DNA from: Rhodovulum sulfidophilum DSM 1374
GTDB taxonomy: Bacteria; Pseudomonadota; Alphaproteobacteria; Rhodobacterales; Rhodobacteraceae
DNA length: 64,000 nt
Direction of reading: 5' to 3'
NCBI RefSeq assembly: GCF_001633165.1
Contig: NZ_CP015419.1
Location: forward strand, 1-64,000
The position numbers and the translations under genes are program-made. How positions within the stretch are numbered: position 1 is the first letter of the stretch; every line of letters starts with the position of its first letter. Positions 1 through 64,000 of the stretch are shown here, piece after piece. The notes under the pieces were generated by a model. That model was given only the letters and a program-made list of their open reading frames with translations, searched no databases and was not told where the DNA came from.

Positions 1-388
1 TATAGCCAATCGCGAGAACATCGTAACCCCGGGCCATAGAATACAGCGTGGCGCCGCCCGCGATCGTGACCGTCTTCGGCCCGACGCCTGCCTGACCGTA
101 TGTCACGTTCCAATCGGCGGAGGTCGTTTGCCAACTGTCCCAGACAACGACGTCCTCTCCGGAAACGACCACATCGGCGCCGTTGAAGCCGTTACTCCAG
201 TAAGTCGCTATCTCTGAATTGCCCGTGAAGTGGAAATTCCCGTTGGCCTTCGGTCCAACCCAGTAGGAGGTCGTGTCGGTACCGGCCCAAGCGACCGGGG
301 CAAGGGGAAGGGCCGCGGCGGAGACGAGGGCCGCGGCGGAGACGAGGGCCGTGGTCGACAGGAAGTGGCGTATTCTCTGGGTGTTCAT
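1..388 (-). CDS. Secreted surface protein, N-terminal fragment (autotransporter/adhesin-like)
   Basis: Read on the minus strand from the ATG at 388-386, an open frame of 129 codons runs off the left edge of the window. GTTAAGG, a weak ribosome site, lies just before the ATG. Residues 1-35 form a clear Sec signal peptide with a long Ala/Leu/Val core, ending at a likely AWA cleavage site. The visible mature part is rich in Gly, Thr, Ser, Trp and Val, with short beta-type repeats such as ADVVVSGEDVVVWDS and TVTIAGGAT, as in beta-helical passengers of autotransporters or adhesins. The C-terminus is not visible, so a beta-barrel translocator cannot be confirmed. Secretion is well supported; the class is inferred. 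Confidence 0.6.
   Translation of the reverse strand, partial: MNTQRIRHFLSTTALVSAAALVSAAALPLAPVAWAGTDTTSYWVGPKANGNFHFTGNSEIATYWSNGFNGADVVVSGEDVVVWDSWQTTSADWNVTYGQAGVGPKTVTIAGGATLYSMARGYDVLAIGY
311..346. repeat. 18-bp tandem duplication inside a signal peptide
   Basis: The 18-bp unit ggccgcggcggagacgag occurs twice in tandem, in frame, in the signal peptide of the left-edge secreted protein. It duplicates the hydrophobic hexapeptide LVSAAA, lengthening the h-region. Replication slippage is the likely origin. Confidence 0.8.
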
Positions 389-901
389 GGCAACCTTAAC
401 GCTTTGTAAAAACCGGAAGGGCCCGCCACGCGACACGACTGCCTCCCACAATCGCGACCAAGATAGACGTGCGGACGGATACCAAGTATGTCTCAACCGG
501 TCGGGTCAAAGCGCAATCGAACAGGAATGGGCACACAAATGGATACCAATGCCCCAACACCCACTGTTTTGGGTGGCTAGACATAGGTTTCAGCGTCAGC
601 CGACGCCCGACTCACATTGCAGCCCGGCAAAGCTGCCTATGTTTGTAATGCCCCTCGGAGCAGGGTCCGGCAAGTGGCGTTCGGTTCGACTTAACCTTAA
701 CGGCAACAACCAGCCGATCCGCTGCGGCTCTGGGCGCTTTTTCTCACATACCGGGCCCGGGAGTACCGGTCACAGTGTCGCGGCCGTGGGCCTGCGCTGA
801 GGCCACCGAGTGCGCTCGCCTGACACAAGCCGCGACCTGAACCGACGAATGGACCGCGCCGGCAAGGCCGCCAGTTCGCAAGACCTGTCGGATCTGCCCA
901 G
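389..901. other. Non-coding stretch between secreted-protein gene and parS-like sites
   Basis: No convincing gene is seen on either strand. The reading frames here have the composition of antisense shadows and no recognisable motif. One short inverted repeat is present (CACCCA and TGGGTG, around 559-576). The right end, with the two palindromes at 902 and 972, belongs to the plasmid partition region downstream of repC. Confidence 0.5.
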
Positions 902-917
902 GTTGACAGTTGTCAAC
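902..917. promoter_or_regulatory. parS-like palindrome 1 (candidate RepB site)
   Basis: GTTGACAGTTGTCAAC has perfect 7-bp arms around a 2-bp centre. It is downstream of repC, and close copies lie at 972 and 2469. RepABC plasmids carry 16-bp palindromic centromere sites bound by RepB, often of the form GTTnnCnnnnGnnAAC, which this matches. Confidence 0.75.
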
Positions 918-971
918 TTGCCCTGCCTGCTGCATCGATGGCGGCCTCGCGACGACACGCGCAGGCAGAAG

Positions 972-987
972 GTTGACGGCTGTCAAC
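972..987. promoter_or_regulatory. parS-like palindrome 2 (candidate RepB site)
   Basis: GTTGACGGCTGTCAAC has 6-bp arms and a GC-containing centre. It is 70 bp (start to start) from palindrome 1. Two sites on one side of repC and one between repB and repC suggest a dispersed centromere. Confidence 0.75.
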
Positions 988-1090
988 TCGGGCCAGTCTT
1001 CTGCCCGCGCTTTCCGCGTCGCTGGAACGGCGCTCCGATCCCGACATCTGACTTGAGCGGCCGGGCCGGGGTATCGGGGCGGGCAGGGCC

Positions 1091-2428
1091 TCAGGCTGCC
1101 ATCGGACGCAGCAGGGCCATCACCATCGGTCCCGGAGAGAACCCGCCTTGGGCGGCCTTGCGACTGAGCGCGCGCAGATAGCCCCCGGGCGACTGGATCT
1201 CGGACACCCGCTGCAGGATCGCAGCTACGGTGATGGCGGCTGTCTCGGCCCCCATGGCGCGTTCGGCCTCGGCCCAGGCGTCGGGGCTGATCCCCATCAT
1301 CCCTCGCACGAAGCCCGCCAGTGCGACCAGTTCATGCCAGTGGCGGGGCGGGGAGGCGGCATAGTCCAGGATGTCGGGACAAGCCTTCAGCACCAGAGCC
1401 AGCGGAAGCACCGGAGGAGCGTCCGTACCGCCAGGAATGGCAGAGAGATCCGGCATTTTGGATCCGGCAGAGCGTATCGAGGTGACAGATGCCGCCGAAC
1501 CCGGATCGTCCCCCGGTTCCGATCCGCTGTCACTCCAGGTGTCACCGCCGGGTTTGAGTTCGGCCCTAGTCCCCGTCATGGACGCCGTTCCGGAGCTTCG
1601 CACCCCCGCCCCTTTTGCCATTTCTTGGCAAGGTTCAGATTCATTAAGGTCTGGATTTGAATTTTGATAGTGGCGCCCGATTTCGCCGTCACTGCCGCTC
1701 GGATTCTCTGTTTCAATCAGCAAAACACGGATCTCGGATAGGAGCCCCGACAGCCCCGCTTTCAAGGTTTCGAGCTCCGCGCAGTCCAGACGCCGCCGCA
1801 TCTGCCGGTGGATATCCAGGAGCCGCGCCTCGATCCCCGTCCAATCGCCGGGAAGGCCGCTCTCACGGCCATAGACCGCCAGCTTGACCGCGTCGCGCTT
1901 GAGCAATGTCAGTTCCTCGCGCAGCCGCCTGAGCGCCTCGGCCGCGGCGCGGGCCTCGGCGGCGGCCGAAGCGATCCGCCGTGCCTCGACCAGAAGCGGG
2001 CGCAAATCGAACCCGAAGGCCCGGGCGATGCCGCCATCGGCGCCGCGAGCGGCGTAGCGCTTGCCGTTGGGGCTGTCATGGCGTGCGATCAGCCCGGCGG
2101 CCACCAGACTCGCCAGATGCCGGCGCATGGTGCTTTCGGCCATCCCATGCGCACGCTCGGAAAGCGCCGCGTTGGAGGGGAACACGATCAGCGGATCGGC
2201 TTCGGCCAGAACCTTGCCGGGATGGAAGCTGAGCAGCGCGTTCAGCACCGTCAGCTCGCGATCGCCGATGCCATAGGCAGCACGGGCGGCGCAAAGCTCG
2301 CGGAAAAGTTCCCATTTGTCGAATTCGGGAACGCTGGCGGGCCGCTGCGCGTCGCGCGCACGGTCCAACAGGGCAGCCGTCATCGGCCGCTGCCCGAAGG
2401 GCGTCGTTGTCAAGACCTGCATGGCCAT
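1091..2428 (-). CDS. repC: Plasmid replication initiator RepC
   Basis: This 445-residue protein is the third gene of the repA-repB-repC array and the replication initiator of repABC replicons, which bind an origin usually located within repC itself. The N-terminal 150 residues have the typical RepC winged-helix region (FDKWELFRELCAARAAYGI, then an LNALLSFHP segment and SNAALSERAHGM). A helical, charged middle region (about 155-240) follows, then a low-complexity Ser/Gly/Asp linker and a C-terminal helical domain starting near LPLALVLKACPDI. The length fits the family. It is separated from repB by 177 bp that hold a parS-like site and a counter-transcribed RNA, the usual arrangement for copy-number control. 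Confidence 0.95.
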   Translation of the reverse strand: MAMQVLTTTPFGQRPMTAALLDRARDAQRPASVPEFDKWELFRELCAARAAYGIGDRELTVLNALLSFHPGKVLAEADPLIVFPSNAALSERAHGMAESTMRRHLASLVAAGLIARHDSPNGKRYAARGADGGIARAFGFDLRPLLVEARRIASAAAEARAAAEALRRLREELTLLKRDAVKLAVYGRESGLPGDWTGIEARLLDIHRQMRRRLDCAELETLKAGLSGLLSEIRVLLIETENPSGSDGEIGRHYQNSNPDLNESEPCQEMAKGAGVRSSGTASMTGTRAELKPGGDTWSDSGSEPGDDPGSAASVTSIRSAGSKMPDLSAIPGGTDAPPVLPLALVLKACPDILDYAASPPRHWHELVALAGFVRGMMGISPDAWAEAERAMGAETAAITVAAILQRVSEIQSPGGYLRALSRKAAQGGFSPGPMVMALLRPMAA

Positions 2429-2468
2429 TCACGAGGCAAAACTTTCCGCCCGCCCGCAACTTGCGGCG

Positions 2469-2484
2469 GTTGACAGATGTCAAC
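2469..2484. promoter_or_regulatory. parS-like palindrome 3, overlapping the ctRNA promoter
   Basis: GTTGACAGATGTCAAC has perfect 7-bp arms and is nearly identical to the site at 902. It lies in the repB-repC gap. Its left arm contains TTGACA (2470-2475), which is also the best -35 box for the counter-transcribed RNA, so a protein bound here could affect RNA synthesis. Confidence 0.75.
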
Positions 2485-2498
2485 TCATGGCCCAGAAT
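2470..2498 (+). promoter_or_regulatory. Promoter of the counter-transcribed RNA
   Basis: TTGACA (2470-2475) and CAGAAT (2493-2498) are separated by 17 bp. The -35 is a perfect consensus match and the -10 matches four of six positions. It points against repC, as expected for the inhibitory small RNA of repABC plasmids, and predicts a start near 2505. Confidence 0.6.
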
Positions 2499-2504
2499 CG
2501 AAGG

Positions 2505-2559
2505 TGCTAGACAACGATAGGGGCCTCTCGGGATGCGTTCTCGGGGGGCTTCTTCTTTT
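2505..2559 (+). ncRNA. Counter-transcribed RNA (ctRNA, incA type) controlling RepC
   Basis: In repABC replicons a small antisense RNA of roughly 50-60 nt is encoded between repB and repC on the opposite strand and limits RepC synthesis. Here a plus-strand promoter (2470-2498) and a rho-independent terminator (2523-2559) bound a transcript of about 55 nt in exactly that gap. Start and size are inferred from these two elements; no conserved RNA model was run. Confidence 0.6.
2523..2559 (+). terminator. Rho-independent terminator of the ctRNA
   Basis: An 11-bp stem, including three G-T pairs (GCCTCTCGGGA at 2523-2533 and TCTCGGGGGGC at 2539-2549), has a 5-nt loop and is followed by a T-rich tract (2550-2559). 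In repABC antisense RNAs the terminator hairpin also serves as the target-contacting loop. Confidence 0.65.
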
Positions 2560-2605
2560 GGTCCTGCCTGTCTCGTGCCTCCTTTTGTTGTTTACACTGC
2601 TCTTC

Positions 2606-3547
2606 TCAGTCCTCGCGCCCGTCCTGCCATTCGCCATGCAGACGGGCGAGGTTCTCGACCAGCCAATCCTCGAACCCGGCCGACACGCCATTGTCGACGC
2701 TGAGCACGGTTCGGCCGCGCTTGCGCGCCACCTCGGCCAGCGCGCGGCCATCGGCGGCGGTCACGACGCGGGGGCGCGGGGCAGGGGGGCGGGGTTGGGC
2801 CAGGGCCGCCATCACCGCCTCGAACCGGGCGTCGGAACTCTCGCCCACTGCCCGGTCGGTCAGATCGCGGCCCTTGAGCTTGTCGGCAAGCGCCAGCCAG
2901 CGGTCGCGCCCGATGCCCGGCGCCGACCCGATCACCTCGATCAGCTCGATCGGGACCCGGTCGGCGACGGAAAGCATGCGGGAAATCAATGTCTTGTCGA
3001 CATGGAGCGCGTCGCAGATGATCTTGCGGTCATAGCCCGCGTCGCGCATCTGGCGGGCGAAATTGGCCCGCTCGATGAAGGTCAGATCGCGCCGCGCGGC
3101 GTTTTCCTGGCCCTGGGCGATCACCAATCCGCAATCGTCCAGCTCCCGCACCATGGCCTTGATCGGCAGATGCAGCGCCTTCAGCGCGGCGACCCGGCGG
3201 CGGCCGTAGACGACCTGATAGCGCTCGGTGTCGTCGGGGTTCGGCCGCAGCAGCACCGGCACCTGCTGACCATAGACCCGGATCGACTCGATCAGCTGCT
3301 CGAGCCCCGGATCCTCGGCATCGAGCCGGTCGCGGAAGCCCGCATCGTCGATCATCCGCGGATCGACCTCGACGATGGAGCGGGATTTCAGTTCCGCGAT
3401 GGACTGGCTGACAGCCCCGATGGCACCCTTGGAATAGCGCGGCCGCGCGGCATCGACCCGGGTCGGGCGCGGCTCGGCCCCGGCCTCGGTTGCGGACGCG
3501 GGCTTGCCCGGATCCATCAGCCCTTTCAGAAGGTCCTTGCGCGCCAT
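2606..3547 (-). CDS. repB: Plasmid partition protein RepB (ParB family)
   Basis: This 313-residue ParB-type centromere-binding protein is the second gene of repABC. The ParB N-terminal nuclease-like domain spans about residues 60-150, with the box containing YGRRRVAALKAL and the GQENAARRDLTFIERANFA segment. A helix-turn-helix follows at about 165-195 (ICDALHVDKTLISRML). It starts 1 bp after the repA stop, so the two are co-translated. It should bind the 16-bp palindromes at 902, 972 and 2469 and work with RepA in segregation and repression. Confidence 0.95.
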   Translation of the reverse strand: MARKDLLKGLMDPGKPASATEAGAEPRPTRVDAARPRYSKGAIGAVSQSIAELKSRSIVEVDPRMIDDAGFRDRLDAEDPGLEQLIESIRVYGQQVPVLLRPNPDDTERYQVVYGRRRVAALKALHLPIKAMVRELDDCGLVIAQGQENAARRDLTFIERANFARQMRDAGYDRKIICDALHVDKTLISRMLSVADRVPIELIEVIGSAPGIGRDRWLALADKLKGRDLTDRAVGESSDARFEAVMAALAQPRPPAPRPRVVTAADGRALAEVARKRGRTVLSVDNGVSAGFEDWLVENLARLHGEWQDGRED

Positions 3548-3548
3548 C

Positions 3549-4727
3549 TCAACGCCCCCATGCCTGACGGACCAGCGCCTCGATCTCGGCGTTGACGTTG
3601 TTCAGGCTTTCCATCGCGCGTTCATAGGTCGAGCGGGTGAATTGCGAGCGTTCCACCTCGTAAAGCGTCTGCTTGGTGATCCCGGCATCCGAGATCGCGG
3701 TCGATTTCAGCATCGGGTGGTTCAGCACATGGTCGCCGAACATCGAGCGCATGAAGCTGACCATCTGGTTCTGCGGCCCGTCGCCGGGTTCGTAGCGGGT
3801 GATGAGATAGCGCAGCCAGTCATAGGACATGTCGGCGCCGGCCTCCGAGACCACGCCCAGAAGGTTCGAGACCATCAGCAGGAACTGGCACATCGACATC
3901 ACGTCCAGCATCTGCGGATGCACCGTCACCAGCACCGCCGTCGCCGCCGACAGCGCCGACATGGTCAGGAAGCCAAGCTGCGGCGGGCAGTCCATGACCA
4001 CGACGTCGTAATCGCCCTCGACCTGGGCGAGCGCATCGCCGACCCGGGTGAAGAACAGGCTGCCCGACCGGTTGGTCAGCGCCCGCGGCGTCTCGTGCTC
4101 GAACTCCATCAGGTCGAGATTGCCGGGAATGATGTCGAGATTGGTGAAATAGGTCTTCTGGATCACCCGGGGCAGGGGGACCGGATCATCATAGCGGATC
4201 GCATCATAGAGCGTGCCGCCGTCGAGCAGGTCGAATTCCGGCTGGAACCCGTGCAGCGCCGAGAAGCTGGCCTGCGGGTCCAGATCGACGCCCAGCACCC
4301 GGTAGCCGTCCAGCGCCATCTTCTGCGCCAGATGCGCGGCAGTGGTGGTCTTGCCGGACCCGCCCTTGAAGTTGATGACGGTGATGACCTGCAGATGGTC
4401 GCCCTCGCGCCGCCCGGGCAGGTAGGTGCCGGGGGTTTTCGTCCCGGCCTCCAGGAACTTGCGCAGCTCCTGGATGTTCTCGGGGCTGTAATAGCGGCGG
4501 CCATTGGCGCGAATCTCTGGCGAGGGGCCCTTGCCGTCCAGATGCAGCTTGCGCAGATAGGCATCCTTGACGCCCAGAAGCTGGGCGACCTCGCCCGAGG
4601 TGAATCGGCGCAGGGTCCGCTTGGCGTCCGGGGGGAAAAGCTGTGCCCTATGTGCCTGTAATCTTTCGGAAAGCTTTTGCGCATGCTCTCCGACCAACAG
4701 GTCGATGCGTTCCTGCCTGCGTACCAT
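3549..4727 (-). CDS. repA: Plasmid partition ATPase RepA (ParA family)
   Basis: This 392-residue Walker-type partition ATPase is the first gene of repABC. The N-terminal 110 residues are a DNA-binding extension (FTSGEVAQLLGVKDAYLRKL, with RRYYSPENIQEL) typical of plasmid RepA proteins that repress their own operon. A deviant Walker A motif, KGGSGKTT, lies near residue 120, with VLGVDLDPQAS and VVMDCPPQLG for the later ATPase motifs. The start at 4727 gives the normal family length. An inverted repeat 19 bp upstream is the likely operator. Confidence 0.95.
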   Translation of the reverse strand: MVRRQERIDLLVGEHAQKLSERLQAHRAQLFPPDAKRTLRRFTSGEVAQLLGVKDAYLRKLHLDGKGPSPEIRANGRRYYSPENIQELRKFLEAGTKTPGTYLPGRREGDHLQVITVINFKGGSGKTTTAAHLAQKMALDGYRVLGVDLDPQASFSALHGFQPEFDLLDGGTLYDAIRYDDPVPLPRVIQKTYFTNLDIIPGNLDLMEFEHETPRALTNRSGSLFFTRVGDALAQVEGDYDVVVMDCPPQLGFLTMSALSAATAVLVTVHPQMLDVMSMCQFLLMVSNLLGVVSEAGADMSYDWLRYLITRYEPGDGPQNQMVSFMRSMFGDHVLNHPMLKSTAISDAGITKQTLYEVERSQFTRSTYERAMESLNNVNAEIEALVRQAWGR

Positions 4728-4745
4728 TTCTGCCCTCGGACCCGG

Positions 4746-4762
4746 AACCGTTTGTTACGGTT
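4746..4762. promoter_or_regulatory. RepA operator (inverted repeat upstream of repA)
   Basis: AACCGT-TTGTT-ACGGTT is a perfect 6-bp inverted repeat 19 bp upstream of the repA ATG. It is immediately followed by two direct copies of TTTGTTCC. RepA proteins of this class bind operators here to autoregulate repABC. The role is inferred from position. Confidence 0.55.
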
Positions 4763-5105
4763 TCCCGCGTTTTGTTCCCTTTGTTCCGTATATTACTGGC
4801 CGAGCTTCGGGATTCGGGCAAGCGGTTTCTGCCGGGGCGCCGGCCTGCGGGTCGGGACGAGGATCAGTCGGCGCGCGGTTACGGCTTTGCCATGCCCGTT
4901 GCCAAGCGCCTTCGCCAGGGTAGATCCGGGGCAGGGGGGCGCGCGTCCCGCCCGGCGTCGCCCCCGCGCCAGTCCCCGCACCAGCCCGGACCGCGAGGCT
5001 TGAATTTCCCCCGCCGGGCCGCCATTGTCACCCCGAAATATCCAGCCACAAGCCCGCCCGTCAGGCTTTCAGCCAGCACATGCAGATCGACGGCAAGGCA
5101 GGCAT
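4763..5105. other. Divergent intergenic region between repA and the siderophore ABC pair
   Basis: No gene is recognised. The left end carries the TTTGTTCC direct repeats and an AT-rich segment (TTCCGTATATTACT) that probably hold the repA promoter. The remainder is GC-rich. Unlike the other iron loci in this window, I do not see the GACnnAAAnACT motif here. Confidence 0.4.
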
Positions 5106-6964
<1,859 letters not shown>

Positions 6965-6968
<4 letters not shown>

Positions 6969-8773
6969 ACGCGACAGCAAAAGCCGGGGCAGCCCCCCGC
7001 AAGACCGGAAAGACCGGCGCCACCTCCTTTGCCACCACCTTCCGCCAGTTGGCCGACAGCGTCGGGCCAGAGGACGCGCCGGGGCTGCGCCGGGCGCTGG
7101 CAGGCCTGATCGCAGCGGCCGCGCTTCAGGGTTTCGGACTGGCGGCCATCGCGCCTTTGTTCACGGCGGCGGCCACCGGGCCGGGGCTGCGCGAGGCGCT
7201 GTTCTGGTTCGGGGTGATGGTCGTCCTGATGGGCGCGGCCTCGGCGTTGCGCTGGGTCGCGCAGGGGTTCGACTTCGACGGGCGCATGGTGCGCGCGACC
7301 TGGCGGCTGCGCAGCCGTCTGGGCGCCAAGCTGCGCGAGATCCCTCTGGAACAGTTGCAGGACCGGCGCGCGGGCGAGCTGAACTCGATGGTGCTGGGCA
7401 ATGTCGACGAGAACCTGCTTTATGCGCTGACGGTGCTGAACCTCGTCTTCACCGCGGTGGTGACACCCTTCTGCGCGGCGCTGGGGATATTGCTGTTCGA
7501 CTGGCGGCTGGGGCTCTTGCTGCTGCTGGTCTTCCCCGCCATCGTGCCGCTTTACCGCTGGCGGCGTCCGGCGCTGGGGCGGGGCAAGCGCATCCTCGGA
7601 CAGGCCCATCAGGAGGCCAGCGCCGACGTTCTGGAATATACCCAGGGCCTGCCGATCCTGCGCGCCGTGGGCCGGGCGGGCGAGAAGGCCCAGCGGCTCT
7701 CGGCCACCTTCCGCAAGCTCGAACAGATCCAGATCTTCGGCCATCGCAAGGGCGCCAAGCCCAACATCATCGTGGCCAGCGTGGTCGAACTGGGGCTGGT
7801 CGCGGTGCTGGGCGTGGGCGTCTGGCTGGTGGTGGCGGGCAGCCTGCATCCGGCAGCCCTTGGCGCGGTCTTCGTGATCGTGGTGCGCCTGTCCGAGCCC
7901 TTGTCGACCTTCATCCTCTATACCGCCATGCTCGAGGTGATGGAGGCCGCGCTGGAACGGATCGCGGCCCTGATGGCGATCCGCCCGGCGCCGCAGATGG
8001 ACCCGCCCGCGATGCCCGAGAGCCATGAGATCCGGTTCGAGGGCGTGGGCTTCACCTATGCCAATGCCGACAGCCCCACGATCCGCGATTTCGACGCGGT
8101 GCTGCCCGAACGCTCGCTGACCGCGCTGGTCGGGCCGTCGGGCTGCGGCAAGACCACGCTGACGCGGCTGCTGCTGCGCCATTTCGATCCGCAAAAGGGG
8201 CGCGTCACCATCGGCGGGGTCGATCTGCGGCAGATCCCGGCGGACCGGATCGACGGGCTGGTCTCGGTCGTGTTCCAGGATGTCTACCTGTTCAACGACA
8301 CGGTCCTGGCCAATATCCGCATGGGCCGCCCCGATGCCAGCGATGACGAGGTCCGCGCCGCCGCCGCCGCGGCGCAATGCCTCGATTTCATCGAGCGGCT
8401 GCCGCAGGGCTGGCACACGCCCTTGGGCGAGATCGGCGGGCGGCTGTCAGGGGGCGAGCGTCAGCGCATTTCGATCGCGCGGGCGCTTCTGAAGGACGCA
8501 CCCATCGTGGTGCTGGACGAGCCGACGGCGGCGCTCGATACCGAAAGCGAGCTGGCGGTGCAGAGCGCGCTGGATGCGCTGGTGGCCGAGAAGACGGTGA
8601 TCGTGATCGCGCACCGGCTGTCGACCATCGTCGGGGCCGATCAGATCCTGGTCATCGAAAACGGGCGGCTGGCCCAGGCGGGCCGCCACGGGGCGCTGAT
8701 CGGGCAGGGCGGGCGCTATGCCCGGATGTGGGCCGCGCAGGGCGCGCGCAAGCGCTGGTCGGTGGCGGGCTGA
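6965..8773 (+). CDS. Siderophore-type ABC transporter half, YbtQ/IrtB-like (TMD-NBD fusion)
   Basis: This 602-residue partner of the preceding gene overlaps it by ATGA, so translation is coupled. It has an N-terminal exporter-fold membrane domain, then an ATPase domain with GPSGCGKTTLTRLL, LSGGERQRISIARALL and VVLDEPTAALDTESEL. The complete canonical Walker B glutamate contrasts with the [10 protein letters not shown] of the partner, as often seen in heterodimeric pairs. It ends back-to-back with the fecE-like gene on the other strand with no spacer. It may import ferric siderophore across the inner membrane or export the apo-siderophore; no other exporter is seen in the locus. Confidence 0.85.
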
Positions 8774-9631
8774 TCAGCGCGCCACGATCAGCGGCGTGTG
8801 GCTGACCGGATCGTCGAGGATCAGCGCATCGAGCCCGAAGACCCGGCGCAGCAGCTCGGGCGTCATCAGATCGCGCGGCGTGCCCTCGGCCACCAGCGCG
8901 CCCTCGGCCATGACGATCAGGTGGTCGGCATGGCGGCAGGCCTGGTTCAGGTCATGCAGCACCGCGACGATGGTGCGCCCGCGCTCGCGGTTGAGCCGCT
9001 GCAGCAGGCGCAACAGGTCAAGCTGATGGGCGATGTCGAGATAGGTCGTGGGCTCGTCCAGCAGCAGGATCGGGGTCTCCTGCGCCAGTACCAGCGCGAT
9101 CCAGACCCGCTGGCGCTGCCCGCCCGACAGCGCGTCGACATCGCGCCCGGCCAGATCGGCGATGCCGGTGGCTGCCATGGCCTCGGCCACGATCCGCTCG
9201 TCCCTCTCGCTCCATTGCCGGAACGGGCCCTGATGGGGATAGCGCCCGCGCGCCACCAGATCGCCGACGGTGATGCCCGCGGGCGCCTGCGCGCTTTGCG
9301 GCAACAGCCCCACCTGGCAGGCCAGCGCGCGCGCGGGCATCCGGGCGATGTTCTGCCCGTCCAGCAGCACCTGCCCGCTCTGCGCCGGCAGAAGGTTGCA
9401 AAGCCCCCGCAACAGGGTCGACTTCCCGCAGCCATTCGGCCCCAGAATGACCGAGACGCGGCCCGCGGGCACCTCCAGCGTGATGTCCCGACAGACCGGC
9501 TTTCCGGCATAGCTGAGACCCAGGGCATGGGCGGTCAGCCGCGGGCCGGTGGCGGGGTCATCGGCAGGGATCTGGCCGGAGATCTGCGCAGAGATCTGGG
9601 CGGTGAACGGGCCGGGATCGGGTCGGGTCAT
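8774..9631 (-). CDS. Ferric-siderophore ABC transporter ATPase (FecE/FepC family)
   Basis: This 285-residue ATPase of the iron-chelate uptake family has Walker A GPNGCGKSTLL, signature [17 protein letters not shown], Walker B ILLLDEPTTYLDIAHQ and switch VLHDLNQA. DEPTTYLDI is characteristic of FepC/FecE/FhuC proteins. The N-terminal 25 residues contain a QISAQISGQIP repeat of low complexity, and an internal start is possible. It is the last gene of the minus-strand operon from 20510 and supplies energy to the FecC/FecD-like permeases at 11804-13833, although an NRPS gene lies between them. Confidence 0.9.
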   Translation of the reverse strand: MTRPDPGPFTAQISAQISGQIPADDPATGPRLTAHALGLSYAGKPVCRDITLEVPAGRVSVILGPNGCGKSTLLRGLCNLLPAQSGQVLLDGQNIARMPARALACQVGLLPQSAQAPAGITVGDLVARGRYPHQGPFRQWSERDERIVAEAMAATGIADLAGRDVDALSGGQRQRVWIALVLAQETPILLLDEPTTYLDIAHQLDLLRLLQRLNRERGRTIVAVLHDLNQACRHADHLIVMAEGALVAEGTPRDLMTPELLRRVFGLDALILDDPVSHTPLIVAR

Positions 9632-9668
9632 GGAAACCTCGGGCTGGCAATGCGCGGGCGCGGTGGGG

Positions 9669-11771
9669 TCAGGACAGAAGCGCGTCGAGGGGCCGGTCGG
9701 CGGCTCCCTCGCGGGCGAAGGCGGTGCAGGTGCGGGTCACGGCGGCGACCAGCTCGGCGACGTCATCGGCGCTGTAATGGGCGTGGCGATAGCTCATCAT
9801 CATGCGCAGGCCCCGCTTGCCGCCGATCACGTCCTCGACCACCTCGAATTGCAGCCCCAGCACCGAATCGGTCTTGTCCGGGTCGACCTGGCGAAAGCGG
9901 ACCGGGCCCTCGGAGCCCTCCAGCGCGCCGTTCAGGGCGTTGCGGGCATGGATCTGGATGAAGACCTCGAACATATGCGCGCCGGGGGCGGCGGTGCCGT
10001 CGGACAGCCTTTCCTCGACCAGATCGATGGGGATCTCGCAATGGGGCAGCGAGCCGTTGATCATGTCGCGCACGGTGCCGATCAGGGCGCGCGGGGTCAG
10101 ATGGCCGGGCGCGCGCAGGCAATGCGCGGTGACGGTGGTGAAATAGCCGATCGTGTCGAAATAATCGGGATCGGTCCGGCCCGAGGCCGAGGTCCCGACG
10201 GTCAGCGCATCCAGCCCAGCAAGCCGTTGCAGTGCCACTGAAATCGCCGCGTAGACGGTGTTGAAAAGCGAGGCCGAACAGGCCTTGGACAGGGCATAGA
10301 GCCCATCCGAGACATGGGGCTCCAGCGCGATCTCGCACCATGCGCCCCCCGCATCATTGGCGGCGTCAGGATTCTGGGGCAGCGGCGGCGCATCGGGACG
10401 GCGGATCGGGCAGGGCGGAGGCGCGTCGCTGAGCGCATCGAGCCAGTAACTCAGGGCGCGCGGATCGGGGCCTCTGGCAGCCTGGCGGCGGGCGAAGGCG
10501 TGGAAGGGCGCGGCAGGCGCGGCCCAGAGCGGCGGCCGCCCCGCCGCGCGGGCGGCATAGGCGCGGGCCAGTTCGTCCATCATCAGGTTGACCGACCACT
10601 CGTCCAGCACGACGTGGTGGAAGAGAAATGACAAAAGCTGCCCCTCGCCGGTCCGAATGAAGCGGAGCCTGACCGGCAGCTCGCGGGCCAGGTCGAAATC
10701 ATGGGCGGCCTCGGCGGCCAGAACCGGAGCCGGATCCTCGACATCGCCCGAGGGCATGAACCAGCCCATGCGGTCGAGCTCTGCCATCGGCACGGCCTCC
10801 TGAAGGACCCCGTCGGGGCTGTCTGCGAACCGGCTGCGCAGGGCCGGGTGACGCTCCATCACGTCGCGAAAGGCGGTGGCAAAGACCGTCTCGTCGACCG
10901 GGTCGAGGAAACGCAGGACGAAGGGGATGTTGAAGATCGGGCCGAAGCCGAGCGCCTCGTAGATCTTCCACAACGAGGCCTGGGCCAGGGAAAGCGGCGC
11001 CCGGTCCGCGGGGGCTGCGGAACGGTCGGGCGCCGCCGCGAGGCCGGTCCCGCTCCGGCGCGCCAGCGGGGCCAGCGCCGCCGCCGTGGGATGGAGGAAG
11101 AGATCGTTCAGGCGCAGCTCGATCCCGTGGGTCGCGGCCAGCCGGCCGATGATCCGGGTGGCGGTCAGGGAGTGCCCGCCCATGTCGAAGAAATCGCAAT
11201 CGGCCGTCATCTGCGGCGCTTCCAGCGCGCTGCGGAACTCGGCGAGGATGAGCCGGGTGATGTCGTCCCCAGGCCCGGTCTCGCCTGCCAGGGCGGGCTC
11301 CGCCCCGGGGATCAGCTCGGCCAGCAACGTGGCGCTGTCGGGCAGATCGTCGGCCACCGGATGGCGGATCAGGGCCAGCCGCGCGGCACCGGGGGCCAGG
11401 ACCAGCACGACGCGCAAAGGCGGCTGGCGCGACAGGTCCCAGGGCGCGGCGGCGCAGGTGTCAATGACAGGGCCGATCCCGTCCGCGCTTGCGGCCCAGC
11501 GGAGGCGCAGGTCGGGACGCCCCCGGCCGGGCCCCACCAGAAGCCCGCTGGCATCGTCGAAGCGGTAGAGCCGCGTCAGCTCGGCCCGCCCGGCCAGCGC
11601 CTCGGCAATGGCGACGACTACCGCGCCCGGTTCCAGATGATCGGGCAGTGAAACCTGCGCGATCCGGGGGGCGAGCCCGTCTTCGGATTGCTGATGCGCC
11701 AACCAGGCCCGTCCCTCGCCGGGCCGGGACGGGCGGCTGGGCAGGGCCTGTTCCGGGCCATGGGTGGTCAT
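9669..11771 (-). CDS. NRPS protein C(truncated)-PCP-C, equivalent to the C-terminal part of VibF
   Basis: A 700-residue NRPS component. Residues ~10-150 resemble the first half of a condensation domain, but the HHxxxDG region reads RHPVADDLPDS and the second half is missing, so it is probably inactive. A normal peptidyl carrier follows, with the attachment serine in FFDMGGHSLTA near residue 199. A full condensation domain follows with FLFHHVVLDEWS near residue 384. VibF is Cy-Cy-A-C-PCP-C, and this protein supplies the last three parts. It would carry the amino acid activated by the Cy-Cy-A protein and join the DHB-oxazoline to the polyamine. Start: ATG at 11771 with a perfect AAGGAGG site. 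It sits between fecD and fecE genes in one operon. Confidence 0.85.
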   Translation of the reverse strand: MTTHGPEQALPSRPSRPGEGRAWLAHQQSEDGLAPRIAQVSLPDHLEPGAVVVAIAEALAGRAELTRLYRFDDASGLLVGPGRGRPDLRLRWAASADGIGPVIDTCAAAPWDLSRQPPLRVVLVLAPGAARLALIRHPVADDLPDSATLLAELIPGAEPALAGETGPGDDITRLILAEFRSALEAPQMTADCDFFDMGGHSLTATRIIGRLAATHGIELRLNDLFLHPTAAALAPLARRSGTGLAAAPDRSAAPADRAPLSLAQASLWKIYEALGFGPIFNIPFVLRFLDPVDETVFATAFRDVMERHPALRSRFADSPDGVLQEAVPMAELDRMGWFMPSGDVEDPAPVLAAEAAHDFDLARELPVRLRFIRTGEGQLLSFLFHHVVLDEWSVNLMMDELARAYAARAAGRPPLWAAPAAPFHAFARRQAARGPDPRALSYWLDALSDAPPPCPIRRPDAPPLPQNPDAANDAGGAWCEIALEPHVSDGLYALSKACSASLFNTVYAAISVALQRLAGLDALTVGTSASGRTDPDYFDTIGYFTTVTAHCLRAPGHLTPRALIGTVRDMINGSLPHCEIPIDLVEERLSDGTAAPGAHMFEVFIQIHARNALNGALEGSEGPVRFRQVDPDKTDSVLGLQFEVVEDVIGGKRGLRMMMSYRHAHYSADDVAELVAAVTRTCTAFAREGAADRPLDALLS

Positions 11772-11803
11772 GCTCTGTCCTCCTTGCTGGGATGGGGCAT
11801 CGC

Positions 11804-12844
11804 CTATCCCCGCCGTCTTTTGCGGGTCAGCAGCCAGATCAGGTAAAGCCCGCCGATGACGCCCGTGACCTGACCGATAGGCAGGATCGCGCCCCAGGGC
11901 GCGACGCGGCTGAGAAGATCCGCGCCCAGCATCAGCGCGGCCCCCATCAGCGCGGCGCCGATCAGGGGCTGATCGGGCATGCGGGCGAGCCTGCGGACCA
12001 GTTGCGGGGCGGCAAGGGCCACGAAGGCGATGGGGCCCGCCGCCGCCGTGGCCAGCGCCGCCAGCGTCACGGCGCCCGCCAGCATCCGGCGGCGCGCCTG
12101 CTCGACCGGCACCCCCAGGGGGCCCGCCAGATCGTCGCCCATGGCCATCAGCCCCAGCGGGCGCATCCCCAGCAGAAGCGGCGGCATCAGCAGCCCCAGC
12201 CCCAGCCAGAGCGGCCAGACATGGCCCCAGCTCCGACCCTCGACCGAGCCGGCAAGCCACAGGTTGCCGGAAATCGCGGCGTCGAGGTCTCCGCGCACCA
12301 GCAGAAGCGCGTTGAAGGCGCTGAGGATCGCGCCGACGCCGATGCCGGTCAGAACCAGCCGGTAGGCACCGACCCGCCCGTCCTTGCGCGCCAGAAGATA
12401 GACGCAGATCCCGGTCAGAAGCGCGCCCGCCAGCGCCGCGGGCACCACGCCCGCCCCGGACCCGCCGAACCCGATGATCCAGACCAGCGCGCCGCTGGCC
12501 GCGCCCGCGGTGAAGCCGATCACGTCGGGCGAGCCCAGCGGGTTCCGGGACACCGTCTGGAAGATCGCGCCCGAGGCCCCCAGCGCCGCCCCCGCGCCCA
12601 GCGTCACCAGAAGACGCGGCAGGCGGATATCCATCACCACATGGTCCAGCATCCGAGAGGGCGCCTCGCCCGCCAGCACCTGCCAGATCTCGGCCGGGCC
12701 GATGGCGATCCGCCCGAGCCGCAGCGAGACGAGCGCCCCCGCCGCGATCAGGAGCGCCAGCGCGAGGTTCACCCAAAGCGCCCGCCGCCCGCTCCGGAGC
12801 GACAGGCCGCGCCAGCGCCAGACGATATGCGCGGCCCCGCTCAC
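11804..12844 (-). CDS. Ferric-siderophore ABC transporter permease (FecD/FepG family)
   Basis: This 346-residue permease of the FecCD family has about nine or ten hydrophobic segments. The signature regions LPRLLVTLGAGAALGASGAIFQTVSRNPLGSPDVIGF and GPIAFVALAAPQLVRRL are visible; the latter forms the ATPase-coupling region. It starts with a GTG at 12844 that overlaps the stop of the upstream permease gene (GTGA). It pairs with that permease as the membrane channel for the ferric siderophore delivered by the binding protein at 13838. Confidence 0.9.
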   Translation of the reverse strand: MSGAAHIVWRWRGLSLRSGRRALWVNLALALLIAAGALVSLRLGRIAIGPAEIWQVLAGEAPSRMLDHVVMDIRLPRLLVTLGAGAALGASGAIFQTVSRNPLGSPDVIGFTAGAASGALVWIIGFGGSGAGVVPAALAGALLTGICVYLLARKDGRVGAYRLVLTGIGVGAILSAFNALLLVRGDLDAAISGNLWLAGSVEGRSWGHVWPLWLGLGLLMPPLLLGMRPLGLMAMGDDLAGPLGVPVEQARRRMLAGAVTLAALATAAAGPIAFVALAAPQLVRRLARMPDQPLIGAALMGAALMLGADLLSRVAPWGAILPIGQVTGVIGGLYLIWLLTRKRRRG

Positions 12845-13833
12845 AGCGCGTTCATCCGCATCCGGCGGGCAAGGGCCACGAAGACCGGACCGCCGATCAG
12901 CGCGGCCATGATGCCGACATCGATCTGGGTCGGCCCGCCGATCACCCGCCCGGCCAGATCGGCAATGCCGACAAGCGCGCCGCCGAGGATCATCGAGGCC
13001 AGCAGAAGCCCGCGATGGGCGGGACCGACGATGTGGCGCGCGAGATGCGGGGCCGAGAGCCCGACAAAGGTGATGGGACCCGCCGCCGCCGTCGCAACCC
13101 CGCTAAGCACCACGATCACGCCCGCGGCGGCCAGCCAGATCCGGCGCGGATCGGCCCCGAGGCTCTGGCCGAAATCCTGCCCCAGCGCCAGCGCATCAAG
13201 CGGCCGCGCCAGCGCCAGCGCGGCCAGAGCGCCAAGGGCCACGAGGGCCGCGGCCGGCCCCAGCACCTGCCAGTCGCGCCCCTGCAGCGAGCCCACCGCC
13301 CAGTGGCGGAACTGGTCGAAGACATGGGCCTCGACATTGACGGTGACGAGCCGGGTCAGGGTCAGAAGCACGATCGACAGCGCCGCCCCCGCCAGCACCA
13401 GCCTGACCGGGTCCCGGGTCCGGGCCATGCCGCCAAGGGCGAAGACCGCCGCGCCGCCAAGCCCCGCGCCGCCGATCCCCGCCCAGAGCGAGCCTCCGAT
13501 ATCGATCCGCCCGGTCAGCGCGATCAGGCAGACGATGGCCAGCGTCGCCCCGGCCGAGACCCCCAGAAGCCCCGGATCGGCCAGCGGGTTGCGGGTCAGC
13601 GTCTGCATCATCGCCCCAGCCGCCCCGAGTGCGGCCCCCACCACCAGCGCCAGCAGGGCGCGCGGCAGGCGCTGCTCGCGCACCAGAAGATGCGCGCCGT
13701 CGGTCGGGTCGAACCGAAGCAGGGCCTCCAGCGTGACATCGGGCGTGATCTCGCGCGGGCCGAAAAACAGGCTTGCCAGCGTCACCGCCACCAACAGCCC
13801 GAGCGTCGGCCAAAGCCGTCTTGTGCGGGCCAC
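12841..13833 (-). CDS. Ferric-siderophore ABC transporter permease (FecC/FepD family)
   Basis: This 330-residue FecCD-family permease shows LPRALLALVVGAALGAAGAMMQTLTRNPLADPGLLGV and GPITFVGLSAPHLARHIVGPAHR, with multiple membrane helices. I chose the GTG at 13833, which gives a normal N-terminus just after the binding-protein stop at 13838. The frame remains open further upstream but there overlaps the binding-protein gene. It forms a heterodimer with the permease encoded next to it. Confidence 0.9.
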   Translation of the reverse strand: MARTRRLWPTLGLLVAVTLASLFFGPREITPDVTLEALLRFDPTDGAHLLVREQRLPRALLALVVGAALGAAGAMMQTLTRNPLADPGLLGVSAGATLAIVCLIALTGRIDIGGSLWAGIGGAGLGGAAVFALGGMARTRDPVRLVLAGAALSIVLLTLTRLVTVNVEAHVFDQFRHWAVGSLQGRDWQVLGPAAALVALGALAALALARPLDALALGQDFGQSLGADPRRIWLAAAGVIVVLSGVATAAAGPITFVGLSAPHLARHIVGPAHRGLLLASMILGGALVGIADLAGRVIGGPTQIDVGIMAALIGGPVFVALARRMRMNAL

Positions 13834-13837
13834 GGGC

Positions 13838-14773
13838 TCAGGCCCCGCCGAACTGGCGGGCGATGCCGTCGACGACCTCGCGGGCGCTGTAATAGTCGAT
13901 GCGGAACGAGTTCTTCCCCAGCCCGTAGACCTGTCCGCGCTGCACCGAGGGCAGGTTGGCCAGGATCGGGTCGGCCATGAAGCGCGCGGCATCGGCCTTT
14001 GTGCCCGCCAGCAGGAAGGTGGTCTCGGCTCTCAGCTGGGTCAGATGCTCGTAGGAGGCGCGCACCACATCGGCCGAGGCGGGCATCGAGGCGCTTTGCC
14101 AGCCGGTCGGCGGGTCTTCGAGATCGAAGCCCAGCCCGGTCAGCAGGCGGCCATGGGCGCCCTTGGCGCGGGCGATGGGGTTGGGCGCGCCGGGGCCGTT
14201 ATAGCTGACGATATTGGCGCGGCCGTCGGGCAGGGTCAGGGTGGCGCGGGTGGCGTCGAGCGTCTCGGCAAAGCCCGTCAGCAGGGCCTCCGCCTCGGCC
14301 TCGCGGCCGGTGGCTTGGGCAAGCCTTCTGGTCAGATTTTCCCAGGCCATCGCACCGTAATCGAGCACCAGCACGGGGGCCACCTCGGCCAGGGCCGCAC
14401 GCTGCGCCAGCGCGGAATCGGCGCCGCCCGCCGAGACCACGATCAGGTCGGGCTCCAGCGCCCAGGCGGCTTCGAGGTCGATCGAGCCCGCGCGCCAGAG
14501 CTTCTCGACGCCGCGGGCCCGGGCCTCGGCCTGCCACTGGTCGAAGAAGGCCCCGCGCACGGTGGTGGCGCTGGCGATTACCGGTGCGCCGATGGCCAGC
14601 AGGCTGCCGGTCAGCGTGACCGAAGTCGACAGGATCCGGGCAGGCGCCCGGGGCAGGGCGGTTTCGCTGCCATCGGCATTGGTCAGGCGGCGCGGCCAGC
14701 CCGTGACGGCCCCGACGGAGCTGCCAAGTGCTGCGGCGCAGGTGGCGAGGGTCAGGAAGGAACGGCGGTTCAT
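13838..14773 (-). CDS. Periplasmic ferric-siderophore binding protein (FepB/FatB-like, Tat signal)
   Basis: This 311-residue solute-binding protein of the iron-chelate class has an N-terminal NRRSFLTLATCAAALGSS, a twin-arginine signal peptide, suggesting export in folded form. The body has the two-lobe pattern of class III binding proteins (RILSTSVTLTGSLLAIGAPV; EPDLIVVSAGGADS; a long connecting helix). Its ATG overlaps the stop of the VibH-like gene (ATGA). The context predicts binding of the locus's own ferric catecholate. Confidence 0.88.
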   Translation of the reverse strand: MNRRSFLTLATCAAALGSSVGAVTGWPRRLTNADGSETALPRAPARILSTSVTLTGSLLAIGAPVIASATTVRGAFFDQWQAEARARGVEKLWRAGSIDLEAAWALEPDLIVVSAGGADSALAQRAALAEVAPVLVLDYGAMAWENLTRRLAQATGREAEAEALLTGFAETLDATRATLTLPDGRANIVSYNGPGAPNPIARAKGAHGRLLTGLGFDLEDPPTGWQSASMPASADVVRASYEHLTQLRAETTFLLAGTKADAARFMADPILANLPSVQRGQVYGLGKNSFRIDYYSAREVVDGIARQFGGA

Positions 14774-16158
14774 GTCTTCTCCTGTCGGCTGGCAATGGGG
14801 CGAGCGGTACGGGGGGTGTGGCATGGCGCGGGACCGGCGGGGCGCTCTGCAAGCAGATCCGCGAGGGGACGGTCCCGCGCGCCCGGGGCGCAGGCGCGCG
14901 CAAGGAAGGGGACAAGCGTGCGGGCGGCGGCGGCGACCTCCTTGGCCGCGGCGGGATCGGCGTCGATCGACAAGGCCAGATCCGAGCCGTCGGTGCGGGC
15001 GCTCCAGGTCAGGTTGAAGCCATCGCCGGGACCGGCGGCCAGCACCTCGCTGCGGGCGGTGCAACCGGGGAATTCGGGCGGATCGAAGGGCAGCACATTG
15101 ACCAGCGGCGAGAAGAAGAACCGCTCGCCCGCGCGCAGGCCGCGATCGGCGGCCAGCTGTTCGACCCGGTAGCGGCCGTGGCGGCGCAGCCCGCGCAGCG
15201 CGCGCCCGCTGCGCGCGAGATAGGCACCCAGCGTTTCCCCGTGCCGGTGCGAGACGATCAGGGGCAGGATGTTCACCACCATCGCCGGAATGGCGGCGGC
15301 GACGCTGCCCAGACGGCTTTGATAGGGCAGCCAGACCGGCAGGCCCGGCGCGCCCTCGGGGCGATCGCGCGCGATCCAGGCGGCGCTGAGCAGGGTCAGA
15401 AGGTCGGGCCAGCCCATCTCCGCCGCGCGGGCCGCCCGCTGCAGCTGGCCGTCCAGCCCTGCAGGCAGGTCGGGTGCGGCGGCAACCGGCGTGGGGGCGT
15501 AGTCCTCGGCCCCCTTGGGCAGCACGATCAGGTCGGGGATGTCGCGCAGGACCTCGGCCCAGTGGGCCCGGTCGCGGTCATGGCGGGGGCCCGCGCGATA
15601 GACGGTTTCCTCCTCGAGGTAGCGGGCGAAGGGCAGGAACGGTCCGGGACCCGCGCATTGGCCGAGAGCCTCGGCGTAAAGCGCCCCAGCGCGCCGCTCG
15701 ATCAGCGACACGCCGTAGCCGTCCAGCACGATATGGTGGCCGCGCAGGTACCACAGCCAGCGGCGCGGCCCCACCCGCAACAGCCAGAGCGCGGCAAGCG
15801 GGTCGCGTTCCAGGTCGATGGGCCGGGCGATGTCATCTGCCATCATCCGGCGGGCGCGGGCCTCGGGATCGGCGGTGCCCCGCAGGTCTTGCACGCGCAC
15901 CGCCGGAACGCCACCGGGATCGACCCGCTGGCGCGGCCCGCCCGGCCCGTCGCGAAAACGCAGCGCCAGCACCTCGGCCTCGCGCGCAAGCCGGGACAGG
16001 GCGGCGACAAGGGCGATCTCCTCCGCCGCGCCCTCGATCTCGATGCAATGGGCCACGGTGGAGAGCGGCCGGTCCGGGTGAAAGCGGAACTCCTCCCAGA
16101 AATCGAGCTGGGCGAGGGTCAGCTCCAGCCAGGCGGCGCCCCGGGGCTCTGCGGTCAT
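14770..16158 (-). CDS. Free-standing condensation enzyme (VibH-like amide synthase)
   Basis: This 462-residue protein consists of a single NRPS condensation domain. The catalytic motif GHHIVLDGYG (HHxxxDG intact) lies near residue 138, and later core regions such as FFFSPLVNVLPF are present. There is no adenylation or carrier domain. VibH is the known precedent: it joins carrier-bound DHB to a primary amine of norspermidine. By analogy this enzyme should acylate a polyamine (spermidine or norspermidine; the sequence does not say which) using DHB from the free aryl carrier at 22319. It is translationally coupled on both sides by ATGA overlaps, to the NRPS upstream and the binding protein downstream. 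Confidence 0.85.
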   Translation of the reverse strand: MTAEPRGAAWLELTLAQLDFWEEFRFHPDRPLSTVAHCIEIEGAAEEIALVAALSRLAREAEVLALRFRDGPGGPRQRVDPGGVPAVRVQDLRGTADPEARARRMMADDIARPIDLERDPLAALWLLRVGPRRWLWYLRGHHIVLDGYGVSLIERRAGALYAEALGQCAGPGPFLPFARYLEEETVYRAGPRHDRDRAHWAEVLRDIPDLIVLPKGAEDYAPTPVAAAPDLPAGLDGQLQRAARAAEMGWPDLLTLLSAAWIARDRPEGAPGLPVWLPYQSRLGSVAAAIPAMVVNILPLIVSHRHGETLGAYLARSGRALRGLRRHGRYRVEQLAADRGLRAGERFFFSPLVNVLPFDPPEFPGCTARSEVLAAGPGDGFNLTWSARTDGSDLALSIDADPAAAKEVAAAARTLVPFLARACAPGARDRPLADLLAERPAGPAPCHTPRTARPIASRQEKT

Positions 16159-19100
16159 CCCAGATCCTCCGGTTCGGGGCGGGGCGGGATCAGCTGCGCA
16201 GCCTGCCGGGCGGTGCGTGCCGGGATCAGCCGGGAGGGGCGCAGCGCCGTGCCGAAGCGGGCATTCAGCGCCGCGGCCACAGGGATCAGGTGCCCGGGCA
16301 GCAGACCCAGTTCGATCAGCGGACTGTCGATGGTGGCCTCGGGGTCCGGGCCGGTCTGCCGCAGGTAGATGTCGAGGACCTCCCGGCCCAGCCCGTCCGG
16401 GCATGGCGCGGTGGGGGACAGGGCCAGCGCCCGGGCGGCGGCGCGGTCGGGCTTGCCGTTGGACGAGAGCGGCAGCGCCGCCACGGCCAGGAACCGGTCG
16501 GGCAGATGCGATTGCGGCAGCCGACCGCGCAGCCAGGCGCGCAGCTCCGCGGCGCCGGGGGGCTGGCCGTCGCGCGCCGCATAAAGCGCGACCAGCGTGG
16601 TCTCGCGCCCGTCGCCGGGGGCCAGATCGACCACCATGGCCTGGGACAGGGCGGGGTGATCGGCCAGCGCGGCCTCGATCTCGCCAAGGCTCACGCGGAC
16701 GCCACGCACCTTGACATAGCCGCCCACCCTGCCGGCAAACAGGATCTGTCCCGGCCGGTCGGCGGACCATTGGCCCAGATCGCCGGTGCGGAAGGCGCGA
16801 CGGGGCGTGCCGTCCGGGTCGGGCAGGGTGACGAAACCGTCCTGGCTCAGGCCGCCCGCCTCCAGATAGCCCAGCGACAGGCAGTCGCCCGTGGTGTGGA
16901 TGCGCCCGGTGACGCCGGGCGGGCAGGGCTCTCCCAGCGGGTTGCAGATCCGGTACCCGGCCCCGTCGAGCGGGCGCCCATAGGGCACGGGGGCAGTCCC
17001 GCTGGCAGACATGTCGTCAGCCGCGGAAACGATCTCGGGCCCGATCTCGTGCCAGATGCTCCAGATCGTGGTTTCGGTGGGGCCGCCCAGCGAGATCAGC
17101 CGCGCGGCGGGGCAGAGCCTGCGCAGCTCCGCCACGGTGGCGGGCTTGATGTAGTCGCCGCCCTGGGCGATCAGGCGCAGGCTGTCGATCTGTCCGGGCC
17201 GGGCGCAGGCCAGCAGCATCTCCACGATCGCCGGCACCGACACCCAAAGCGTCACCCGGTGCCGCGCGACCAGCCGGGCCCATTCCATCGCGTCCTTTTC
17301 ATGTCCGGCGGCGGGCAGCACCACACAGGCCCCAGCCGCAAGCCCGCCGAAAATATCGAAAAGCGACATGTCGTGATGCAGAGGCGTGACCGAGATCAGC
17401 ACGTCCTCCGGGCCCGGCTTCCAGGCCGAAAGGGTCTGGTCCAGAACATTGGCGGTGGCGCGGTTGGACAGCACCACGCATTTGGGCGCGCCGGTGGTGC
17501 CCGAGGTGAAGAGGTAATAGCCCGGCCCGGTATCGAGACTGCGCAGGCGCAGAATGGCCGCGTCCGGAAGCGCGCCGCCGGGCCGCGGCAGATCGCCGGG
17601 ACGCAGACAGGGCCGGCCCGGCAGATCCTCGCCCGAGACGACCAGCGCGGGCGCGGCACGGTCCAGCAGATACTCCCGGCGGGCGGGCGGCGCGGCGGCG
17701 TCGATCGGCGCCCAGACGATCCCGGCCAGGGCGGCGGCCAGTTGCAGGACCACGTGATCGATCCCGCGCGGCAGATGGATGGCCAGCACGTCGCCGGGGC
17801 CCATCCCCTGCGCGGCGAGCCCCGCAAGGGCGGCGGTGACCCGCGCGCGGAGCGCAGGGTAGTCGAGCCTCTCTTCGCCGCAGATCAGCGCGGGTCCGCG
17901 CGCGCGGTCCAGGGCTTCGGCGATCCGCAGCAGATGGGGGGCAGGATCGGCCACATGGGGGCTTTGCGGCGGCAGCTCTACCGGGACCAGCGGATCGGGC
18001 AGGCTCAGCTCGCCGGTCCGGGCCATGGTTTCCAGCGCGCGCAGGCTGGCATCCAGAATGGCCTTGACGGTCGCTGGGTCAAGGACGCCCTCGGCATGGT
18101 CGGCGGCGATCTCGATCCCGCCGCCGGGCGCGCGCATCAGGCGCATGTCCAGCGCGACCTGGGGCGTCTGGGTCAACCCGTCCACCTGGCGCATCGGCGC
18201 GCCCATGGGCGGCGCCTGCCAGTCCAGCCCGTTGGTCAGCACCACCGGCAGGGCCAGCGGCCCGCCGGTCTGACCCATGAGCTGGCGTGCCAGATCGACC
18301 CCGGAAAAGCCCATATGCCCGAGCCCCGCCATGGTCTGCGCCTGAAGCGCCGCGGCCCGCTCGCGCGGGGTGCCAGAGGTCGCGTTATGGTCGATCACGA
18401 TGAAGGACGAGCGGTTGCCCAGGTCCTCGCGGTCAAGCGCCGGGGCCGTGGGCAGGCCCGCGCAGATCCTCAGATCCGGGGTGAAGCGGGCCAGCACCTC
18501 GAGGATCGCAAAGCCCAAAACCGTGTTCAGGAACAGCCCCTCGCGCGCGGCGGCGCGGCGCAGCGGGCGGATCAGCTCGGGCGCAAGGATCCGCGAGGCA
18601 CGCCGGTAGCGCGCCGGTCCCGGCCGGTCGGGCGGTCTGCGCCAGGGCAGGCGCGGGGCGCTTTCGACGCGGGCCAGGGCTCCGGCCCAATAGGCGGCAT
18701 CGGCGGCACGCTCGGCAGCCGGAACCGGTTGCGGAACGGGCAGGGGTGCCGAGGCGGGCCGGGCGGGCGGCGGGTCCGTCGCGAAAAGCTCGGCACAGAT
18801 CTGGGCGATGGCGGGCCCGTCCAGCGCGAGGGCGTCGAACTTGACGGCCAGCGCGTCCTCCTGCCCCTCGGGCAGGAGCAGGGCGCGAACCTGCCAGAGC
18901 GGGCCGTCCAGAGGGCAGGGGCTGCGGGCGAAGTCCTGCCAGAGCGCTTGCAGCCGGGCCTCGGCATCGGGCGCGGCACGCAGATCGCGGGTCAGCAGCG
19001 GCAGCCCGGGTCGCCGGGCCAGGTATTGCCGTCCGGCGCTGGCGTCGATGCGCAGCCCCAGCGCCGGATGGGCAGCGCAAAGCGCCTGAAGCCGCGCGCG

Positions 19101-20510
19101 CAGCGCCGCCTCGTCGAGGCTGCCGCGAAACAGCCGGGCCTCGTGCATGGCGACGCCGCCCAGCGGCAGCACGTCTTCGCGCCCCGCCAGATAGGCGCGC
19201 TGCAAGGCGCCAAGCGGCCAGCTTCGCGGTACGGGCGCGGCATCGGACAGCGCGCGCAGGCGATCCATGAAGGCCTTGAAAAGGCTTTCGATCCAGTCCC
19301 GGTCGACCAGGTCCAGCCGGATATCCCAGTTGATGAGCAGCCCGTCCCCCAGCCGCGCGATCTGCGCATCCAGCGCCACGCCCGGCCCCTGCGAGACCGA
19401 CCAGACCAGATCGCCAAGGCACTGCCTTGCGCGGTCGGACAGGATAGAGCCGCGCGGGTGATCGAACCCGGCGGTGAAGACCACGGGTGCCTCGGGGACA
19501 TGCCCCAGATGACGGGCCAGGTCGCGCATCTGGCCGGGGCCCGGATGGGCGCTGTGGCCGATCGCGCCCGCCAGATCGGCCTGCACCCGGCCGGCAAGGA
19601 CGGACAGGTCGGGCTCTGCGCCCGCGACCCCGACAAGCGCGAAATCGGAAAAGTCGCCGATGACCGTGGTCTCGCCCTCGGGGCGGTGGAACATCGGCAC
19701 CGTCAGGCGCAGTGCGGGCTGGCCGCAGGCGCGGGCCAACTCCTGTGCGAAAACCGCCAGCGTCAGCGCAGTGGGCGTGACCCGCATCTCGCGGGCCCGG
19801 AGCATCAGGGCGCGGGTCCGGGCGGGGTCCAGCCGCTCGGCCAGGCGGGCGGTGCGGGGGGTGTCTTCACGCCGTCCGGGCGGGCGCGGCAGGTCCGGGG
19901 CCTCGGGCAGGGCGGCGATGCGGTCCTGCCACCAGGCACGAGCGGCAGCCTCACGTTCGGGGCGGGCCGGGTCGCTGCGCCGCGCCCCGAGATGGGCGGC
20001 GAAATCGCCCGCCGGGGGCAGCTCGCAGCCGGGGCCGTCTTCGTAAAGCCGCGCCAGATCGTCCATCAGGTCGGGAAAGCAGGAAGGGTCGGCCGCGATC
20101 ATGTCCAGATCGACATGCAACCGGCTGCCGCCGCCGGGCAGCAGGCTGAGGGAAAACGCCGCGGCCTCGCCCCGCTCCAGCGCCAGCCGCTGGTGGCTCT
20201 GATCCTCGCGGATGCGCTCGAGGGCCAGTTGGCAATCGAGCGTGCCAAGCCGCCTCAGATCGTGACGCACAAGAAAGGGCCCCGGGCCCGGCGGCAGGAT
20301 CCGGGGCGTGCCGTCCGGCGCCACCGCCAGCCGCAGGTTGGCATGGCGGGCGATCAGCGCGGCGACCGCGCGCTCCAGCCGGTCGGGATCGAGGGCGCCA
20401 TCCCTGCGGTCGAGCTCGACATAAAGATGCGCCGAGGGGCCCTGCGCCGCTTTTGCCCCGGCATGTCCATTGACCCAGCTGGCCGCCTGCATCGGCGTCA
20501 AATCATACAT
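16155..20510 (-). CDS. NRPS Cy-Cy-A with a serine-less carrier-like tail (N-terminal part of VibF)
   Basis: A 1451-residue NRPS. Two tandem heterocyclization domains occupy about residues 1-425 and 427-870; their core motifs read DMIAADPSC (near 131) and DALALDGPA (near 557), keeping both aspartates of DxxxxDxxS but not the final serine. The adenylation domain (~880-1380) has YYLFTSGTTGAPK, FRTGDLG and the C-terminal lysine in SSNGKPDR. The last 65 residues fold-match a carrier domain, but the segment LIELGLLPGHLIPV has no attachment serine. Tandem Cy plus A is known from VibF, where threonine is activated and cyclised to a methyloxazoline with DHB; threonine here is inferred by analogy. First gene of the long minus-strand operon. 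Confidence 0.88.
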   Translation of the reverse strand: MYDLTPMQAASWVNGHAGAKAAQGPSAHLYVELDRRDGALDPDRLERAVAALIARHANLRLAVAPDGTPRILPPGPGPFLVRHDLRRLGTLDCQLALERIREDQSHQRLALERGEAAAFSLSLLPGGGSRLHVDLDMIAADPSCFPDLMDDLARLYEDGPGCELPPAGDFAAHLGARRSDPARPEREAAARAWWQDRIAALPEAPDLPRPPGRREDTPRTARLAERLDPARTRALMLRAREMRVTPTALTLAVFAQELARACGQPALRLTVPMFHRPEGETTVIGDFSDFALVGVAGAEPDLSVLAGRVQADLAGAIGHSAHPGPGQMRDLARHLGHVPEAPVVFTAGFDHPRGSILSDRARQCLGDLVWSVSQGPGVALDAQIARLGDGLLINWDIRLDLVDRDWIESLFKAFMDRLRALSDAAPVPRSWPLGALQRAYLAGREDVLPLGGVAMHEARLFRGSLDEAALRARLQALCAAHPALGLRIDASAGRQYLARRPGLPLLTRDLRAAPDAEARLQALWQDFARSPCPLDGPLWQVRALLLPEGQEDALAVKFDALALDGPAIAQICAELFATDPPPARPASAPLPVPQPVPAAERAADAAYWAGALARVESAPRLPWRRPPDRPGPARYRRASRILAPELIRPLRRAAAREGLFLNTVLGFAILEVLARFTPDLRICAGLPTAPALDREDLGNRSSFIVIDHNATSGTPRERAAALQAQTMAGLGHMGFSGVDLARQLMGQTGGPLALPVVLTNGLDWQAPPMGAPMRQVDGLTQTPQVALDMRLMRAPGGGIEIAADHAEGVLDPATVKAILDASLRALETMARTGELSLPDPLVPVELPPQSPHVADPAPHLLRIAEALDRARGPALICGEERLDYPALRARVTAALAGLAAQGMGPGDVLAIHLPRGIDHVVLQLAAALAGIVWAPIDAAAPPARREYLLDRAAPALVVSGEDLPGRPCLRPGDLPRPGGALPDAAILRLRSLDTGPGYYLFTSGTTGAPKCVVLSNRATANVLDQTLSAWKPGPEDVLISVTPLHHDMSLFDIFGGLAAGACVVLPAAGHEKDAMEWARLVARHRVTLWVSVPAIVEMLLACARPGQIDSLRLIAQGGDYIKPATVAELRRLCPAARLISLGGPTETTIWSIWHEIGPEIVSAADDMSASGTAPVPYGRPLDGAGYRICNPLGEPCPPGVTGRIHTTGDCLSLGYLEAGGLSQDGFVTLPDPDGTPRRAFRTGDLGQWSADRPGQILFAGRVGGYVKVRGVRVSLGEIEAALADHPALSQAMVVDLAPGDGRETTLVALYAARDGQPPGAAELRAWLRGRLPQSHLPDRFLAVAALPLSSNGKPDRAAARALALSPTAPCPDGLGREVLDIYLRQTGPDPEATIDSPLIELGLLPGHLIPVAAALNARFGTALRPSRLIPARTARQAAQLIPPRPEPEDLG

Positions 20511-20533
20511 CGGGAACGACCCTGTTGACAGTT

Positions 20534-20553
20534 CCTGACATAAATACTCAACT
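20534..20553 (+). promoter_or_regulatory. Candidate iron-response element 1 (NRPS / entE divergent promoter)
   Basis: CCTGACATAAATACTCAACT lies 24 bp before the NRPS start and 134 bp before entE. Its core GACnnAAAnACT recurs at 26106, 30440 and 55221, each upstream of iron-uptake genes. It is the only AT-rich part of this 176-bp gap, and a TTGACA box is adjacent at 20525. The regulator is not identified; alphaproteobacteria use Fur/Mur, Irr, RirA or IscR-type regulators. Confidence 0.55.
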
Positions 20554-20686
20554 ATCGACGCCCGTCAACCGGAGCAAATCGGCGCAAGCCGGCATGCGCC
20601 CTCCGGGTGACCGCGCAGCGCAGGAATGGCGGGCAGAGAATTGATTTCCCGACCGAATTTCGGCCGCCGCACAGGACTGGATATTC

Positions 20687-22297
20687 ATGGACGATTTCAC
20701 CCCCTGGCCCGAGGATCTGGCGCGCCGCTATCGCGAGCGGGGCTATTGGCGCGGCCTGCCCCTGAGCGACGGCGTGCGCGCGCAGGCAGCCGCCCGCCCC
20801 GGGGCCTGTGCCATCCTCTGCGGCAATCGGTCCTTCAGCTATGGCGCGCTGGACCGGATGTCCTCGGTCATGGCCGGGCGGCTGATCGCGGCCGGGCTGC
20901 GGCCCGGCGACCATGCGGTGGTGCAGCTGCCGAACCGGGCCGAGTTCTACATCACCTTCCTTGCCCTGCTGAAGGCGGGCATCCGCCCCGTGAACGCGCT
21001 TTACAGCCACCGCGCCCATGAGATGCGGGCCTATGTCGAGCAACTGGAACCGGCGCTTCTGGTGGGGTCGCGCGCCCATCCGCTGTTCGCGGAGGACGGC
21101 TTTCTCGACGCGTTGCGGCGGGACGGGCTGGCGCCGCGCCTCGGCCTGTGGCTGGACGGGTCCGAGCCCGGGCAGGACCTTGCACAGTGGATGGACCCCG
21201 AGGCCGGCCTGCCCGAGGCACCGCTGCCCGCGCCCGACCCCGCCGGCGTCGCCTTCTTCCAGCTTTCGGGGGGCAGCACCGGCACGCCCAAGCTGATCCC
21301 GCGCACCCATGACGATTACGACTATTCCGTGCGCGCCAGTGTCGAGATCTGCGGCGTCGATGCCGAGACGCGTTTCCTGGTCGCGCTGCCCGCGGCGCAT
21401 AACTACCTGCTCAGCTCGCCCGGGGCGCTGGGGGTGTTCCGGGCCGGCGGCACCGTGGTGATGGCCGAGAGCCCCGAGCCGCATCTGTGCTTCGGGATCA
21501 TGCGCCGTCACCGGGTGACGATGGCCGCTCTGGTCCCCTCGGCGGTGGCGCTGTGGTTCGAGGCCGTGCGCGACGGCCTGCCGGTGCCCGAAAGCCTGCG
21601 CCTGGTGCAGGTGGGCGGGGCCAGCTTTGCCGAGGCGCAGGCGCGACAGGTGCCCGACCTTCTGGGATGCACGCTGCAACAGGTCTTCGGCATGGCCGAG
21701 GGGCTGGTCAATTACACCAGGCTCGACGATCCGCCCGAGCGGGTCTTTGCCACCCAGGGCCGCCCGATCAGCCCCGATGACGAGGTCCGGGTGCTGGACC
21801 GCGATGGCCGCCCCTGTGCGCCCGGCCAGACCGGGCGGCTCTGGGTGCGCGGGCCCTATACCTTCCGGGGCTATTTCCGAAGCCCCGCGCATAATGCCAC
21901 GGCCTTCGATGCCGAGGGCTTCTACCATAGCGGCGATCTCGTGCGGCGCGATGCCGACGGCTATCTCAGCGTCGTCGGCCGGGTGAAGGACCAGATCAAC
22001 CGGGGCGGCGAGAAGATCGCCGCCGAAGAGGTCGAGGGCCTGCTGCTGCGCCATCCCGACATCATTCAGGCGGCGCTGGTGGCCCAGCCCGATGCCCGGC
22101 TGGGCGAACGCGGCTGCGCGGTTCTGGTCGCCCGCAAGAAGCTGCGCGCGGTCGAACTGCGCCGCCACCTGATCGCGCTGGGTGTGGCCGAATACAAGCT
22201 GCCCGACCGTTTCGCCTTCGCCGAGACGATCCCGCTGACGCCCGTGGGCAAGCCCGACAAGAAGGCCCTGCGCGCCGCCATGCTGCACCCCCAATGA
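20687..22297 (+). CDS. entE: 2,3-dihydroxybenzoate-AMP ligase (EntE/DhbE/VibE)
   Basis: This 536-residue stand-alone aryl-acid adenylation enzyme activates 2,3-dihydroxybenzoate with ATP and loads it onto the aryl carrier protein encoded just downstream. Visible motifs are FFQLSGGSTGTPKLIPRTH (phosphate loop), AAHNYLLSSPGALG (aryl-acid pocket), YHSGDLVRRDADGY, VGRVKDQINRGGEKI and the catalytic lysine in TPVGKPDKKALR. The serine in HNYLLSSPG matches DHB-specific enzymes rather than salicylate-specific ones, which usually have a cysteine there. First gene of the plus-strand operon entE - carrier - transferase. Confidence 0.93.
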   Translation: MDDFTPWPEDLARRYRERGYWRGLPLSDGVRAQAAARPGACAILCGNRSFSYGALDRMSSVMAGRLIAAGLRPGDHAVVQLPNRAEFYITFLALLKAGIRPVNALYSHRAHEMRAYVEQLEPALLVGSRAHPLFAEDGFLDALRRDGLAPRLGLWLDGSEPGQDLAQWMDPEAGLPEAPLPAPDPAGVAFFQLSGGSTGTPKLIPRTHDDYDYSVRASVEICGVDAETRFLVALPAAHNYLLSSPGALGVFRAGGTVVMAESPEPHLCFGIMRRHRVTMAALVPSAVALWFEAVRDGLPVPESLRLVQVGGASFAEAQARQVPDLLGCTLQQVFGMAEGLVNYTRLDDPPERVFATQGRPISPDDEVRVLDRDGRPCAPGQTGRLWVRGPYTFRGYFRSPAHNATAFDAEGFYHSGDLVRRDADGYLSVVGRVKDQINRGGEKIAAEEVEGLLLRHPDIIQAALVAQPDARLGERGCAVLVARKKLRAVELRRHLIALGVAEYKLPDRFAFAETIPLTPVGKPDKKALRAAMLHPQ

Positions 22298-22318
22298 CGC
22301 CCCGAAGGAGAGGATGAC

Positions 22319-22570
22319 ATGACCCTGACCACCACGAGCACGGCCCCCGACCGCGACTGGCTGAGCGCCCGGCTGAACAGCCTTCTGGAGGATGAAGGCC
22401 CGATCGATCCGGCCGAGAGCCTGATCTATTACGGGCTCGATTCCCTGCGCGTGATGAAGCTGGCGGCCGAACTGAAAGCCCATGGCATCCATGTCGGCTT
22501 CGAGGATCTGGCGAGAGAGCCGACGCTGGACGCCTGGACCGCGCTGATCGACGCCCGGCGCGATGGCTGA
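22319..22570 (+). CDS. Free-standing aryl carrier protein (ArCP)
   Basis: This 83-residue carrier protein has the phosphopantetheine attachment serine in LIYYGLDSLRVMKLAAEL near residue 42. In EntB and VibB the aryl carrier is fused to isochorismatase; here the isochorismatase (23965-24618) lacks it and this small gene supplies it. A strong AAGGAGAGG site precedes the ATG. It carries DHB from the AMP ligase to the VibH-like and Cy enzymes. Its stop overlaps the start of the transferase that activates it. Confidence 0.92.
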   Translation: MTLTTTSTAPDRDWLSARLNSLLEDEGPIDPAESLIYYGLDSLRVMKLAAELKAHGIHVGFEDLAREPTLDAWTALIDARRDG

Positions 22571-23237
22571 ATGCCTGCGAGGGCCGGCCGGGCTCGAGGC
22601 CGCGCTGGCCCGGCTTGGCGCGGCCCTGCCCGATTGCCGGGCGGCGGTCGTTCCGGTTGCCCGGACCGAGGGACCGAAGGCGCGCCGGGCGGCCGAGTTC
22701 CGGGCCGGCCGGCTGGCGGCGGCGGCGGCCAGCGCGGCCCTGACGGGCATGCCCTGCCTGGCCGGGCGGGGCGCGGATGGCGCGCCGCTCTGGCCTGCGG
22801 GACTGACCGGCTCGATCAGCCATTCCGGCGGGCAGGCGCTGGCGCTGGTCGGGCCTTCGGCGCGCCGGGCCGGGCTGGGCGTGGATATCGAGGGGCCGCT
22901 TTCGCCAAGGGTCGCGGCCGAGATTGCGCCCGTGGCCCTGACCCCGGAAGAGCGCGCCTGCTTCGGCACCGACCCGGTCTGGGTGGGGTTGATCTTTTCG
23001 GCCAAGGAAAGCCTGTTCAAGGCGCTGAGCCCGAGGATCGGGCGGCGGTTCGATTTCGACGCGGCGCGGTTGTTGCCCGGCGGCGCGACGCGGCCGCCGC
23101 TGCTGTGTCTGACCTGCGATCTGGCCCCCGGCTGGAAAGCCGGGCGCCGGATCGAGCCGGTGCTGATCGCCCATGAACGGGGCGTGATGACGGCGGTCGC
23201 GCTTCAGCCCCGCAAGGTCGCGCCGCCATCGACGTAA
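22563..23237 (+). CDS. entD: 4'-phosphopantetheinyl transferase (EntD-type)
   Basis: This 224-residue Sfp/EntD-family enzyme attaches the coenzyme A arm to carrier serines. GSISHSGGQALALVGP, GLGVDIEGPL and the catalytic helix FSAKESLFKAL are visible and in the correct order; the D-x-E and K-E-S-x-x-K residues are intact. The gene overlaps the aryl carrier gene by 8 bp, so enzyme and substrate are made together. Its 3' end overlaps the 3' end of the convergent entA gene by 34 bp. Confidence 0.92.
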   Translation: MAECLRGPAGLEAALARLGAALPDCRAAVVPVARTEGPKARRAAEFRAGRLAAAAASAALTGMPCLAGRGADGAPLWPAGLTGSISHSGGQALALVGPSARRAGLGVDIEGPLSPRVAAEIAPVALTPEERACFGTDPVWVGLIFSAKESLFKALSPRIGRRFDFDAARLLPGGATRPPLLCLTCDLAPGWKAGRRIEPVLIAHERGVMTAVALQPRKVAPPST

Positions 23238-23974
23238 AGATCGGCCATGGTGACATGGCCCGCCTCATCGGACAGCAGGAACATGGCCGCCCGCGCGATG
23301 TCTTCGGGCCTGGCAAGCTTGCCCAGCGGAATACCCGCGCGATAGCTGCCCGGATCGCCCGCAATGACCCGCTGCGCGCCGTCCCCGTCCTGCCACATGC
23401 CGGTCTGCATCGGCGTCAGGGTCGAGCCCGGCGCGATCACGTTGCAGCGCACGCCGTGGCGGGCAAGCTCCAGACCGAAGCAGCGGGTCAGCATGGTCAG
23501 ACCCGCCTTCGAGGCGCAATAGGCCCCCATGTCGAGCCGCGGAATGCCCCCGCCATTCGAGCTGACCACCACCAGCGCCGCCCCCGGCCGACGGACAAGC
23601 CGCCGCCCAAGCGCCTGCAGCAAATGGAAGCTGCCATCAAGGTTGATGCCCTGCACCCGCCGCCAGTCCTCGGGCGACATCTCCAGAAGCGCACCCGTCG
23701 CCAGCACCCCGGCGGCATGCAGGCCAAGGCTCAGCGGCCCGGCGCGGGTCTCGGCCTCGGCCACCATCGCACCGACCGCTTCCGGATCGCGCAGATCGCA
23801 GGGCAGCCATGCGGCGGCCCCCGGGCGCTCGGCGAGGGCCTCGATCGCGGCGGCGGTATCGGTCGCCACGACCCGGGCGCCCGCCCCGGTCAGCAGCGCG
23901 ACGCAGGCCCGGCCGATCCCGCCCGCGGCCCCCGTCACCAGGGCGGTGCGCCCGTCAAACCCGCTCAGGCGCAT
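23204..23974 (-). CDS. entA: 2,3-dihydro-2,3-dihydroxybenzoate dehydrogenase (EntA)
   Basis: This 256-residue short-chain dehydrogenase catalyses the NAD-dependent final oxidation to 2,3-DHB. TGAAGGIG (nucleotide-binding), NLDGSFHLLQAL, VVVSSNGGG and the catalytic YCASK are visible; the end APGSTLTPMQTGMW...YVDGGATL matches the EntA/DhbA group. I chose the ATG at 23974, which overlaps the entB stop by 10 bp; a longer frame reaching 24034 would run deep into entB. Last gene of entCBA. Confidence 0.93.
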   Translation of the reverse strand: MRLSGFDGRTALVTGAAGGIGRACVALLTGAGARVVATDTAAAIEALAERPGAAAWLPCDLRDPEAVGAMVAEAETRAGPLSLGLHAAGVLATGALLEMSPEDWRRVQGINLDGSFHLLQALGRRLVRRPGAALVVVSSNGGGIPRLDMGAYCASKAGLTMLTRCFGLELARHGVRCNVIAPGSTLTPMQTGMWQDGDGAQRVIAGDPGSYRAGIPLGKLARPEDIARAAMFLLSDEAGHVTMADLYVDGGATLRG

Positions 23975-24618
23975 GCGGCCTCCGCGGGCAGGGCGGCCAG
24001 CGCGTCGCCGGTGGCGATCACGACGCCGCAGCATCCGGCGACCCAGCGCAGCGCCATGTCATGGCGCGCGGCGTCGAAATCGGCCTGTGCATCGGCCAGG
24101 GCAAAGGGCTGGATGTCGCGCTGAAACGCCTCGGCGGCGGTGGCGAGGCAGCCGATATGGGCATAGACACCCGCAATCATCAACTGGTCCCGGCCGCGCG
24201 CCCGCATCAGGCTGTCGAGGTTAGAGCGCTGAAAGGCGCTGTAGCGGTGCTTGACCAGGACGATGTCGCCCTCCGCAGGGGCAAGCTCGGGCAGGATGTC
24301 CTGATGATCGGGGCGGCGCGACATGCCCGGCCCCCAGAGATCGGCCTGCAGGCCCCGGTCGGCGCGAAGCTGATCGCCCTCCTGCGCGGTGTAGAAGACC
24401 GGCATCCCCGCGGCCCGCGCGGCCCGCGCGAGTGCGGCGATATTGGCGATGACGCCGGGCAGCGGAGCCGCGTCGTGCGGGTAGGGGGCACAGAAATAGC
24501 GCTGCATGTCATGGATCAGAAGCGCGGCGCGGTCGGGGTCGGGCCGCCAGGGCGCGCGGGAGCGGGGCAGGGCGTCGGGCGCGGGCAGCGGGTAGGAGGC
24601 AATCTCGGGAAGGGCCAT
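23965..24618 (-). CDS. entB: Isochorismatase without carrier domain (EntB N-terminal type)
   Basis: This 217-residue isochorismate lyase hydrolyses isochorismate to 2,3-dihydro-2,3-DHB and pyruvate. Conserved features are ALLIHDMQRYF (catalytic aspartate), LVKHRYSAFQRSNLD (lysine) and GVYAHIGCLATAAEAF, all diagnostic of EntB/DhbB/VibB-type enzymes. EntB and VibB are about 285-295 residues because of a C-terminal aryl carrier; this protein stops before it. The carrier is encoded alone at 22319. It begins 3 bp after the entC stop. Confidence 0.93.
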   Translation of the reverse strand: MALPEIASYPLPAPDALPRSRAPWRPDPDRAALLIHDMQRYFCAPYPHDAAPLPGVIANIAALARAARAAGMPVFYTAQEGDQLRADRGLQADLWGPGMSRRPDHQDILPELAPAEGDIVLVKHRYSAFQRSNLDSLMRARGRDQLMIAGVYAHIGCLATAAEAFQRDIQPFALADAQADFDAARHDMALRWVAGCCGVVIATGDALAALPAEAACA

Positions 24619-24621
24619 GGA

Positions 24622-25869
24622 TCATCCGTTCGGCTGGTTATGGAGGGAAGGATCGGACAGCGCCGCGTCGGGGGGCAGCCCCAGCGCGCTGAGGAAGGCG
24701 CCGAACTTGGCGCCGGTCTCGGAGGCTTCGGCCCGGGGGTCCGAGCCCAGCACGATCCCCGCGCCCGCGAACAGCCGTGCGCGCGCGCCGCAGAGCTCGG
24801 CGCAGCGGATCGCCACGTACCAGTCTCCGTCGCCCCGCCGGTCGCACCAGCCCACCGCACCGGCATAGAAATCGCGCGCCACCGGTTCCAGGTCGCGGAT
24901 CAGCCGGGCGGCACGGTCGCAGGGCAGGCCGCAGACGGCAGGCGTCGGATGCAGCGCGGCGGCCAGCAGGATGGCGGGCGTCTCGGGGTCCTTCAGCCGG
25001 CCCTCGATCCGGGTCCCGATATGCCACATCGAACGGGTGGTGGTGAGCGCCGTGCCCTCGGGCGTGCCCAGCCGTTTGCAGACCGGGGCAAGCATGTCGA
25101 GGATGTATTCGACCACCAGCCCGTGTTCGCGGCGGTCCTTTTCCGAGCGGGCCAGGGCGTTGGCGTTGCGCGCGTCTTCCTCGGGGTCGTCGAGCCGGCG
25201 CGCAGAGCCCGCCAGCGGATGCGAGACGATGCTGTCCCCGCGCTTGCGCAGCAGCAGCTCGGGCGTGGCCCCGACAAGCTGGCGGGGGGCGCTGCCATCG
25301 GCGTCCTGCGGCAGGGCCACCTGGAAGACGGTCACGGCGGGATCCTCGGCAAGCCGCGCCATCAGCCCGGGCAGCGCGAAGGCCATCCGGTCCTCGACCA
25401 GCAGGCTGCGGGCGAGCACGACCTTGGTCAGGGCATCGGGCAGGCCGCGTTCGGTGCGCATGATCTCCAGAGCGCGGGCGACGCTGTCCATGTAGCCGTT
25501 TGCCGGAGGTTGGGGACAGGGCCGTGCCGGCCTTTGCTCCGGAACCGGCCGGGCCGGGGCCCCGGCAGTGGCGCCCGGCCAGGACCCGTCGCCGCCCGCG
25601 ACCTGCCACAGGCAGTCGGGCCGGGCCTTGTCGAAGGGCAGCGCTCCGCCGATCAGCGCCCCGTCATCGTCGGCATCACGGGCGGCCCCGAAGAAGGGGG
25701 CGACCCGGTCCGCCAGGGTATCCGCTCCGGCCCGGTCCAGCGGCCGGACCGGGCCGGTCGCGCAGACCTGACCCCGGACCTGGTCACGGGCATTGCGAAA
25801 GCTGAAGGGCTGATCGGGCGGCAGCGAGGGCGCCTCGGTCAGGGTGGCGTCAGGGAAGGGCAGGGTCAC
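24622..25869 (-). CDS. entC: Isochorismate synthase (EntC/DhbC/VibC)
   Basis: This 415-residue chorismate-binding enzyme converts chorismate to isochorismate, the entry step to DHB. Visible family regions include TKVVLARSLLVEDR, LVGATPELLLRKRGD, HPLAGSARR, the metal-binding EHGLVVEYILDML and HPTPAVCGLPCDRA near the C-terminus. First gene of entCBA; the candidate iron element at 26106 lies about 240 bp upstream, shared with the divergent receptor gene. Confidence 0.93.
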   Translation of the reverse strand: MTLPFPDATLTEAPSLPPDQPFSFRNARDQVRGQVCATGPVRPLDRAGADTLADRVAPFFGAARDADDDGALIGGALPFDKARPDCLWQVAGGDGSWPGATAGAPARPVPEQRPARPCPQPPANGYMDSVARALEIMRTERGLPDALTKVVLARSLLVEDRMAFALPGLMARLAEDPAVTVFQVALPQDADGSAPRQLVGATPELLLRKRGDSIVSHPLAGSARRLDDPEEDARNANALARSEKDRREHGLVVEYILDMLAPVCKRLGTPEGTALTTTRSMWHIGTRIEGRLKDPETPAILLAAALHPTPAVCGLPCDRAARLIRDLEPVARDFYAGAVGWCDRRGDGDWYVAIRCAELCGARARLFAGAGIVLGSDPRAEASETGAKFGAFLSALGLPPDAALSDPSLHNQPNG

Positions 25870-26105
25870 GCATCAACCTCCGCGGTCTGCTTGCAATAGG
25901 GTTTTCGCACCGGGATCGGAGCTCCCGGATCCGGGGACAGTCCGCCCGCAAAGGAAACGGATGGACCGGGAAAAAGGAGAAGGAGGTCGCGTGATGCGCA
26001 CCGCGAAATCTCCGGCCAAACGGAGGGAGGCCGCTGCGCATCGACCCGGACGGGCCTGGCTGCCGGCGAGAAGAATGTCAGAGCGGCGGGAGGGGTCAAC
26101 AGGAA

Positions 26106-26125
26106 AGATTAGTTTTTCAGTCAGG
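26106..26125 (-). promoter_or_regulatory. Candidate iron-response element 2 (entC / receptor divergent promoter)
   Basis: Read on the minus strand this is CCTGACTGAAAAACTAATCT, matching element 1 at 15 of 20 positions. It sits in the 444-bp gap between entC and the receptor gene. The rest of the gap holds no gene; AT-rich DNA around 26162-26190 (TTTTTATATACTATATTGCG) probably carries the receptor promoter. Confidence 0.55.
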
Positions 26126-26313
26126 TATAAGACCGCAACCTGCGACAGAGTGGCTCAAACCTGAGCGTTTTTATATACTATATTGCGTTCAGGGGACCAT
26201 GCGCTAGAAATTGCTCACGTGAACTCACGATTCAGCGCCCCCGCGCGGGCAGACCACCACCACCATCTCGTCGCCAGCCATATCGCAAGCACGAAAACCC
26301 CAGGGTATTTGAC

Positions 26314-28398
26314 ATGGTACAGCGACGAGTCGCACGCCTGTTCGGCGGCGCCAGCATTGTTGCGCTTTGCGCAGTTTCCCCCACCGCAACCAAGGCGCAG
26401 GATCTGTCCGACGACGCCTATTCCCTTGGCACCCTCTTCATCATCGGCGACACCCTGATCCGCAGCTTCCAGAAGACGGCCGCGTCGGTGACGGCGGTGG
26501 AAGAGGCCGATATCGAGGCGGCGCAAGGCAAGGACAGCGTCAAGGACATTGTCGCCGACATGGCCAACGTGACCTATGCCGCCTCGGGCGGGCAGGGCGG
26601 CGCGCCCACGATCCGGGGCCAGGACGGCGAGGGGCCGAACTCGGGCGCGCCCGCCTTCTTCGGCGGCTCGGTGCCCCGGATCGCGGTCAACCTCGACGGG
26701 CATTACCTCAGCTACAACGAGCTGGTCTATTCCTCGACCTCGATCTGGGACGTGGACCATATCGAGCTGTTCCGCGGCCCGCAGACCATCAGCCAGGGCG
26801 CCAACAGCATCGCCGGCGCGCTGGTGGTGAAGACCAAGGACCCGACCTTCGAGCGCGAGGGGGCGGTGCGGCTGGAATACGGCTCGCGCGGCAAGCGCCG
26901 GGCCTCGCTGATGGCGTCGGGCGCGGTGGCACCGGACCTGGCCGCGCGCATCGCGCTGGATTACTCCGCGCGCGACAATTACATCGATTATGTCAATCCG
27001 GCCTTCTCGCTGGGCGGGACCGATCAGGACCACCTCTCGCAGACCGCGCGGTTCAAGCTCTTGTGGACGCCCGCGGCGATGCCGGGCTTCGAGGCGATGC
27101 TGACCTTCTCGCATACCGACAGCAACCGCCCGACCTGGGAAGCGGCGACCGTGCCGTTTTCAGACTATGACAGCACCGTCACCCAGAACCCCAGCTGGAA
27201 GCAGTTCACCAACACCACGATTCTCGATCTGAAACAGGAATTCGACAATGGCGCGACCCTGACCAACCAGTCGCAATTCTCGTCGCTTTATACCCGGCGC
27301 ACCACCTCGCCCGTGACGGCGGGCTCTGCGGTGATCGACCAGGACAGCTATTCCAACGAGACCCGGCTGACCTTCGGCAATGAGGCCACCGCGCTGAGCG
27401 GGGTCGCCGGGCTCTACCTCTCCCATACCGACAGCGACGAGACGCTGAACCTGCGCGGCGCGACCGCCTTTGACGACACCAAGGACAGCCTCGGCATCTT
27501 CGCCGGCCTCGACTACGATTTCGCCGATCGCTGGACCATCAGCGGGTCGGTCCGCTACCAGCGCGACCGGGTGCAGCGCGAGGGCTCGAGTTCGTTCGCG
27601 ACCAACGATCTGGACTATGACGAGACCTTCGACGACTGGCTGCCCAAGCTGTCGCTGTCCTATGACGTGAACGACACGACCACCATCGGCGCGATGGTGT
27701 CCAAGGGCTACAACCCGGGCGGCGTGACGCTGGGGCTGACCTCGGGCGAATGGGTCACCTTCGACCCCGAGACCTCGACCGATTACGAGCTCTTCGCCCG
27801 CACCCGGGTGCTGGACGACCGTCTGGGGCTGAGTGCCAACCTGTTCTACACCGATTTCAAGAACATGCAGCGCTACGTCACCTCGGAGGCCGTGGCGGGC
27901 TATTTCGAGGCGGTGACGGTGAATGCCGAGGAGGCCAATGCCTACGGGCTGGAGCTGGGCTTCGATTACGAGGCAAGCCAGACGCTGCGCCTTTACGGCA
28001 GCCTCGGCCTGCTTTCGACCGAAATCGAGAAATTCTCGAGCGCGGGGGCCGATTACAGCGGCAACGAGTTCGGCCGCGCCCCCGGCCAGACCATCAGCCT
28101 CGGCGCCGACTGGAAGATCCGTCCCGACCTGACGCTGTCGGGCAATGTGCGCTACAGTGGGTCCTATTTCTCGGATGACGACAACCTGTCGGCAAGCTTC
28201 GTCGATTCCTACACGGTGGCGAACACCCGCATCGCCTATGATCTGCAGGACAACCTGCAGCTCTACGGCTATGTCAACAACCTCTTCGACGAGGACGCGG
28301 TCACCTATCTGCGCGCCAGCCGCGCCGTTGTCGGCGGCTACGAGGCGACGCTGGTCGAACCGCGCGAGATCGGGATCGGGGTGAAGATGACGTTCTGA
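26314..28398 (+). CDS. TonB-dependent outer-membrane siderophore receptor
   Basis: This 694-residue TonB-dependent receptor has a signal peptide at residues 1-29 (ending near TKAQ). The plug domain (about 40-200) shows KDIVADMANVTYAA, TIRGQDGEGP and HIELFRGPQTISQGANSIAGALVV. A 22-strand barrel follows, ending in the terminal phenylalanine of VKMTF needed for outer-membrane insertion. There is no N-terminal signalling extension, so a FecIR-type cell-surface signalling circuit is unlikely. Its position divergent from entCBA suggests it imports the locus's own ferric catecholate. A strong terminator follows. Confidence 0.9.
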   Translation: MVQRRVARLFGGASIVALCAVSPTATKAQDLSDDAYSLGTLFIIGDTLIRSFQKTAASVTAVEEADIEAAQGKDSVKDIVADMANVTYAASGGQGGAPTIRGQDGEGPNSGAPAFFGGSVPRIAVNLDGHYLSYNELVYSSTSIWDVDHIELFRGPQTISQGANSIAGALVVKTKDPTFEREGAVRLEYGSRGKRRASLMASGAVAPDLAARIALDYSARDNYIDYVNPAFSLGGTDQDHLSQTARFKLLWTPAAMPGFEAMLTFSHTDSNRPTWEAATVPFSDYDSTVTQNPSWKQFTNTTILDLKQEFDNGATLTNQSQFSSLYTRRTTSPVTAGSAVIDQDSYSNETRLTFGNEATALSGVAGLYLSHTDSDETLNLRGATAFDDTKDSLGIFAGLDYDFADRWTISGSVRYQRDRVQREGSSSFATNDLDYDETFDDWLPKLSLSYDVNDTTTIGAMVSKGYNPGGVTLGLTSGEWVTFDPETSTDYELFARTRVLDDRLGLSANLFYTDFKNMQRYVTSEAVAGYFEAVTVNAEEANAYGLELGFDYEASQTLRLYGSLGLLSTEIEKFSSAGADYSGNEFGRAPGQTISLGADWKIRPDLTLSGNVRYSGSYFSDDDNLSASFVDSYTVANTRIAYDLQDNLQLYGYVNNLFDEDAVTYLRASRAVVGGYEATLVEPREIGIGVKMTF

Positions 28399-28419
28399 CC
28401 GGCCCGGTCAGGTCGCCGG

Positions 28420-28443
28420 AAGGGCCCGCATCAGCGGGCCCTT
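28420..28443 (+). terminator. Transcription terminator after receptor gene
   Basis: AAGGGCCCGC at 28420-28429 pairs perfectly with GCGGGCCCTT at 28434-28443 around an ATCA loop, 22 bp after the receptor stop. A few T residues are within the 3' arm and shortly after it, consistent with a rho-independent terminator. Confidence 0.7.
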
Positions 28444-29012
28444 GCCGTTTCCGGGGCGCGCATCCGGACCGCGAGGCCCACCGAACTCCGGGCCCGCCAC
28501 ATCCGGAAGGGCTTTCCGGCCTCTCTGTGGCGCCGCCGCTCCGACAGACCGAGATCGTCCCGCCTGTCCGCGGGCAGCGCGCCTGGGGCCCGTCGCCTGG
28601 GCGGCGCGGTATTCTTCCCGGATCAGCACCCGCACGGCATTCTCGTCTTCCGGCGCCTTAACAGGCAGTGCCACGGCTGTGGCATGACGTGCCATCGACG
28701 CGAAAAATCATTCAAAAACAGATGGTTCAAACCCGGGCGCACAGACGGCAGCCATATGGAAAGGAGATGAATATTTTATAATGGCTTGACAGCAATGGGC
28801 AGCTTGCTGCGTCAGCTGTGCAAAATTCTGCGCGGGCTTGCCCGCCCCGACCTTCAGATCCAAGGCGCCCTTGGGCTCGCACGCGTTGTGGGGGCCGCGA
28901 TCGCCCCCCATCCCAGCCCTCTCCAGTGAGAGGAAAGCCGGATCGCCGTGCGACCAGGCGCGCGCATCTGGCTCGTTTCCGGCATCTCGATCAGCATTCT
29001 GCTCAAACCAAC
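28444..29012. other. Non-coding stretch, probably decayed
   Basis: No convincing gene is seen. A minus-strand frame at 28695-28408 begins MARHATAVALPVKAPEDENA but lacks a ribosome site and shifts to Arg/Gly-rich sequence, so I do not call it. AT-rich DNA at 28765-28785 (GAATATTTTATAATGG) could be a promoter. The right end borders the transposase remnant. Confidence 0.4.
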
Positions 29013-29306
29013 CGTCCGTCTACGGGCTCTCATGCCGTCATTCCACCCCGCAGAAACGCCAAGCCATGGAAAACGATCACAACCGGCGCCGTGACCCGGA
29101 CCGAAACTCCGCGCGCAGCGAAGTGCCTGGCCGGACACTCGGGGGAAGATGGTGCGGATATCACCGCCGGAACCCGCGTCGAGGCAAGGATGCGCGGTGT
29201 CAAACTGCTGGGCCAGCAGGTCATGCCGAAGGGCTTTAGCAGCCAGATCGCCGGACCGGACGGTTGCACCGCTCTCGGCATTCCCGTCACCGAAGCTGTA
29301 GGATAA
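29013..29306 (+). pseudogene. IS5-family transposase remnant (3' end only)
   Basis: The plus strand encodes the C-terminal end of an IS5-type transposase in pieces. HAVIPPRRNAKPWK is followed, after a frame change, by GRTLGGRWCGYHRR, and then, back in the first frame, RVEARMRGVKLLGQQVM and CTALGIPVTEAVG plus a stop. The order matches the ends of intact family members, in which a stretch of about 17 residues lies before the final CTALGIPVTEAVG-like segment; here it is shortened. At least two frameshifts and a small deletion make it inactive. No intact 5' part or clear terminal inverted repeat is seen. Confidence 0.75.
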
Positions 29307-29502
29307 GACTGTCCGGGAAAGGGCAATCCCGGCCAGCAGCCGGTTCAAGCAACCGAGCCGCAGCAAGCCATTTGATCTTCAGCGCAGGATGCTCGATCAG
29401 TGACGCAGCATTTTCCGCAGGATATCCGAGCCTCGGCCACATCTTCGCCCCATTCGGGCGCCGTTACGGGCACATCCAGTCCAAAATCGCCGCAGGGCAG
29501 AC

Positions 29503-30423
29503 ATGAACCTGATCGAGCCACACCGCTTCACGCCCTTTGAGGCAGGCAGTCCGACGTCGGTCATTTTGCCGGGGCTGCACCGCAACACCCATGTTGACGT
29601 CATGCGGATCAACACGGGGCTCGTGCTGGCGCATAGTCATTTCTCGGCCGCGACCCGGCATGAGGGCGATATCCGGCGGCCCGAGGACCAGTTGATTCTC
29701 GCCTTCAACCTCTCGGGCCGGATGCTGCTGATCGATCCGCAGGGCGCGGCGCATGAGATCAGCGGCGGCGAGGGCTGGATCATCCGCTCGGGGGGCAGGC
29801 GGTTGCAGCGTATCGTCGAGAAAGGCGATGGCTGCTCGAACCTTGTCATCGCTCTTTCCGTATCGCGGCTTGCCCCCGCGCTGGCGGAGGGGCTGGAGCC
29901 CCTGTTGCCGCAAGCCGCGCCCTTCCGTCGCCTGTGCTTGCCGGTCCCCGGCAAATCCATGCTGGAAACGCTGCTGGACGGGCGCACCGATCCGGCGGCG
30001 CTTTTGCGCAAGGAAGGCCAGTGCCTCGCGCTGATCGGTCACGCGCTGGAAGAGATCGCCGCCGCACCGGACCATGGTCCTGCGACCGGCGATCCCGGCC
30101 TGCTGATTGCGCGCGTGACCGCTTTCCTCTCGGACAACCTTGCCAACCCGATCACCATATCCGGGATCGCGCAGGAGATGAGGATGAGCCATGTCACGCT
30201 GAATCAGATCTATCGCGCGGCGACCGGAATGACGGTGTTCCAGCATCTGCGCAGCCTCCGGCTCGAGGCCGCCGAACGGCTGATCCGCCACACCGATCGC
30301 AGCTTTACCGAGATCGCCGGCGAGTGCGGCTTTTCCGATGCCAGCCACCTGTCGAACGCGTTTCGCAAGCGCCACGATATGACCGCAAGCGACTGGCGGC
30401 GGCAGGTCCGGAAGAAAACCTGA
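29503..30423 (+). CDS. AraC-family transcriptional regulator of the adjacent receptor operon
   Basis: This 306-residue regulator has a divergent N-terminal sensor region (1-200) and a C-terminal AraC DNA-binding domain (about 205-300). Two helix-turn-helix units are visible: ITISGIAQEMRMSHVTLNQIYRA and SFTEIAGECGFSDASHLSNAFRKRHDM. It reads in the same direction as the receptor gene 91 bp downstream. In YbtA/PchR/AlcR-type systems an AraC protein activates uptake genes when the ferric siderophore reaches the cytoplasm; the same logic is plausible here but not shown. Confidence 0.9.
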   Translation: MNLIEPHRFTPFEAGSPTSVILPGLHRNTHVDVMRINTGLVLAHSHFSAATRHEGDIRRPEDQLILAFNLSGRMLLIDPQGAAHEISGGEGWIIRSGGRRLQRIVEKGDGCSNLVIALSVSRLAPALAEGLEPLLPQAAPFRRLCLPVPGKSMLETLLDGRTDPAALLRKEGQCLALIGHALEEIAAAPDHGPATGDPGLLIARVTAFLSDNLANPITISGIAQEMRMSHVTLNQIYRAATGMTVFQHLRSLRLEAAERLIRHTDRSFTEIAGECGFSDASHLSNAFRKRHDMTASDWRRQVRKKT

Positions 30424-30439
30424 TCCGGCTTCAGCATAT

Positions 30440-30459
30440 TCAAGAGTATTTTCGTCAGT
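30440..30459 (-). promoter_or_regulatory. Candidate iron-response element 3 (second receptor operon)
   Basis: Read on the minus strand this is ACTGACGAAAATACTCTTGA, which shares CTGACnnAAATACTC with element 1. It lies in the 91-bp gap between the AraC gene and the receptor gene, ending 55 bp before the receptor start, and would make this operon iron-responsive as well as AraC-controlled. Confidence 0.5.
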
Positions 30460-30514
30460 TACAAGATTCCCGCCGCCGGTCGTGGCACCTGCCCCCTGAA
30501 AAGGAGGCCCGCCC

Positions 30515-32608
30515 ATGTCCCGACATTCTTCATCCCGCCCTGTCCCCGGCCGCATCGCGCTCTTTGCCCTGTCCACCGCATTGACGGGCAGCCTGATCCC
30601 GGGCCCGGCGCAGGCCGGGGAAGACATGACCTATCTCGGCGAGATCACCATCTTCGCCAATTACTGGGAAGAACTGGCCCGCAAATCCGCCGTGACGGCG
30701 ACGGTTCTGGGCGGGGGCGATCTGGCGCGGCCGGTCTCGCCCGATCTCGACGCCATGGCGGGGCGGTCGGCCAATACCGTCTTCCAACGCGCCAATTCGC
30801 AGGAACGGCTGGTCGTGCGCGGCATGTCGGCCTTCGACAATGCCCTGTCCGATCCGGTCGGCTATATGGTGAACGGTGTGGCGCTGCCGATGGGCACGAT
30901 CCAGCTGCCGCATTTTTTCGGGGCCGACAGCGTGACGCTGCTGAAGGGGCCGCAGGGCACCACCTTCGGACGCAATTCCGAGGCAGGGCTGCTGGCCTTC
31001 GACACGATCCGGCCCGGCAGCCGCGAGGGCGGCGAGATCAATCTGGGCGTTTCGGGATCGGATGCCGGCGCGTCCCCCCTTGGCGGCAGCGGCTCGGTGC
31101 TGTGGTCGGGGCGCGCGAGGAATGGCCCCGCACTGGCCTTCGGGCTGGAATATGCCCGCGATCCGGGCGTGATCTCGAATCCGGTCACCGGCGCGGATGA
31201 TGGCGGCAAGGATCGCCGGGCCACCGGTTTTGCGGCGGCCGAGTGGGATCTTCAGGATGGCGGCTATCTGCGCCTGACCACGCTGGCCGAGAACCAGAAG
31301 TTCAACAAGGAGCAGTTCCGCTCGATTTCGGGCCCCTTCGCCACCGGCCGTTATGAGAGCGTCTATTCCGACCCGTCATGGGAACGCCGCCGGACATCCG
31401 TCACGGCACTTGAATATGGCACCGGCTTTGACGGGTTCGACCTGACGGCGATCACCGGCTTCACCACCTTCGACCGCGATTTCGTGCTGGATTTCGACGG
31501 TTCCCCCCTGACCCTCGGGGTGACCGAGCTGGATGTCCGTGACCGCACCATCTCGCAGGAGATCCGGCTGACCTCGACCGGTGCGGGACCGCTGAAATGG
31601 GTGCTCGGCGTCAATGCCTTCAAGCAAAGCACCGATGCCGATTTCAACCTTGGCGCCATGTCGACCGACCGCCATACCGAGATCGACCAGAACGGTGTCG
31701 CTCTCTACGGTTTCACCGAATATGCGATCAGCGAGCGGTTCCGCCTGGGCGGCGGGCTCAGGCTGGATCATGTCTCGTCGGAGGCCTGGCAGAGCTTCAC
31801 CTCGCCCATGGCGCGCCTGCGTTACAAGGGCGACGAAAGCTCGACCACCCTGCTGCCGAAACTGACGCTGGCCTATGACCTGTCGGAGGCGACCACGATC
31901 CATGCGAGCTATGCCCGTGGCTATATGCCCGCGGGCTACAATTACGGCTTCGCCAACAGTGCCGACAGCCTGACCTATGGCGCCGAATACAGCTGGAATG
32001 CCGAGATCGGGGTGAAGCATGCATTCACCAATGGCGCGGCGCTGACCCTTGCCGCCTTCCACACCACGGTGAAGGACAAGCAGATCACCGAGACCATCCC
32101 CGGTGCCGCGCAATATATCTCGAATGCGGGCGAGGCGAAAAGCTACGGCATCGAGGCGGAATTGACCGCGCCGCTGGGATCCGGCTGGGAACTCGCCGCC
32201 AATGCCGGATGGCAGCGCGCAAGGGCAAGCTCGTTCCGGACCTCCTCGATGGATCTGGGCACGGGATCTTTGACACCGGTCGACTGGTCCGGCAATGCCT
32301 TGCCGATGGCGCCCGAGACGACCTGGGGGCTTGCGCTCTCGCATCAGGGCGAGGTCTGGCGCGCAAGGGGCAGCCTGCATGGTTCGGGCAGCTACTGGTT
32401 CGATCCGGGCAATACGGTAAAGCAAAAGGGGTTCATGACCGTCGATGCCGAGATTTCCCGAAGCCTCGGGAAGGGCGAGCTGACGCTCTGGGTGACGAAC
32501 CTGCTGGATGAGGAATATTACAGCACCGCCGCCTCGACGATGCGCGGCGTGGTGGTCGAGGATGGCAGCCCGCGAACCATCGGCATGAACTGGAAGATCG
32601 CATGGTGA
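30515..32608 (+). CDS. TonB-dependent outer-membrane receptor of the methyltransferase operon
   Basis: This 697-residue TonB-dependent receptor has a signal peptide ending near residue 34 (GPAQA). A TonB-box-like GEITIFA follows, then the plug with SQERLVVRGMSAFDNAL and VTLLKGPQGTTFGRNSEAG. The barrel ends with a terminal Trp (NWKIAW). A perfect AAGGAGG precedes the ATG. The barrel shows the pattern of Rhizobium/Caulobacter-type receptors more than FepA or FhuA. The ligand is unknown. Its stop overlaps the start of the methyltransferase gene by 7 bp. Confidence 0.9.
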   Translation: MSRHSSSRPVPGRIALFALSTALTGSLIPGPAQAGEDMTYLGEITIFANYWEELARKSAVTATVLGGGDLARPVSPDLDAMAGRSANTVFQRANSQERLVVRGMSAFDNALSDPVGYMVNGVALPMGTIQLPHFFGADSVTLLKGPQGTTFGRNSEAGLLAFDTIRPGSREGGEINLGVSGSDAGASPLGGSGSVLWSGRARNGPALAFGLEYARDPGVISNPVTGADDGGKDRRATGFAAAEWDLQDGGYLRLTTLAENQKFNKEQFRSISGPFATGRYESVYSDPSWERRRTSVTALEYGTGFDGFDLTAITGFTTFDRDFVLDFDGSPLTLGVTELDVRDRTISQEIRLTSTGAGPLKWVLGVNAFKQSTDADFNLGAMSTDRHTEIDQNGVALYGFTEYAISERFRLGGGLRLDHVSSEAWQSFTSPMARLRYKGDESSTTLLPKLTLAYDLSEATTIHASYARGYMPAGYNYGFANSADSLTYGAEYSWNAEIGVKHAFTNGAALTLAAFHTTVKDKQITETIPGAAQYISNAGEAKSYGIEAELTAPLGSGWELAANAGWQRARASSFRTSSMDLGTGSLTPVDWSGNALPMAPETTWGLALSHQGEVWRARGSLHGSGSYWFDPGNTVKQKGFMTVDAEISRSLGKGELTLWVTNLLDEEYYSTAASTMRGVVVEDGSPRTIGMNWKIAW

Positions 32609-33606
32609 GCCCGGATCGTTCCTCGGGCGCCGCGCGTCTCTTGCAGACACTGGAAGGCCCGATCCGCTACGCGCTTCTCGACTGGGCGCTGGAAAGCGGA
32701 GTGTTCGGGTTTTGCGAAAGCCACATCGCCCCGGATCTGCTTGGCCGGCGCATGGAGCTGCCGGTCGGCCCCCTGACCCTTGCGCTGCGCGCCCTTGTCG
32801 CGGCCGGGTTCATGGAGGCGGGCGAGGCCGGTTTCCGCACCGCGCCCGACATCCTGCCCTTCGTGAAGACGGGCAGCCCGCGCAACATGGTCGAGACCCT
32901 GCGCATGATGGCCGGGACCCGGCATGCAGGGCTCGGGCAGTTCGGCGCGCTGGTGGCGGGCAAGGCCGCCCCCTCCGGGTCGCGATTGTTCGACGAGGCG
33001 CATTGGGATGCGCATCACCGCTCGCTCGCGGGGTTTCACCGCGCGGTCGGCACCGATGCCACCGCGCCCTGCCTGACCGGCCTGCCGGAATGGCCCCATG
33101 CCCGAAACCTGCTGGATATCGGGCCCGGCTCTTCCGCCCTGGCCGCCCGGCTGCTGGCCATGCGCCCGGATCTGCGCATCACGCTTTTCGACCTGCCGCC
33201 TGTGGCCGAACGGATCGGGGCCGAGGCCGAAAGCCTGCCGCTTGCCATCATGCCCGGAAACTACAACCGGACCCTGCCCGACGGGCCCTTCGACATCATC
33301 TGGTGTTCGATGTCGCTCTATTTCCATGACGGCGGCCTGCCCGCGCTGATCGCCCGGCTGGCCGAGCGGCTGGCTCCGGGCGGCGTCCTGGTCAGCTTCC
33401 ACGAGGCGCTGAGCGATCACCGCTCGGCGCCCCCCGAACATGTGCTGGGCCGGCTGCTGCCCGCGCTGCGGCAGGGCGATGTCTCCTTCGCCGAGGGCGA
33501 GATCGCCGATGCCATGGCCGCGGCCGGTCTTGTCCGCCCGACCTCGCAGCACCTTTCCACAGCCTTTGGCCGCTTCCGTCTGGATGCCGCCCGCAAGGAG
33601 GTCTGA
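32602..33606 (+). CDS. SAM-dependent O-methyltransferase (family 2 type) in an uptake operon
   Basis: This 334-residue methyltransferase has an N-terminal dimerisation/winged-helix region (PIRYALLDWALESGVFGFC) and a Rossmann SAM-binding domain beginning LLDIGPGSSALAARLLAMRPDLRITLFDLPPVAE. The GxG loop and the acidic-Leu-Pro end of strand 2 are typical of plant/bacterial O-methyltransferase family 2, whose substrates are usually phenolic or enolic hydroxyls. It starts within the receptor stop and ends 1 bp before the binding-protein gene, so it is an integral part of a transport operon. Substrate unknown; modification of the imported compound is a reasonable inference. Confidence 0.8.
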   Translation: MVSPDRSSGAARLLQTLEGPIRYALLDWALESGVFGFCESHIAPDLLGRRMELPVGPLTLALRALVAAGFMEAGEAGFRTAPDILPFVKTGSPRNMVETLRMMAGTRHAGLGQFGALVAGKAAPSGSRLFDEAHWDAHHRSLAGFHRAVGTDATAPCLTGLPEWPHARNLLDIGPGSSALAARLLAMRPDLRITLFDLPPVAERIGAEAESLPLAIMPGNYNRTLPDGPFDIIWCSMSLYFHDGGLPALIARLAERLAPGGVLVSFHEALSDHRSAPPEHVLGRLLPALRQGDVSFAEGEIADAMAAAGLVRPTSQHLSTAFGRFRLDAARKEV

Positions 33607-33607
33607 C

Positions 33608-34513
33608 ATGCGCCTGCTCCCCCTTTTCCTCGCGGTGCTGCCGCTGCCCGCTCTCGCCGAAGAGATCCTGCTCTCGGGGCCGCCGATCTGGGAAAGCGCG
33701 CCCCTGATCGCCCTGGCCGAGGATCAGCCGCTCGAGGGGATCACCTTCAGCTTCCGGCCCTGGGCCAGTCCCGAGCAATTGCGCAAACGGGTCATCGCGA
33801 ACATACCGCTGATGGCGGTCGCCCCCTCTCCCACGGCGGCGATCTTCGATGCGAACGGCATGGCGTTGCGGGTGGTTTCGGCAACGATCACCGAGGGCAG
33901 CCTGTCAATCGTCGGGCGGGGCACAGAGATAACCGAACTGGCGGATCTGCAGGGGGCAAGCCTCGCGCTGCCATTCAAGGGCTATCTGCCCGACCTGATG
34001 ATGCGCCGCATCGCGGAGCCCGGGGCCGAGACATGGCAGCCGCATTATACCGGCAGCCTCGTTGCCGGAATGCAGCTATTGCTGGCCGAACGGGGCGTCG
34101 ATGCCACCTTGCTGGCCGAGCCGATGGCCACGCTCGCACTGGCACAGGATCGGGCCCTGACGCGCCAGGCGGATCTCTGCGCGCTCTGGCGCGGCGCGAC
34201 CGCCCTTGCCGATTGCCCGCCTGCGGGAGTGATCATCGTCAATCCCGCTTTCGCAGAGCGGCCCGAGATCCGCGCCGCCTATCACGCGGCCTTTGCGAAG
34301 CTGGCCGCCGATCCGGCCAGCGCCGCCGGTCTGCTGGCCGCGCATTTCCCCGAGATGGCGCAGGCAAGGGCCGGCTTTGCCCGCATTTCGGCACTCGACC
34401 TTCCCATGCCGGAACAGGCGGATGTGCTTGCCGATTTCTATGCCGCGATCCTAAAGATCGAGCCCGCAGCCATCGGAGGCAGGCTGCCCGAAGGGGATTT
34501 CTACGGGAAATGA
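33608..34513 (+). CDS. Periplasmic binding protein, NMT1/SsuA-like
   Basis: This 301-residue secreted binding protein has a signal peptide at 1-17 (LPALAEE). The first lobe starts ILLSGPPIWESAPLIALAED and continues with a permuted NMT1/SsuA-type layout (ELADLQGASLALPFKGYLPDLMMRRI; GVDATLLAEPMATLALA). This family usually serves nitrate, sulfonate, taurine or pyrimidine-precursor transporters, not iron chelates. The ATG at 33608 follows the methyltransferase stop directly. Confidence 0.82.
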   Translation: MRLLPLFLAVLPLPALAEEILLSGPPIWESAPLIALAEDQPLEGITFSFRPWASPEQLRKRVIANIPLMAVAPSPTAAIFDANGMALRVVSATITEGSLSIVGRGTEITELADLQGASLALPFKGYLPDLMMRRIAEPGAETWQPHYTGSLVAGMQLLLAERGVDATLLAEPMATLALAQDRALTRQADLCALWRGATALADCPPAGVIIVNPAFAERPEIRAAYHAAFAKLAADPASAAGLLAAHFPEMAQARAGFARISALDLPMPEQADVLADFYAAILKIEPAAIGGRLPEGDFYGK

Positions 34514-35244
34514 CGCGAAAGCTGGCCTTTCTGACCGGGGTGGCGGCGATCGTCCTGTTCTGGTCGCTTGCCGCGCAGGCAAACCTGCCCGCGATTCTGC
34601 CCGGTCCTCTGGCGGTCGCAAGGGCGCTTGGCCTGTTGCTCGGCGATCCGGGGTTCTGGTCCGGCACGCTGGGGCCGAGCCTCGGTCGCGCCAGCGGCGG
34701 GCTGGCGCTGGCCTTCGCCATCGGCGCGCCGCTGGGCCTTGCGAGCTGGCGCTGGCCAATCGTCGCGGCGCTGCTCGCCCCCTTGCGGCTGATCCTGATG
34801 GGGCTGCCCGCGCCTGTGCTCGCCATCCTCTGCATCCTGTGGTTCGATGGCAGCACCACGACGACCATCCTGACGGTGGCGGCGCTGCTGGTTCCCGTCT
34901 TCCAGATCGCCATCGCCGAAGGCATGGGCGCAATCGACCCGCAGCTTGACGAGATGGCGCGGCTCTTCCGCGTGCCGCCGATCCGCCGCCTGCGCCGCAT
35001 CATCCTGCCCGCGCTCTGGACAGCGCTTGGCCCGGCCTTGCGCATCGCCGTCGCCAACGCGATCCGCGTGACGCTGCTGACCGAGCTTCTGTCGGGGGCC
35101 GAGGGCCTCGGCGCGGCGGTGCAACGCGCACAAAGCTGGCTTCAGACCGACCGGCTGTTTGCGCTGGTGCTCCTGATCCTCGCGCTGATCGGACTGGCGG
35201 AGGTCGCGCTTGCGGCCCTGACACGCGAGAGGAAACGGCCATGA
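34510..35244 (+). CDS. ABC transporter permease, SsuC/TauC type
   Basis: This 244-residue permease of the nitrate/sulfonate class has an N-terminal membrane anchor and five further helices. The ATPase-contact loop lies in the region IDPQLDEMARLFRVPPIRRLRRIILPALWTAL, which follows the EAA pattern. It starts in the ATGA overlap with the binding-protein stop and ends in an ATGA overlap with the ATPase gene. Confidence 0.88.
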   Translation: MTRKLAFLTGVAAIVLFWSLAAQANLPAILPGPLAVARALGLLLGDPGFWSGTLGPSLGRASGGLALAFAIGAPLGLASWRWPIVAALLAPLRLILMGLPAPVLAILCILWFDGSTTTTILTVAALLVPVFQIAIAEGMGAIDPQLDEMARLFRVPPIRRLRRIILPALWTALGPALRIAVANAIRVTLLTELLSGAEGLGAAVQRAQSWLQTDRLFALVLLILALIGLAEVALAALTRERKRP

Positions 35245-35822
35245 CCCTGTTCGCTGCCGACACTATCGGCCTGCATTATCCCGGCCGCCCCGGCCCCGTC
35301 TTCCGCGCGCTGTCGCTGAGCATCCTGAAGGGCGAGAGCCTCGGTCTGAGCGGACCAAGCGGTACGGGCAAGACCAGCCTGATGCGGGTGATCGCCGGGC
35401 TGGAGCGTCCGACATCGGGCCGCATTTCCATCCGGCCCCGCCGGATCGGCATGGCCTTCGCCGAGCCGCGCCTGCTGCCACGTCTTTCGGCCATGGAGAA
35501 CCTGTCCTTCATCGCCCCGAAGGCCCGCGCCGAGGGACGCGCCATGCTGACCGCGCTGAAGATGGCAGCCTTGCAGGATGCTTCCGCAGACAGCCTCTCG
35601 AAGGGTCAGGCGCAGCGCGTGGCACTGATCCGTGCCCTGCTGATCCGCCCCGAGATCCTGCTGCTCGACGAGGCGCTTGGCGGGCTCGACATGGCGACAT
35701 GGCAGAGCGCCCGCGACCTGATCCTGGCAAAGCGCGACCGGGACGGCTTTGCCCTGGTCGAGATCAGCCATGACCCGGCCCGGCGGATCATGCCCGAGGC
35801 TCGGGCGATTTCGTTCCCCTGA
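35241..35822 (+). CDS. ABC transporter ATPase, SsuB/TauB type (short form)
   Basis: This 193-residue ATPase has Walker A GPSGTGKTSLMRVI, a signature in an unusual form (LSKGQAQRVALIRALL, Lys replacing the second Gly of LSGGQ), Walker B ILLLDEALGGLD and switch EISHD. At 193 residues it is shorter than SsuB/TauB (about 250) and appears to lack a C-terminal extension rather than any catalytic motif. It completes a three-gene ABC uptake system for the receptor at 30515. Confidence 0.88.
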   Translation: MTLFAADTIGLHYPGRPGPVFRALSLSILKGESLGLSGPSGTGKTSLMRVIAGLERPTSGRISIRPRRIGMAFAEPRLLPRLSAMENLSFIAPKARAEGRAMLTALKMAALQDASADSLSKGQAQRVALIRALLIRPEILLLDEALGGLDMATWQSARDLILAKRDRDGFALVEISHDPARRIMPEARAISFP

Positions 35823-35836
35823 AGGAAGGATACCCC

Positions 35837-36061
35837 ATGCAGACACGACCACGACCTTCGCGTCCCCGCCTCGCCCTTCTGGTTGGCATCGGCGTCTGGC
35901 CGATCATCACCACGCTGCTCTACCTGATCCGCCCCGTCAGTCAGGGCTGGCCGGTCTTGCTGACCACGCTCGCCCTCACGCCAGCCATGGTCATCATCAT
36001 GGTTTGGGGACTGTTACCGGCAATCCATCGCTATTTCGGAAAGTTCCTCATGCGGGGCTAA
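35837..36061 (+). CDS. Small two-helix membrane protein
   Basis: This 74-residue protein has two predicted membrane helices (about residues 12-30 and 39-60) and a basic N-terminus. A good AAGGAAGG site lies before the ATG, 14 bp after the ATPase stop, so it is the last gene of the receptor-methyltransferase-ABC operon. I do not recognise the family. Its 3' end overlaps the convergent membrane-protein gene by 4 bp. Confidence 0.7.
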   Translation: MQTRPRPSRPRLALLVGIGVWPIITTLLYLIRPVSQGWPVLLTTLALTPAMVIIMVWGLLPAIHRYFGKFLMRG

Positions 36062-36876
36062 ATGCCGACGATCCGCGGAACGGTGGACCGAAGCCCGGCC
36101 ATCTCGTCCAGCCGGTCATCCACCGCGATCCAGCAGACGAGACAGGCCAACAGTCCCAGGAGACCAGCCCCGAAGCCCAAGCGCAGTATCGTGTCCTGCG
36201 CCCGCAAAAGCGGCAGCCCCGCGCGCATTTTCCGCGCGATGGAGCGATCCCCGAGGCGCAACAGGAACACGCCCAGGTCCGGCAGTGTCGGGTCGATACG
36301 TGCCCTGCCGTGCCGGGAGCTCATCGGCAGGCGCAGGACCTCGCCCGAGGCATCGGGCAGGCGGGTAACTTCGATATGCTGGTCGTGGCCGGGCAGGAGG
36401 CCATCCGCGACCAAGTCTCGTTCCCAGTGGAACGGTATTTCGACAAGGTCCCGCGACCGGCCCAAGGTGAAGATATTGGTGCTGTCGCGGGTGGGATGGA
36501 CAATGGCGCACAGCGAGTCGCCGAACACCTCGACCTGCAGGTCATCTGGCACGCGCAGGGCGGGTCGCATCCGCAACACCCCGACCAAGGCCGCTCCCCA
36601 TCCGGAAAACACGAATACTCTAACCAGGACGCAGAGGGTCAGAAACACCAGCGCCGAGACGACATATCCGTCCAAGGCCCTGGCCTCGATCCCGATCCCG
36701 ATCCAGGCCAGAACCCCAATCCCCAAGCCGGGCCAGACGAAGGTCGTCGCGAAGATCAGACGCCGGAGCCGGCGCAGGTAGCTGCGCTCTTCGGCGGTGG
36801 CGAAGCGGCGTCTGGTCCTTGTGGGGGCCGGAGCAGAGGATGAGGTGAAGGATGCGGCGCGCGAGGGTTCATTCAT
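36058..36876 (-). CDS. Membrane protein of unknown function
   Basis: This 272-residue protein has a basic N-terminal segment, two membrane helices (about 40-85), a soluble central part (about 90-230) and a third helix near the C-terminus (GFGAGLLGLLACLVCWIAV). The soluble part is beta-rich with no recognised motif. I chose the ATG at 36876; the frame is open to 37074 but that part is Pro/Arg-rich with shadow-like composition. An AT-rich block at 37086-37120 (ATTTGATACATAATTTCCATTATCGG) could hold its promoter. Confidence 0.55.
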   Translation of the reverse strand: MNEPSRAASFTSSSAPAPTRTRRRFATAEERSYLRRLRRLIFATTFVWPGLGIGVLAWIGIGIEARALDGYVVSALVFLTLCVLVRVFVFSGWGAALVGVLRMRPALRVPDDLQVEVFGDSLCAIVHPTRDSTNIFTLGRSRDLVEIPFHWERDLVADGLLPGHDQHIEVTRLPDASGEVLRLPMSSRHGRARIDPTLPDLGVFLLRLGDRSIARKMRAGLPLLRAQDTILRLGFGAGLLGLLACLVCWIAVDDRLDEMAGLRSTVPRIVGI

Positions 36877-37329
36877 CGGATCGGCGGGGTCGTCCTGTTC
36901 GAACTCGGAAACTGGTCTTGCTGCGCCAAGATGGAGCTCGGGCATTCCCAAGTCCAGTTTCCCGGACGGCTTGCGCCGGTCTGGTTGAGCAGTCGGGACC
37001 GCGACGGAACCGGGCACAGCGCGCCGGACGCGGGGCCCCGAACGCGGTGCGAAAATAATCCCTTGCCCGCGCATCCTTCGTCACAATTTGATACATAATT
37101 TCCATTATCGGTTTTTTAACGATGGCCCCAGACATCGTCCTGAAGCTGTGCCAAGTCGTAGGGCTGCAAGGCTGCGGGCTTTTCGGGCGCAGCCCCGTCT
37201 CCCTGGAACTTACGGCAATCAGCGGAGCGCCGGAAGCAATCCGGGCTCCGTCTTACGCGGTCTGGGCCGCTGGTCACCCGGCATCGGCCGGAACCGCGCG
37301 GCGCGGTCGCTCTGCTGCGTCGCGGCCCG

Positions 37330-37558
37330 GAATGATCGGCAATTCGGCATCGCTGCCCGGATCCGTCCGGCGACCGTCTTCCAGCACCAGCAGCCAGTCG
37401 ATCAGGATTCGGCGCAGATCGACCCCGCCGATGCGAATCGTGACCTCCTACGGACCGGACGGACGCATCGGACGCCGGGTCAAGGTGATCTTGCCGAACC
37501 CCGAGGCCCCACCGGCACGGCCATGCTGTGCGCGGGCTGCCTGGCCGAGACCCTGCGC
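37330..37558 (-). pseudogene. ABC-transporter ATPase remnant with internal deletion
   Basis: Reading the minus strand from 37558, one frame encodes GGASGFGKITLTRRPMRPSG, a decayed Walker A region, then a TAG stop, then EVTIRIGGVDLRRI. This jumps directly to DWLLVLEDGRRTDPGSDAEL, which matches the end of such ATPases (ILVLEDGRIVExGSHAEL). The Q-loop, signature and Walker B are missing. The pattern is that of an exporter-type ABC half like those at 5106-8773, with about 130 residues deleted in frame and a premature stop. The 817-bp gap around it (36877-37693) holds nothing else I recognise. Confidence 0.65.
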
Positions 37559-37693
37559 CCGGCGACAGGAGATCTCGGCGGTGTTGGGCTTTTGCCTGCG
37601 CCTCGGGGGAAGACATTGCTCCGGTCTCGCCCACGACCTCGTCGCCGAACCGACCATCGCGGATGACCGGCATTGCCGCCCGGATCGACCCGG

Positions 37694-38368
37694 TCACAGC
37701 AGCGACAGAAGCTTCCGCGCGGCCTCTTCGGACGAGGCCGGGTTCTGGCCGGTCACCAGCTTGCCATCGATCACCACGAAAGAGGCCCAGTCCTCGCCCT
37801 TCCGGTACTGACCACCGTTCGATTTCAGCATGTCCTCGACCAGGAACGGCACGACGTCGGTCAGGCCGACACCTTCTTCCTCGCTGTTGGTGAAACCGGT
37901 CACGGTCCTGCCCGATACCAGCGGCTTGCCGTCCGGACCCTTGGGGTGCCTGAAGACGCCCGGCGCATGACAGACGGCCCCGACCGGACGGTCGCGCGCG
38001 GCGAAGGCCTCGATCAGCGCGATGGCGTCCTTGTCCTCGGCCAGATCCCACAGGGGGCCGTGACCGCCGGGGAAGAAGATCGCGTCAAATCCCTCGGCCG
38101 AGACGGAAGACAGGACCTCGGAACTGGCCAGATGCTTCTGCGCCGCGTCATCCGCCTTGAACCGCCGGGTGGCCTCGGTCCCGGCATCGTCGCTGTCGCT
38201 GGCCGGGTCCAGCGGCGGCTGGCCGCCCTTGGGCGAGGCCAGGGTGATCTCGGCCCCGGCATCCTTGAAGACGTAATAAGGCGCGGCGAATTCCTCGAGC
38301 CAGAAGCCGGTCCTGTTGCCGGTATCGCCCAGTTTGTCATGCGATGTCAGGACCATGAGAATTTTCAT
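37694..38368 (-). CDS. DJ-1/PfpI superfamily protein (Hsp31-like glyoxalase III/chaperone)
   Basis: This 224-residue DJ-1/PfpI protein has the nucleophilic cysteine in PVGAVCHAPGVFRHP near residue 120, the acidic partner in GFWLEEFAAPYYVFKDAG near residue 18, and IFFPGGHGPLWDLAED. This layout matches the Hsp31/YDR533-type subgroup, which degrades methylglyoxal or acts in protein repair. The ATG at 38368 was chosen as the start of MKILMVLTS. It lies 28 bp after the reductase gene and is likely co-transcribed; together they suggest defence against reactive carbonyls. Confidence 0.88.
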   Translation of the reverse strand: MKILMVLTSHDKLGDTGNRTGFWLEEFAAPYYVFKDAGAEITLASPKGGQPPLDPASDSDDAGTEATRRFKADDAAQKHLASSEVLSSVSAEGFDAIFFPGGHGPLWDLAEDKDAIALIEAFAARDRPVGAVCHAPGVFRHPKGPDGKPLVSGRTVTGFTNSEEEGVGLTDVVPFLVEDMLKSNGGQYRKGEDWASFVVIDGKLVTGQNPASSEEAARKLLSLL

Positions 38369-38396
38369 CGGGGTCTTCCTCCGGGATTCGTGTCGT

Positions 38397-39428
38397 TTAC
38401 TGGCCAAGCCTGACGACGCGTTTGCCGAAAGCCTCGCCATTGAGCAGCCCAACGAAAGCGGCGGGCGCCTGTTCCAGCCCCTCGATCATTTCCTCGCGAT
38501 ACCTGATCTTGCCCTGCGCCACCCAATCGCCCATCTGCTTGGCGAATTCCGGGTAGAGATGGCCGAAATCGTCGAAGACGATGAAACCGTGCATGGTCAT
38601 CCGCTTGCGCAGGATCGTGCCCATCAGCAGGGACATCCGGTCGGGCCCGTCGGGCAGCGACGTGGCGTTATATTGCGAGATCAGCCCGCAAACCGGGATC
38701 CGGGCCGAGGCGTTCAGCAGGGGCAGCACGGCATCGAAGACCGCGCCGCCGACATTTTCGAAATAGATGTCGATGCCATCCGGAACAGCGGCTTCCAGCG
38801 CCTTGGGGAAGCCCTCGGCCTTGTAGTCGATGCAGGCGTCAAAGCCGAGGGTCTCGGTGACATGGCGGCATTTCTCACCTCCGCCGGCAATGCCGACAAC
38901 GCGCAGGCCCAGGATCTTGCCGATCTGGCCGACCGTCGCCCCGACCGGGCCGCTGGCCCCGGCCACGACAAGGGTCTCGCCCGCTTTCGGCTGCCCGATC
39001 CGGGTCAGCCCGGCCCAGGCCGTCAGCCCCGGCATGCCGAGGACGCCAAGCGCCCAGGACGGATGTTCGGGCGACTTGCCCATGTTGATCACGCCGGTGC
39101 CGTCCGAAAGCGCGTAATCCTGCCAGCCACCGAAGGCCACGACGCGGTCCCCCGTCTCGAAGCCGTCCACATCCGATGTCACCACCTCTGCCACCGTGCC
39201 GCCGACCATGACCTCGCCGATCTCGACCGGGGCGGCATAGGAGGGCGCATCGCTCATCCGGCCGCGCATGTAGGGATCGAGCGAGAGGTATTCGTTGCGC
39301 AACAGCATCTGGCCGGGGCCGGGGCTGGGCACCTCGGCGGATTCCAGGCGCAGGGTGTTTTCGTCGGGGGCGCCCTTCGGACGCCGGGCCAGGACATATC
39401 TGCGGTTCACGGTATCGGTTTGTGCCAT
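38397..39428 (-). CDS. NADP-dependent enal/enone reductase (CurA/PTGR-like MDR family)
   Basis: This 343-residue zinc-independent medium-chain reductase has DPYMRGRMSDAPSYA near the N-terminus, the nucleotide-binding loop VVAGASGPVGATVGQIGKILG, and VGGAVFDAVLPLLNASARIPVCGLISQYN, all typical of the CurA/YncB/leukotriene-B4-dehydrogenase group that reduces alpha,beta-unsaturated carbonyls. No zinc ligands are present. It is paired with the DJ-1 gene downstream. Confidence 0.9.
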   Translation of the reverse strand: MAQTDTVNRRYVLARRPKGAPDENTLRLESAEVPSPGPGQMLLRNEYLSLDPYMRGRMSDAPSYAAPVEIGEVMVGGTVAEVVTSDVDGFETGDRVVAFGGWQDYALSDGTGVINMGKSPEHPSWALGVLGMPGLTAWAGLTRIGQPKAGETLVVAGASGPVGATVGQIGKILGLRVVGIAGGGEKCRHVTETLGFDACIDYKAEGFPKALEAAVPDGIDIYFENVGGAVFDAVLPLLNASARIPVCGLISQYNATSLPDGPDRMSLLMGTILRKRMTMHGFIVFDDFGHLYPEFAKQMGDWVAQGKIRYREEMIEGLEQAPAAFVGLLNGEAFGKRVVRLGQ

Positions 39429-39725
39429 GGGACATTCCAGTTTGATCGGTTCTTGTCCTGAAGATTTGTGCCGGCCCGTGGCATGACAAGGGCGGCCTGC
39501 CGCACATCCACTTGAACGGGCCCTTGAACAGGGCGGCGCGGGCCTCCCTCAGGCGTCAGAGCGGCGGCTCTCTTGGTGGCGGGGAGTGACCCCATACGCT
39601 CGGCCGGTGCCGGATGCGCCTGTTCTGGCCCAACATGATCGCGACGCGATCCCAGAGAGGCAGCAAAAGCGCCCCGGACATACGGGTCATTTCGGATGTG
39701 CCAAAGCGGCGCTCATCGGCGCGCA
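39429..39725. other. Non-coding stretch
   Basis: No gene, terminator or repeat is recognised with confidence. A minus-strand frame at about 39680-39556 (LPLWDRVAIMLGQNRRI...) has a faint likeness to transposase ends but is too short and too diverged to call. Confidence 0.35.
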
Positions 39726-41012
39726 TCAGCCGGTCCGCAGGCGTTCCCAGAAGGCCGATTTCCTTGCATGGCTCTGGCGCAGCCCGTCCAGATAATCCGC
39801 ATGTGACAGGTGGGGGCCGTAGTCGCATATCTCGGCATCCGCGGCGGCACAATCCGACAGGTGCCGTGCGGCATGGCCGTAGCGGCCCGCGCGTCTTCGC
39901 CCCAGGGCGAAGTCGATCATCGCCCGCCACAGCAGAACGGCGGCAAGCGGGTAGGCAGGGGCAAGCGCCTCGGCAAGCGGTGTAAGGATCTCGTAGGCAT
40001 TGCCGTCGATCTCCTCGCTGCGGGCCTCGATCAGCTCGGCCGCCAGGGACAGGTCGGGGGCCTCCAGGCAATAGGCCAGCGCCTTCTCGACCGGTTCATA
40101 GTCGAGGACAATCCCGCGCGCGCGGTCCTCGGCCTCGATATCCTCGAAATCGGGCAGCAGCCTGAGGTGACGGCGCAGGGCGTCGGGGCAGAGCCGGCGC
40201 TCGAAGCGGTGCCAGAGCGCGGCGCGCAGATCGTCCTTGCGGCCAAGCGCCTCCAGGCAGGCGAAATGCGCCGCATCCAGCTCGGGGTCGTCGAACCAGG
40301 GATCATCGCTCTCGCCGGGCAGCGCGGCCTCGATCAGGTGCAGCGCGTCCCCGGCGCGGCCCGCCGCCAGCAGCCGGGTGGCGGCATCGGGGGCGATGGT
40401 GGAACAGGTCAGTTGCTCGGGGGTATATCGCGCAAGCCAGCTGTCCACGTCGCCCTCTGCATCGGCCACGTCCCGCAGGATCATATCGAGGCTGCGGTTG
40501 CGCCCGGCACGGGCGCGGGCAGCGCGGGCGTCGCGGTCAGAGATGAACGCATAGCGGGCAAGATCGGCCTCGGTGGGTGGTGCTGCGCGGGCGGCTTCGG
40601 CCAGCGCCTTCAGACGGGCCAGACCGGTGGCGCCAAGCGCCTCGGCCAGCGCGGGCACGGCGTCATCGAAGGCGCCATAGCCATCGTCCAAGATCGCCTC
40701 GAAGACGGTTTCGGCCAGTGCCGCGGGGTCCTTGCCCAACCTCGGCGCAAGGCGTTCGATCGCCGCCATGGCCTCGCCCATCACCTCGCCGATGGTGCCC
40801 TGGCTGTCATCGGTGCGCTCATGGATGCCGGGGGCCAGTTGCAGCTCGGCCCAGAGCAGGTCGAAGGCCGCATCCGGGGCATCGGGCGCGATCCGGGTCT
40901 CGACAAGCCGGGTCAGCTCCGCCAGTTCCCGAGCCAGTTTCTTCTGCGCCTCGCCGGGAGCTTTGCAAGCATGCGCCGGAGATGGAAATGGCGCCCCGCG
41001 ATCGCCGGACAT
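39726..41012 (-). CDS. DUF6880-type protein, N-terminally short
   Basis: This 428-residue alpha-helical repeat-like protein has its recognisable part starting at KKLARELAELTRLVETRIAPDAPDAAFDLLWAELQLAPGIHERTDDSQG and continuing to WERLRTG at the end. It resembles DUF6880 proteins of Rhizobiales and Rhodobacterales, whose members usually have about 60-80 further residues at the N-terminus (a LEALG-type helix pair). Here that part is replaced by about 28 residues rich in Gly/Pro. The start (ATG 41012) is uncertain, and the frame extends to 41099. The gene may be truncated. Function unknown. Confidence 0.6.
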   Translation of the reverse strand: MSGDRGAPFPSPAHACKAPGEAQKKLARELAELTRLVETRIAPDAPDAAFDLLWAELQLAPGIHERTDDSQGTIGEVMGEAMAAIERLAPRLGKDPAALAETVFEAILDDGYGAFDDAVPALAEALGATGLARLKALAEAARAAPPTEADLARYAFISDRDARAARARAGRNRSLDMILRDVADAEGDVDSWLARYTPEQLTCSTIAPDAATRLLAAGRAGDALHLIEAALPGESDDPWFDDPELDAAHFACLEALGRKDDLRAALWHRFERRLCPDALRRHLRLLPDFEDIEAEDRARGIVLDYEPVEKALAYCLEAPDLSLAAELIEARSEEIDGNAYEILTPLAEALAPAYPLAAVLLWRAMIDFALGRRRAGRYGHAARHLSDCAAADAEICDYGPHLSHADYLDGLRQSHARKSAFWERLRTG

Positions 41013-41333
41013 GGAGGCCCCGGAAACCCTCGCCTTGCAAGTGAAAACACAGGTGTCTCCTGCAGTCACGCCAGCGTCGACAGGCCCGGCCACAGGCATG
41101 CGGCATCGCCATACCGCCCGTCACGTTAGTGGCGATGGCCTCGAATGCGGCGTTGGGGTGCCGTCCCCCCGTGACCGTGCCCCTGCCGGAGCCCCCAAGC
41201 AGCATCGCCGAGGAACAGGCGCGGCCGGATCGGCGGGGAACCGCAACCGCATTCAGAAGCGCAGGTTTCCCGGGACGACGGGGGGCGACGACCCCGCCCC
41301 CCCGGACCTGCGCGGAACGGTGTCGGACCCGCC
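41013..41333. other. Non-coding stretch between DUF6880 gene and hps operon end
   Basis: Nothing is recognised on either strand. If the DUF6880 protein lost its N-terminus, this region would hold the junction, but I cannot identify the missing residues in any frame. Confidence 0.35.
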
Positions 41334-42344
41334 CTACCCGTCAGGCAAAAGCGCGATCTTGGGCGCGGCCTCGCCGCCCCCGGCAATACTGGCGAAGGCG
41401 GCGGCCCCCTCGGCCAAGGGCATCGTCCGGACCCAGCCAAGCCCGCCCAGACGGCCCGCGAAAAGAGCTGCGGCGGTGTCGCGGAACTCCTGCGCGATGT
41501 AGGTGTAGCTGCCGATGAAGGTCAGCTCCTGAAGGGTGGCGCGGCGGATGTCGAGCCCGGGACCGGCATCGCCCAGCCCGATATGCACCATCGCCCCGCC
41601 CGGACGCAGCGCCGCGCTGGCGGCGGCCCGGGTCGCCCCGAAGCCGACGCCGTCGATGACCAGATCGACGCCCTCGGGGCCGGTGCCGGGCCCGGTCGGA
41701 TCGAAGGTCCGGATGCCGCCCTCGGCCGCCGCGATGTCCCGCCGGGGACCCGAGGGCTCGGCCAGCCAGATCTCGGCCGCGCCGCGTGCCCGCAGAACCA
41801 GAGCCGCCCCCAGCCCGATGGCGCCGCCGCCGATCACCAGGCAGCGCGCCTCGGCCAGCGGCAGCTCGAGCGCCCGTTCCGCCAGCCCCACCGCATGCCA
41901 GCCGCAGGCCAGGGGCTCGGTCAGGGCGGCGGCGACCGGGGATATGCCCTCGGGCACCGGGGTGAGGTTGCGTGCCGGGACCGCCAGCAGCCCGGCAAAG
42001 GCGCCCTCGCGCGGCGGCATCGACAGGATCTGGCGGGTCTCGCAGAGATTGTCGCGCCCGGCCCGGCAAAACCGGCAATGCCCGCAGGTGACAAGCGGAT
42101 TGACCGTCACCCGGCGGCCCGCCGCCGGGCCGCCGGGCGGGGCCGAGACGACGATGCCCGCGGCCTCGTGGCCGAGGATCAGGGGTGCCGGGCGGCGGTC
42201 GTCATGGCCTGCCCAGGCATGCATGTCCGAACCGCAGATCCCGGCCGCCTCGACCCGGATCAGGGCCTCACCGGGGCCGGGCTCGGGGTCGGGCAGTTCG
42301 CGCAGTTCCAGCAGGCGGGGGCCGGTATAGATCAGGGCCTTCAT
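41334..42344 (-). CDS. hpsP: Zinc-dependent alcohol dehydrogenase, candidate DHPS 2-dehydrogenase HpsP
   Basis: This 336-residue zinc-type medium-chain dehydrogenase has catalytic zinc ligands in GICGSDMHAW and ILGHEAAG, and structural zinc cysteines in CGHCRFCRAGRDNLC. The NAD-binding loop is CLVIGGGAIGLGAALVL. I chose the ATG at 42344, which overlaps the SDR stop (ATGA). In known hpsNOP clusters two dehydrogenases, HpsO and HpsP, interconvert DHPS enantiomers via the ketone before HpsN acts. The family alone would also fit a polyol or threonine dehydrogenase; the assignment rests on the operon. Confidence 0.7.
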   Translation of the reverse strand: MKALIYTGPRLLELRELPDPEPGPGEALIRVEAAGICGSDMHAWAGHDDRRPAPLILGHEAAGIVVSAPPGGPAAGRRVTVNPLVTCGHCRFCRAGRDNLCETRQILSMPPREGAFAGLLAVPARNLTPVPEGISPVAAALTEPLACGWHAVGLAERALELPLAEARCLVIGGGAIGLGAALVLRARGAAEIWLAEPSGPRRDIAAAEGGIRTFDPTGPGTGPEGVDLVIDGVGFGATRAAASAALRPGGAMVHIGLGDAGPGLDIRRATLQELTFIGSYTYIAQEFRDTAAALFAGRLGGLGWVRTMPLAEGAAAFASIAGGGEAAPKIALLPDG

Positions 42345-43078
42345 TTCGCAGTAAACCCCCCATCCACAGGCAGCACCTGCCCGGTCACATAGTCGGACGC
42401 GGCCGAGCAAAGAAACAGCGCGGGGCCGACGATGTCCGGCAGCCGCCCGTTGCGGCCGATGCAGGTCTGGGCAGCGTTGCGCGCGGCGCGTTCGGGATCA
42501 TCGAAGACCGGGCCGGTCAGCTCGGTCGGGAAGAACCCCGGCGCCAGCGCATTGGCGGTGATGCCATGCCGCGACCAGGCCTCAGCCATGGCCCGGGTCA
42601 GCTGGACGATGCCGCCCTTCGAGGCGCCATAGGCGATGCCGCCGGGAAAGGCGCGCAGGCTTTGCAGCGAGGCGAAATTGACGATCCGCCCCCAGCCGCG
42701 TTCGCGCATCCCGGGCACCAGCGCCTGGGCCAGGAAGAACGGCATCGCCAGATTGAGGTTCTGGGTCAGGGTCCAGCCTTCCAGCGTCACCTCGTCGGCC
42801 GCCTCGCGGGTGTTCACGCCCGCCGCGTTGACGAGGATATCGGGCGGCCCGAACGGGTCCGAGACCGCGCGCGCCACGCCCTTGGCGCGGCCGGGATCCG
42901 AGAGATCCGCCGACAGCGCCACGGCATTGGTGCCGTCGCACCAGTCCGACCGGCGCCGGGCGACGGCCACGACCTTCGCCCCGGCCCCGACCAGCGCCTC
43001 GGCGATGGCGCGGCCGAGCCCGGCGCTGGCCCCGGTCACGCAGGCCACCTTGCCCTCAAGCGGTGTCGCGGCGATCAT
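42341..43078 (-). CDS. hpsO: Short-chain dehydrogenase, candidate DHPS 2-dehydrogenase HpsO
   Basis: This 245-residue SDR enzyme has TGASAGLGRAIAEAL (cofactor loop), NAAGVN, the catalytic IAYGASKGGIVQL and the C-terminal SDYVTGQVLPVDGGF. It overlaps both neighbours by ATGA. Its place between the histidinol-dehydrogenase-like gene and the zinc dehydrogenase matches HpsO of DHPS-degrading bacteria; a general sugar/polyol SDR cannot be excluded from sequence alone. Confidence 0.7.
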   Translation of the reverse strand: MIAATPLEGKVACVTGASAGLGRAIAEALVGAGAKVVAVARRRSDWCDGTNAVALSADLSDPGRAKGVARAVSDPFGPPDILVNAAGVNTREAADEVTLEGWTLTQNLNLAMPFFLAQALVPGMRERGWGRIVNFASLQSLRAFPGGIAYGASKGGIVQLTRAMAEAWSRHGITANALAPGFFPTELTGPVFDDPERAARNAAQTCIGRNGRLPDIVGPALFLCSAASDYVTGQVLPVDGGFTAK

Positions 43079-44415
43079 GCCGACACCTTCGCGGAACCCT
43101 GAACGGCGGCCGGATCGGCGCCCAGATCGAAGCTCCGGTCCGGGAAATACTTGGCCAGCCGGATATCGGCGGTGCGGGCATGACCCTCCATCCCCTCCAG
43201 CCGCGAGATCCGCGCGGTAGCCTCGGCGATCGGCCGGGCGCCGTCGCGGGTGGCGCGCTGCCAGGTCACCAGCTTGAGATACTTGTGGACAGACAGCCCG
43301 CCGGTATAGCGCGCCGCCCCCGAGGTCGGCAGCACATGGTTGGTGCCCGCCGCCTTGTCGCCGAAGGCGACCGTCGTCTCCTCGCCCAGAAACAGGCTGC
43401 CATAGCAGGACAGCCGCCCCAGCCACCAGTCCAGATCGGCGGCCTGCACGGTCAGATGCTCGGGCGCATAGCTGTCTGAGGTGGCGGCGATCTCCTCGCG
43501 GCTGTCGCAGAGGATCACCTCGGCATAGTCGCGCCAGGCAGCGGCGGCATTCTCGGCATTGACCGGCGGCAGCGCCGCGATCAGCTCGGGCACCCGGGCC
43601 ATCACCGCCTCGGCCAGCGGCCGGTGATCGGTCACCAGCCAGACCGGCGAATTGTAGCCATGCTCGGCCTGGCCCACCAGATCGGCGGCGACGATCTCGG
43701 GGTCGGCGGTCGCGTCGGCCAGCACCATGCTGTCGGTCGGGCCCGCGAACATGTCGATGCCGACCCGGCCGAACAACAGCCGCTTGGCCTCGGCCACGAA
43801 CTGATTGCCGGGGCCGACCAGGATATCGGCGGCGGGCATGCCGAACAGCCCGAAGGCCATGGCCGCGATCCCCTGCACCCCGCCAAGCGCCAGGATCTGG
43901 TCGGCGCCGCACAGATCGGCTGTATAGACGATGGCCGGGTGCACCCCCACGCCCGGGCGCGGCGGCGAGCAGACCGAGACATGGCCGCAGCCCGCGACCC
44001 GCGCCGTGGTCACCGTCATCAGCGCCGAGGCGACATGGCTGTAGCGGCCGCCCGGCGCGTAGCAGCCCGCCGCCCGGCACGGGATCGCCTTCTGGCCCAG
44101 TGTCAGCCCGGGCCGGATCTCGGTCTGGAAATCGCCGACGGTCTTCAGCTGGGCCTCGGCAAAGCGGCGCACATTGTCATGGGCAAAGCGGATATCGTCC
44201 TTGACCCGCTGGTCCAGACTGGCGGCGGCGGCGTCGATCTCGTCGCGGGTCAGCACCACATTGCCCTCGTAGCGGTCGAATTTCGCGGCATAGTCCAGCG
44301 CCGCAGGCTCGCCGCCCGCCTCGATCTCGGTCAGGATCTTCTGCACGGTCTCGCGGGTTTCGGTGGCGTCGGACACCGCCCTGCGGGGGGCCTTCTTCAG
44401 ATAGCTCACGGTCAT
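43075..44415 (-). CDS. hpsN: Sulfopropanediol 3-dehydrogenase HpsN (histidinol dehydrogenase family)
   Basis: This 446-residue protein of the histidinol dehydrogenase family retains GCYAPGGRY, GPGNQFVAEAK, AGPTDSMVLADATADPEIVAADLVGQAEHG (zinc-site Gln and His), the catalytic SYAPEHL and GTNHVLPTSGAARYTGGLSVHKYLK. Histidine-biosynthetic enzymes usually stand in his operons; here the neighbours are a TRAP transporter and two dehydrogenases, the context of HpsN, which oxidises (R)-2,3-dihydroxypropane-1-sulfonate to sulfolactate with NAD. The start at 44415 gives MTVSYLKKAP, typical of this subgroup. No sulfolactate-cleaving gene is in the window. Confidence 0.78.
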   Translation of the reverse strand: MTVSYLKKAPRRAVSDATETRETVQKILTEIEAGGEPAALDYAAKFDRYEGNVVLTRDEIDAAAASLDQRVKDDIRFAHDNVRRFAEAQLKTVGDFQTEIRPGLTLGQKAIPCRAAGCYAPGGRYSHVASALMTVTTARVAGCGHVSVCSPPRPGVGVHPAIVYTADLCGADQILALGGVQGIAAMAFGLFGMPAADILVGPGNQFVAEAKRLLFGRVGIDMFAGPTDSMVLADATADPEIVAADLVGQAEHGYNSPVWLVTDHRPLAEAVMARVPELIAALPPVNAENAAAAWRDYAEVILCDSREEIAATSDSYAPEHLTVQAADLDWWLGRLSCYGSLFLGEETTVAFGDKAAGTNHVLPTSGAARYTGGLSVHKYLKLVTWQRATRDGARPIAEATARISRLEGMEGHARTADIRLAKYFPDRSFDLGADPAAVQGSAKVSA

Positions 44416-44441
44416 GGGATCCACTTTCTGTTTTAGGGGTT

Positions 44442-45761
44442 TCAGGACAGCATCAGGGTCGAGACCGCAGGCGCGAAGGCGATCAGCAGCACGACCGTCA
44501 GCATGAACAGCACGAAGGGCACGGCGCGGGCCGAGATCCTGAGCACGGATTCGCCGGTCAGACCGCTGACCACGAACAGGTTCAGCCCCAGGGGCGGGGT
44601 GATGAAGCCGACCCCCAGCGCGGTGATCATCATCACGCAGAACTGGATCTCGTTCATGCCGATCTCGTCGGCCAGCGGCTTCAGAAGCGGCGCCAGGATC
44701 ACGATATTCGGGGTCGTCTCCATCACGCAGCCGGCCGCGACCAGGATCGCGATCATCACCAGGATCAGCATCCAGGGCTCGGAAACGAAGCCGGTCATGG
44801 TGTAGACGAAGCTTTGCGGCACCCCCATCGCCGAGAGCGCCTGCGCCAGCGGCAGCGACATCGCCACGATCGGCACGATCACCCCGTTCACCTTGGCCGA
44901 ACTGACCATCATCGAGGGAAAGTCGGCCAGCTTCAGCGTGCCCATGACGAAGCCCATGGCGATGGTGATGGTCACGGCGCTGGCCCCCGCCTCGGTCGGG
45001 GTCAGCCGGCCGCTGAAGATGCCCCAGAAGATCACCCCGGGCACGATGAAGGCATACCAGCCCCGCGCCAGCGCCCGGCCCAGATTGGCCAGCCATTCGG
45101 ACAGGCTCAGCGCATGGCCCTGTTCCCAGGCATGGCGCCGGTTCAGGACCGTGTTGGTCAAAAGGATCGCGGCAAGGATCAGCACGCCCGGGATCAGCGC
45201 CGCCTTGAACAGGGTCGAGGCCGAGATCCCCAGCACCAGACCGATCACGATATAGGCGATCGAGGGCGGGATCAGGATCCCGGTGCAGGCTCCCGCCGCC
45301 ACCAGCGCGCAGGCATAGGGGCGCGGATAGCCGCTTTCGACCAGCCGCTCGATGGTCATCCGCCCGACCGCGGCCGCCCCCGCGGCATCCGAGCCCGAGA
45401 TCGCCGAGAACATGCCGCAGACCAGCACCGTGGCCGAGCCGAAGCCGCCCCGGGTCCAGTTGGTCAGCGCCTCGGCCACGTCGAGGAACTTGCGGCTGAG
45501 CCCGGTCCGGACCAGCACGTCGCCGGTCAGGATGAACAGCGGAATGGCGGTCAGCGCGAAATGGTCGATGCCGGAAAACAGCCCCTCGCCCACCAGCGAC
45601 AGCGGCAGCACCTGCGAGGCGCTCAGCAGCATCACCGAGGCCGCGCCGATGGCGACCCAGACCGGCACCGCCAGCGCCACCAGCAGAAGGAACGCCGCCA
45701 CCGGCAGGTAGAAGGTCCAGTCCAGCGCCACCGCGCCCTGTTGCATCTGTTGCCAAAGCAT
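44442..45761 (-). CDS. hpsM: TRAP transporter large permease (DctM family), candidate HpsM
   Basis: This 439-residue membrane protein has about 12 helices of the TRAP DctM family. Typical regions include FALTAIPLFILTGDVLVRTGLSR, SGSDAAGAAAVGRMTIERLVESGYPRPYACALVAAGACTGILIPPSIAYIVIG and GLTGESVLRISARAVPFV. It forms the transport core with the DctQ-type subunit 9 bp upstream. In the DHPS operons of marine Rhodobacterales the TRAP genes are named hpsKLM. Confidence 0.85.
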   Translation of the reverse strand: MLWQQMQQGAVALDWTFYLPVAAFLLLVALAVPVWVAIGAASVMLLSASQVLPLSLVGEGLFSGIDHFALTAIPLFILTGDVLVRTGLSRKFLDVAEALTNWTRGGFGSATVLVCGMFSAISGSDAAGAAAVGRMTIERLVESGYPRPYACALVAAGACTGILIPPSIAYIVIGLVLGISASTLFKAALIPGVLILAAILLTNTVLNRRHAWEQGHALSLSEWLANLGRALARGWYAFIVPGVIFWGIFSGRLTPTEAGASAVTITIAMGFVMGTLKLADFPSMMVSSAKVNGVIVPIVAMSLPLAQALSAMGVPQSFVYTMTGFVSEPWMLILVMIAILVAAGCVMETTPNIVILAPLLKPLADEIGMNEIQFCVMMITALGVGFITPPLGLNLFVVSGLTGESVLRISARAVPFVLFMLTVVLLIAFAPAVSTLMLS

Positions 45762-45770
45762 GACGGAACC

Positions 45771-46277
45771 TCACTCGAACAGGCGTTCGCCCTCGTAGAC
45801 CGGACGGCCGGCGCGCAGATCGGCGAAATCGCGCACGAGGGATTGCAGAAGACGGAAGATCATCAGCGAGAACCCGACCGGCACCGCCATCAGGAACCAC
45901 ACCATCGAGACCCTCAGCCCGTGGCTGACCGATCCGAAGGTCCAGGACACCGACACCGTCTGGGCCGAGAGCCACAGCGCCAGCACCGCCAGCGCCAGGG
46001 TCACCAGATCGCCGAACATGTACAGCAGCGCCCGGCCCCGGGGCGGCGCCCAGTTCAGCAGAAGGTCGATGCGGATATGGGCGCGTTCCCGCACCGCCGC
46101 GGCGGCACCGATCCAGCACAGGTAGATGAAGCAGTAGCGGACGACCTCCTCGCCCCAGATCGAGGAATAGGCGAAGACCTCGCGGCGGATCACCTCGATG
46201 GCCATGGTCGCGACCAGCATGATGTAGAAGATCAGCAGCGCCCAGCGTTCGGCGTTGCGGTCGAGGGCGTTGAGCAT
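45771..46277 (-). CDS. hpsL: TRAP transporter small permease (DctQ family), candidate HpsL
   Basis: This 168-residue four-helix protein of the DctQ family shows IMLVATMAIEVIRREVFAYSSIWGEEVVRYCFIYLCWIGAAAAVRERAHIRIDLLLNW, the family hallmark with the E-E/R-H-I-R-I-D pattern. It lies between the binding protein and the large permease. Confidence 0.85.
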   Translation of the reverse strand: MLNALDRNAERWALLIFYIMLVATMAIEVIRREVFAYSSIWGEEVVRYCFIYLCWIGAAAAVRERAHIRIDLLLNWAPPRGRALLYMFGDLVTLALAVLALWLSAQTVSVSWTFGSVSHGLRVSMVWFLMAVPVGFSLMIFRLLQSLVRDFADLRAGRPVYEGERLFE

Positions 46278-46344
46278 GGCGGCTCCTTCGCCGGCGGCGA
46301 ACCGGCGTTGCGGGAAACGGAAAGACGGTGGAAACGGGCCGGAA

Positions 46345-46365
46345 CCGCGCCCGTCACGGGCGCGG
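46345..46365 (-). promoter_or_regulatory. Intercistronic hairpin between binding-protein and permease genes
   Basis: A perfect 9-bp stem, CCGCGCCCG and CGGGCGCGG, with a TCA loop lies 13 bp after the hpsK-like stop. No T-tract follows. Such hairpins often protect the mRNA of the binding protein from 3' decay and raise its level over the membrane subunits. Confidence 0.55.
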
Positions 46366-46377
46366 CGTCAGACGGCG

Positions 46378-47535
46378 TCAGGCGTCGTCGACATAGGCCC
46401 GGACCTCGGTCGCGGCGGCCTCGGCCATGCGCTCGAAGGCGGCCATCGAGCCGGCAAGCCCGGTCTTGTAATCGTCCCATTCGGACCGCTGATAGCCGCC
46501 CGCTTCCTGCCAGAGCCCGAGCTGATCGTCCGAAAGCCTGTGGAATTCGACCCCGGCATTCTTCAGCTCGGACATGGCGAAGCCGCGCGCGGCGGGCACC
46601 TTGGCAAGGTTCTGCTGGGCGGTGATGTCGGCGGCGGTGTCGATCGCCTCACGAATGTCGCCGGGCAGGCCGTTATACCATTCCAGATTGCAGGAATAGA
46701 CCTGGGCGTCGGGCACCGCGCGGGTGAAGGTGACGTGGCTCAGCATCTCCTTGAAGCCGTAGACGTAAAGCGCGCCCACCGCCGGATCGAGCGCGTCGGC
46801 CACGCCCTGCTGGATCGCCGAGGGCGTCTCGCCCCAGGCGACGGGGGTCGGGTTGGCGCCGACCAGCCGGTAATAGGTCTGCAGCATCTCGGAGCCCGGC
46901 ACCCGGAACTTGACGCCCGCCAGATCCGAGGGCGTCAGGACCGGCCCGGGACCGCCCTTTCTGAGCGCCACCACCCTGGGGTCGATGACCACGTAGAACA
47001 GCGGCTTGAACCCGCGCGCCTCGACCATCGGATGGACCGTTCCGGTCCAGACCTCGGACCGGGTGAGGTTCACGAAACGCTGGTTCGAGCCGCAGAGATA
47101 GGGCAGGTTGACAAGGTCGACCACCGGCGCGAAGGGCGCGAAATTGGCAATCGAGTGCTGCGCCGCCTGGATCGTGCCCGACTGCACCTTCTGCACCAGC
47201 TGGTTGCCCGCGCCAAGCTGGCCTGCCGGGGCAAGCTGGACATAGACCCTGCCCTCGCTGGCATTCTGGATGTTCTCCTTCAGGTCGAGCTGCATGATCG
47301 GATAGCTGCGATCCGCCGACATCACATAGGCGGTGGCCAGGGTCATCACATGCTCGGCCGCGCGCTTGCGGTCGCGCTCCTCGTTGGCGGTCTGCGCCGC
47401 GGCCTTGTCGGACCACAGCATGCCGCCCGCCGAGGCCATCACCGCGGCGGTGAAGCTGCCGGTTCCGGCCAGCCTCAGGAAGTTGCGCCGCGAGGCGGCC
47501 GCCTTCCATCCGGTATCGTCATTGTCGTTGCGCAT
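46378..47535 (-). CDS. hpsK: TRAP transporter periplasmic binding protein (DctP family, Tat signal), candidate HpsK
   Basis: This 385-residue TRAP binding protein has a twin-arginine signal (SRRNFLRLAGTGSFTAAVM) at about residues 15-45. The mature part has the DctP layout, with LKENIQNASEGRVYVQLAPAGQLGAGNQLVQKVQSGTIQAAQ and the substrate-gating region DLAGVKFRVPGSEMLQTYYRLVGANPTPVAWGE. That arginine-containing motif (KFRVPG) normally binds the carboxylate of organic acids and would suit a sulfonate. ATG at 47535. Confidence 0.85.
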   Translation of the reverse strand: MRNDNDDTGWKAAASRRNFLRLAGTGSFTAAVMASAGGMLWSDKAAAQTANEERDRKRAAEHVMTLATAYVMSADRSYPIMQLDLKENIQNASEGRVYVQLAPAGQLGAGNQLVQKVQSGTIQAAQHSIANFAPFAPVVDLVNLPYLCGSNQRFVNLTRSEVWTGTVHPMVEARGFKPLFYVVIDPRVVALRKGGPGPVLTPSDLAGVKFRVPGSEMLQTYYRLVGANPTPVAWGETPSAIQQGVADALDPAVGALYVYGFKEMLSHVTFTRAVPDAQVYSCNLEWYNGLPGDIREAIDTAADITAQQNLAKVPAARGFAMSELKNAGVEFHRLSDDQLGLWQEAGGYQRSEWDDYKTGLAGSMAAFERMAEAAATEVRAYVDDA

Positions 47536-47578
47536 CGTTCCATCCCCTCCCCGTTTTGGAACTTTTCGTCTGATCCCG

Positions 47579-47803
47579 TCAGGACCTCCTGGACACCTCC
47601 GGCCCATCCGCGCCGCGCGCATCCCGGCGCGCCTCGCAGCTCAGGGTTCCCAGACCGAAACAGGCCGCCGCCAGAAACAGCAGCACCGTCTCGGCCGCGG
47701 TGCCGATGAGGGCCGCTCCGGCCCTCGCCCCGATCAGGTTGATCGCAAAGACCGCCAGAAGCAGGGCCGAAGCCCCGAACGCGGCCATCCCGAAAAATTT
47801 CAT
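47579..47803 (-). CDS. Small membrane protein leading the hps operon
   Basis: This 74-residue protein has two hydrophobic segments (about 6-27 and 32-52) and a charged tail. A strong AGGAGG site lies 7 bp before the ATG at 47803; a GTG 6 bp further up is possible. It is the first gene after the LacI operator, 43 bp before the binding-protein gene. Family not recognised; an accessory role in transport is a guess. Confidence 0.65.
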   Translation of the reverse strand: MKFFGMAAFGASALLLAVFAINLIGARAGAALIGTAAETVLLFLAAACFGLGTLSCEARRDARGADGPEVSRRS

Positions 47804-47847
47804 CGTCACACCTCCTCATGCGAACGATTCGTTCCGGCAGCTTGATA

Positions 47848-47883
47848 TGTAAGCGCTTGCATTCGTCTATGCAAGCGCTTACA
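47848..47883. promoter_or_regulatory. Double LacI-family operator in the hps promoter
   Basis: TGTAAGCGCTTGCA (47848-47861) and TGCAAGCGCTTACA (47870-47883) are exact reverse complements, separated by 8 bp, with centres 22 bp (two helical turns) apart. Each half also carries the palindromic AAGCGCTT core of LacI-family operators. It lies in the gap between the divergent hps operon and lacI-type gene and could control both. Confidence 0.8.
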
Positions 47884-47916
47884 TTGAGGCTTGACCCAAA
47901 CCACGGAGCTCAAGCG

Positions 47917-48960
47917 ATGTCCGGACCCGCCACCGGCAAGCCAGATCGTTCCCGCCGCCCGCCGACGCTGGAGGATGTCGCGCGAGCGGCGGGGGTGTCG
48001 ACGGCGACGGTCTCGCGCAGTCTGAACGCGCCGGACCGGGTCCGGGCCGAGACCCGGATGGCGGTCGAGGCGGCGGTGCGCGATCTGGGCTACACCCCGA
48101 ATTTCGGCGGTCAGGCGCTGGCCTCGAACCGCACCAACACCATCGGCGCGATCATTCCGACGATGGAGAACGCGATCTTCGCCCGGGCGCTGCAGGCCCT
48201 GCAGGAGACGCTGACGGAAAGCCGGGTGACGCTTCTGGTGGCGACGTCGCATTACGATCCGGCGCGGGAAGAGGCGCAGATCCGGGCGCTGATCGCGCGG
48301 GGCGTCGACGGGCTGGCGCTGATCGGCAGCCAGCGGACGGCAGCGGCCGACGCGCTGCTGGAGACGCGGGGGATCCCGTTCGTGATCCTGTGGTCGGCGC
48401 CCTCGGAGACGCCGCATCCGGCGATCGGTTTCGACAATGCCAGAGCCGCGGCCGAGCTGACCGCCCAGGTTCTGGCGCGCGGCCACCGCCGGATCGCGAT
48501 GATCTCGGGGCCGCTGGCCCATAACGACCGGGCCCAGGCCCGGCTGGCGGGGGTGACGGAAACCCTCTGCGCGGCGGGGCTGGAGCTTGCCCCCGGGGAC
48601 CTGCGGGAATGCCCCTATACGCTGGCCGATGGCGAGGCCGCGGCGGCCGCGCTTCTGGGCCGGGCGGAGCCGCCCACCGCGATCATCTGCGGCAATGACG
48701 TGCTGGCGGCCGGCGCCCTGCGCGCGGCGCGGCGGCTGGGGGTGGATGTGCCCGGCGCGCTGTCGGTCACCGGCTTCGACGACATCGAGCTTGCCACGGC
48801 GGTCCATCCGCCGCTTGCCACGATCCGGGTACCGCACCGGGGCATGGGCGAGGCGGCAGGCGCCTGCCTGATGGACTGGATCGACAGCGGCAGGCGGCCT
48901 GTGTCGCGCCTTCTGCCCACCGAATTCGTGGCACGCGGGTCGCTGGGGCCGGTGGGTTAG
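47917..48960 (+). CDS. LacI-family repressor of the hps operon
   Basis: This 347-residue regulator has an N-terminal LacI DNA-binding domain at about residues 15-70 (TLEDVARAAGVSTATVSRSLNAPDRV, then the hinge region with LGYTPNFGGQALASNRTNTIGAIIP). The remainder is a periplasmic-binding-like sensor (GRGFDN-type FDNARAAAELTAQVLARGHRRIAMISGP, ending TGFDDIELATAVHPPLATIRVP). I chose the ATG at 47917, because the longer frame runs through the operator. Divergence from the hps operon around a perfect double operator makes it the likely local repressor. The inducer is unknown, perhaps DHPS or sulfolactate. Confidence 0.9.
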   Translation: MSGPATGKPDRSRRPPTLEDVARAAGVSTATVSRSLNAPDRVRAETRMAVEAAVRDLGYTPNFGGQALASNRTNTIGAIIPTMENAIFARALQALQETLTESRVTLLVATSHYDPAREEAQIRALIARGVDGLALIGSQRTAAADALLETRGIPFVILWSAPSETPHPAIGFDNARAAAELTAQVLARGHRRIAMISGPLAHNDRAQARLAGVTETLCAAGLELAPGDLRECPYTLADGEAAAAALLGRAEPPTAIICGNDVLAAGALRAARRLGVDVPGALSVTGFDDIELATAVHPPLATIRVPHRGMGEAAGACLMDWIDSGRRPVSRLLPTEFVARGSLGPVG

Positions 48961-49622
48961 TCGGATCAGCGTGTCCTGTCCTGGCCGTTGCCCCGGGAGC
49001 ACCGTCGGGACATGGGTATTTTCGCCAAGAAGAAGCGGAAGGCTGCGGGACCGGGGCACGCCGGCGCGGCAACGTGCACCGCGGGTATCCACTCGTGTTC
49101 TGCTTGGGGCGTGATTGGCTTTTTGTTTCGGATCAGCGCCTTGATGGTGCCCGGTCGTTGTCGGCGATGGCGATCCTCTTTGGCGCCTTTGCTTCGAACC
49201 TCATTCTGTCGCGCTTGGCGAAGCGCGCATGACTGCGGCGGGGACCGCTTTCTTAGGCATTCGTAGCGAGACAGGCGATGCGCCGCCGGTCGAGTTCTGG
49301 CGGCACGTCGAGGCGCGTGGCCATGACCGTGGAACCGATGCCGGAAAGGCCGGGACGGGGCGGATCGCTTCCCCTGGCCCGGCAGTCCCGCAGCTGGGAG
49401 CATGGAACCGCCGCCCGCCACGGAAGCGCCGCATCCGAAACCGGTCGGGCCCACCGCGGAACAGGACATGGTTCCATGCAATGGTCCAAATCCCTGGCCC
49501 GAGGCGCCGGGCCCATGACAGAAACGTACCGGAACCGCCCCCGGGATCGAGGAGGCCCGCCTCATCGTACCGCGCCGAGAGGCTCGAGCCCAGGCCTCGG
49601 GACTTGCCTCACGGCCTCGGAT
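48961..49622. other. Non-coding stretch downstream of lacI
   Basis: About 660 bp without a gene I can support. Frames on both strands are Arg/Pro-rich and show no motifs. A minus-strand piece (ATRLDVPPELDRRRIACLATNA) around 49325-49255 looks less random but is short and has no start context. Confidence 0.35.
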
Positions 49623-49646
49623 GATATACATTTTTCAATGTCTATC
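49623..49646. promoter_or_regulatory. Operator-like inverted repeat of the toxin-antitoxin pair
   Basis: GATATACATT (49623-49632) and AATGTCTATC (49637-49646) form an inverted repeat matching at 9 of 10 positions, 24 bp before the antitoxin ATG. It is in the only AT-rich segment of the region. AbrB/MazE antitoxins usually repress their own operon through such sites. Confidence 0.6.
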
Positions 49647-49670
49647 TACCCTGCCGCGCCGGAGGCCACC

Positions 49671-49901
49671 ATGCAGATCGCCAGATGGGGAAATTCGCTT
49701 GCCGTCCGCCTGCCCGCGGATCTGGTCCGGACCCTCGGCCTGCGCGAGGGCGACCGGATCGAGCTGGAGCCCTCGGGCGAGGGTCGGCTTGCAGTCAGCC
49801 GCCATCCCCGTGCCGATGAGGTGCTGTCAGGGCTGCGCCGGTTCCGCGGCCGTCTGGCGTCCGAAGACCGGCTGAGCCGCGACGCGGCCAATGCCCGCTG
49901 A
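49671..49901 (+). CDS. AbrB/MazE-family antitoxin
   Basis: This 76-residue protein has an N-terminal swapped-hairpin AbrB domain (MQIARWGNSLAVRLPADLVRTLGLREGDRIELEP). The C-terminal tail LRRFRGRLASEDRLSRDAANAR should contact and block the toxin. A GGAGG site precedes the ATG. It overlaps the toxin gene by 11 bp, so translation is coupled. Confidence 0.88.
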   Translation: MQIARWGNSLAVRLPADLVRTLGLREGDRIELEPSGEGRLAVSRHPRADEVLSGLRRFRGRLASEDRLSRDAANAR

Positions 49902-50295
49902 CTTCTTCGACACCAACGTCATCCTCTACCTGCTGGACGACGGGCCCAAGGCCGACCGGTCCGAGGCGCTGCTGGCTAAGGGCGGCACGATCAGCGTCCA
50001 GGTGCTGAACGAGGCGCTGGTGAACTGCCTGCGCAAGGCCCGGATGAGCCATGACGAGGCGGGCGAATTCCTGTTCGGGATCCGCGATCTCTGCGAGACG
50101 GTCGAGCTGACCGTCGACACCCATGATGTCGGCCGCGCGCTGGCCGCCCGCTACAAGCTGTCGGTCTACGATTCGATGATCGTCGCCGCGGCGCTTCTCA
50201 GCGGCTGCACCAGGCTCTGGTCCGAGGACATGCAAGACGGGCTGACCGTCGAGGGGCGGCTGAAGATCGTCAACCCCTTCGCCGACGCCGCCTGA
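49891..50295 (+). CDS. PIN-domain ribonuclease toxin (VapC-like)
   Basis: This 134-residue PIN nuclease has its acidic residues in FFDTNVILYLL (first Asp), VLNEALVNCLRKA (Glu) and YKLSVYDSMIVAAAL (Asp), as in VapC toxins that cleave tRNA or rRNA with magnesium. It follows the AbrB-type antitoxin. On a repABC plasmid it probably promotes plasmid maintenance. Confidence 0.88.
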   Translation: MPADFFDTNVILYLLDDGPKADRSEALLAKGGTISVQVLNEALVNCLRKARMSHDEAGEFLFGIRDLCETVELTVDTHDVGRALAARYKLSVYDSMIVAAALLSGCTRLWSEDMQDGLTVEGRLKIVNPFADAA

Positions 50296-50403
50296 GCAGA
50301 CGCATTCGCCTGGTCGGAACCGCCGCGGCCGAGGGCCCCGGCCTTGCCTCCCGCAGCCCGCGCCACAGGTCCTGACCCAGACCCGACCCGAAGGAGACAG
50401 AGC

Positions 50404-51075
50404 ATGACCCGAACCCTGTTCATCACCGGCGCCTCCAGCGGTATCGGCGCCGCCACCGCCCGCGCCGCCGTCGCCCGCGGCTGGTCGGTGGGGCTTATGG
50501 CGCGCTCGGCCGACAAGCTGGACACGCTGGCAACCGAGCTTGGCGCGGCGGCGCTGGCCCTGCCCGGCGATGCCACCGATCCGACCGCGCAAGAAGAAGC
50601 CGTGGCCCGTACCGTCGAACACTTCGGCGCGCTGCATGCGGCCTTCGCCAATGCCGGGCGCGGCCTCGAACGGCCCGGCACCGAGGCGGGCGATCCCGAG
50701 GACTGGCGCGGGATGGTCGATCTGAACGTGATGGGCGTGCTGTTCACTGCCCGTGCCGCCCTTCCGCATCTGCGCCGGACGAAGGGGCATCTGGTTCTGA
50801 CCGGCTCGGCCGCGGGGCGGACCCATATCAAGGGCTCGATCTATTCCGCGACCAAGTGGTTCGTGCATGGCTATGGCGGCAACATGTCCGAAGAGATGCG
50901 CGAATGGGGCGGGCGCTGCACGGTGATCTCGCCCGGGATGGTCGACACGCCGTTCTTCGACAGCCCCAAGCCCGACAAGATCCGGCCCGAGGATGTCGCC
51001 GATGCGGTGCTTTATGCGCTGGAACAGAACCCCCGCGCAGAGCTGCGCGAGATCCATATCATGCCAACCGGCTGA
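50404..51075 (+). CDS. Short-chain dehydrogenase/reductase
   Basis: This 223-residue classical SDR has FITGASSGIGAATARAA (NADP loop), ANAGRG, GHLVLTGSAAGRTH and the catalytic IYSATKWFVHGYGGN. A GAAGGAGA site precedes the ATG at 50404. Convergent with the EamA gene; the ends share a hairpin. Substrate unknown. Confidence 0.85.
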   Translation: MTRTLFITGASSGIGAATARAAVARGWSVGLMARSADKLDTLATELGAAALALPGDATDPTAQEEAVARTVEHFGALHAAFANAGRGLERPGTEAGDPEDWRGMVDLNVMGVLFTARAALPHLRRTKGHLVLTGSAAGRTHIKGSIYSATKWFVHGYGGNMSEEMREWGGRCTVISPGMVDTPFFDSPKPDKIRPEDVADAVLYALEQNPRAELREIHIMPTG

Positions 51076-51077
51076 GA

Positions 51078-51101
51078 GGCGGCGGCGCTCAGCCCGCCGC
51101 C
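51078..51101. terminator. Hairpin between convergent SDR and EamA genes
   Basis: GGCGGCGG (51078-51085) pairs with CCGCCGCC (51094-51101) around an 8-nt loop, right after the SDR stop and overlapping the last codons of the EamA gene. It is GC-rich and lacks a long T-tract, so it is a moderate candidate for a bidirectional terminator. Confidence 0.45.
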
Positions 51102-51973
51102 CGCCTTTCGCGGATCATGATGAAGACGCCGCTGACGACGATGACCGCGGCCCCCACCGCCGTCGCGCGGTCGGGAACCTCCTGCCAGAACAGCCAGCCG
51201 AAACCGGTGGCCCAGAGCAGTGCGGTATAGTCCAGCGGCGCGATCACCACCGCAGGCGCCATCCGGAACGCCTGGGTGATCAGCGTCATGCCCAGCGTGC
51301 CGAACAGGGCGATGCAGCCGAAGGCCCAGAGATCGCCCGCCGGGACCGGGGTCCAGACGAAACCGACCGCCAGACCGCTCAGGAGCACCGAGCTGCCGAC
51401 CAGCCAGAGCTGCATCGTCCAGACGCTTTCGCGCGCATCGAGCCAGCGCGCGCTGAGCATCAGCACCGCATAGAACAGCGCCGCCAGCACCGGCAGAACC
51501 GAGGCCGGCTGAAACGCCGCCGCCCCCGGACGGACCACGATCAGCACCCCGGCAAAGCCCGCCGCCACCGCCAGCCAGCGCCGCCAGCCCACCGGCTCGC
51601 GCAGGACCAGCGCCGACAGCGCGGTGATGAAGATCGGCGCCACGAAGATCAGCCCGGTTGCCTCGGCCAGCCCCAGATAGCGGAAACTGGTGAAGAACAT
51701 CAGCGCCGCCACGATCACCAGCCCGCCCCGTGCCAGATGCGCCAGCGGACGGCGCGAGACCAGAGCCCGGGGCCCTCCGGTCCCGACCGCGATCGCGGCG
51801 GCGAAAGGCAGCGCGATCAGGCTGCGCAGGAACAGGATCTGGACCGGCGAATAGCCCTCGGTCAGCGCCTTGGCGAAAGCGTCATTGACGCAAAGACAGG
51901 CGACGCCCGCGCACATCGCAGCGATCCCCGCCATGGGGTCGCGCCCCGCCACGGTTGCCGCCGTTCCGGTCAT
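51089..51973 (-). CDS. EamA/RhaT-family transporter (DMT superfamily)
   Basis: This 294-residue membrane protein has ten predicted helices in two EamA repeats (about 10-140 and 150-285). PVQILFLRSLIALPFA, YLGLAEATGLIFVAPIFITALSALVLREPVGWRRW and TQAFRMAPAVVIAPLDYTALLWATGFGWLFWQEVPD are typical. These proteins usually export metabolites such as amino acids. The ATG at 51973 was chosen; upstream sequence in the frame is Arg/Gly-rich. Confidence 0.87.
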   Translation of the reverse strand: MTGTAATVAGRDPMAGIAAMCAGVACLCVNDAFAKALTEGYSPVQILFLRSLIALPFAAAIAVGTGGPRALVSRRPLAHLARGGLVIVAALMFFTSFRYLGLAEATGLIFVAPIFITALSALVLREPVGWRRWLAVAAGFAGVLIVVRPGAAAFQPASVLPVLAALFYAVLMLSARWLDARESVWTMQLWLVGSSVLLSGLAVGFVWTPVPAGDLWAFGCIALFGTLGMTLITQAFRMAPAVVIAPLDYTALLWATGFGWLFWQEVPDRATAVGAAVIVVSGVFIMIRERRAAG

Positions 51974-52266
51974 TCGCGAGTTCCTTTCACCAGCCCTCCG
52001 GCCCGTTTCCGGGGCCCTCCTCAGCGTCGCGACCCTAGCCCGCCCGCGCTTCGCTGTCATGGTCGAAGCCGCCCCCAGCGCTGCCCCGCCACGGGATATC
52101 GGGACAATCGGGGGCGATCCGCCGGGATCGGACCGGAACAGGACGGCGAGGCGCCCGGCCGCATGCGGGAACCCGCCAGCCCGGCAGACACTTGCCCGCG
52201 CCCGCAATCGAAGTCATGGCATCCGGGGACGATATCGCGTAACAGCGGCGCGCGGGGGATATCCTG

Positions 52267-52887
52267 ATGAACAGAAATCGCGGCTCCCGGCGACGTGTTT
52301 CGTTGTCGCTTCCGATCCTGCGGACCTCGCGGGATCAGCACGATGCCGGCAACCTGACCCTCGGCAGCCTGCTGTCGGGGCTGGGCGAGACCTCGTTCGG
52401 CTGGGCGGTGGTGGTGTTCGCGCTCATGACCATGCTGCCGCTGCCGCCCGGATCTTCGCTGGTGACCGCGCTGCCGGTGCTGGTCACCACCGCGCAGATG
52501 ATGCTGGGCTACCGCCATGTCCGCCTGCCGGGACCGCTGGCGCGGTTGCGGCTGGATCACGACAAGCTGCGCCGGACCGTGCTGCGCCTGCGCCCCGTCA
52601 CCCGGCGGCTGGAGCGGGTTCTGAGGCCGCGCAATCCCGCCCTGTTCCGCCGCCGCAACGAACGCGCGCTGGGGGCGGCACTGTTCGTGATCGCCTTCAC
52701 CCTGTTCCTGCCGGTGCCGGGCAGCGGCTGGTTCCCGGCGATCTCGCTGTTCGTCGCGGGCGTCGGCATGGTCGAGCATGATGGCCGGGTCACGATCTGG
52801 GGGCTTGTGATGGGCGCGGCCTCGGTGCTTCTGACCGTCGCCATCGTGGTCTCGCTGGCCGCCAGCGCCGAGGCGGTGATCCCGTAG
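52267..52887 (+). CDS. ExoD-family membrane protein
   Basis: This 206-residue protein of the ExoD (exopolysaccharide synthesis) family has the N-terminal LTLGSLLSGLGETSFGWAVVVFALMTMLPLPPGSSLVTALPVLVTTAQMMLGY, then a basic loop (LRRTVLRLRPVTRRLERVLRPRNP), then two or three C-terminal helices with LFLPVPGSGWFPAISLFVAGVGMVEHDG. ExoD affects exopolysaccharide production and alkali tolerance in Rhizobium; its biochemical action is unknown. Confidence 0.88.
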   Translation: MNRNRGSRRRVSLSLPILRTSRDQHDAGNLTLGSLLSGLGETSFGWAVVVFALMTMLPLPPGSSLVTALPVLVTTAQMMLGYRHVRLPGPLARLRLDHDKLRRTVLRLRPVTRRLERVLRPRNPALFRRRNERALGAALFVIAFTLFLPVPGSGWFPAISLFVAGVGMVEHDGRVTIWGLVMGAASVLLTVAIVVSLAASAEAVIP

Positions 52888-53370
52888 CCGCCCCCGGCCG
52901 GGCTCGGCACCGGATCGGCCCGCCGGTCTTGTCCGCCAGCGGTCCCTGTCCTTCGAGCGCGGGTTTCCGCATCGCCTTAAACAGCACCGGAACCGGCAGG
53001 GCATGTGTCCTTCCTGCTCGAGCGCCAGCATCAGAACCAGACGCTTGAAAAATCGACGTTCATGTCGCCTTGCCGACCCGGATTTCGGATCGATGCCGTC
53101 CCGCCCCGATGACCGTTATCCGAAGGGCAAATCGGCGCGGCCCCGAGGCCGATCATCGCCGACCATGGCCTAAGGTTCGCGCAGGGGGAAACAGGCCAGG
53201 GGTCATTCGGACAGGACCGTGCCGACGAAAGCCAGTCTGATCCCCTTCGCCTGAGCAGGACGACCCGCCCATGGGGCGGGCCCGGAGCAAAGCGGTCGTT
53301 CACGGAAAACGCAGCCACGGTCCGGAATGCGGCCATGGCCGCAAGTCGGCCATCGTGCTAGCTTGGGCGC
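52888..53370. other. Non-coding stretch before the RNA ligase gene
   Basis: No gene, hairpin or repeat is recognised with confidence in about 480 bp. Composition is close to that of neighbours. Confidence 0.35.
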
Positions 53371-53994
53371 TTGAAGAAGTATGGTCGCACATTCCACCTG
53401 CCATTTTCGCCCGGCGCCACCAGCGACGACAAGGTCATGTCTTCGCTTGAAGGCCTGATGGCGGAAGACCTCGTCGTCACCGAGAAGATGGACGGTGAGA
53501 ATACGACCATTCACGCCGGCGGCTCCCATGCGCGCAGCCCTGACAGCCGTTACCATCCTTCCCGAGACTGGCTCAAAGCGTTCGCGGCGGGGATTTCTCC
53601 CTATCTGGCAGAAGGCGAACGTATTGTCGGCGAGAACCTCTATGCCCGTCATTCCGTCGCCTATGATGCGTTGCCCTCGTATTTCCTCGGCTTCGCGTGG
53701 ATTGTTGGCGATGTAATCCAGTCCTGGGACCTGACGCAGGCACGTTTCGAGGAGCTGGGCATCCAGCCCGTTGCGACGCTCTATCGGGGCGCCTACCGCA
53801 CGGGTCTGTTCGAGGATCTGGCGCGGGCCCTCGACCTGTCGAGGCAAGAGGGGTTTGTGGCAAGGATCGCCGGCTCGTTCCCAGAAAGCGACATGCCGAG
53901 GCGGATGGGAAAATATGTCAGGGAAGGGCATGTTCAGTCGGAAATCCACTGGATGAAGGCTGAGCTTATCGCCAATGGCCTAGCTGACGCCTGA
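53371..53994 (+). CDS. RNA ligase family protein (ATP-dependent, Rnl-like)
   Basis: This 207-residue nucleotidyltransferase of the RNA ligase family has VVTEKMDGENTT (motif I, with the adenylated lysine in KMDGE), GERIVGENLYARHSVAYDALPSYFLGFAW (motifs III and IIIa), RQEGFVARI (motif IV) and GKYVREGHVQSEIHWM (motif V, with its lysine). All five are in order, so the small size reflects a catalytic core without extra domains. TTG at 53371 is the best start (MKKYGRTFHLPFSPGATSDDKVM), although no ribosome site is obvious. It stands alone, with non-coding DNA on both sides. Such orphans are thought to act in RNA repair; the substrate is unknown. Confidence 0.85.
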   Translation: MKKYGRTFHLPFSPGATSDDKVMSSLEGLMAEDLVVTEKMDGENTTIHAGGSHARSPDSRYHPSRDWLKAFAAGISPYLAEGERIVGENLYARHSVAYDALPSYFLGFAWIVGDVIQSWDLTQARFEELGIQPVATLYRGAYRTGLFEDLARALDLSRQEGFVARIAGSFPESDMPRRMGKYVREGHVQSEIHWMKAELIANGLADA

Positions 53995-54506
53995 CGGCAG
54001 CTTCACCCCGTCCACCAGGCCTCACAGCTCGAAGGTCTGGTTCGGGTCAGCAATGCCTGACCTTCGGGCCGGCAAAGCCGGGTTCGGCCAACGGACCGGC
54101 CCCGGAAGATCGGCTGCAGATATGCTCGATATGCGACCGGCAACCGGGCGCCGCTTGCCTCGGCAGAGCGCCGTGATCGCCCGGCACCGCGTCGAACCCG
54201 AGCCAGGACAGGGGGGTGTCATCAGGCCGACCCGCCCGGCCGCCAGCGACAAGGCCGGCCCCGGTTCGAGGCGCCGTTTCACAGCCAAGCCCCAACCGAC
54301 GCCCATCTTCCAAACCACAACTCCGGCGGGCGAGCTCGCCGACCCGGATCCGAATCTGCTGGCCTCCGCCCCATCCGCGACGGCCACGGCCTGACCCTAC
54401 CGGGCCTCGCCCGCCATCTCGCCCGACACCGGCAACGGCGCGCGGAGCATCACGCTTGCGGAGCTTTTCCAACCGCCTTGAGCCGCCCTGACGGTGCCGC
54501 CAAGGG
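53995..54506. other. Non-coding stretch between RNA ligase and TetR genes
   Basis: About 510 bp with no gene I can support. The frames on both strands lack motifs and ribosome sites. Confidence 0.35.
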
Positions 54507-55148
54507 TCAGCCCCGGCCGGGCGCGGCACCCTCGACGAAAAGCCGCCAGGCGCGGTCGAACCAGGCCTCCCGCGCAGCCGGATCCGCCAGCGTGTCATCG
54601 CCCATCAGCGCCGCGTTGCTGGGGCCCAGCACCAGGGCCGCGATCAGCTGGTCGGCGACGAAATCGGCATCCGGCGCGGCAAGCTCGCCCGCAGCGGCGG
54701 CGGCGCGGATCGCCTCTGCCAGCTTCGGCGTGAACGGGTCCGCGCCGACCAGAGGCCGGGCCCGCATCGCCTCGATGAAGGCCTCGCGCTTCAGCGCCAG
54801 CAGCTCGGGGTCGAGATTGGCATCGAGAAACCAGCGCGCCAGATGCCGCACCCGGTCGAGCGGCCGCTCGGGGCACTCCGCCGCCACCGCCTCGAACCAG
54901 GCCTCGGTCCGCTCCAGCGCCTTCTGCGTCACCGCGGCAAACAGATCTTCCTTGGTGGCGAAACGGCGGTAGAGCGTGTCCTTGCCGATGCCGCAGGCGG
55001 CGATCACCTGCTCCATCGTGGTCGCGGCAAAACCCTGGGCGATGAACAGCTCGCGCGCCCGGGCGACGATCTCGGCCGCGATCCGTTCGGACTGGCGCTT
55101 GGTCGGGCGTCCGGCACGCGCCGGGCGCGGGGTCTTGGCTGTCGTCAT
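54507..55148 (-). CDS. TetR-family regulator divergent from the third receptor operon
   Basis: This 213-residue TetR protein has the DNA-binding domain at about residues 20-70 (IVARARELFIAQGFAATTMEQVIAACGIGKDTLYRRFATKEDLFAAV). The ligand-binding C-terminal part is all helical and resembles the TetR_C group with LDRVRHLARWFLDANLDPELLALKREAF. ATG at 55148 chosen over 55208. It probably binds the GGACGGTATCGTCC palindrome at 55248 and controls the receptor operon, adding a second input to iron control. Confidence 0.88.
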   Translation of the reverse strand: MTTAKTPRPARAGRPTKRQSERIAAEIVARARELFIAQGFAATTMEQVIAACGIGKDTLYRRFATKEDLFAAVTQKALERTEAWFEAVAAECPERPLDRVRHLARWFLDANLDPELLALKREAFIEAMRARPLVGADPFTPKLAEAIRAAAAAGELAAPDADFVADQLIAALVLGPSNAALMGDDTLADPAAREAWFDRAWRLFVEGAAPGRG

Positions 55149-55220
55149 TCCCGTGCGGCCTTCCGGAAGTTCAGCCGCCTTATGGGCAATTTTCCGGCCG
55201 GACGGCAAGTATCCCGATAT

Positions 55221-55240
55221 TCCGACAAAAACACTATGGT
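55221..55240 (+). promoter_or_regulatory. Candidate iron-response element 4 (third receptor operon)
   Basis: TCCGACAAAAACACTATGGT contains the core GACnnAAAnACT shared with the elements at 20534, 26106 and 30440. It lies in the TetR/receptor gap, 66 bp before the receptor start and close to the palindrome at 55248. Confidence 0.5.
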
Positions 55241-55247
55241 TTTAACT

Positions 55248-55261
55248 GGACGGTATCGTCC
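55248..55261. promoter_or_regulatory. Palindrome, candidate TetR operator
   Basis: GGACGGTATCGTCC has perfect 5-bp arms around GTAT. It lies between the divergent TetR and receptor genes, 46 bp before the receptor ATG, a suitable position for autoregulation and repression. Confidence 0.55.
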
Positions 55262-55306
55262 CGTTTTGCTAACGCCGCTTCGACATTCAGGGAACGGAGA
55301 TGCCGG

Positions 55307-57451
55307 ATGGACAGAGGAACCTTGGGCAGGACGACCGCGGCACTGGCGGCCGCACTCGGCACGGCCGCAACCGCCGCCGCCGCACAGGACGATGCCTACG
55401 CGCTTGAGGCCATCGTGCTGCAGGCCGACGTGGCCGACACGTCGAGCTCCTACGCGCTGCCGGACATGCGCTCGGCCACCAAGACCGATACGCCGGTGGT
55501 CGAGACGCCCCAGGCGCTGACCGTGCTGACCCGCAAGCAGTTCGACGACCAGAACACCCAGACCGTGGGCCAGGCGCTGCGCTACACCTCGGGCGTGCTG
55601 TCCGAGATCGACGCCTCGACCCGCTATGACAGCGTGTTCCTGCGGGGCTTCGGCGGCTTCGGCATCTCGTCGCAATTCGTGAGCTCCCTCGACGGACTGC
55701 GGCTGCCGCGCGGCCAGGCCTTCGCCCAGCCCGCCGTCGATCCGTTCCTGCTGGACCGGGTCGATGTGCTCAAGGGCCCCTCGGCGCTGCTTTACGGGCC
55801 GTCGAGCACCGGCGGTCTGGTCAACATGGTCAGCCGCGCCCCCGATGGCAGCACCGGCGGCGAGGCGCGGCTGGAATACGGCACCCATGACCGCGTGCAG
55901 GCTGGGTTCGAGCAGCATGGCACCCTCGACGCGGCAGGCACCCTGCAATACAGCCTGACCGCCATCGGCCGCAGCGCGAACACCCGCTATCGCGATGTCG
56001 ACGAAAAACGGTATGCCATCGCCCCGGTCCTGGTCTGGCAGCCTTCGGCCGATACGAGGCTGACCTTCGGCGGCTACTGGCAGGACGACCCCGAAGGCGG
56101 CTATTTCAACTCGATCTATCCCAAGGGCGCCGCGCCCTCGGCCTATGCCCGCTATCTCGACCGCGACTTCAATATCGGCGACCCGGATTTCGACAGTTTC
56201 GAACGCACCCAATGGGCGCTGAATGCCGGGCTGGAACATGCCTTCTCGGCCGATCTGACGCTGCGCTCGAAACTGCGCTACGGCCGCATCGACGCGGATA
56301 TGAAGGGCCTGCAGATGGGCGCGCCGCTCGACGCCTCGGGCATGCTCGCGCGGAATGCCCTGATCTCGGACGAGACGGCGCGGGCGCTGAACTGGGACAG
56401 CAATCTGGAATACCGCTTCCAGACCGGCGCGGTCTCGCACCGGCTGCTGGCGGGGGCCGATCTGCTGTGGAATGACAGCGACTGGCAGTATTCCTACACC
56501 TCGGCCGCGCCGCTCGACGTGACCGACCCGGTCTATGGCGGCGTCTCGGGTCCGTTCACGACCATGACCGACAGCCACCAGACCACCCGGCAGGCCGGGA
56601 TCTACCTGACCGACCAGCTCTCCTTCGGCCGGTTCCGCGCGGTGCTGGGCCTGCGCCATGACCGGATCGAGACCGACAGCCTGAACCGGCTGAGCGGGAC
56701 CACCACCGAACAGAGCAGCGACAACACCTCCTACCGCGCCGCCCTGCTTTACCTCTTCGACAACGGTGCCGCGCCCTATGTCAGCTATTCGACCTCGCTC
56801 GAGCCGACCTCGGGCGTCGATGCCGCGGGCGATCCCTTCGTGCCCACCGAATCCGAGCAGTGGGAGCTGGGGATCAAGTACCAGCCGCCGGGCATGGACG
56901 CGCTGTTCACCATGGCCGCCTTCAGCATCGACCAGACCAATGTGCTGACCCCGGGCGATGTGCCGGGCTATTTCATCCAGACCGGCAAGATCCGCTCGCG
57001 CGGGGTGGAATTCGAGGGCCGCGGCAAGCTGACCGAGCGGCTCGAGCTGATCGGCGCGCTGACCCTGCTGGATACAGAGGTACGGGCCTCGTCCAATCCT
57101 GCGATCATCGGCAACCGGCCGCAGGCGGTGCCGGATTATTTCGGCTCGCTCTGGCTGAACCGCAGCTTCGACGGCAGGCTTGACGGGCTGGAACTGGGCG
57201 GCGGCGTCCGCTTCGTGGGATCGAGCTATGGCGACGATGCCAACAGCCTGAAATCCGGGTCCTATACCCTGGCCGACCTGGCGATCCGCTACGATCTGGG
57301 CGCGCGCAACCCGTCGCTGGCCGGGCTCGAGGCCACGCTGAACGTCCGCAACCTGTTCGACGAGACCTATTATTCCAGCTGCAGCTACGACTATTTCTGC
57401 CAGTACGGAGAGGGCCGGATCGTCACCGTCGGGCTGCGCAAGACATGGTAG
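55307..57451 (+). CDS. TonB-dependent ferric-siderophore receptor (FhuA/FcuA type)
   Basis: This 714-residue receptor has a signal peptide at residues 1-26 (TAAAAQ). Next come a TonB-box-like EAIVLQAD and the plug domain with KTDTPVVETPQALTVLTRKQFDDQ, VGQALRYTSGV, DSVFLRGFGG and DRVDVLKGPSALLYGPSSTGGLVNMVSRAP, all typical of FhuA/FcuA-class hydroxamate receptors. The barrel ends in Trp. A CSYDYFC pair of cysteines near the C-terminus is common in this class. It overlaps the binding-protein gene by 7 bp. A hydroxamate or mixed xenosiderophore is more likely than the catecholate made by this locus. Confidence 0.9.
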   Translation: MDRGTLGRTTAALAAALGTAATAAAAQDDAYALEAIVLQADVADTSSSYALPDMRSATKTDTPVVETPQALTVLTRKQFDDQNTQTVGQALRYTSGVLSEIDASTRYDSVFLRGFGGFGISSQFVSSLDGLRLPRGQAFAQPAVDPFLLDRVDVLKGPSALLYGPSSTGGLVNMVSRAPDGSTGGEARLEYGTHDRVQAGFEQHGTLDAAGTLQYSLTAIGRSANTRYRDVDEKRYAIAPVLVWQPSADTRLTFGGYWQDDPEGGYFNSIYPKGAAPSAYARYLDRDFNIGDPDFDSFERTQWALNAGLEHAFSADLTLRSKLRYGRIDADMKGLQMGAPLDASGMLARNALISDETARALNWDSNLEYRFQTGAVSHRLLAGADLLWNDSDWQYSYTSAAPLDVTDPVYGGVSGPFTTMTDSHQTTRQAGIYLTDQLSFGRFRAVLGLRHDRIETDSLNRLSGTTTEQSSDNTSYRAALLYLFDNGAAPYVSYSTSLEPTSGVDAAGDPFVPTESEQWELGIKYQPPGMDALFTMAAFSIDQTNVLTPGDVPGYFIQTGKIRSRGVEFEGRGKLTERLELIGALTLLDTEVRASSNPAIIGNRPQAVPDYFGSLWLNRSFDGRLDGLELGGGVRFVGSSYGDDANSLKSGSYTLADLAIRYDLGARNPSLAGLEATLNVRNLFDETYYSSCSYDYFCQYGEGRIVTVGLRKTW

Positions 57452-58530
57452 GCCGGCGCGGATTTCTGACCGGGGCGGCGGCGGCATTGACTGCCCCCCG
57501 GCTGGCCCGGGCGGACGCGGGGATCGAGGCCCGCGACGTTCTGGGCAACCGCGTCGCGCTGCCCGCGCCCCCCGAACGGATCGTGCTTCTGGACGCGACC
57601 GACCTGATCTCGATGGCCGCCCTGATCACCGAGCCGGGCGCGCGGCTGGCGGGCTGGGCCAGCGTGCCCCGGCTGGATCTGGGGCGCGCCGACTGGCTGG
57701 CGCCCGAGGGTCTGCCCGTGGTCGGCAAGCTCTCGCCCGACACCGTCTCGGCCGAGGGCATCCTGGCGCTGTCCCCGGATCTGGTGGTGGCCAGCGCCTA
57801 TATGCTGCCGCCCGGCGGATCGGTGCTGGAAAGCGTCCTGCGCGCCGCCGGGATCCCGCTGGCCTGGACCGGCGGCCATGACAGGGCGCTGCGGCCCGGG
57901 GACAAGCTCGACCGGGCGATGGGGTTCTGGGGCGCGGTGCTGGACCGACCCAAGGCGGCGCGCGGGCTGGCCGCCTGGGGCCGCGCCCGCTTCGACGCGG
58001 TCCGCGCCGCCACCTCCGGGCCCCGGCCCCGGACCTACATGGAAATCATGTCGACCTATGACACCTGCTGCTGGGCCGCGGGCCACGCCTTCTGGGGCGG
58101 GATCTTCGAGATCGCGGGCGGCCATCTGCTGGAAGCGTCGGATGGCTGGGGCGCGAAGCTCGGCCCCGAGGGCCTGATCGCCTTCGATCCCGAGGTCTAT
58201 ATCGCCACCGGCGGCAGCTTCGCCCCCGAGCTGCAACCGGGCATCGCGCCGGGGCTGGACCCGGAGCGGGGCCGCGAGGGCCTTGCCCGCGCCGCCGCCC
58301 GCCCGGCGCTGAAGGACAGCTCGGCCACGCGCGCGGGCCGGGTCCACGGCATCTGGTCCGGGCTCGCGACCGCGCCCTTGATGGCGCCGGTGCTGGCCGA
58401 CTGCCTCGGCGCCTGGCTGCATCCCGAAACCGGCGCGAACCTCGATCCCCGCAGGACGCTGACCGCGCTGAACGACCGGTTTGCCAGGCCCCTGCCCGGC
58501 CCGCTCTGGCTGTCGCTGGACGCGGCCTGA
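57445..58530 (+). CDS. Periplasmic ferric-siderophore binding protein (FecB/FhuD class, Tat signal)
   Basis: This 361-residue class III binding protein has a twin-arginine signal (GRRGFLTGAAAALTAPRLARA). RDVLGNRVALPAPPERIVLLDATDL and SPDLVVASAYMLPPGG mark the iron-chelate-binding family. YDTCCWAAGHAFWGGIFEIAGGHLLEA contains an unusual adjacent cysteine pair. Its ATG lies within the receptor stop. No permease or ATPase gene follows; it may use the FecCDE-like parts at 8774-13833. Confidence 0.87.
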   Translation: MVGRRGFLTGAAAALTAPRLARADAGIEARDVLGNRVALPAPPERIVLLDATDLISMAALITEPGARLAGWASVPRLDLGRADWLAPEGLPVVGKLSPDTVSAEGILALSPDLVVASAYMLPPGGSVLESVLRAAGIPLAWTGGHDRALRPGDKLDRAMGFWGAVLDRPKAARGLAAWGRARFDAVRAATSGPRPRTYMEIMSTYDTCCWAAGHAFWGGIFEIAGGHLLEASDGWGAKLGPEGLIAFDPEVYIATGGSFAPELQPGIAPGLDPERGREGLARAAARPALKDSSATRAGRVHGIWSGLATAPLMAPVLADCLGAWLHPETGANLDPRRTLTALNDRFARPLPGPLWLSLDAA

Positions 58531-58583
58531 CCGGCGCCCGAGCGCACCCGTTTCCCGCCCTTCCGGCACCCCGCAAGGCACCT

Positions 58584-58608
58584 GCAAGGGCCCTGAAAAG
58601 GGCCTTGC
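58584..58608 (+). promoter_or_regulatory. Hairpin with GAAA loop upstream of the SIP gene
   Basis: GCAAGGGCCCT (58584-58594) pairs with AGGGCCTTGC (58599-58608) with one bulged G and a GAAA tetraloop. It lies in the 103-bp gap between the binding-protein and SIP genes, 25 nt before the TTG start. No T-tract follows, so it may be a processing or stability element. Confidence 0.45.
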
Positions 58609-58633
58609 GAAAGGCACTGAGAGGAGAGCTCCC

Positions 58634-59695
58634 TTGATCGACGTCGAAACCGAACTGGCCTTCCCCGGGGCCGAGACCGCCCATGCCGCGCTGTCGGCCC
58701 ATGCCAAAAGCCACGACATCCCGCCCGAGATCGACGCCCCCGGGCATCTGGCCTTTTCCTTCCAGGGCAACCGGCTGGAATTCCTGACCGTCCCGGGGCG
58801 GATGCGGATCCGGCTGTCGGGGGTCAGCCCGAACACGCTCTACTTCCTCAAGGAGGCGGTCGCGCATCACCTCGAAGAGGCCGATCCCGAGGCCGCGCGC
58901 ACGCTGCGCTGGCCCGGGGACGAGGGCGCCGACAGCCACCGGACGCCGCCCAATTTCCGGCTGCTGACGGTGCTGGAGCGGTCCCGCCCGGTCGAGGGCA
59001 TGACCCGGCTCCATCTCGCGGGCGAGGATCTCGAGCCGCTGACCCGCGACGGCATCCATGTCAAGCTGATGCTGCCCGCCGACCGGAGCCGGAGCCCGGT
59101 CTGGCCCGGGGTCGCGGCCAATGGCGCCACGCGCTGGCCGAAGGGCGCCGACCGGCTGCATGTGCGCTATTTCACCCTGCTCGAACTGGACGCCGAGGCG
59201 GGCCGCGTGGCAATCGATTTCGTCGATCATCCGGACGGCCAGATCTCGGACTGGGCCCGCGCCGCCCGTTCCGGCGACCGGATCGGCATCATGGGCCCCG
59301 GCGGCGGCCTGCCCCCCGCGACCGACCGGCCGCTGATCCTGATGGGCGACGCCACCGCGCTGCCCGCCCTCCTGCGGATCCTCGAGGCCCTGCCCGCCAG
59401 CGCCGAAGGCTGCGTGATCACGCCGTTGCGTCCGGACGATGCCGGCTATCTGCCCGCCTCGCCGCTCGAAACCCTGCTGCTGGGCCCCGAGGGCTTCGCC
59501 GCCAGTGCCGCCGGGTGCTTCGCCGAGGCTCTGGCCGCCCGGCCCGAGGCGCGGGTCTGGGTCGGCGCCGAACACGCGCTGGTTCATGAGGCCCGCCGGA
59601 TCGCCGCCGCCCTGCCCGCCGAGCGGAAGGAGATCGGCACCTACTGGCGGCGCGGACGGCGCGGCGACGCCAGACGCGACGACCACGACGACTGA
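58634..59695 (+). CDS. Siderophore-interacting protein (flavin ferric reductase) with N-terminal DUF2218
   Basis: This 353-residue protein has an N-terminal DUF2218-type domain at about residues 1-95 (LSAHAKSHDIPPEIDAPGHLAFSF) and a SIP/ViuB-type domain from about 105. The SIP domain shows a FAD-binding barrel (HLAGEDLEPL, HVRYFTLLELD, GRVAIDFVDHP, GDRIGIMGPGG) and an NAD(P)H-binding half (LILMGDATALPALLRILEAL, ending RKEIGTYWRRG). SIPs release iron from imported ferric siderophores by reduction. I chose the TTG at 58634, because GAGGAG lies 7 bp upstream; no ATG fits. Last gene of the operon. Confidence 0.88.
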   Translation: MIDVETELAFPGAETAHAALSAHAKSHDIPPEIDAPGHLAFSFQGNRLEFLTVPGRMRIRLSGVSPNTLYFLKEAVAHHLEEADPEAARTLRWPGDEGADSHRTPPNFRLLTVLERSRPVEGMTRLHLAGEDLEPLTRDGIHVKLMLPADRSRSPVWPGVAANGATRWPKGADRLHVRYFTLLELDAEAGRVAIDFVDHPDGQISDWARAARSGDRIGIMGPGGGLPPATDRPLILMGDATALPALLRILEALPASAEGCVITPLRPDDAGYLPASPLETLLLGPEGFAASAAGCFAEALAARPEARVWVGAEHALVHEARRIAAALPAERKEIGTYWRRGRRGDARRDDHDD

Positions 59696-60301
59696 GAGGA
59701 GGCGCGGCCCCGAACCCGGGCCGCGACAGGGCCGGGTCCTGGACCTGCGCAATGCGCCCCAGAGCGGTACAAGGCAAAACCGAGCGGTATAAAGTCATCG
59801 CCCCCGAGCCCGATCTTCGGGCCCGGCCAGATTTGGTGCCGTTCACATCCTTCCGCCTCGCGTCCCGGTTCTCCACTGAGCCGCTCTTCCCTGCCGCCCC
59901 GGCCCAATCCAGGGCCCCGAACCGGTCGTCATCCTCTCACGCGATGCGATCCGGTTGCTGGAGACCGTCGGGCCACGCCTTGTCCAGAGCCTGAACGGCG
60001 GCAGAACGCTCATGGCTTCGCTGGCCGGGGACGAACCGACCATTCCCGGCCATCCTGTGGGGCCGTGCCAGCCATTCGGGACCGGCAGTTTCAGGCAACG
60101 ACTGCACCGGATCGCGACCTGCCCGGCGCGCGATAGAAGATGCCGGCGCCAGGAAGCCAGACGCCTCGGGCGTTCCGTCTTGCCCGCCCTGCTGGGCAGC
60201 CGCGCCGCAGGGGTTGCCTCTTCCCAACGGCCACCATCTTGCCCAAGAGCACCGCTTCCGAAGCCGTCCCTCGGGCACCTGATCGCCGAAGGCCCCCGGG
60301 C
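59696..60301. other. Non-coding stretch between SIP and AraC genes
   Basis: About 600 bp with no recognised gene. Frames on both strands look like random GC-rich sequence, and no terminator with a T-tract is seen after the SIP gene. Confidence 0.35.
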
Positions 60302-61288
60302 TCAGCCCGCGCGCGCCGCGCGATAGGCCGCCGGGGTCTCGCCCGACCATTTCAGGAAGGCCCGGTGAAACGCGCTCGGCTCGGCATAACCGATGCGCAG
60401 CGCAATCGCCGCCACGCTCTCGCCGGTTCCGGCCAGCAGCCTCCGGCTTTCGGCAAAGCGCAGATCGTCGCGGATCGCCTGCCATCCCTGCCCCTCGGCG
60501 CGCAGCCGCCGCCTCAGCGTCGCGGGCGACAGCGCCAGTTCGCGCGCCACCTGCTCCAGATCAGGCCAGAGCGCGGGATCGGTCCCCCGCAGCCGCACCC
60601 GGATCCGCGCCGACAGCCCCTGATCGTGGCGGTAGCGCACCAGGATATTCGCGGGCGCCCCGGCCAGGAAAAGCTTCAGCGCGCGTTCGTCGCGGATCGT
60701 CGGCAGTTCCAGATAGCGGGCCGCGAAACACAGCCTGCTTTCGGCCTGGCCGAACTGCACCGGGGCGCCGAAGAAGCGCTGGTAATCGGCCCGGTTCGGC
60801 GGCGCCGCACAGGCGAAATCGAGCCGCGTCAGAGGGATACGCCGCCCGATCAGCCAGCAGGACAGCCCCATCAGCACCAGCCAGTAGGTCCGGTAGGCAA
60901 AGGCCGAGCGCAGCCCGCGCCGGTCGCTCAGCACGATCTCGGCCTGCCCGTCCGCCACCCGCAAGCTGCCGCTGGGATCTTCCAGAAGCACGCCCAGAAA
61001 CCGCAAGGCGCGCCTGAGCGCCACATTCAGCGTCGCCGCATGCAGCACCGCATGGCCAAGGAACACGAAGCCGCCCGGCCGCATCGGCCGCGCCCCCAGC
61101 CCGAAGAACTCGTCGTCCAGAGCCTCGGCCACCGCCAGCCACAACCGCCCGTATTCCTGGTTGGTCACCGGCCCGTCCGCCGCGGCGATCCCGGCCCCGG
61201 CCAGCAGGGGCGCCGGGTCGATGCCGCGCCGCACCAGCGGTTCCAGCGCATCCGCGACAAACCCGGCCGAGACGATCCGCCTTTGCAT
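60302..61288 (-). CDS. AraC-family regulator (arabinose-binding-like sensor domain)
   Basis: This 328-residue regulator has an N-terminal PF12625-type sensor domain (about 1-200: LEPLVRRGIDPAPLLAGAGI, HAVLHAATLNVALRRALRFLGVL) and a C-terminal AraC domain (LEQVARELALSPATLRRRLRAEG; SVAAIALRIGYAEPSAFHRAFLKWSGETPAAYR). This subgroup (OruR/FtrA-like sensors) often controls fatty-acid, ornithine or carnitine catabolism. I chose the ATG at 61288; ATGs at 61306 and 61321 are possible. It is divergent from the acyl-CoA ligase operon. Confidence 0.9.
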   Translation of the reverse strand: MQRRIVSAGFVADALEPLVRRGIDPAPLLAGAGIAAADGPVTNQEYGRLWLAVAEALDDEFFGLGARPMRPGGFVFLGHAVLHAATLNVALRRALRFLGVLLEDPSGSLRVADGQAEIVLSDRRGLRSAFAYRTYWLVLMGLSCWLIGRRIPLTRLDFACAAPPNRADYQRFFGAPVQFGQAESRLCFAARYLELPTIRDERALKLFLAGAPANILVRYRHDQGLSARIRVRLRGTDPALWPDLEQVARELALSPATLRRRLRAEGQGWQAIRDDLRFAESRRLLAGTGESVAAIALRIGYAEPSAFHRAFLKWSGETPAAYRAARAG

Positions 61289-61303
61289 GCCCTGCCCCGA
61301 TAT

Positions 61304-61354
61304 CATTGCAAAACCGATCACCGATTTTGGATGATTGCGTCATTGTTTGCAATG
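61304..61354. promoter_or_regulatory. Inverted repeat in the AraC / acyl-CoA ligase divergent promoter
   Basis: CATTGCAAAAC (61304-61314) and GTTTGCAATG (61345-61354) are inverted copies of CATTGCAAA about 30 bp apart. Such spaced half-sites in a divergent promoter suit a dimeric AraC-family protein; assignment is by position. Confidence 0.5.
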
Positions 61355-61432
61355 CACCCCCGCGACAGTATGCCACCGGACCCCGGGAGACCGCCCCGAA
61401 GACGCGGGCGGAGGGGTCAGGGAGGACGACAT

Positions 61433-63094
61433 ATGAAGTTAGACCGGATCGCGCGCCGCGATTACGCAGACGCACATGCCCGCTTTTCCATCGAGGACGA
61501 AATCGCCAGCCTCGCGGGCGATCTGGACGCCGGGCTGAACGCCGCCGTCGAATGCTGCGACCGCCATTGCGGACGCGACCTGGTGGCGCTGCGCACCGTC
61601 TCGGCCGGGGGCAGCCTTGCCGAATACACCTTCGAGGACCTGCGCGAACTTTCCGCCCGCACGGCCAATGTGCTCAAGGCCCATGGCGTCGGCCCGGGCG
61701 ACGTGGTGGCCGGTCTTCTGCCCCGCACCCTCGATCTGATCGCCACCATCCTCGGGGTCTGGCGGCTGGGGGCGGTCTACCAGCCGCTTTTCACCGCCTT
61801 CGGCCCCAAGGCCATCGAGCACCGCCTGACCTGCGCCGGCACCCGGATGATCGTCACCACCGCCGCCCAACGCGGCAAGCTGGACGAGATCCCCGATTGC
61901 CCGCCCGTGGCCGTGATCCGCGACGCGGACACCCCGCTGCCAGCGGGCGATATCGACCTCTGCGCCGAGCGCGCCGCCGCCCCGGCCGAGTTCGCCCCGG
62001 TCCTGCGCGACAAGGATGCGCCCTTCATGGTGATGTCGACCTCGGGCACCACCGGGCTGCCCAAGGCGCTGATGGTGCCGCAACGCGCGATGCTGGCCTT
62101 CGCGGTCTACATGCGCGACGGGATCGGCCTGCATGAGGACGACACCTTCTGGAACCTCGCCGATGCGGGCTGGGCCTACGGGCTTTACTACGCCGTCTGC
62201 GGGCCGCTGCTGCTGGGCGCCGCGACCACGCTGCACGAGGGCGGTTTCTCGGCCGAGACCACGATCCGGCTGATCGACGAGCTGGGCATCACCAGCCTCG
62301 CGGGCTCGCCCACCGCCTTCCGGATGCTGATCGCGGCGGGGCCCGAGGCCGTGGCCCCGATCAAGGGCAAGCTGCGCACCGTCTCTTCGGCGGGCGAGCC
62401 GCTGAACCCCGAGATCATCCACTGGTTCGAAAAGCATCTCTCGGTCGCGATCCATGACCATTACGGCCAGACCGAGCTCGGCATGTGCGTGAACAACCAT
62501 CACGGGCTTGAACATGACGTGCGCCCCGGCTCGGCCGGATATGCGATGCCCGGCTACCGGATCGCGGTGCTGGACGAGGCGGGCAACGAACAGCCTCCGA
62601 ACAGCCCCGGCGAACTGGCCGTCGATATCGCGAATTCGCCGCTGCTGTGGTTCACCGGCTATTACGGCACCGAGACCCCGGCAATCGCGGGCGGCTATTA
62701 CCGCACCGGCGATTCCGTCGAGATCGAGCCCGACGGCTCGCTCAGCTTCATCGGGCGCGCGGATGACGTCATCACCTCCTCGGGCTACCGGATCGGTCCC
62801 TTCGACGTGGAAAGCGCGCTGATCGAGCATCCGGCCGTGATCGAGGCCGCCGTGGTCGGCATCCCCGACCCCGAACGCACCGAGCTGGTCAAGGCCTTCG
62901 TCATCCTCGGCAAGGGCCATGAGGCCAGCGACGCGCTCTGCGAAGAGCTGCAGCAGCATGTGAAGAAACGGCTCTCGGCCCATGCCTATCCGCGGCTGAT
63001 CGATTTCGTCGACAGCCTGCCCAAGACCCCCTCCGGCAAGATCCAGCGCTTCCTGCTGCGCAAGGCCGAGGTCGAGAAACAGAACGTCAGATAG
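61433..63094 (+). CDS. AMP-dependent acyl-CoA synthetase (acetyl/short-medium chain type)
   Basis: This 553-residue ANL-family ligase has [20 protein letters not shown] (P-loop), [11 protein letters not shown] (A5), [42 protein letters not shown] (A7-A8 hinge) and the catalytic lysine in [12 protein letters not shown]. It resembles the acyl-CoA synthetases with acetyl-CoA-synthetase-like layout that activate short to medium acids. GGAGG lies before the ATG at 61433. It is followed by an HSD10-like SDR and a thiolase, so it should start a beta-oxidation route. Confidence 0.88.
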
Positions 63095-63107
63095 GAACGG
63101 ACAAGAC

Positions 63108-63866
63108 ATGCAGATCGAGAACCGGGTCTTCCTGGTCACCGGTGCGGCCTCGGGCCTTGGCGCGGCGGTGGCCGCGATGGCCGTGGCCGCGGGCGGCCGC
63201 GTGCTTCTGGCCGACATCAATGCCGAGGCCGGAGAGGCCATGGCGCAGGAGCTGGGCGAGGCCGCCCGCTTCGTGCAGACCGACGTCACCTCCGGAGAGG
63301 ATGGCCAGGCGGCGGTCGATGCCGCGGTCGAGGCCTTCGGCGGGCTCCATGTGCTGGTGAACTGCGCGGGCATCGCGCCGGGCGAAAGGCTTCTGGGCCG
63401 GAACGGCCCGCATGGGCTGGACAGCTTCCAGCGCGCGATCACGATCAACCTCGGTGGCAGCTTCAACATGATGCGCCTCGCCGCCGAGGCGATGGCCGGC
63501 AACGAGGGCGAGGAACGCGGCGTGATCGTCAACACCGCCTCGGTCGCCGCCTTCGACGGCCAGATCGGCCAGATCGCCTATGCGGCCTCGAAGGGCGGCA
63601 TCGCGGCGATGACGCTTCCGGCTGCCCGCGAACTGGCCCGCCACGCGATCCGGGTCATGGCCATCGCGCCCGGCATCTTCGCCACGCCGATGATGGCGGG
63701 CCTGCCGCAGGAGGTGCAGGACAGCCTTGGCGCCACCGTGCCCTACCCGCCCCGGCTGGGCCGCCCCGAGGAATACGCCCGGATGGTGCGCTCGATCGTC
63801 GAGAACCAGATGCTGAACGGCGAGGTGATCCGGCTGGACGGCGCGCTTCGCATGGCCCCGAAATGA
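63108..63866 (+). CDS. 3-hydroxyacyl-CoA dehydrogenase, SDR type (HSD17B10-like)
   Basis: This 252-residue SDR has [31 protein letters not shown] (NAD loop and Asp for NAD), [46 protein letters not shown], the catalytic [22 protein letters not shown] and a [32 protein letters not shown] end, the pattern of type II hydroxyacyl-CoA dehydrogenases. It lies between the ligase and the thiolase and would oxidise 3-hydroxyacyl-CoA. Confidence 0.88.
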
Positions 63867-63876
63867 GGAGACCGCA

Positions 63877-64000
63877 ATGACCTCCGATCCCATCGTCATC
63901 ACCGGTGCCCGGCGCAGCCCCATGGGCGGCTTTCAGGGCGATCTTGCCGCTGCCGACGCCCCGGCACTTGGCGCCACCGCGATCCGCGCAGCCCTTGGCG
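63877..64000 (+). CDS. Acetyl-CoA acyltransferase (thiolase), N-terminal fragment
   Basis: The ATG at 63877 opens a frame of 41 codons to the window edge. DPIVITGARRSPMGGFQGDLAAADAPALGATAI is the typical thiolase N-terminus. A GAGGAG site lies just before the ATG, and the gene follows the SDR by 10 bp. It would cleave 3-ketoacyl-CoA in the same pathway. The active-site cysteine region is outside the window. Confidence 0.85.
   Translation, partial: MTSDPIVITGARRSPMGGFQGDLAAADAPALGATAIRAALG

Follow-up and report, generated by a model that had tools for sequence, protein, structure and literature searches.

A rare plasmid-borne operon of Rhodovulum sulfidophilum that couples a TonB-dependent receptor to a methyltransferase, with a possible role in capping a small molecule, probably a metal chelator, after its import

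An operon of seven genes, all on the forward strand, was found at positions 29503-36061 of a 64,000-nucleotide stretch of Rhodovulum sulfidophilum DNA (hereinafter referred to as the window), and its reading frames were checked. The operon is located on a plasmid and encodes an AraC-family regulator, a TonB-dependent outer-membrane receptor (TBDR), a SAM-dependent methyltransferase (OMT), a periplasmic binding protein (SBP), an ABC permease, a short ABC ATPase, and a small membrane protein. From the gene set, it may be that the cell takes up a small molecule, probably a metal chelator, and then caps it chemically. The reading we favor, tentatively and with about as much doubt as confidence, is that of a plasmid-borne, locally regulated uptake operon, in which an imported metallophore, probably small and aromatic, would be methylated by the OMT in the cytoplasm.

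Gene organization and regulation

The first gene (29503-30423) encodes the AraC-family regulator of 306 aa (HTH_18, 79.7 bits). After a gap of 91 nt, it is followed by the gene for the TBDR (30515-32608; 697 aa), in which TonB_dep_Rec and Plug domains were identified, and this gene overlaps that of the OMT (32602-33606; 334 aa) by 7 nt. The OMT and SBP genes (SBP, 33608-34513; 301 aa) are spaced by 1 nt, and overlaps of 4 nt each connect the SBP gene to the permease gene (34510-35244; 244 aa; BPD_transp_1, 55.5 bits) and the permease gene to the ATPase gene (35241-35822; 193 aa; ABC_tran, 95.1 bits). The reading frame for the small membrane protein of 74 aa (35837-36061) starts after a further gap of 14 nt. 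The original prediction had named all seven genes at these positions, and its statement that the six genes from the receptor onward overlap or nearly touch agrees with the measured overlaps or gaps of at most 14 nt. On the basis of this anatomy, it is strongly supported that the AraC-receptor-OMT-ABC block is one uptake unit.

Positions 23602-42603 of the window were the same as plasmid record NZ_CP015422.1 in 19,002 of 19,002 bases. This record is a 113,522-bp plasmid of R. sulfidophilum SNK001, and its annotation gives the same genes. The genome containing the window is 4.35 Mb in size.

In the public annotation, the AraC gene starts 33 codons downstream of position 29503. The N-terminus encoded from 29503 shows good conservation in six relatives and can be recognized in loci L014 and L015, with the starts of the relatives chosen by script, and the 306-aa start is therefore favored. 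Between the AraC and receptor genes, an intergenic alignment of 11 of the ABC-type loci described below revealed a conserved CAAG repeat with 21-nt spacing (30441-30465, forward strand), which is degenerate in L014, L015, and Rhodobacter capsulatus. In the window's own genome, the motif gave a single site at up to 3 mismatches, and control matches were 0. The motif is probably the operator of the AraC regulator. A pattern search in 11 loci detected a simple iron-box pattern upstream of AraC in 3 of them, and not in the window.

Conservation of the methyltransferase in related loci

A protein search that scored 8000 candidates identified 39 OMT relatives with E values of at most 0.001. Contigs were scanned using an alignment of 24 sequences (the window and 23 of the 39 relatives) and two short patterns, which gave 34 stretches, 12 of them confirmed. 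A search for the OMT in a plasmids-only collection gave 9 records. The 19 loci compared here comprise the 12 from the contig scan and 7 of the 9 plasmid records, including the window's own, with two Azospirillum records (H4 and H7) left out. L018 is the window itself, and the OMT of L024 has the same protein accession as that of L022.

As to whether METHYLTRANSFERASE is part of the operon, an AraC homologue was present upstream in 19 of the 19 loci, all of which had been found via the OMT itself, and the receptor gene directly precedes the OMT gene in 18, the exception being L016. The OMT is thus no chance neighbor. In all 15 cases measured, including the window (starts picked by script), the stop of the receptor gene and the start of the OMT gene either overlap, by 7 nt at most, or are no more than 11 nt apart. 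Pairwise identities of the OMT were correlated with those of the TBDR (r 0.98) and the SBP (r 0.95), with a range of 0.95-0.98 for the three proteins; L009, L012, and L022 were left out of this analysis, as were L011 and L017 for the ATPase, and the permease of L006 did not enter it. Such correlated identities are what co-inheritance of the block would give. A methyltransferase lying beside the receptor by chance had been named as the outcome that would overturn the original prediction; the AraC and receptor counts and the correlated identities point the other way.

Thirteen loci are of the ABC type, of which 12 contain SBP, permease, and ATPase genes and one (L012) is cut by the contig end. 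The order AraC-TBDR-OMT-SBP-permease-ATPase was found in all 12 ABC-type loci that are complete, a count that includes the own plasmid record, with the exceptions that L016 is without an adjacent TBDR and that the ATPase of L011 is a chimera. The near-identical loci L009 and L010 count as one among 12 distinct ABC-type loci. The other six loci (L017 and L020 to L024; Insolitispirillum, Azospirillum, and Tistrella) are distant and carry, between AraC and receptor, a gene for an MFS protein that weakly resembles efflux pumps; no ABC module was found in any of the six. The exchange of ABC for MFS, with AraC, receptor, and OMT kept, suggests a link of the OMT to the ligand rather than to the pump. 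Two components of the predicted set are not essential to it: the ABC transporter, replaced by MFS in these six loci, and the small membrane protein, an optional member whose only homologue in the loci searched, besides the own plasmid record, was in L006.

To the ABC module there are also more distant cousins. The SBP profile at E 1e-20 gave 14 matches in 390 Rhodobacterales genomes, the own protein at 514 bits and the other 13 at 75-130 bits. Reading of the surrounding stretches located an OMT beside none of the 13 cousins, where the stretch of L092 starts 1.1 kb before its SBP, with genes farther upstream out of view. NnrS was encoded right after the ATPase in 7 of the 13 (L085 to L091), and an NnrS-type receptor was in view in 2. 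On plasmids, 52 records matched the SBP. In the 8 cousins examined among them, no OMT was listed, NnrS was present in 6 (L055 to L058, L060, and L062), a TonB receptor gene lies directly before the SBP gene in three (L056, L057, and L059), and some adjoin nap, pseudoazurin, Rrf2-type, or Crp/Fnr genes. These NnrS-bearing, OMT-less cousins indicate that the ABC module derives from a larger, partly denitrification-linked family.

Compared with such SBP-permease-ATPase-NnrS operons (Agrobacterium, Shinella, and others; some with a TonB receptor), the ABC module is homologous, with about 30% identity in the SBP, but the OMT is found in 0 of the 13 genome and 0 of the 8 plasmid cousins, and the ATPases differ. 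Six cousin ATPases from OMT-less operons have 247-251 aa and the signature LSGGM, whereas LSKGQ was present in 7 of 10 ATPases compared with one another, including that of the window, with lengths of 189-216 aa; the short length and LSKGQ of the window's ATPase had been noted in the original prediction. Judged from the members compared, the present subfamily is marked by AraC, a FyuA-like receptor, the OMT, and a short LSKGQ ATPase (193 aa vs about 250 aa with LSGGM).

Properties of the methyltransferase

The OMT scored 23.6 bits against Methyltransf_2 (PF00891), barely above the cut-off of 22.3 bits, and its structure model (pLDDT 89.1) has an O-methyltransferase fold; score and fold together assign it to PF00891. 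The predicted family-2 O-methyltransferase between receptor and binding protein was accordingly confirmed in position and narrowly in family. No signal peptide was seen by eye. In plant-type family-2 enzymes, an HDW motif contains the catalytic His. As placed by eye, the window has a His at this position (YFHDG), and Azospirillum and others have a different residue there. The histidines that are invariant in 18 alignment rows are instead His267 and His280 of the OMT.

In another reading, a toxic chelator or a siderophore-like antibiotic would enter through the receptor and be inactivated by the OMT. This detoxifying role has little probability: an SBP-dependent importer would draw the toxin in, and DtpM was not closer to the OMT than several other methyltransferases.

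Receptor and transporter components

The N-termini of both the receptor and the SBP were signal-peptide-like by eye. Among solved structures, the nearest to the receptor was FyuA (4epa; profile E 2.2e-53, positions 45-698 of 699), and the next solved receptor reached E 1.7e-21 and covered positions 399-699 only. The receptor is FyuA-like in the sense of near full-length similarity, well above that to other solved receptors. FyuA is the yersiniabactin receptor. Judging from these matches, however, similarity to FyuA does not imply the ligand, since an unrelated TBDR of the window (26314-28398) also has FyuA as its first solved match, at a much weaker E 5.7e-15. The receptor remained below the cut-offs of the TonB-siderophore receptor model TIGR01783 (140.6 vs 223.5 bits) and the PqqU model (33.2 vs 1200 bits).

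With the receptor profile at E 1e-70, the 390 Rhodobacterales genomes gave two matches, one in the own genome at 1234 bits and the other in the cousin G234 at 254 bits. The gene order in G234 is AraC, receptor, two fused ABC ATPases, two FepD/FepG-like genes, and one FepC-like gene, and no OMT was present among the neighbors searched. This operon recalls YbtA-FyuA-YbtP-YbtQ, and puts more weight on a metallophore as the ligand and less on a nutrient.

No match to the SBP was obtained in Pfam and NCBIfam at E 0.001. Its model (pLDDT 84.3) has the SsuA-class fold and falls into the SsuA/NMT1-type class. The nearest solved relative is BDI_1369 (3hn0), a protein without stated function, followed by 3un6, PqqT, and SsuA. 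Cys191 and Cys203 were invariant in all 10 alignment rows. The best-known ligands of SsuA-class proteins are small organic compounds and not ferric siderophores. The best NCBIfam models for the permease were SaoP and SsuC, both far below cut-off (47.4 vs 347 bits for SsuC). The predicted nitrate/sulfonate/NMT1 class agrees with the fold of the SBP. Likeness to SsuABC and PqqT is found in the SBP fold and the permease domain; the differences are that the SsuC and PqqU cut-offs were missed and that BDI_1369 is the closest solved protein.

Instead of a metallophore, the operon might import a cofactor or nutrient of aromatic or heterocyclic nature, such as a PQQ-like compound or a plant phenol, for which the OMT would perform the first catabolic or salvage step. 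We consider this unlikely: the operon is without catabolic genes, the PqqU score is far too low, the sequence match between SBP and PqqT is marginal (E 0.0019), and siderophore genes adjoin several copies and also occur in the operon of the closest receptor cousin.

Neighboring genes and the nature of the ligand

In the window, a 2,3-dihydroxybenzoate (DHB) NRPS cluster and a Fep-type importer were found just upstream of the operon. Similar neighbors occur elsewhere. In R. capsulatus, genes for FecCD, a receptor, and condensation domains lie downstream. L007 carries an RhtX/FptX siderophore importer above the curated cut-off, together with an RhtA-like receptor and AraC; L011 has an RhtX/FptX-like protein below cut-off, with a receptor; L012 and L016 contain Fep-type genes and a binding protein; and L010 has two fused ABC ATPases, an FAD monooxygenase, and a receptor. 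In L006, L008, L013, L014, and L015, no iron-uptake genes were detected with Pfam among the 2, 1, 3, 3, and 2 flanking proteins, respectively, and no match was obtained when searching with the window's siderophore genes.

A second TBDR was present in the flank searched in 6 of the 12 distinct ABC-type loci (the window, L007, L010, L011, L012, and L019). The probability of this by chance was 6e-7 at own-genome receptor density, 2.7e-4 at threefold, and 0.07 at tenfold density, the last being about that of the plasmid, which carries 4 of the genome's 12 receptors.

The DHB biosynthesis genes adjoining the operon would fit an OMT with a target other than the imported ligand, one that modifies a siderophore made by the cell itself or supplies the AraC sensor. 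This has only a slim chance of being correct, as the OMT is also present without annotated biosynthesis genes alongside, e.g., in Azospirillum. A supply route for cobalt or corrinoids, in which cobalt would enter as a chelate or an aromatic precursor related to B12 would be imported, was suggested by a cobalamin riboswitch before the R. capsulatus operon (71.6 bits, gathering 31.5, same strand), with 39 nt between its end and the AraC start as annotated. Such a route is nevertheless quite unlikely: the scan of positions 26000-39000 of the window and of 13 further relative loci detected no such riboswitch, nor was one found in L010, L014, and L015 when rescanned at E 0.1; the NCBIfam matches of the receptor include no TonB-B12 model; and no cob genes are listed in the 46-kb R. 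capsulatus stretch, the gene table of which is incomplete.

The original prediction had left a metallophore and an aromatic ligand side by side as imported compounds. Of these, the metallophore is favored, because of the siderophore genes beside several copies, the FyuA-like receptor, and the G234 operon. Speaking against it are the five loci in which the flanking proteins scanned gave no iron-uptake genes, the probability of 0.07 at tenfold receptor density, the receptor score below the TIGR01783 cut-off, the FyuA match of an unrelated TBDR, the ligands best known for SsuA-class proteins, the riboswitch of R. capsulatus, the weak likeness of the MFS protein to efflux pumps, and the presence of the iron-box pattern in no more than 3 of 11 loci. 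For Paracoccus denitrificans, one of the carriers (L010), it has been stated that it "may excrete" L-parabactin, a siderophore (PMC9409073).

Proposed function and comparison with known systems

In the favored metallophore reading, a phenolate- or catecholate-like metallophore would cross the outer membrane via the FyuA-like TonB receptor, and the SsuA-class SBP with the ABC transporter (or MFS) would move it into the cytoplasm. There, the OMT may cap an O (or N or S) donor, so that the metal would be released and the spent chelator would be unable to rebind it. The AraC regulator is presumed to sense the ligand and to activate the receptor operon from the candidate operator at 30441-30465.

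Hydrolysis, reduction, and acylation are the established routes by which metal is freed from chelators after import. More far-reaching is the proposal of a first uptake pathway with SAM-dependent methylation as the step that sets the metal free from an imported chelator or disables the used ligand, encoded by a transferable receptor-OMT module that has combined with ABC or MFS; we regard this as rather unlikely. If true, receptor-coupled methylation would join the three routes above as a chemically simple way of disabling a phenolate or thiol donor.

Phenolate siderophores are taken up by the products of gene sets such as FyuA/YbtA/YbtPQ and FptA/PchR/FptX. The present operon shares with both an AraC regulator and a FyuA-like receptor, and the G234 cousin shares with the former the AraC, the receptor, and the two fused ABC ATPases, without OMT. 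The inner-membrane transporter is a different one in the FyuA and FptA systems, and we know of no methyltransferase beside the receptor in either. Methyltransferases do occur in receptor-bearing clusters for thiocarboxylate chelators (PDTC and thioquinolobactin).

In Pseudomonas aeruginosa, ferrichrome is acetylated by FiuC in the cytoplasm as its iron is released (PMC7699141), which provides the closest mechanistic precedent for covalent modification after import. FiuA-FiuB-FiuC resembles the present system in combining a receptor, an importer of the inner membrane, and an enzyme acting on the siderophore once it is inside, a step that is putative here. FiuA-FiuB-FiuC differs in having acetylation, a proton-driven permease, and a known ligand, as against a methyltransferase and an SsuABC-type ABC transporter. 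No described operon with the whole set was found in the literature searched, as far as the texts were available, and none of the proteins had an NCBIfam match above cut-off; to this extent, the claim that no described system has this set stands.

Distribution

The operon is rare. At high score, it was found in the own genome only among the 390 Rhodobacterales genomes, and in 4 of 385 genomes of a class-level draw. In the plasmids-only collection, copies were found in Rhodovulum, R. capsulatus, Azospirillum, and Tistrella; that of the laboratory strain R. capsulatus SB1003 is located on pRCB133 (RCAP_RS17780 to RS17755). L010 (P. denitrificans DSM 413) and L009 (Roseovarius pacificus) were 99% identical over 15.8 kb, and type IV secretion genes are present in L010, which together suggests transfer. 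In the records of the own plasmid and R. capsulatus, members of the ABC family carry annotations as taurine or nitrate importers. Given that this family is tied to TonB receptors, these labels may be wrong.

Start of the AraC regulator and riboswitches at the relative loci

A strong cobalamin riboswitch was found at L019:5519-5745, the relative locus on R. capsulatus plasmid pRCB133, on the same strand as the araC gene of the operon. The annotated AraC start lies 39 nt past the riboswitch end, and homology suggests that the real start of the R. capsulatus protein would be downstream of the annotated one. For the AraC of the window, the conserved N-terminal stretch (29503-29601) points to a start 33 codons earlier than that in the public annotation.

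TPP riboswitches were located in the flanks of two other relatives carrying the methyltransferase of the operon (OMT), L011:6119-6234 (-) and L013:12400-12504 (+). The latter is probably unrelated to the operon, because it is followed downstream by a gene for phosphomethylpyrimidine kinase.

Anomalous relatives of the operon

A chimeric ATPase was encoded at L011:12637-13704; its beginning matches the ATPase of the operon, and the remainder corresponds to a longer protein with LSGGQ, this continuation looking like a sugar-type ATPase. The chimera derives either from recombination or from an assembly join, the locus being in a metagenome bin. The operon regions of L009 and L010, titled Roseovarius pacificus and Paracoccus denitrificans, respectively, were 99% identical over 15.8 kb, reflecting either plasmid transfer or a mislabelled assembly. 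VirB/TraG-type genes adjoin the region in L010.

Other siderophore-related and ABC transporter genes

A catecholate siderophore cluster (window 5112-28398) combined DHB genes with an NRPS and two separate condensation proteins. It also contained a Fep-type importer, a TonB receptor and two fused ABC ATPases, in a layout resembling the vibriobactin or parabactin type. One more TonB siderophore receptor was encoded on the plasmid that bears the operon (window about 55307-59695), as was a siderophore-interacting protein.

The operon of an OMT-less receptor cousin (L102:1923-12792, genome G234) comprised AraC, the receptor, two fused ABC ATPases and Fep-type ABC genes, looking like a yersiniabactin-type uptake arrangement.

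The module of binding protein, permease and ATPase occurred with NnrS in plasmid (L055-L058, L060, L062) and Rhodobacterales genome (L085-L091) cousins, accompanied in part of these loci by a TonB receptor; some modules sit among denitrification genes. We know of no substrate assignment for this NnrS-linked module, and copper and heme are candidates worth testing.

In a further R. capsulatus gene row (L067:7842-11807), genes for a binding protein, an iron-type permease and an ATPase stand together with those for pseudoazurin and a class I methyltransferase; this methyltransferase is distinct from the OMT and barely similar to the one adjoining FepC in L016, another OMT-carrying relative.
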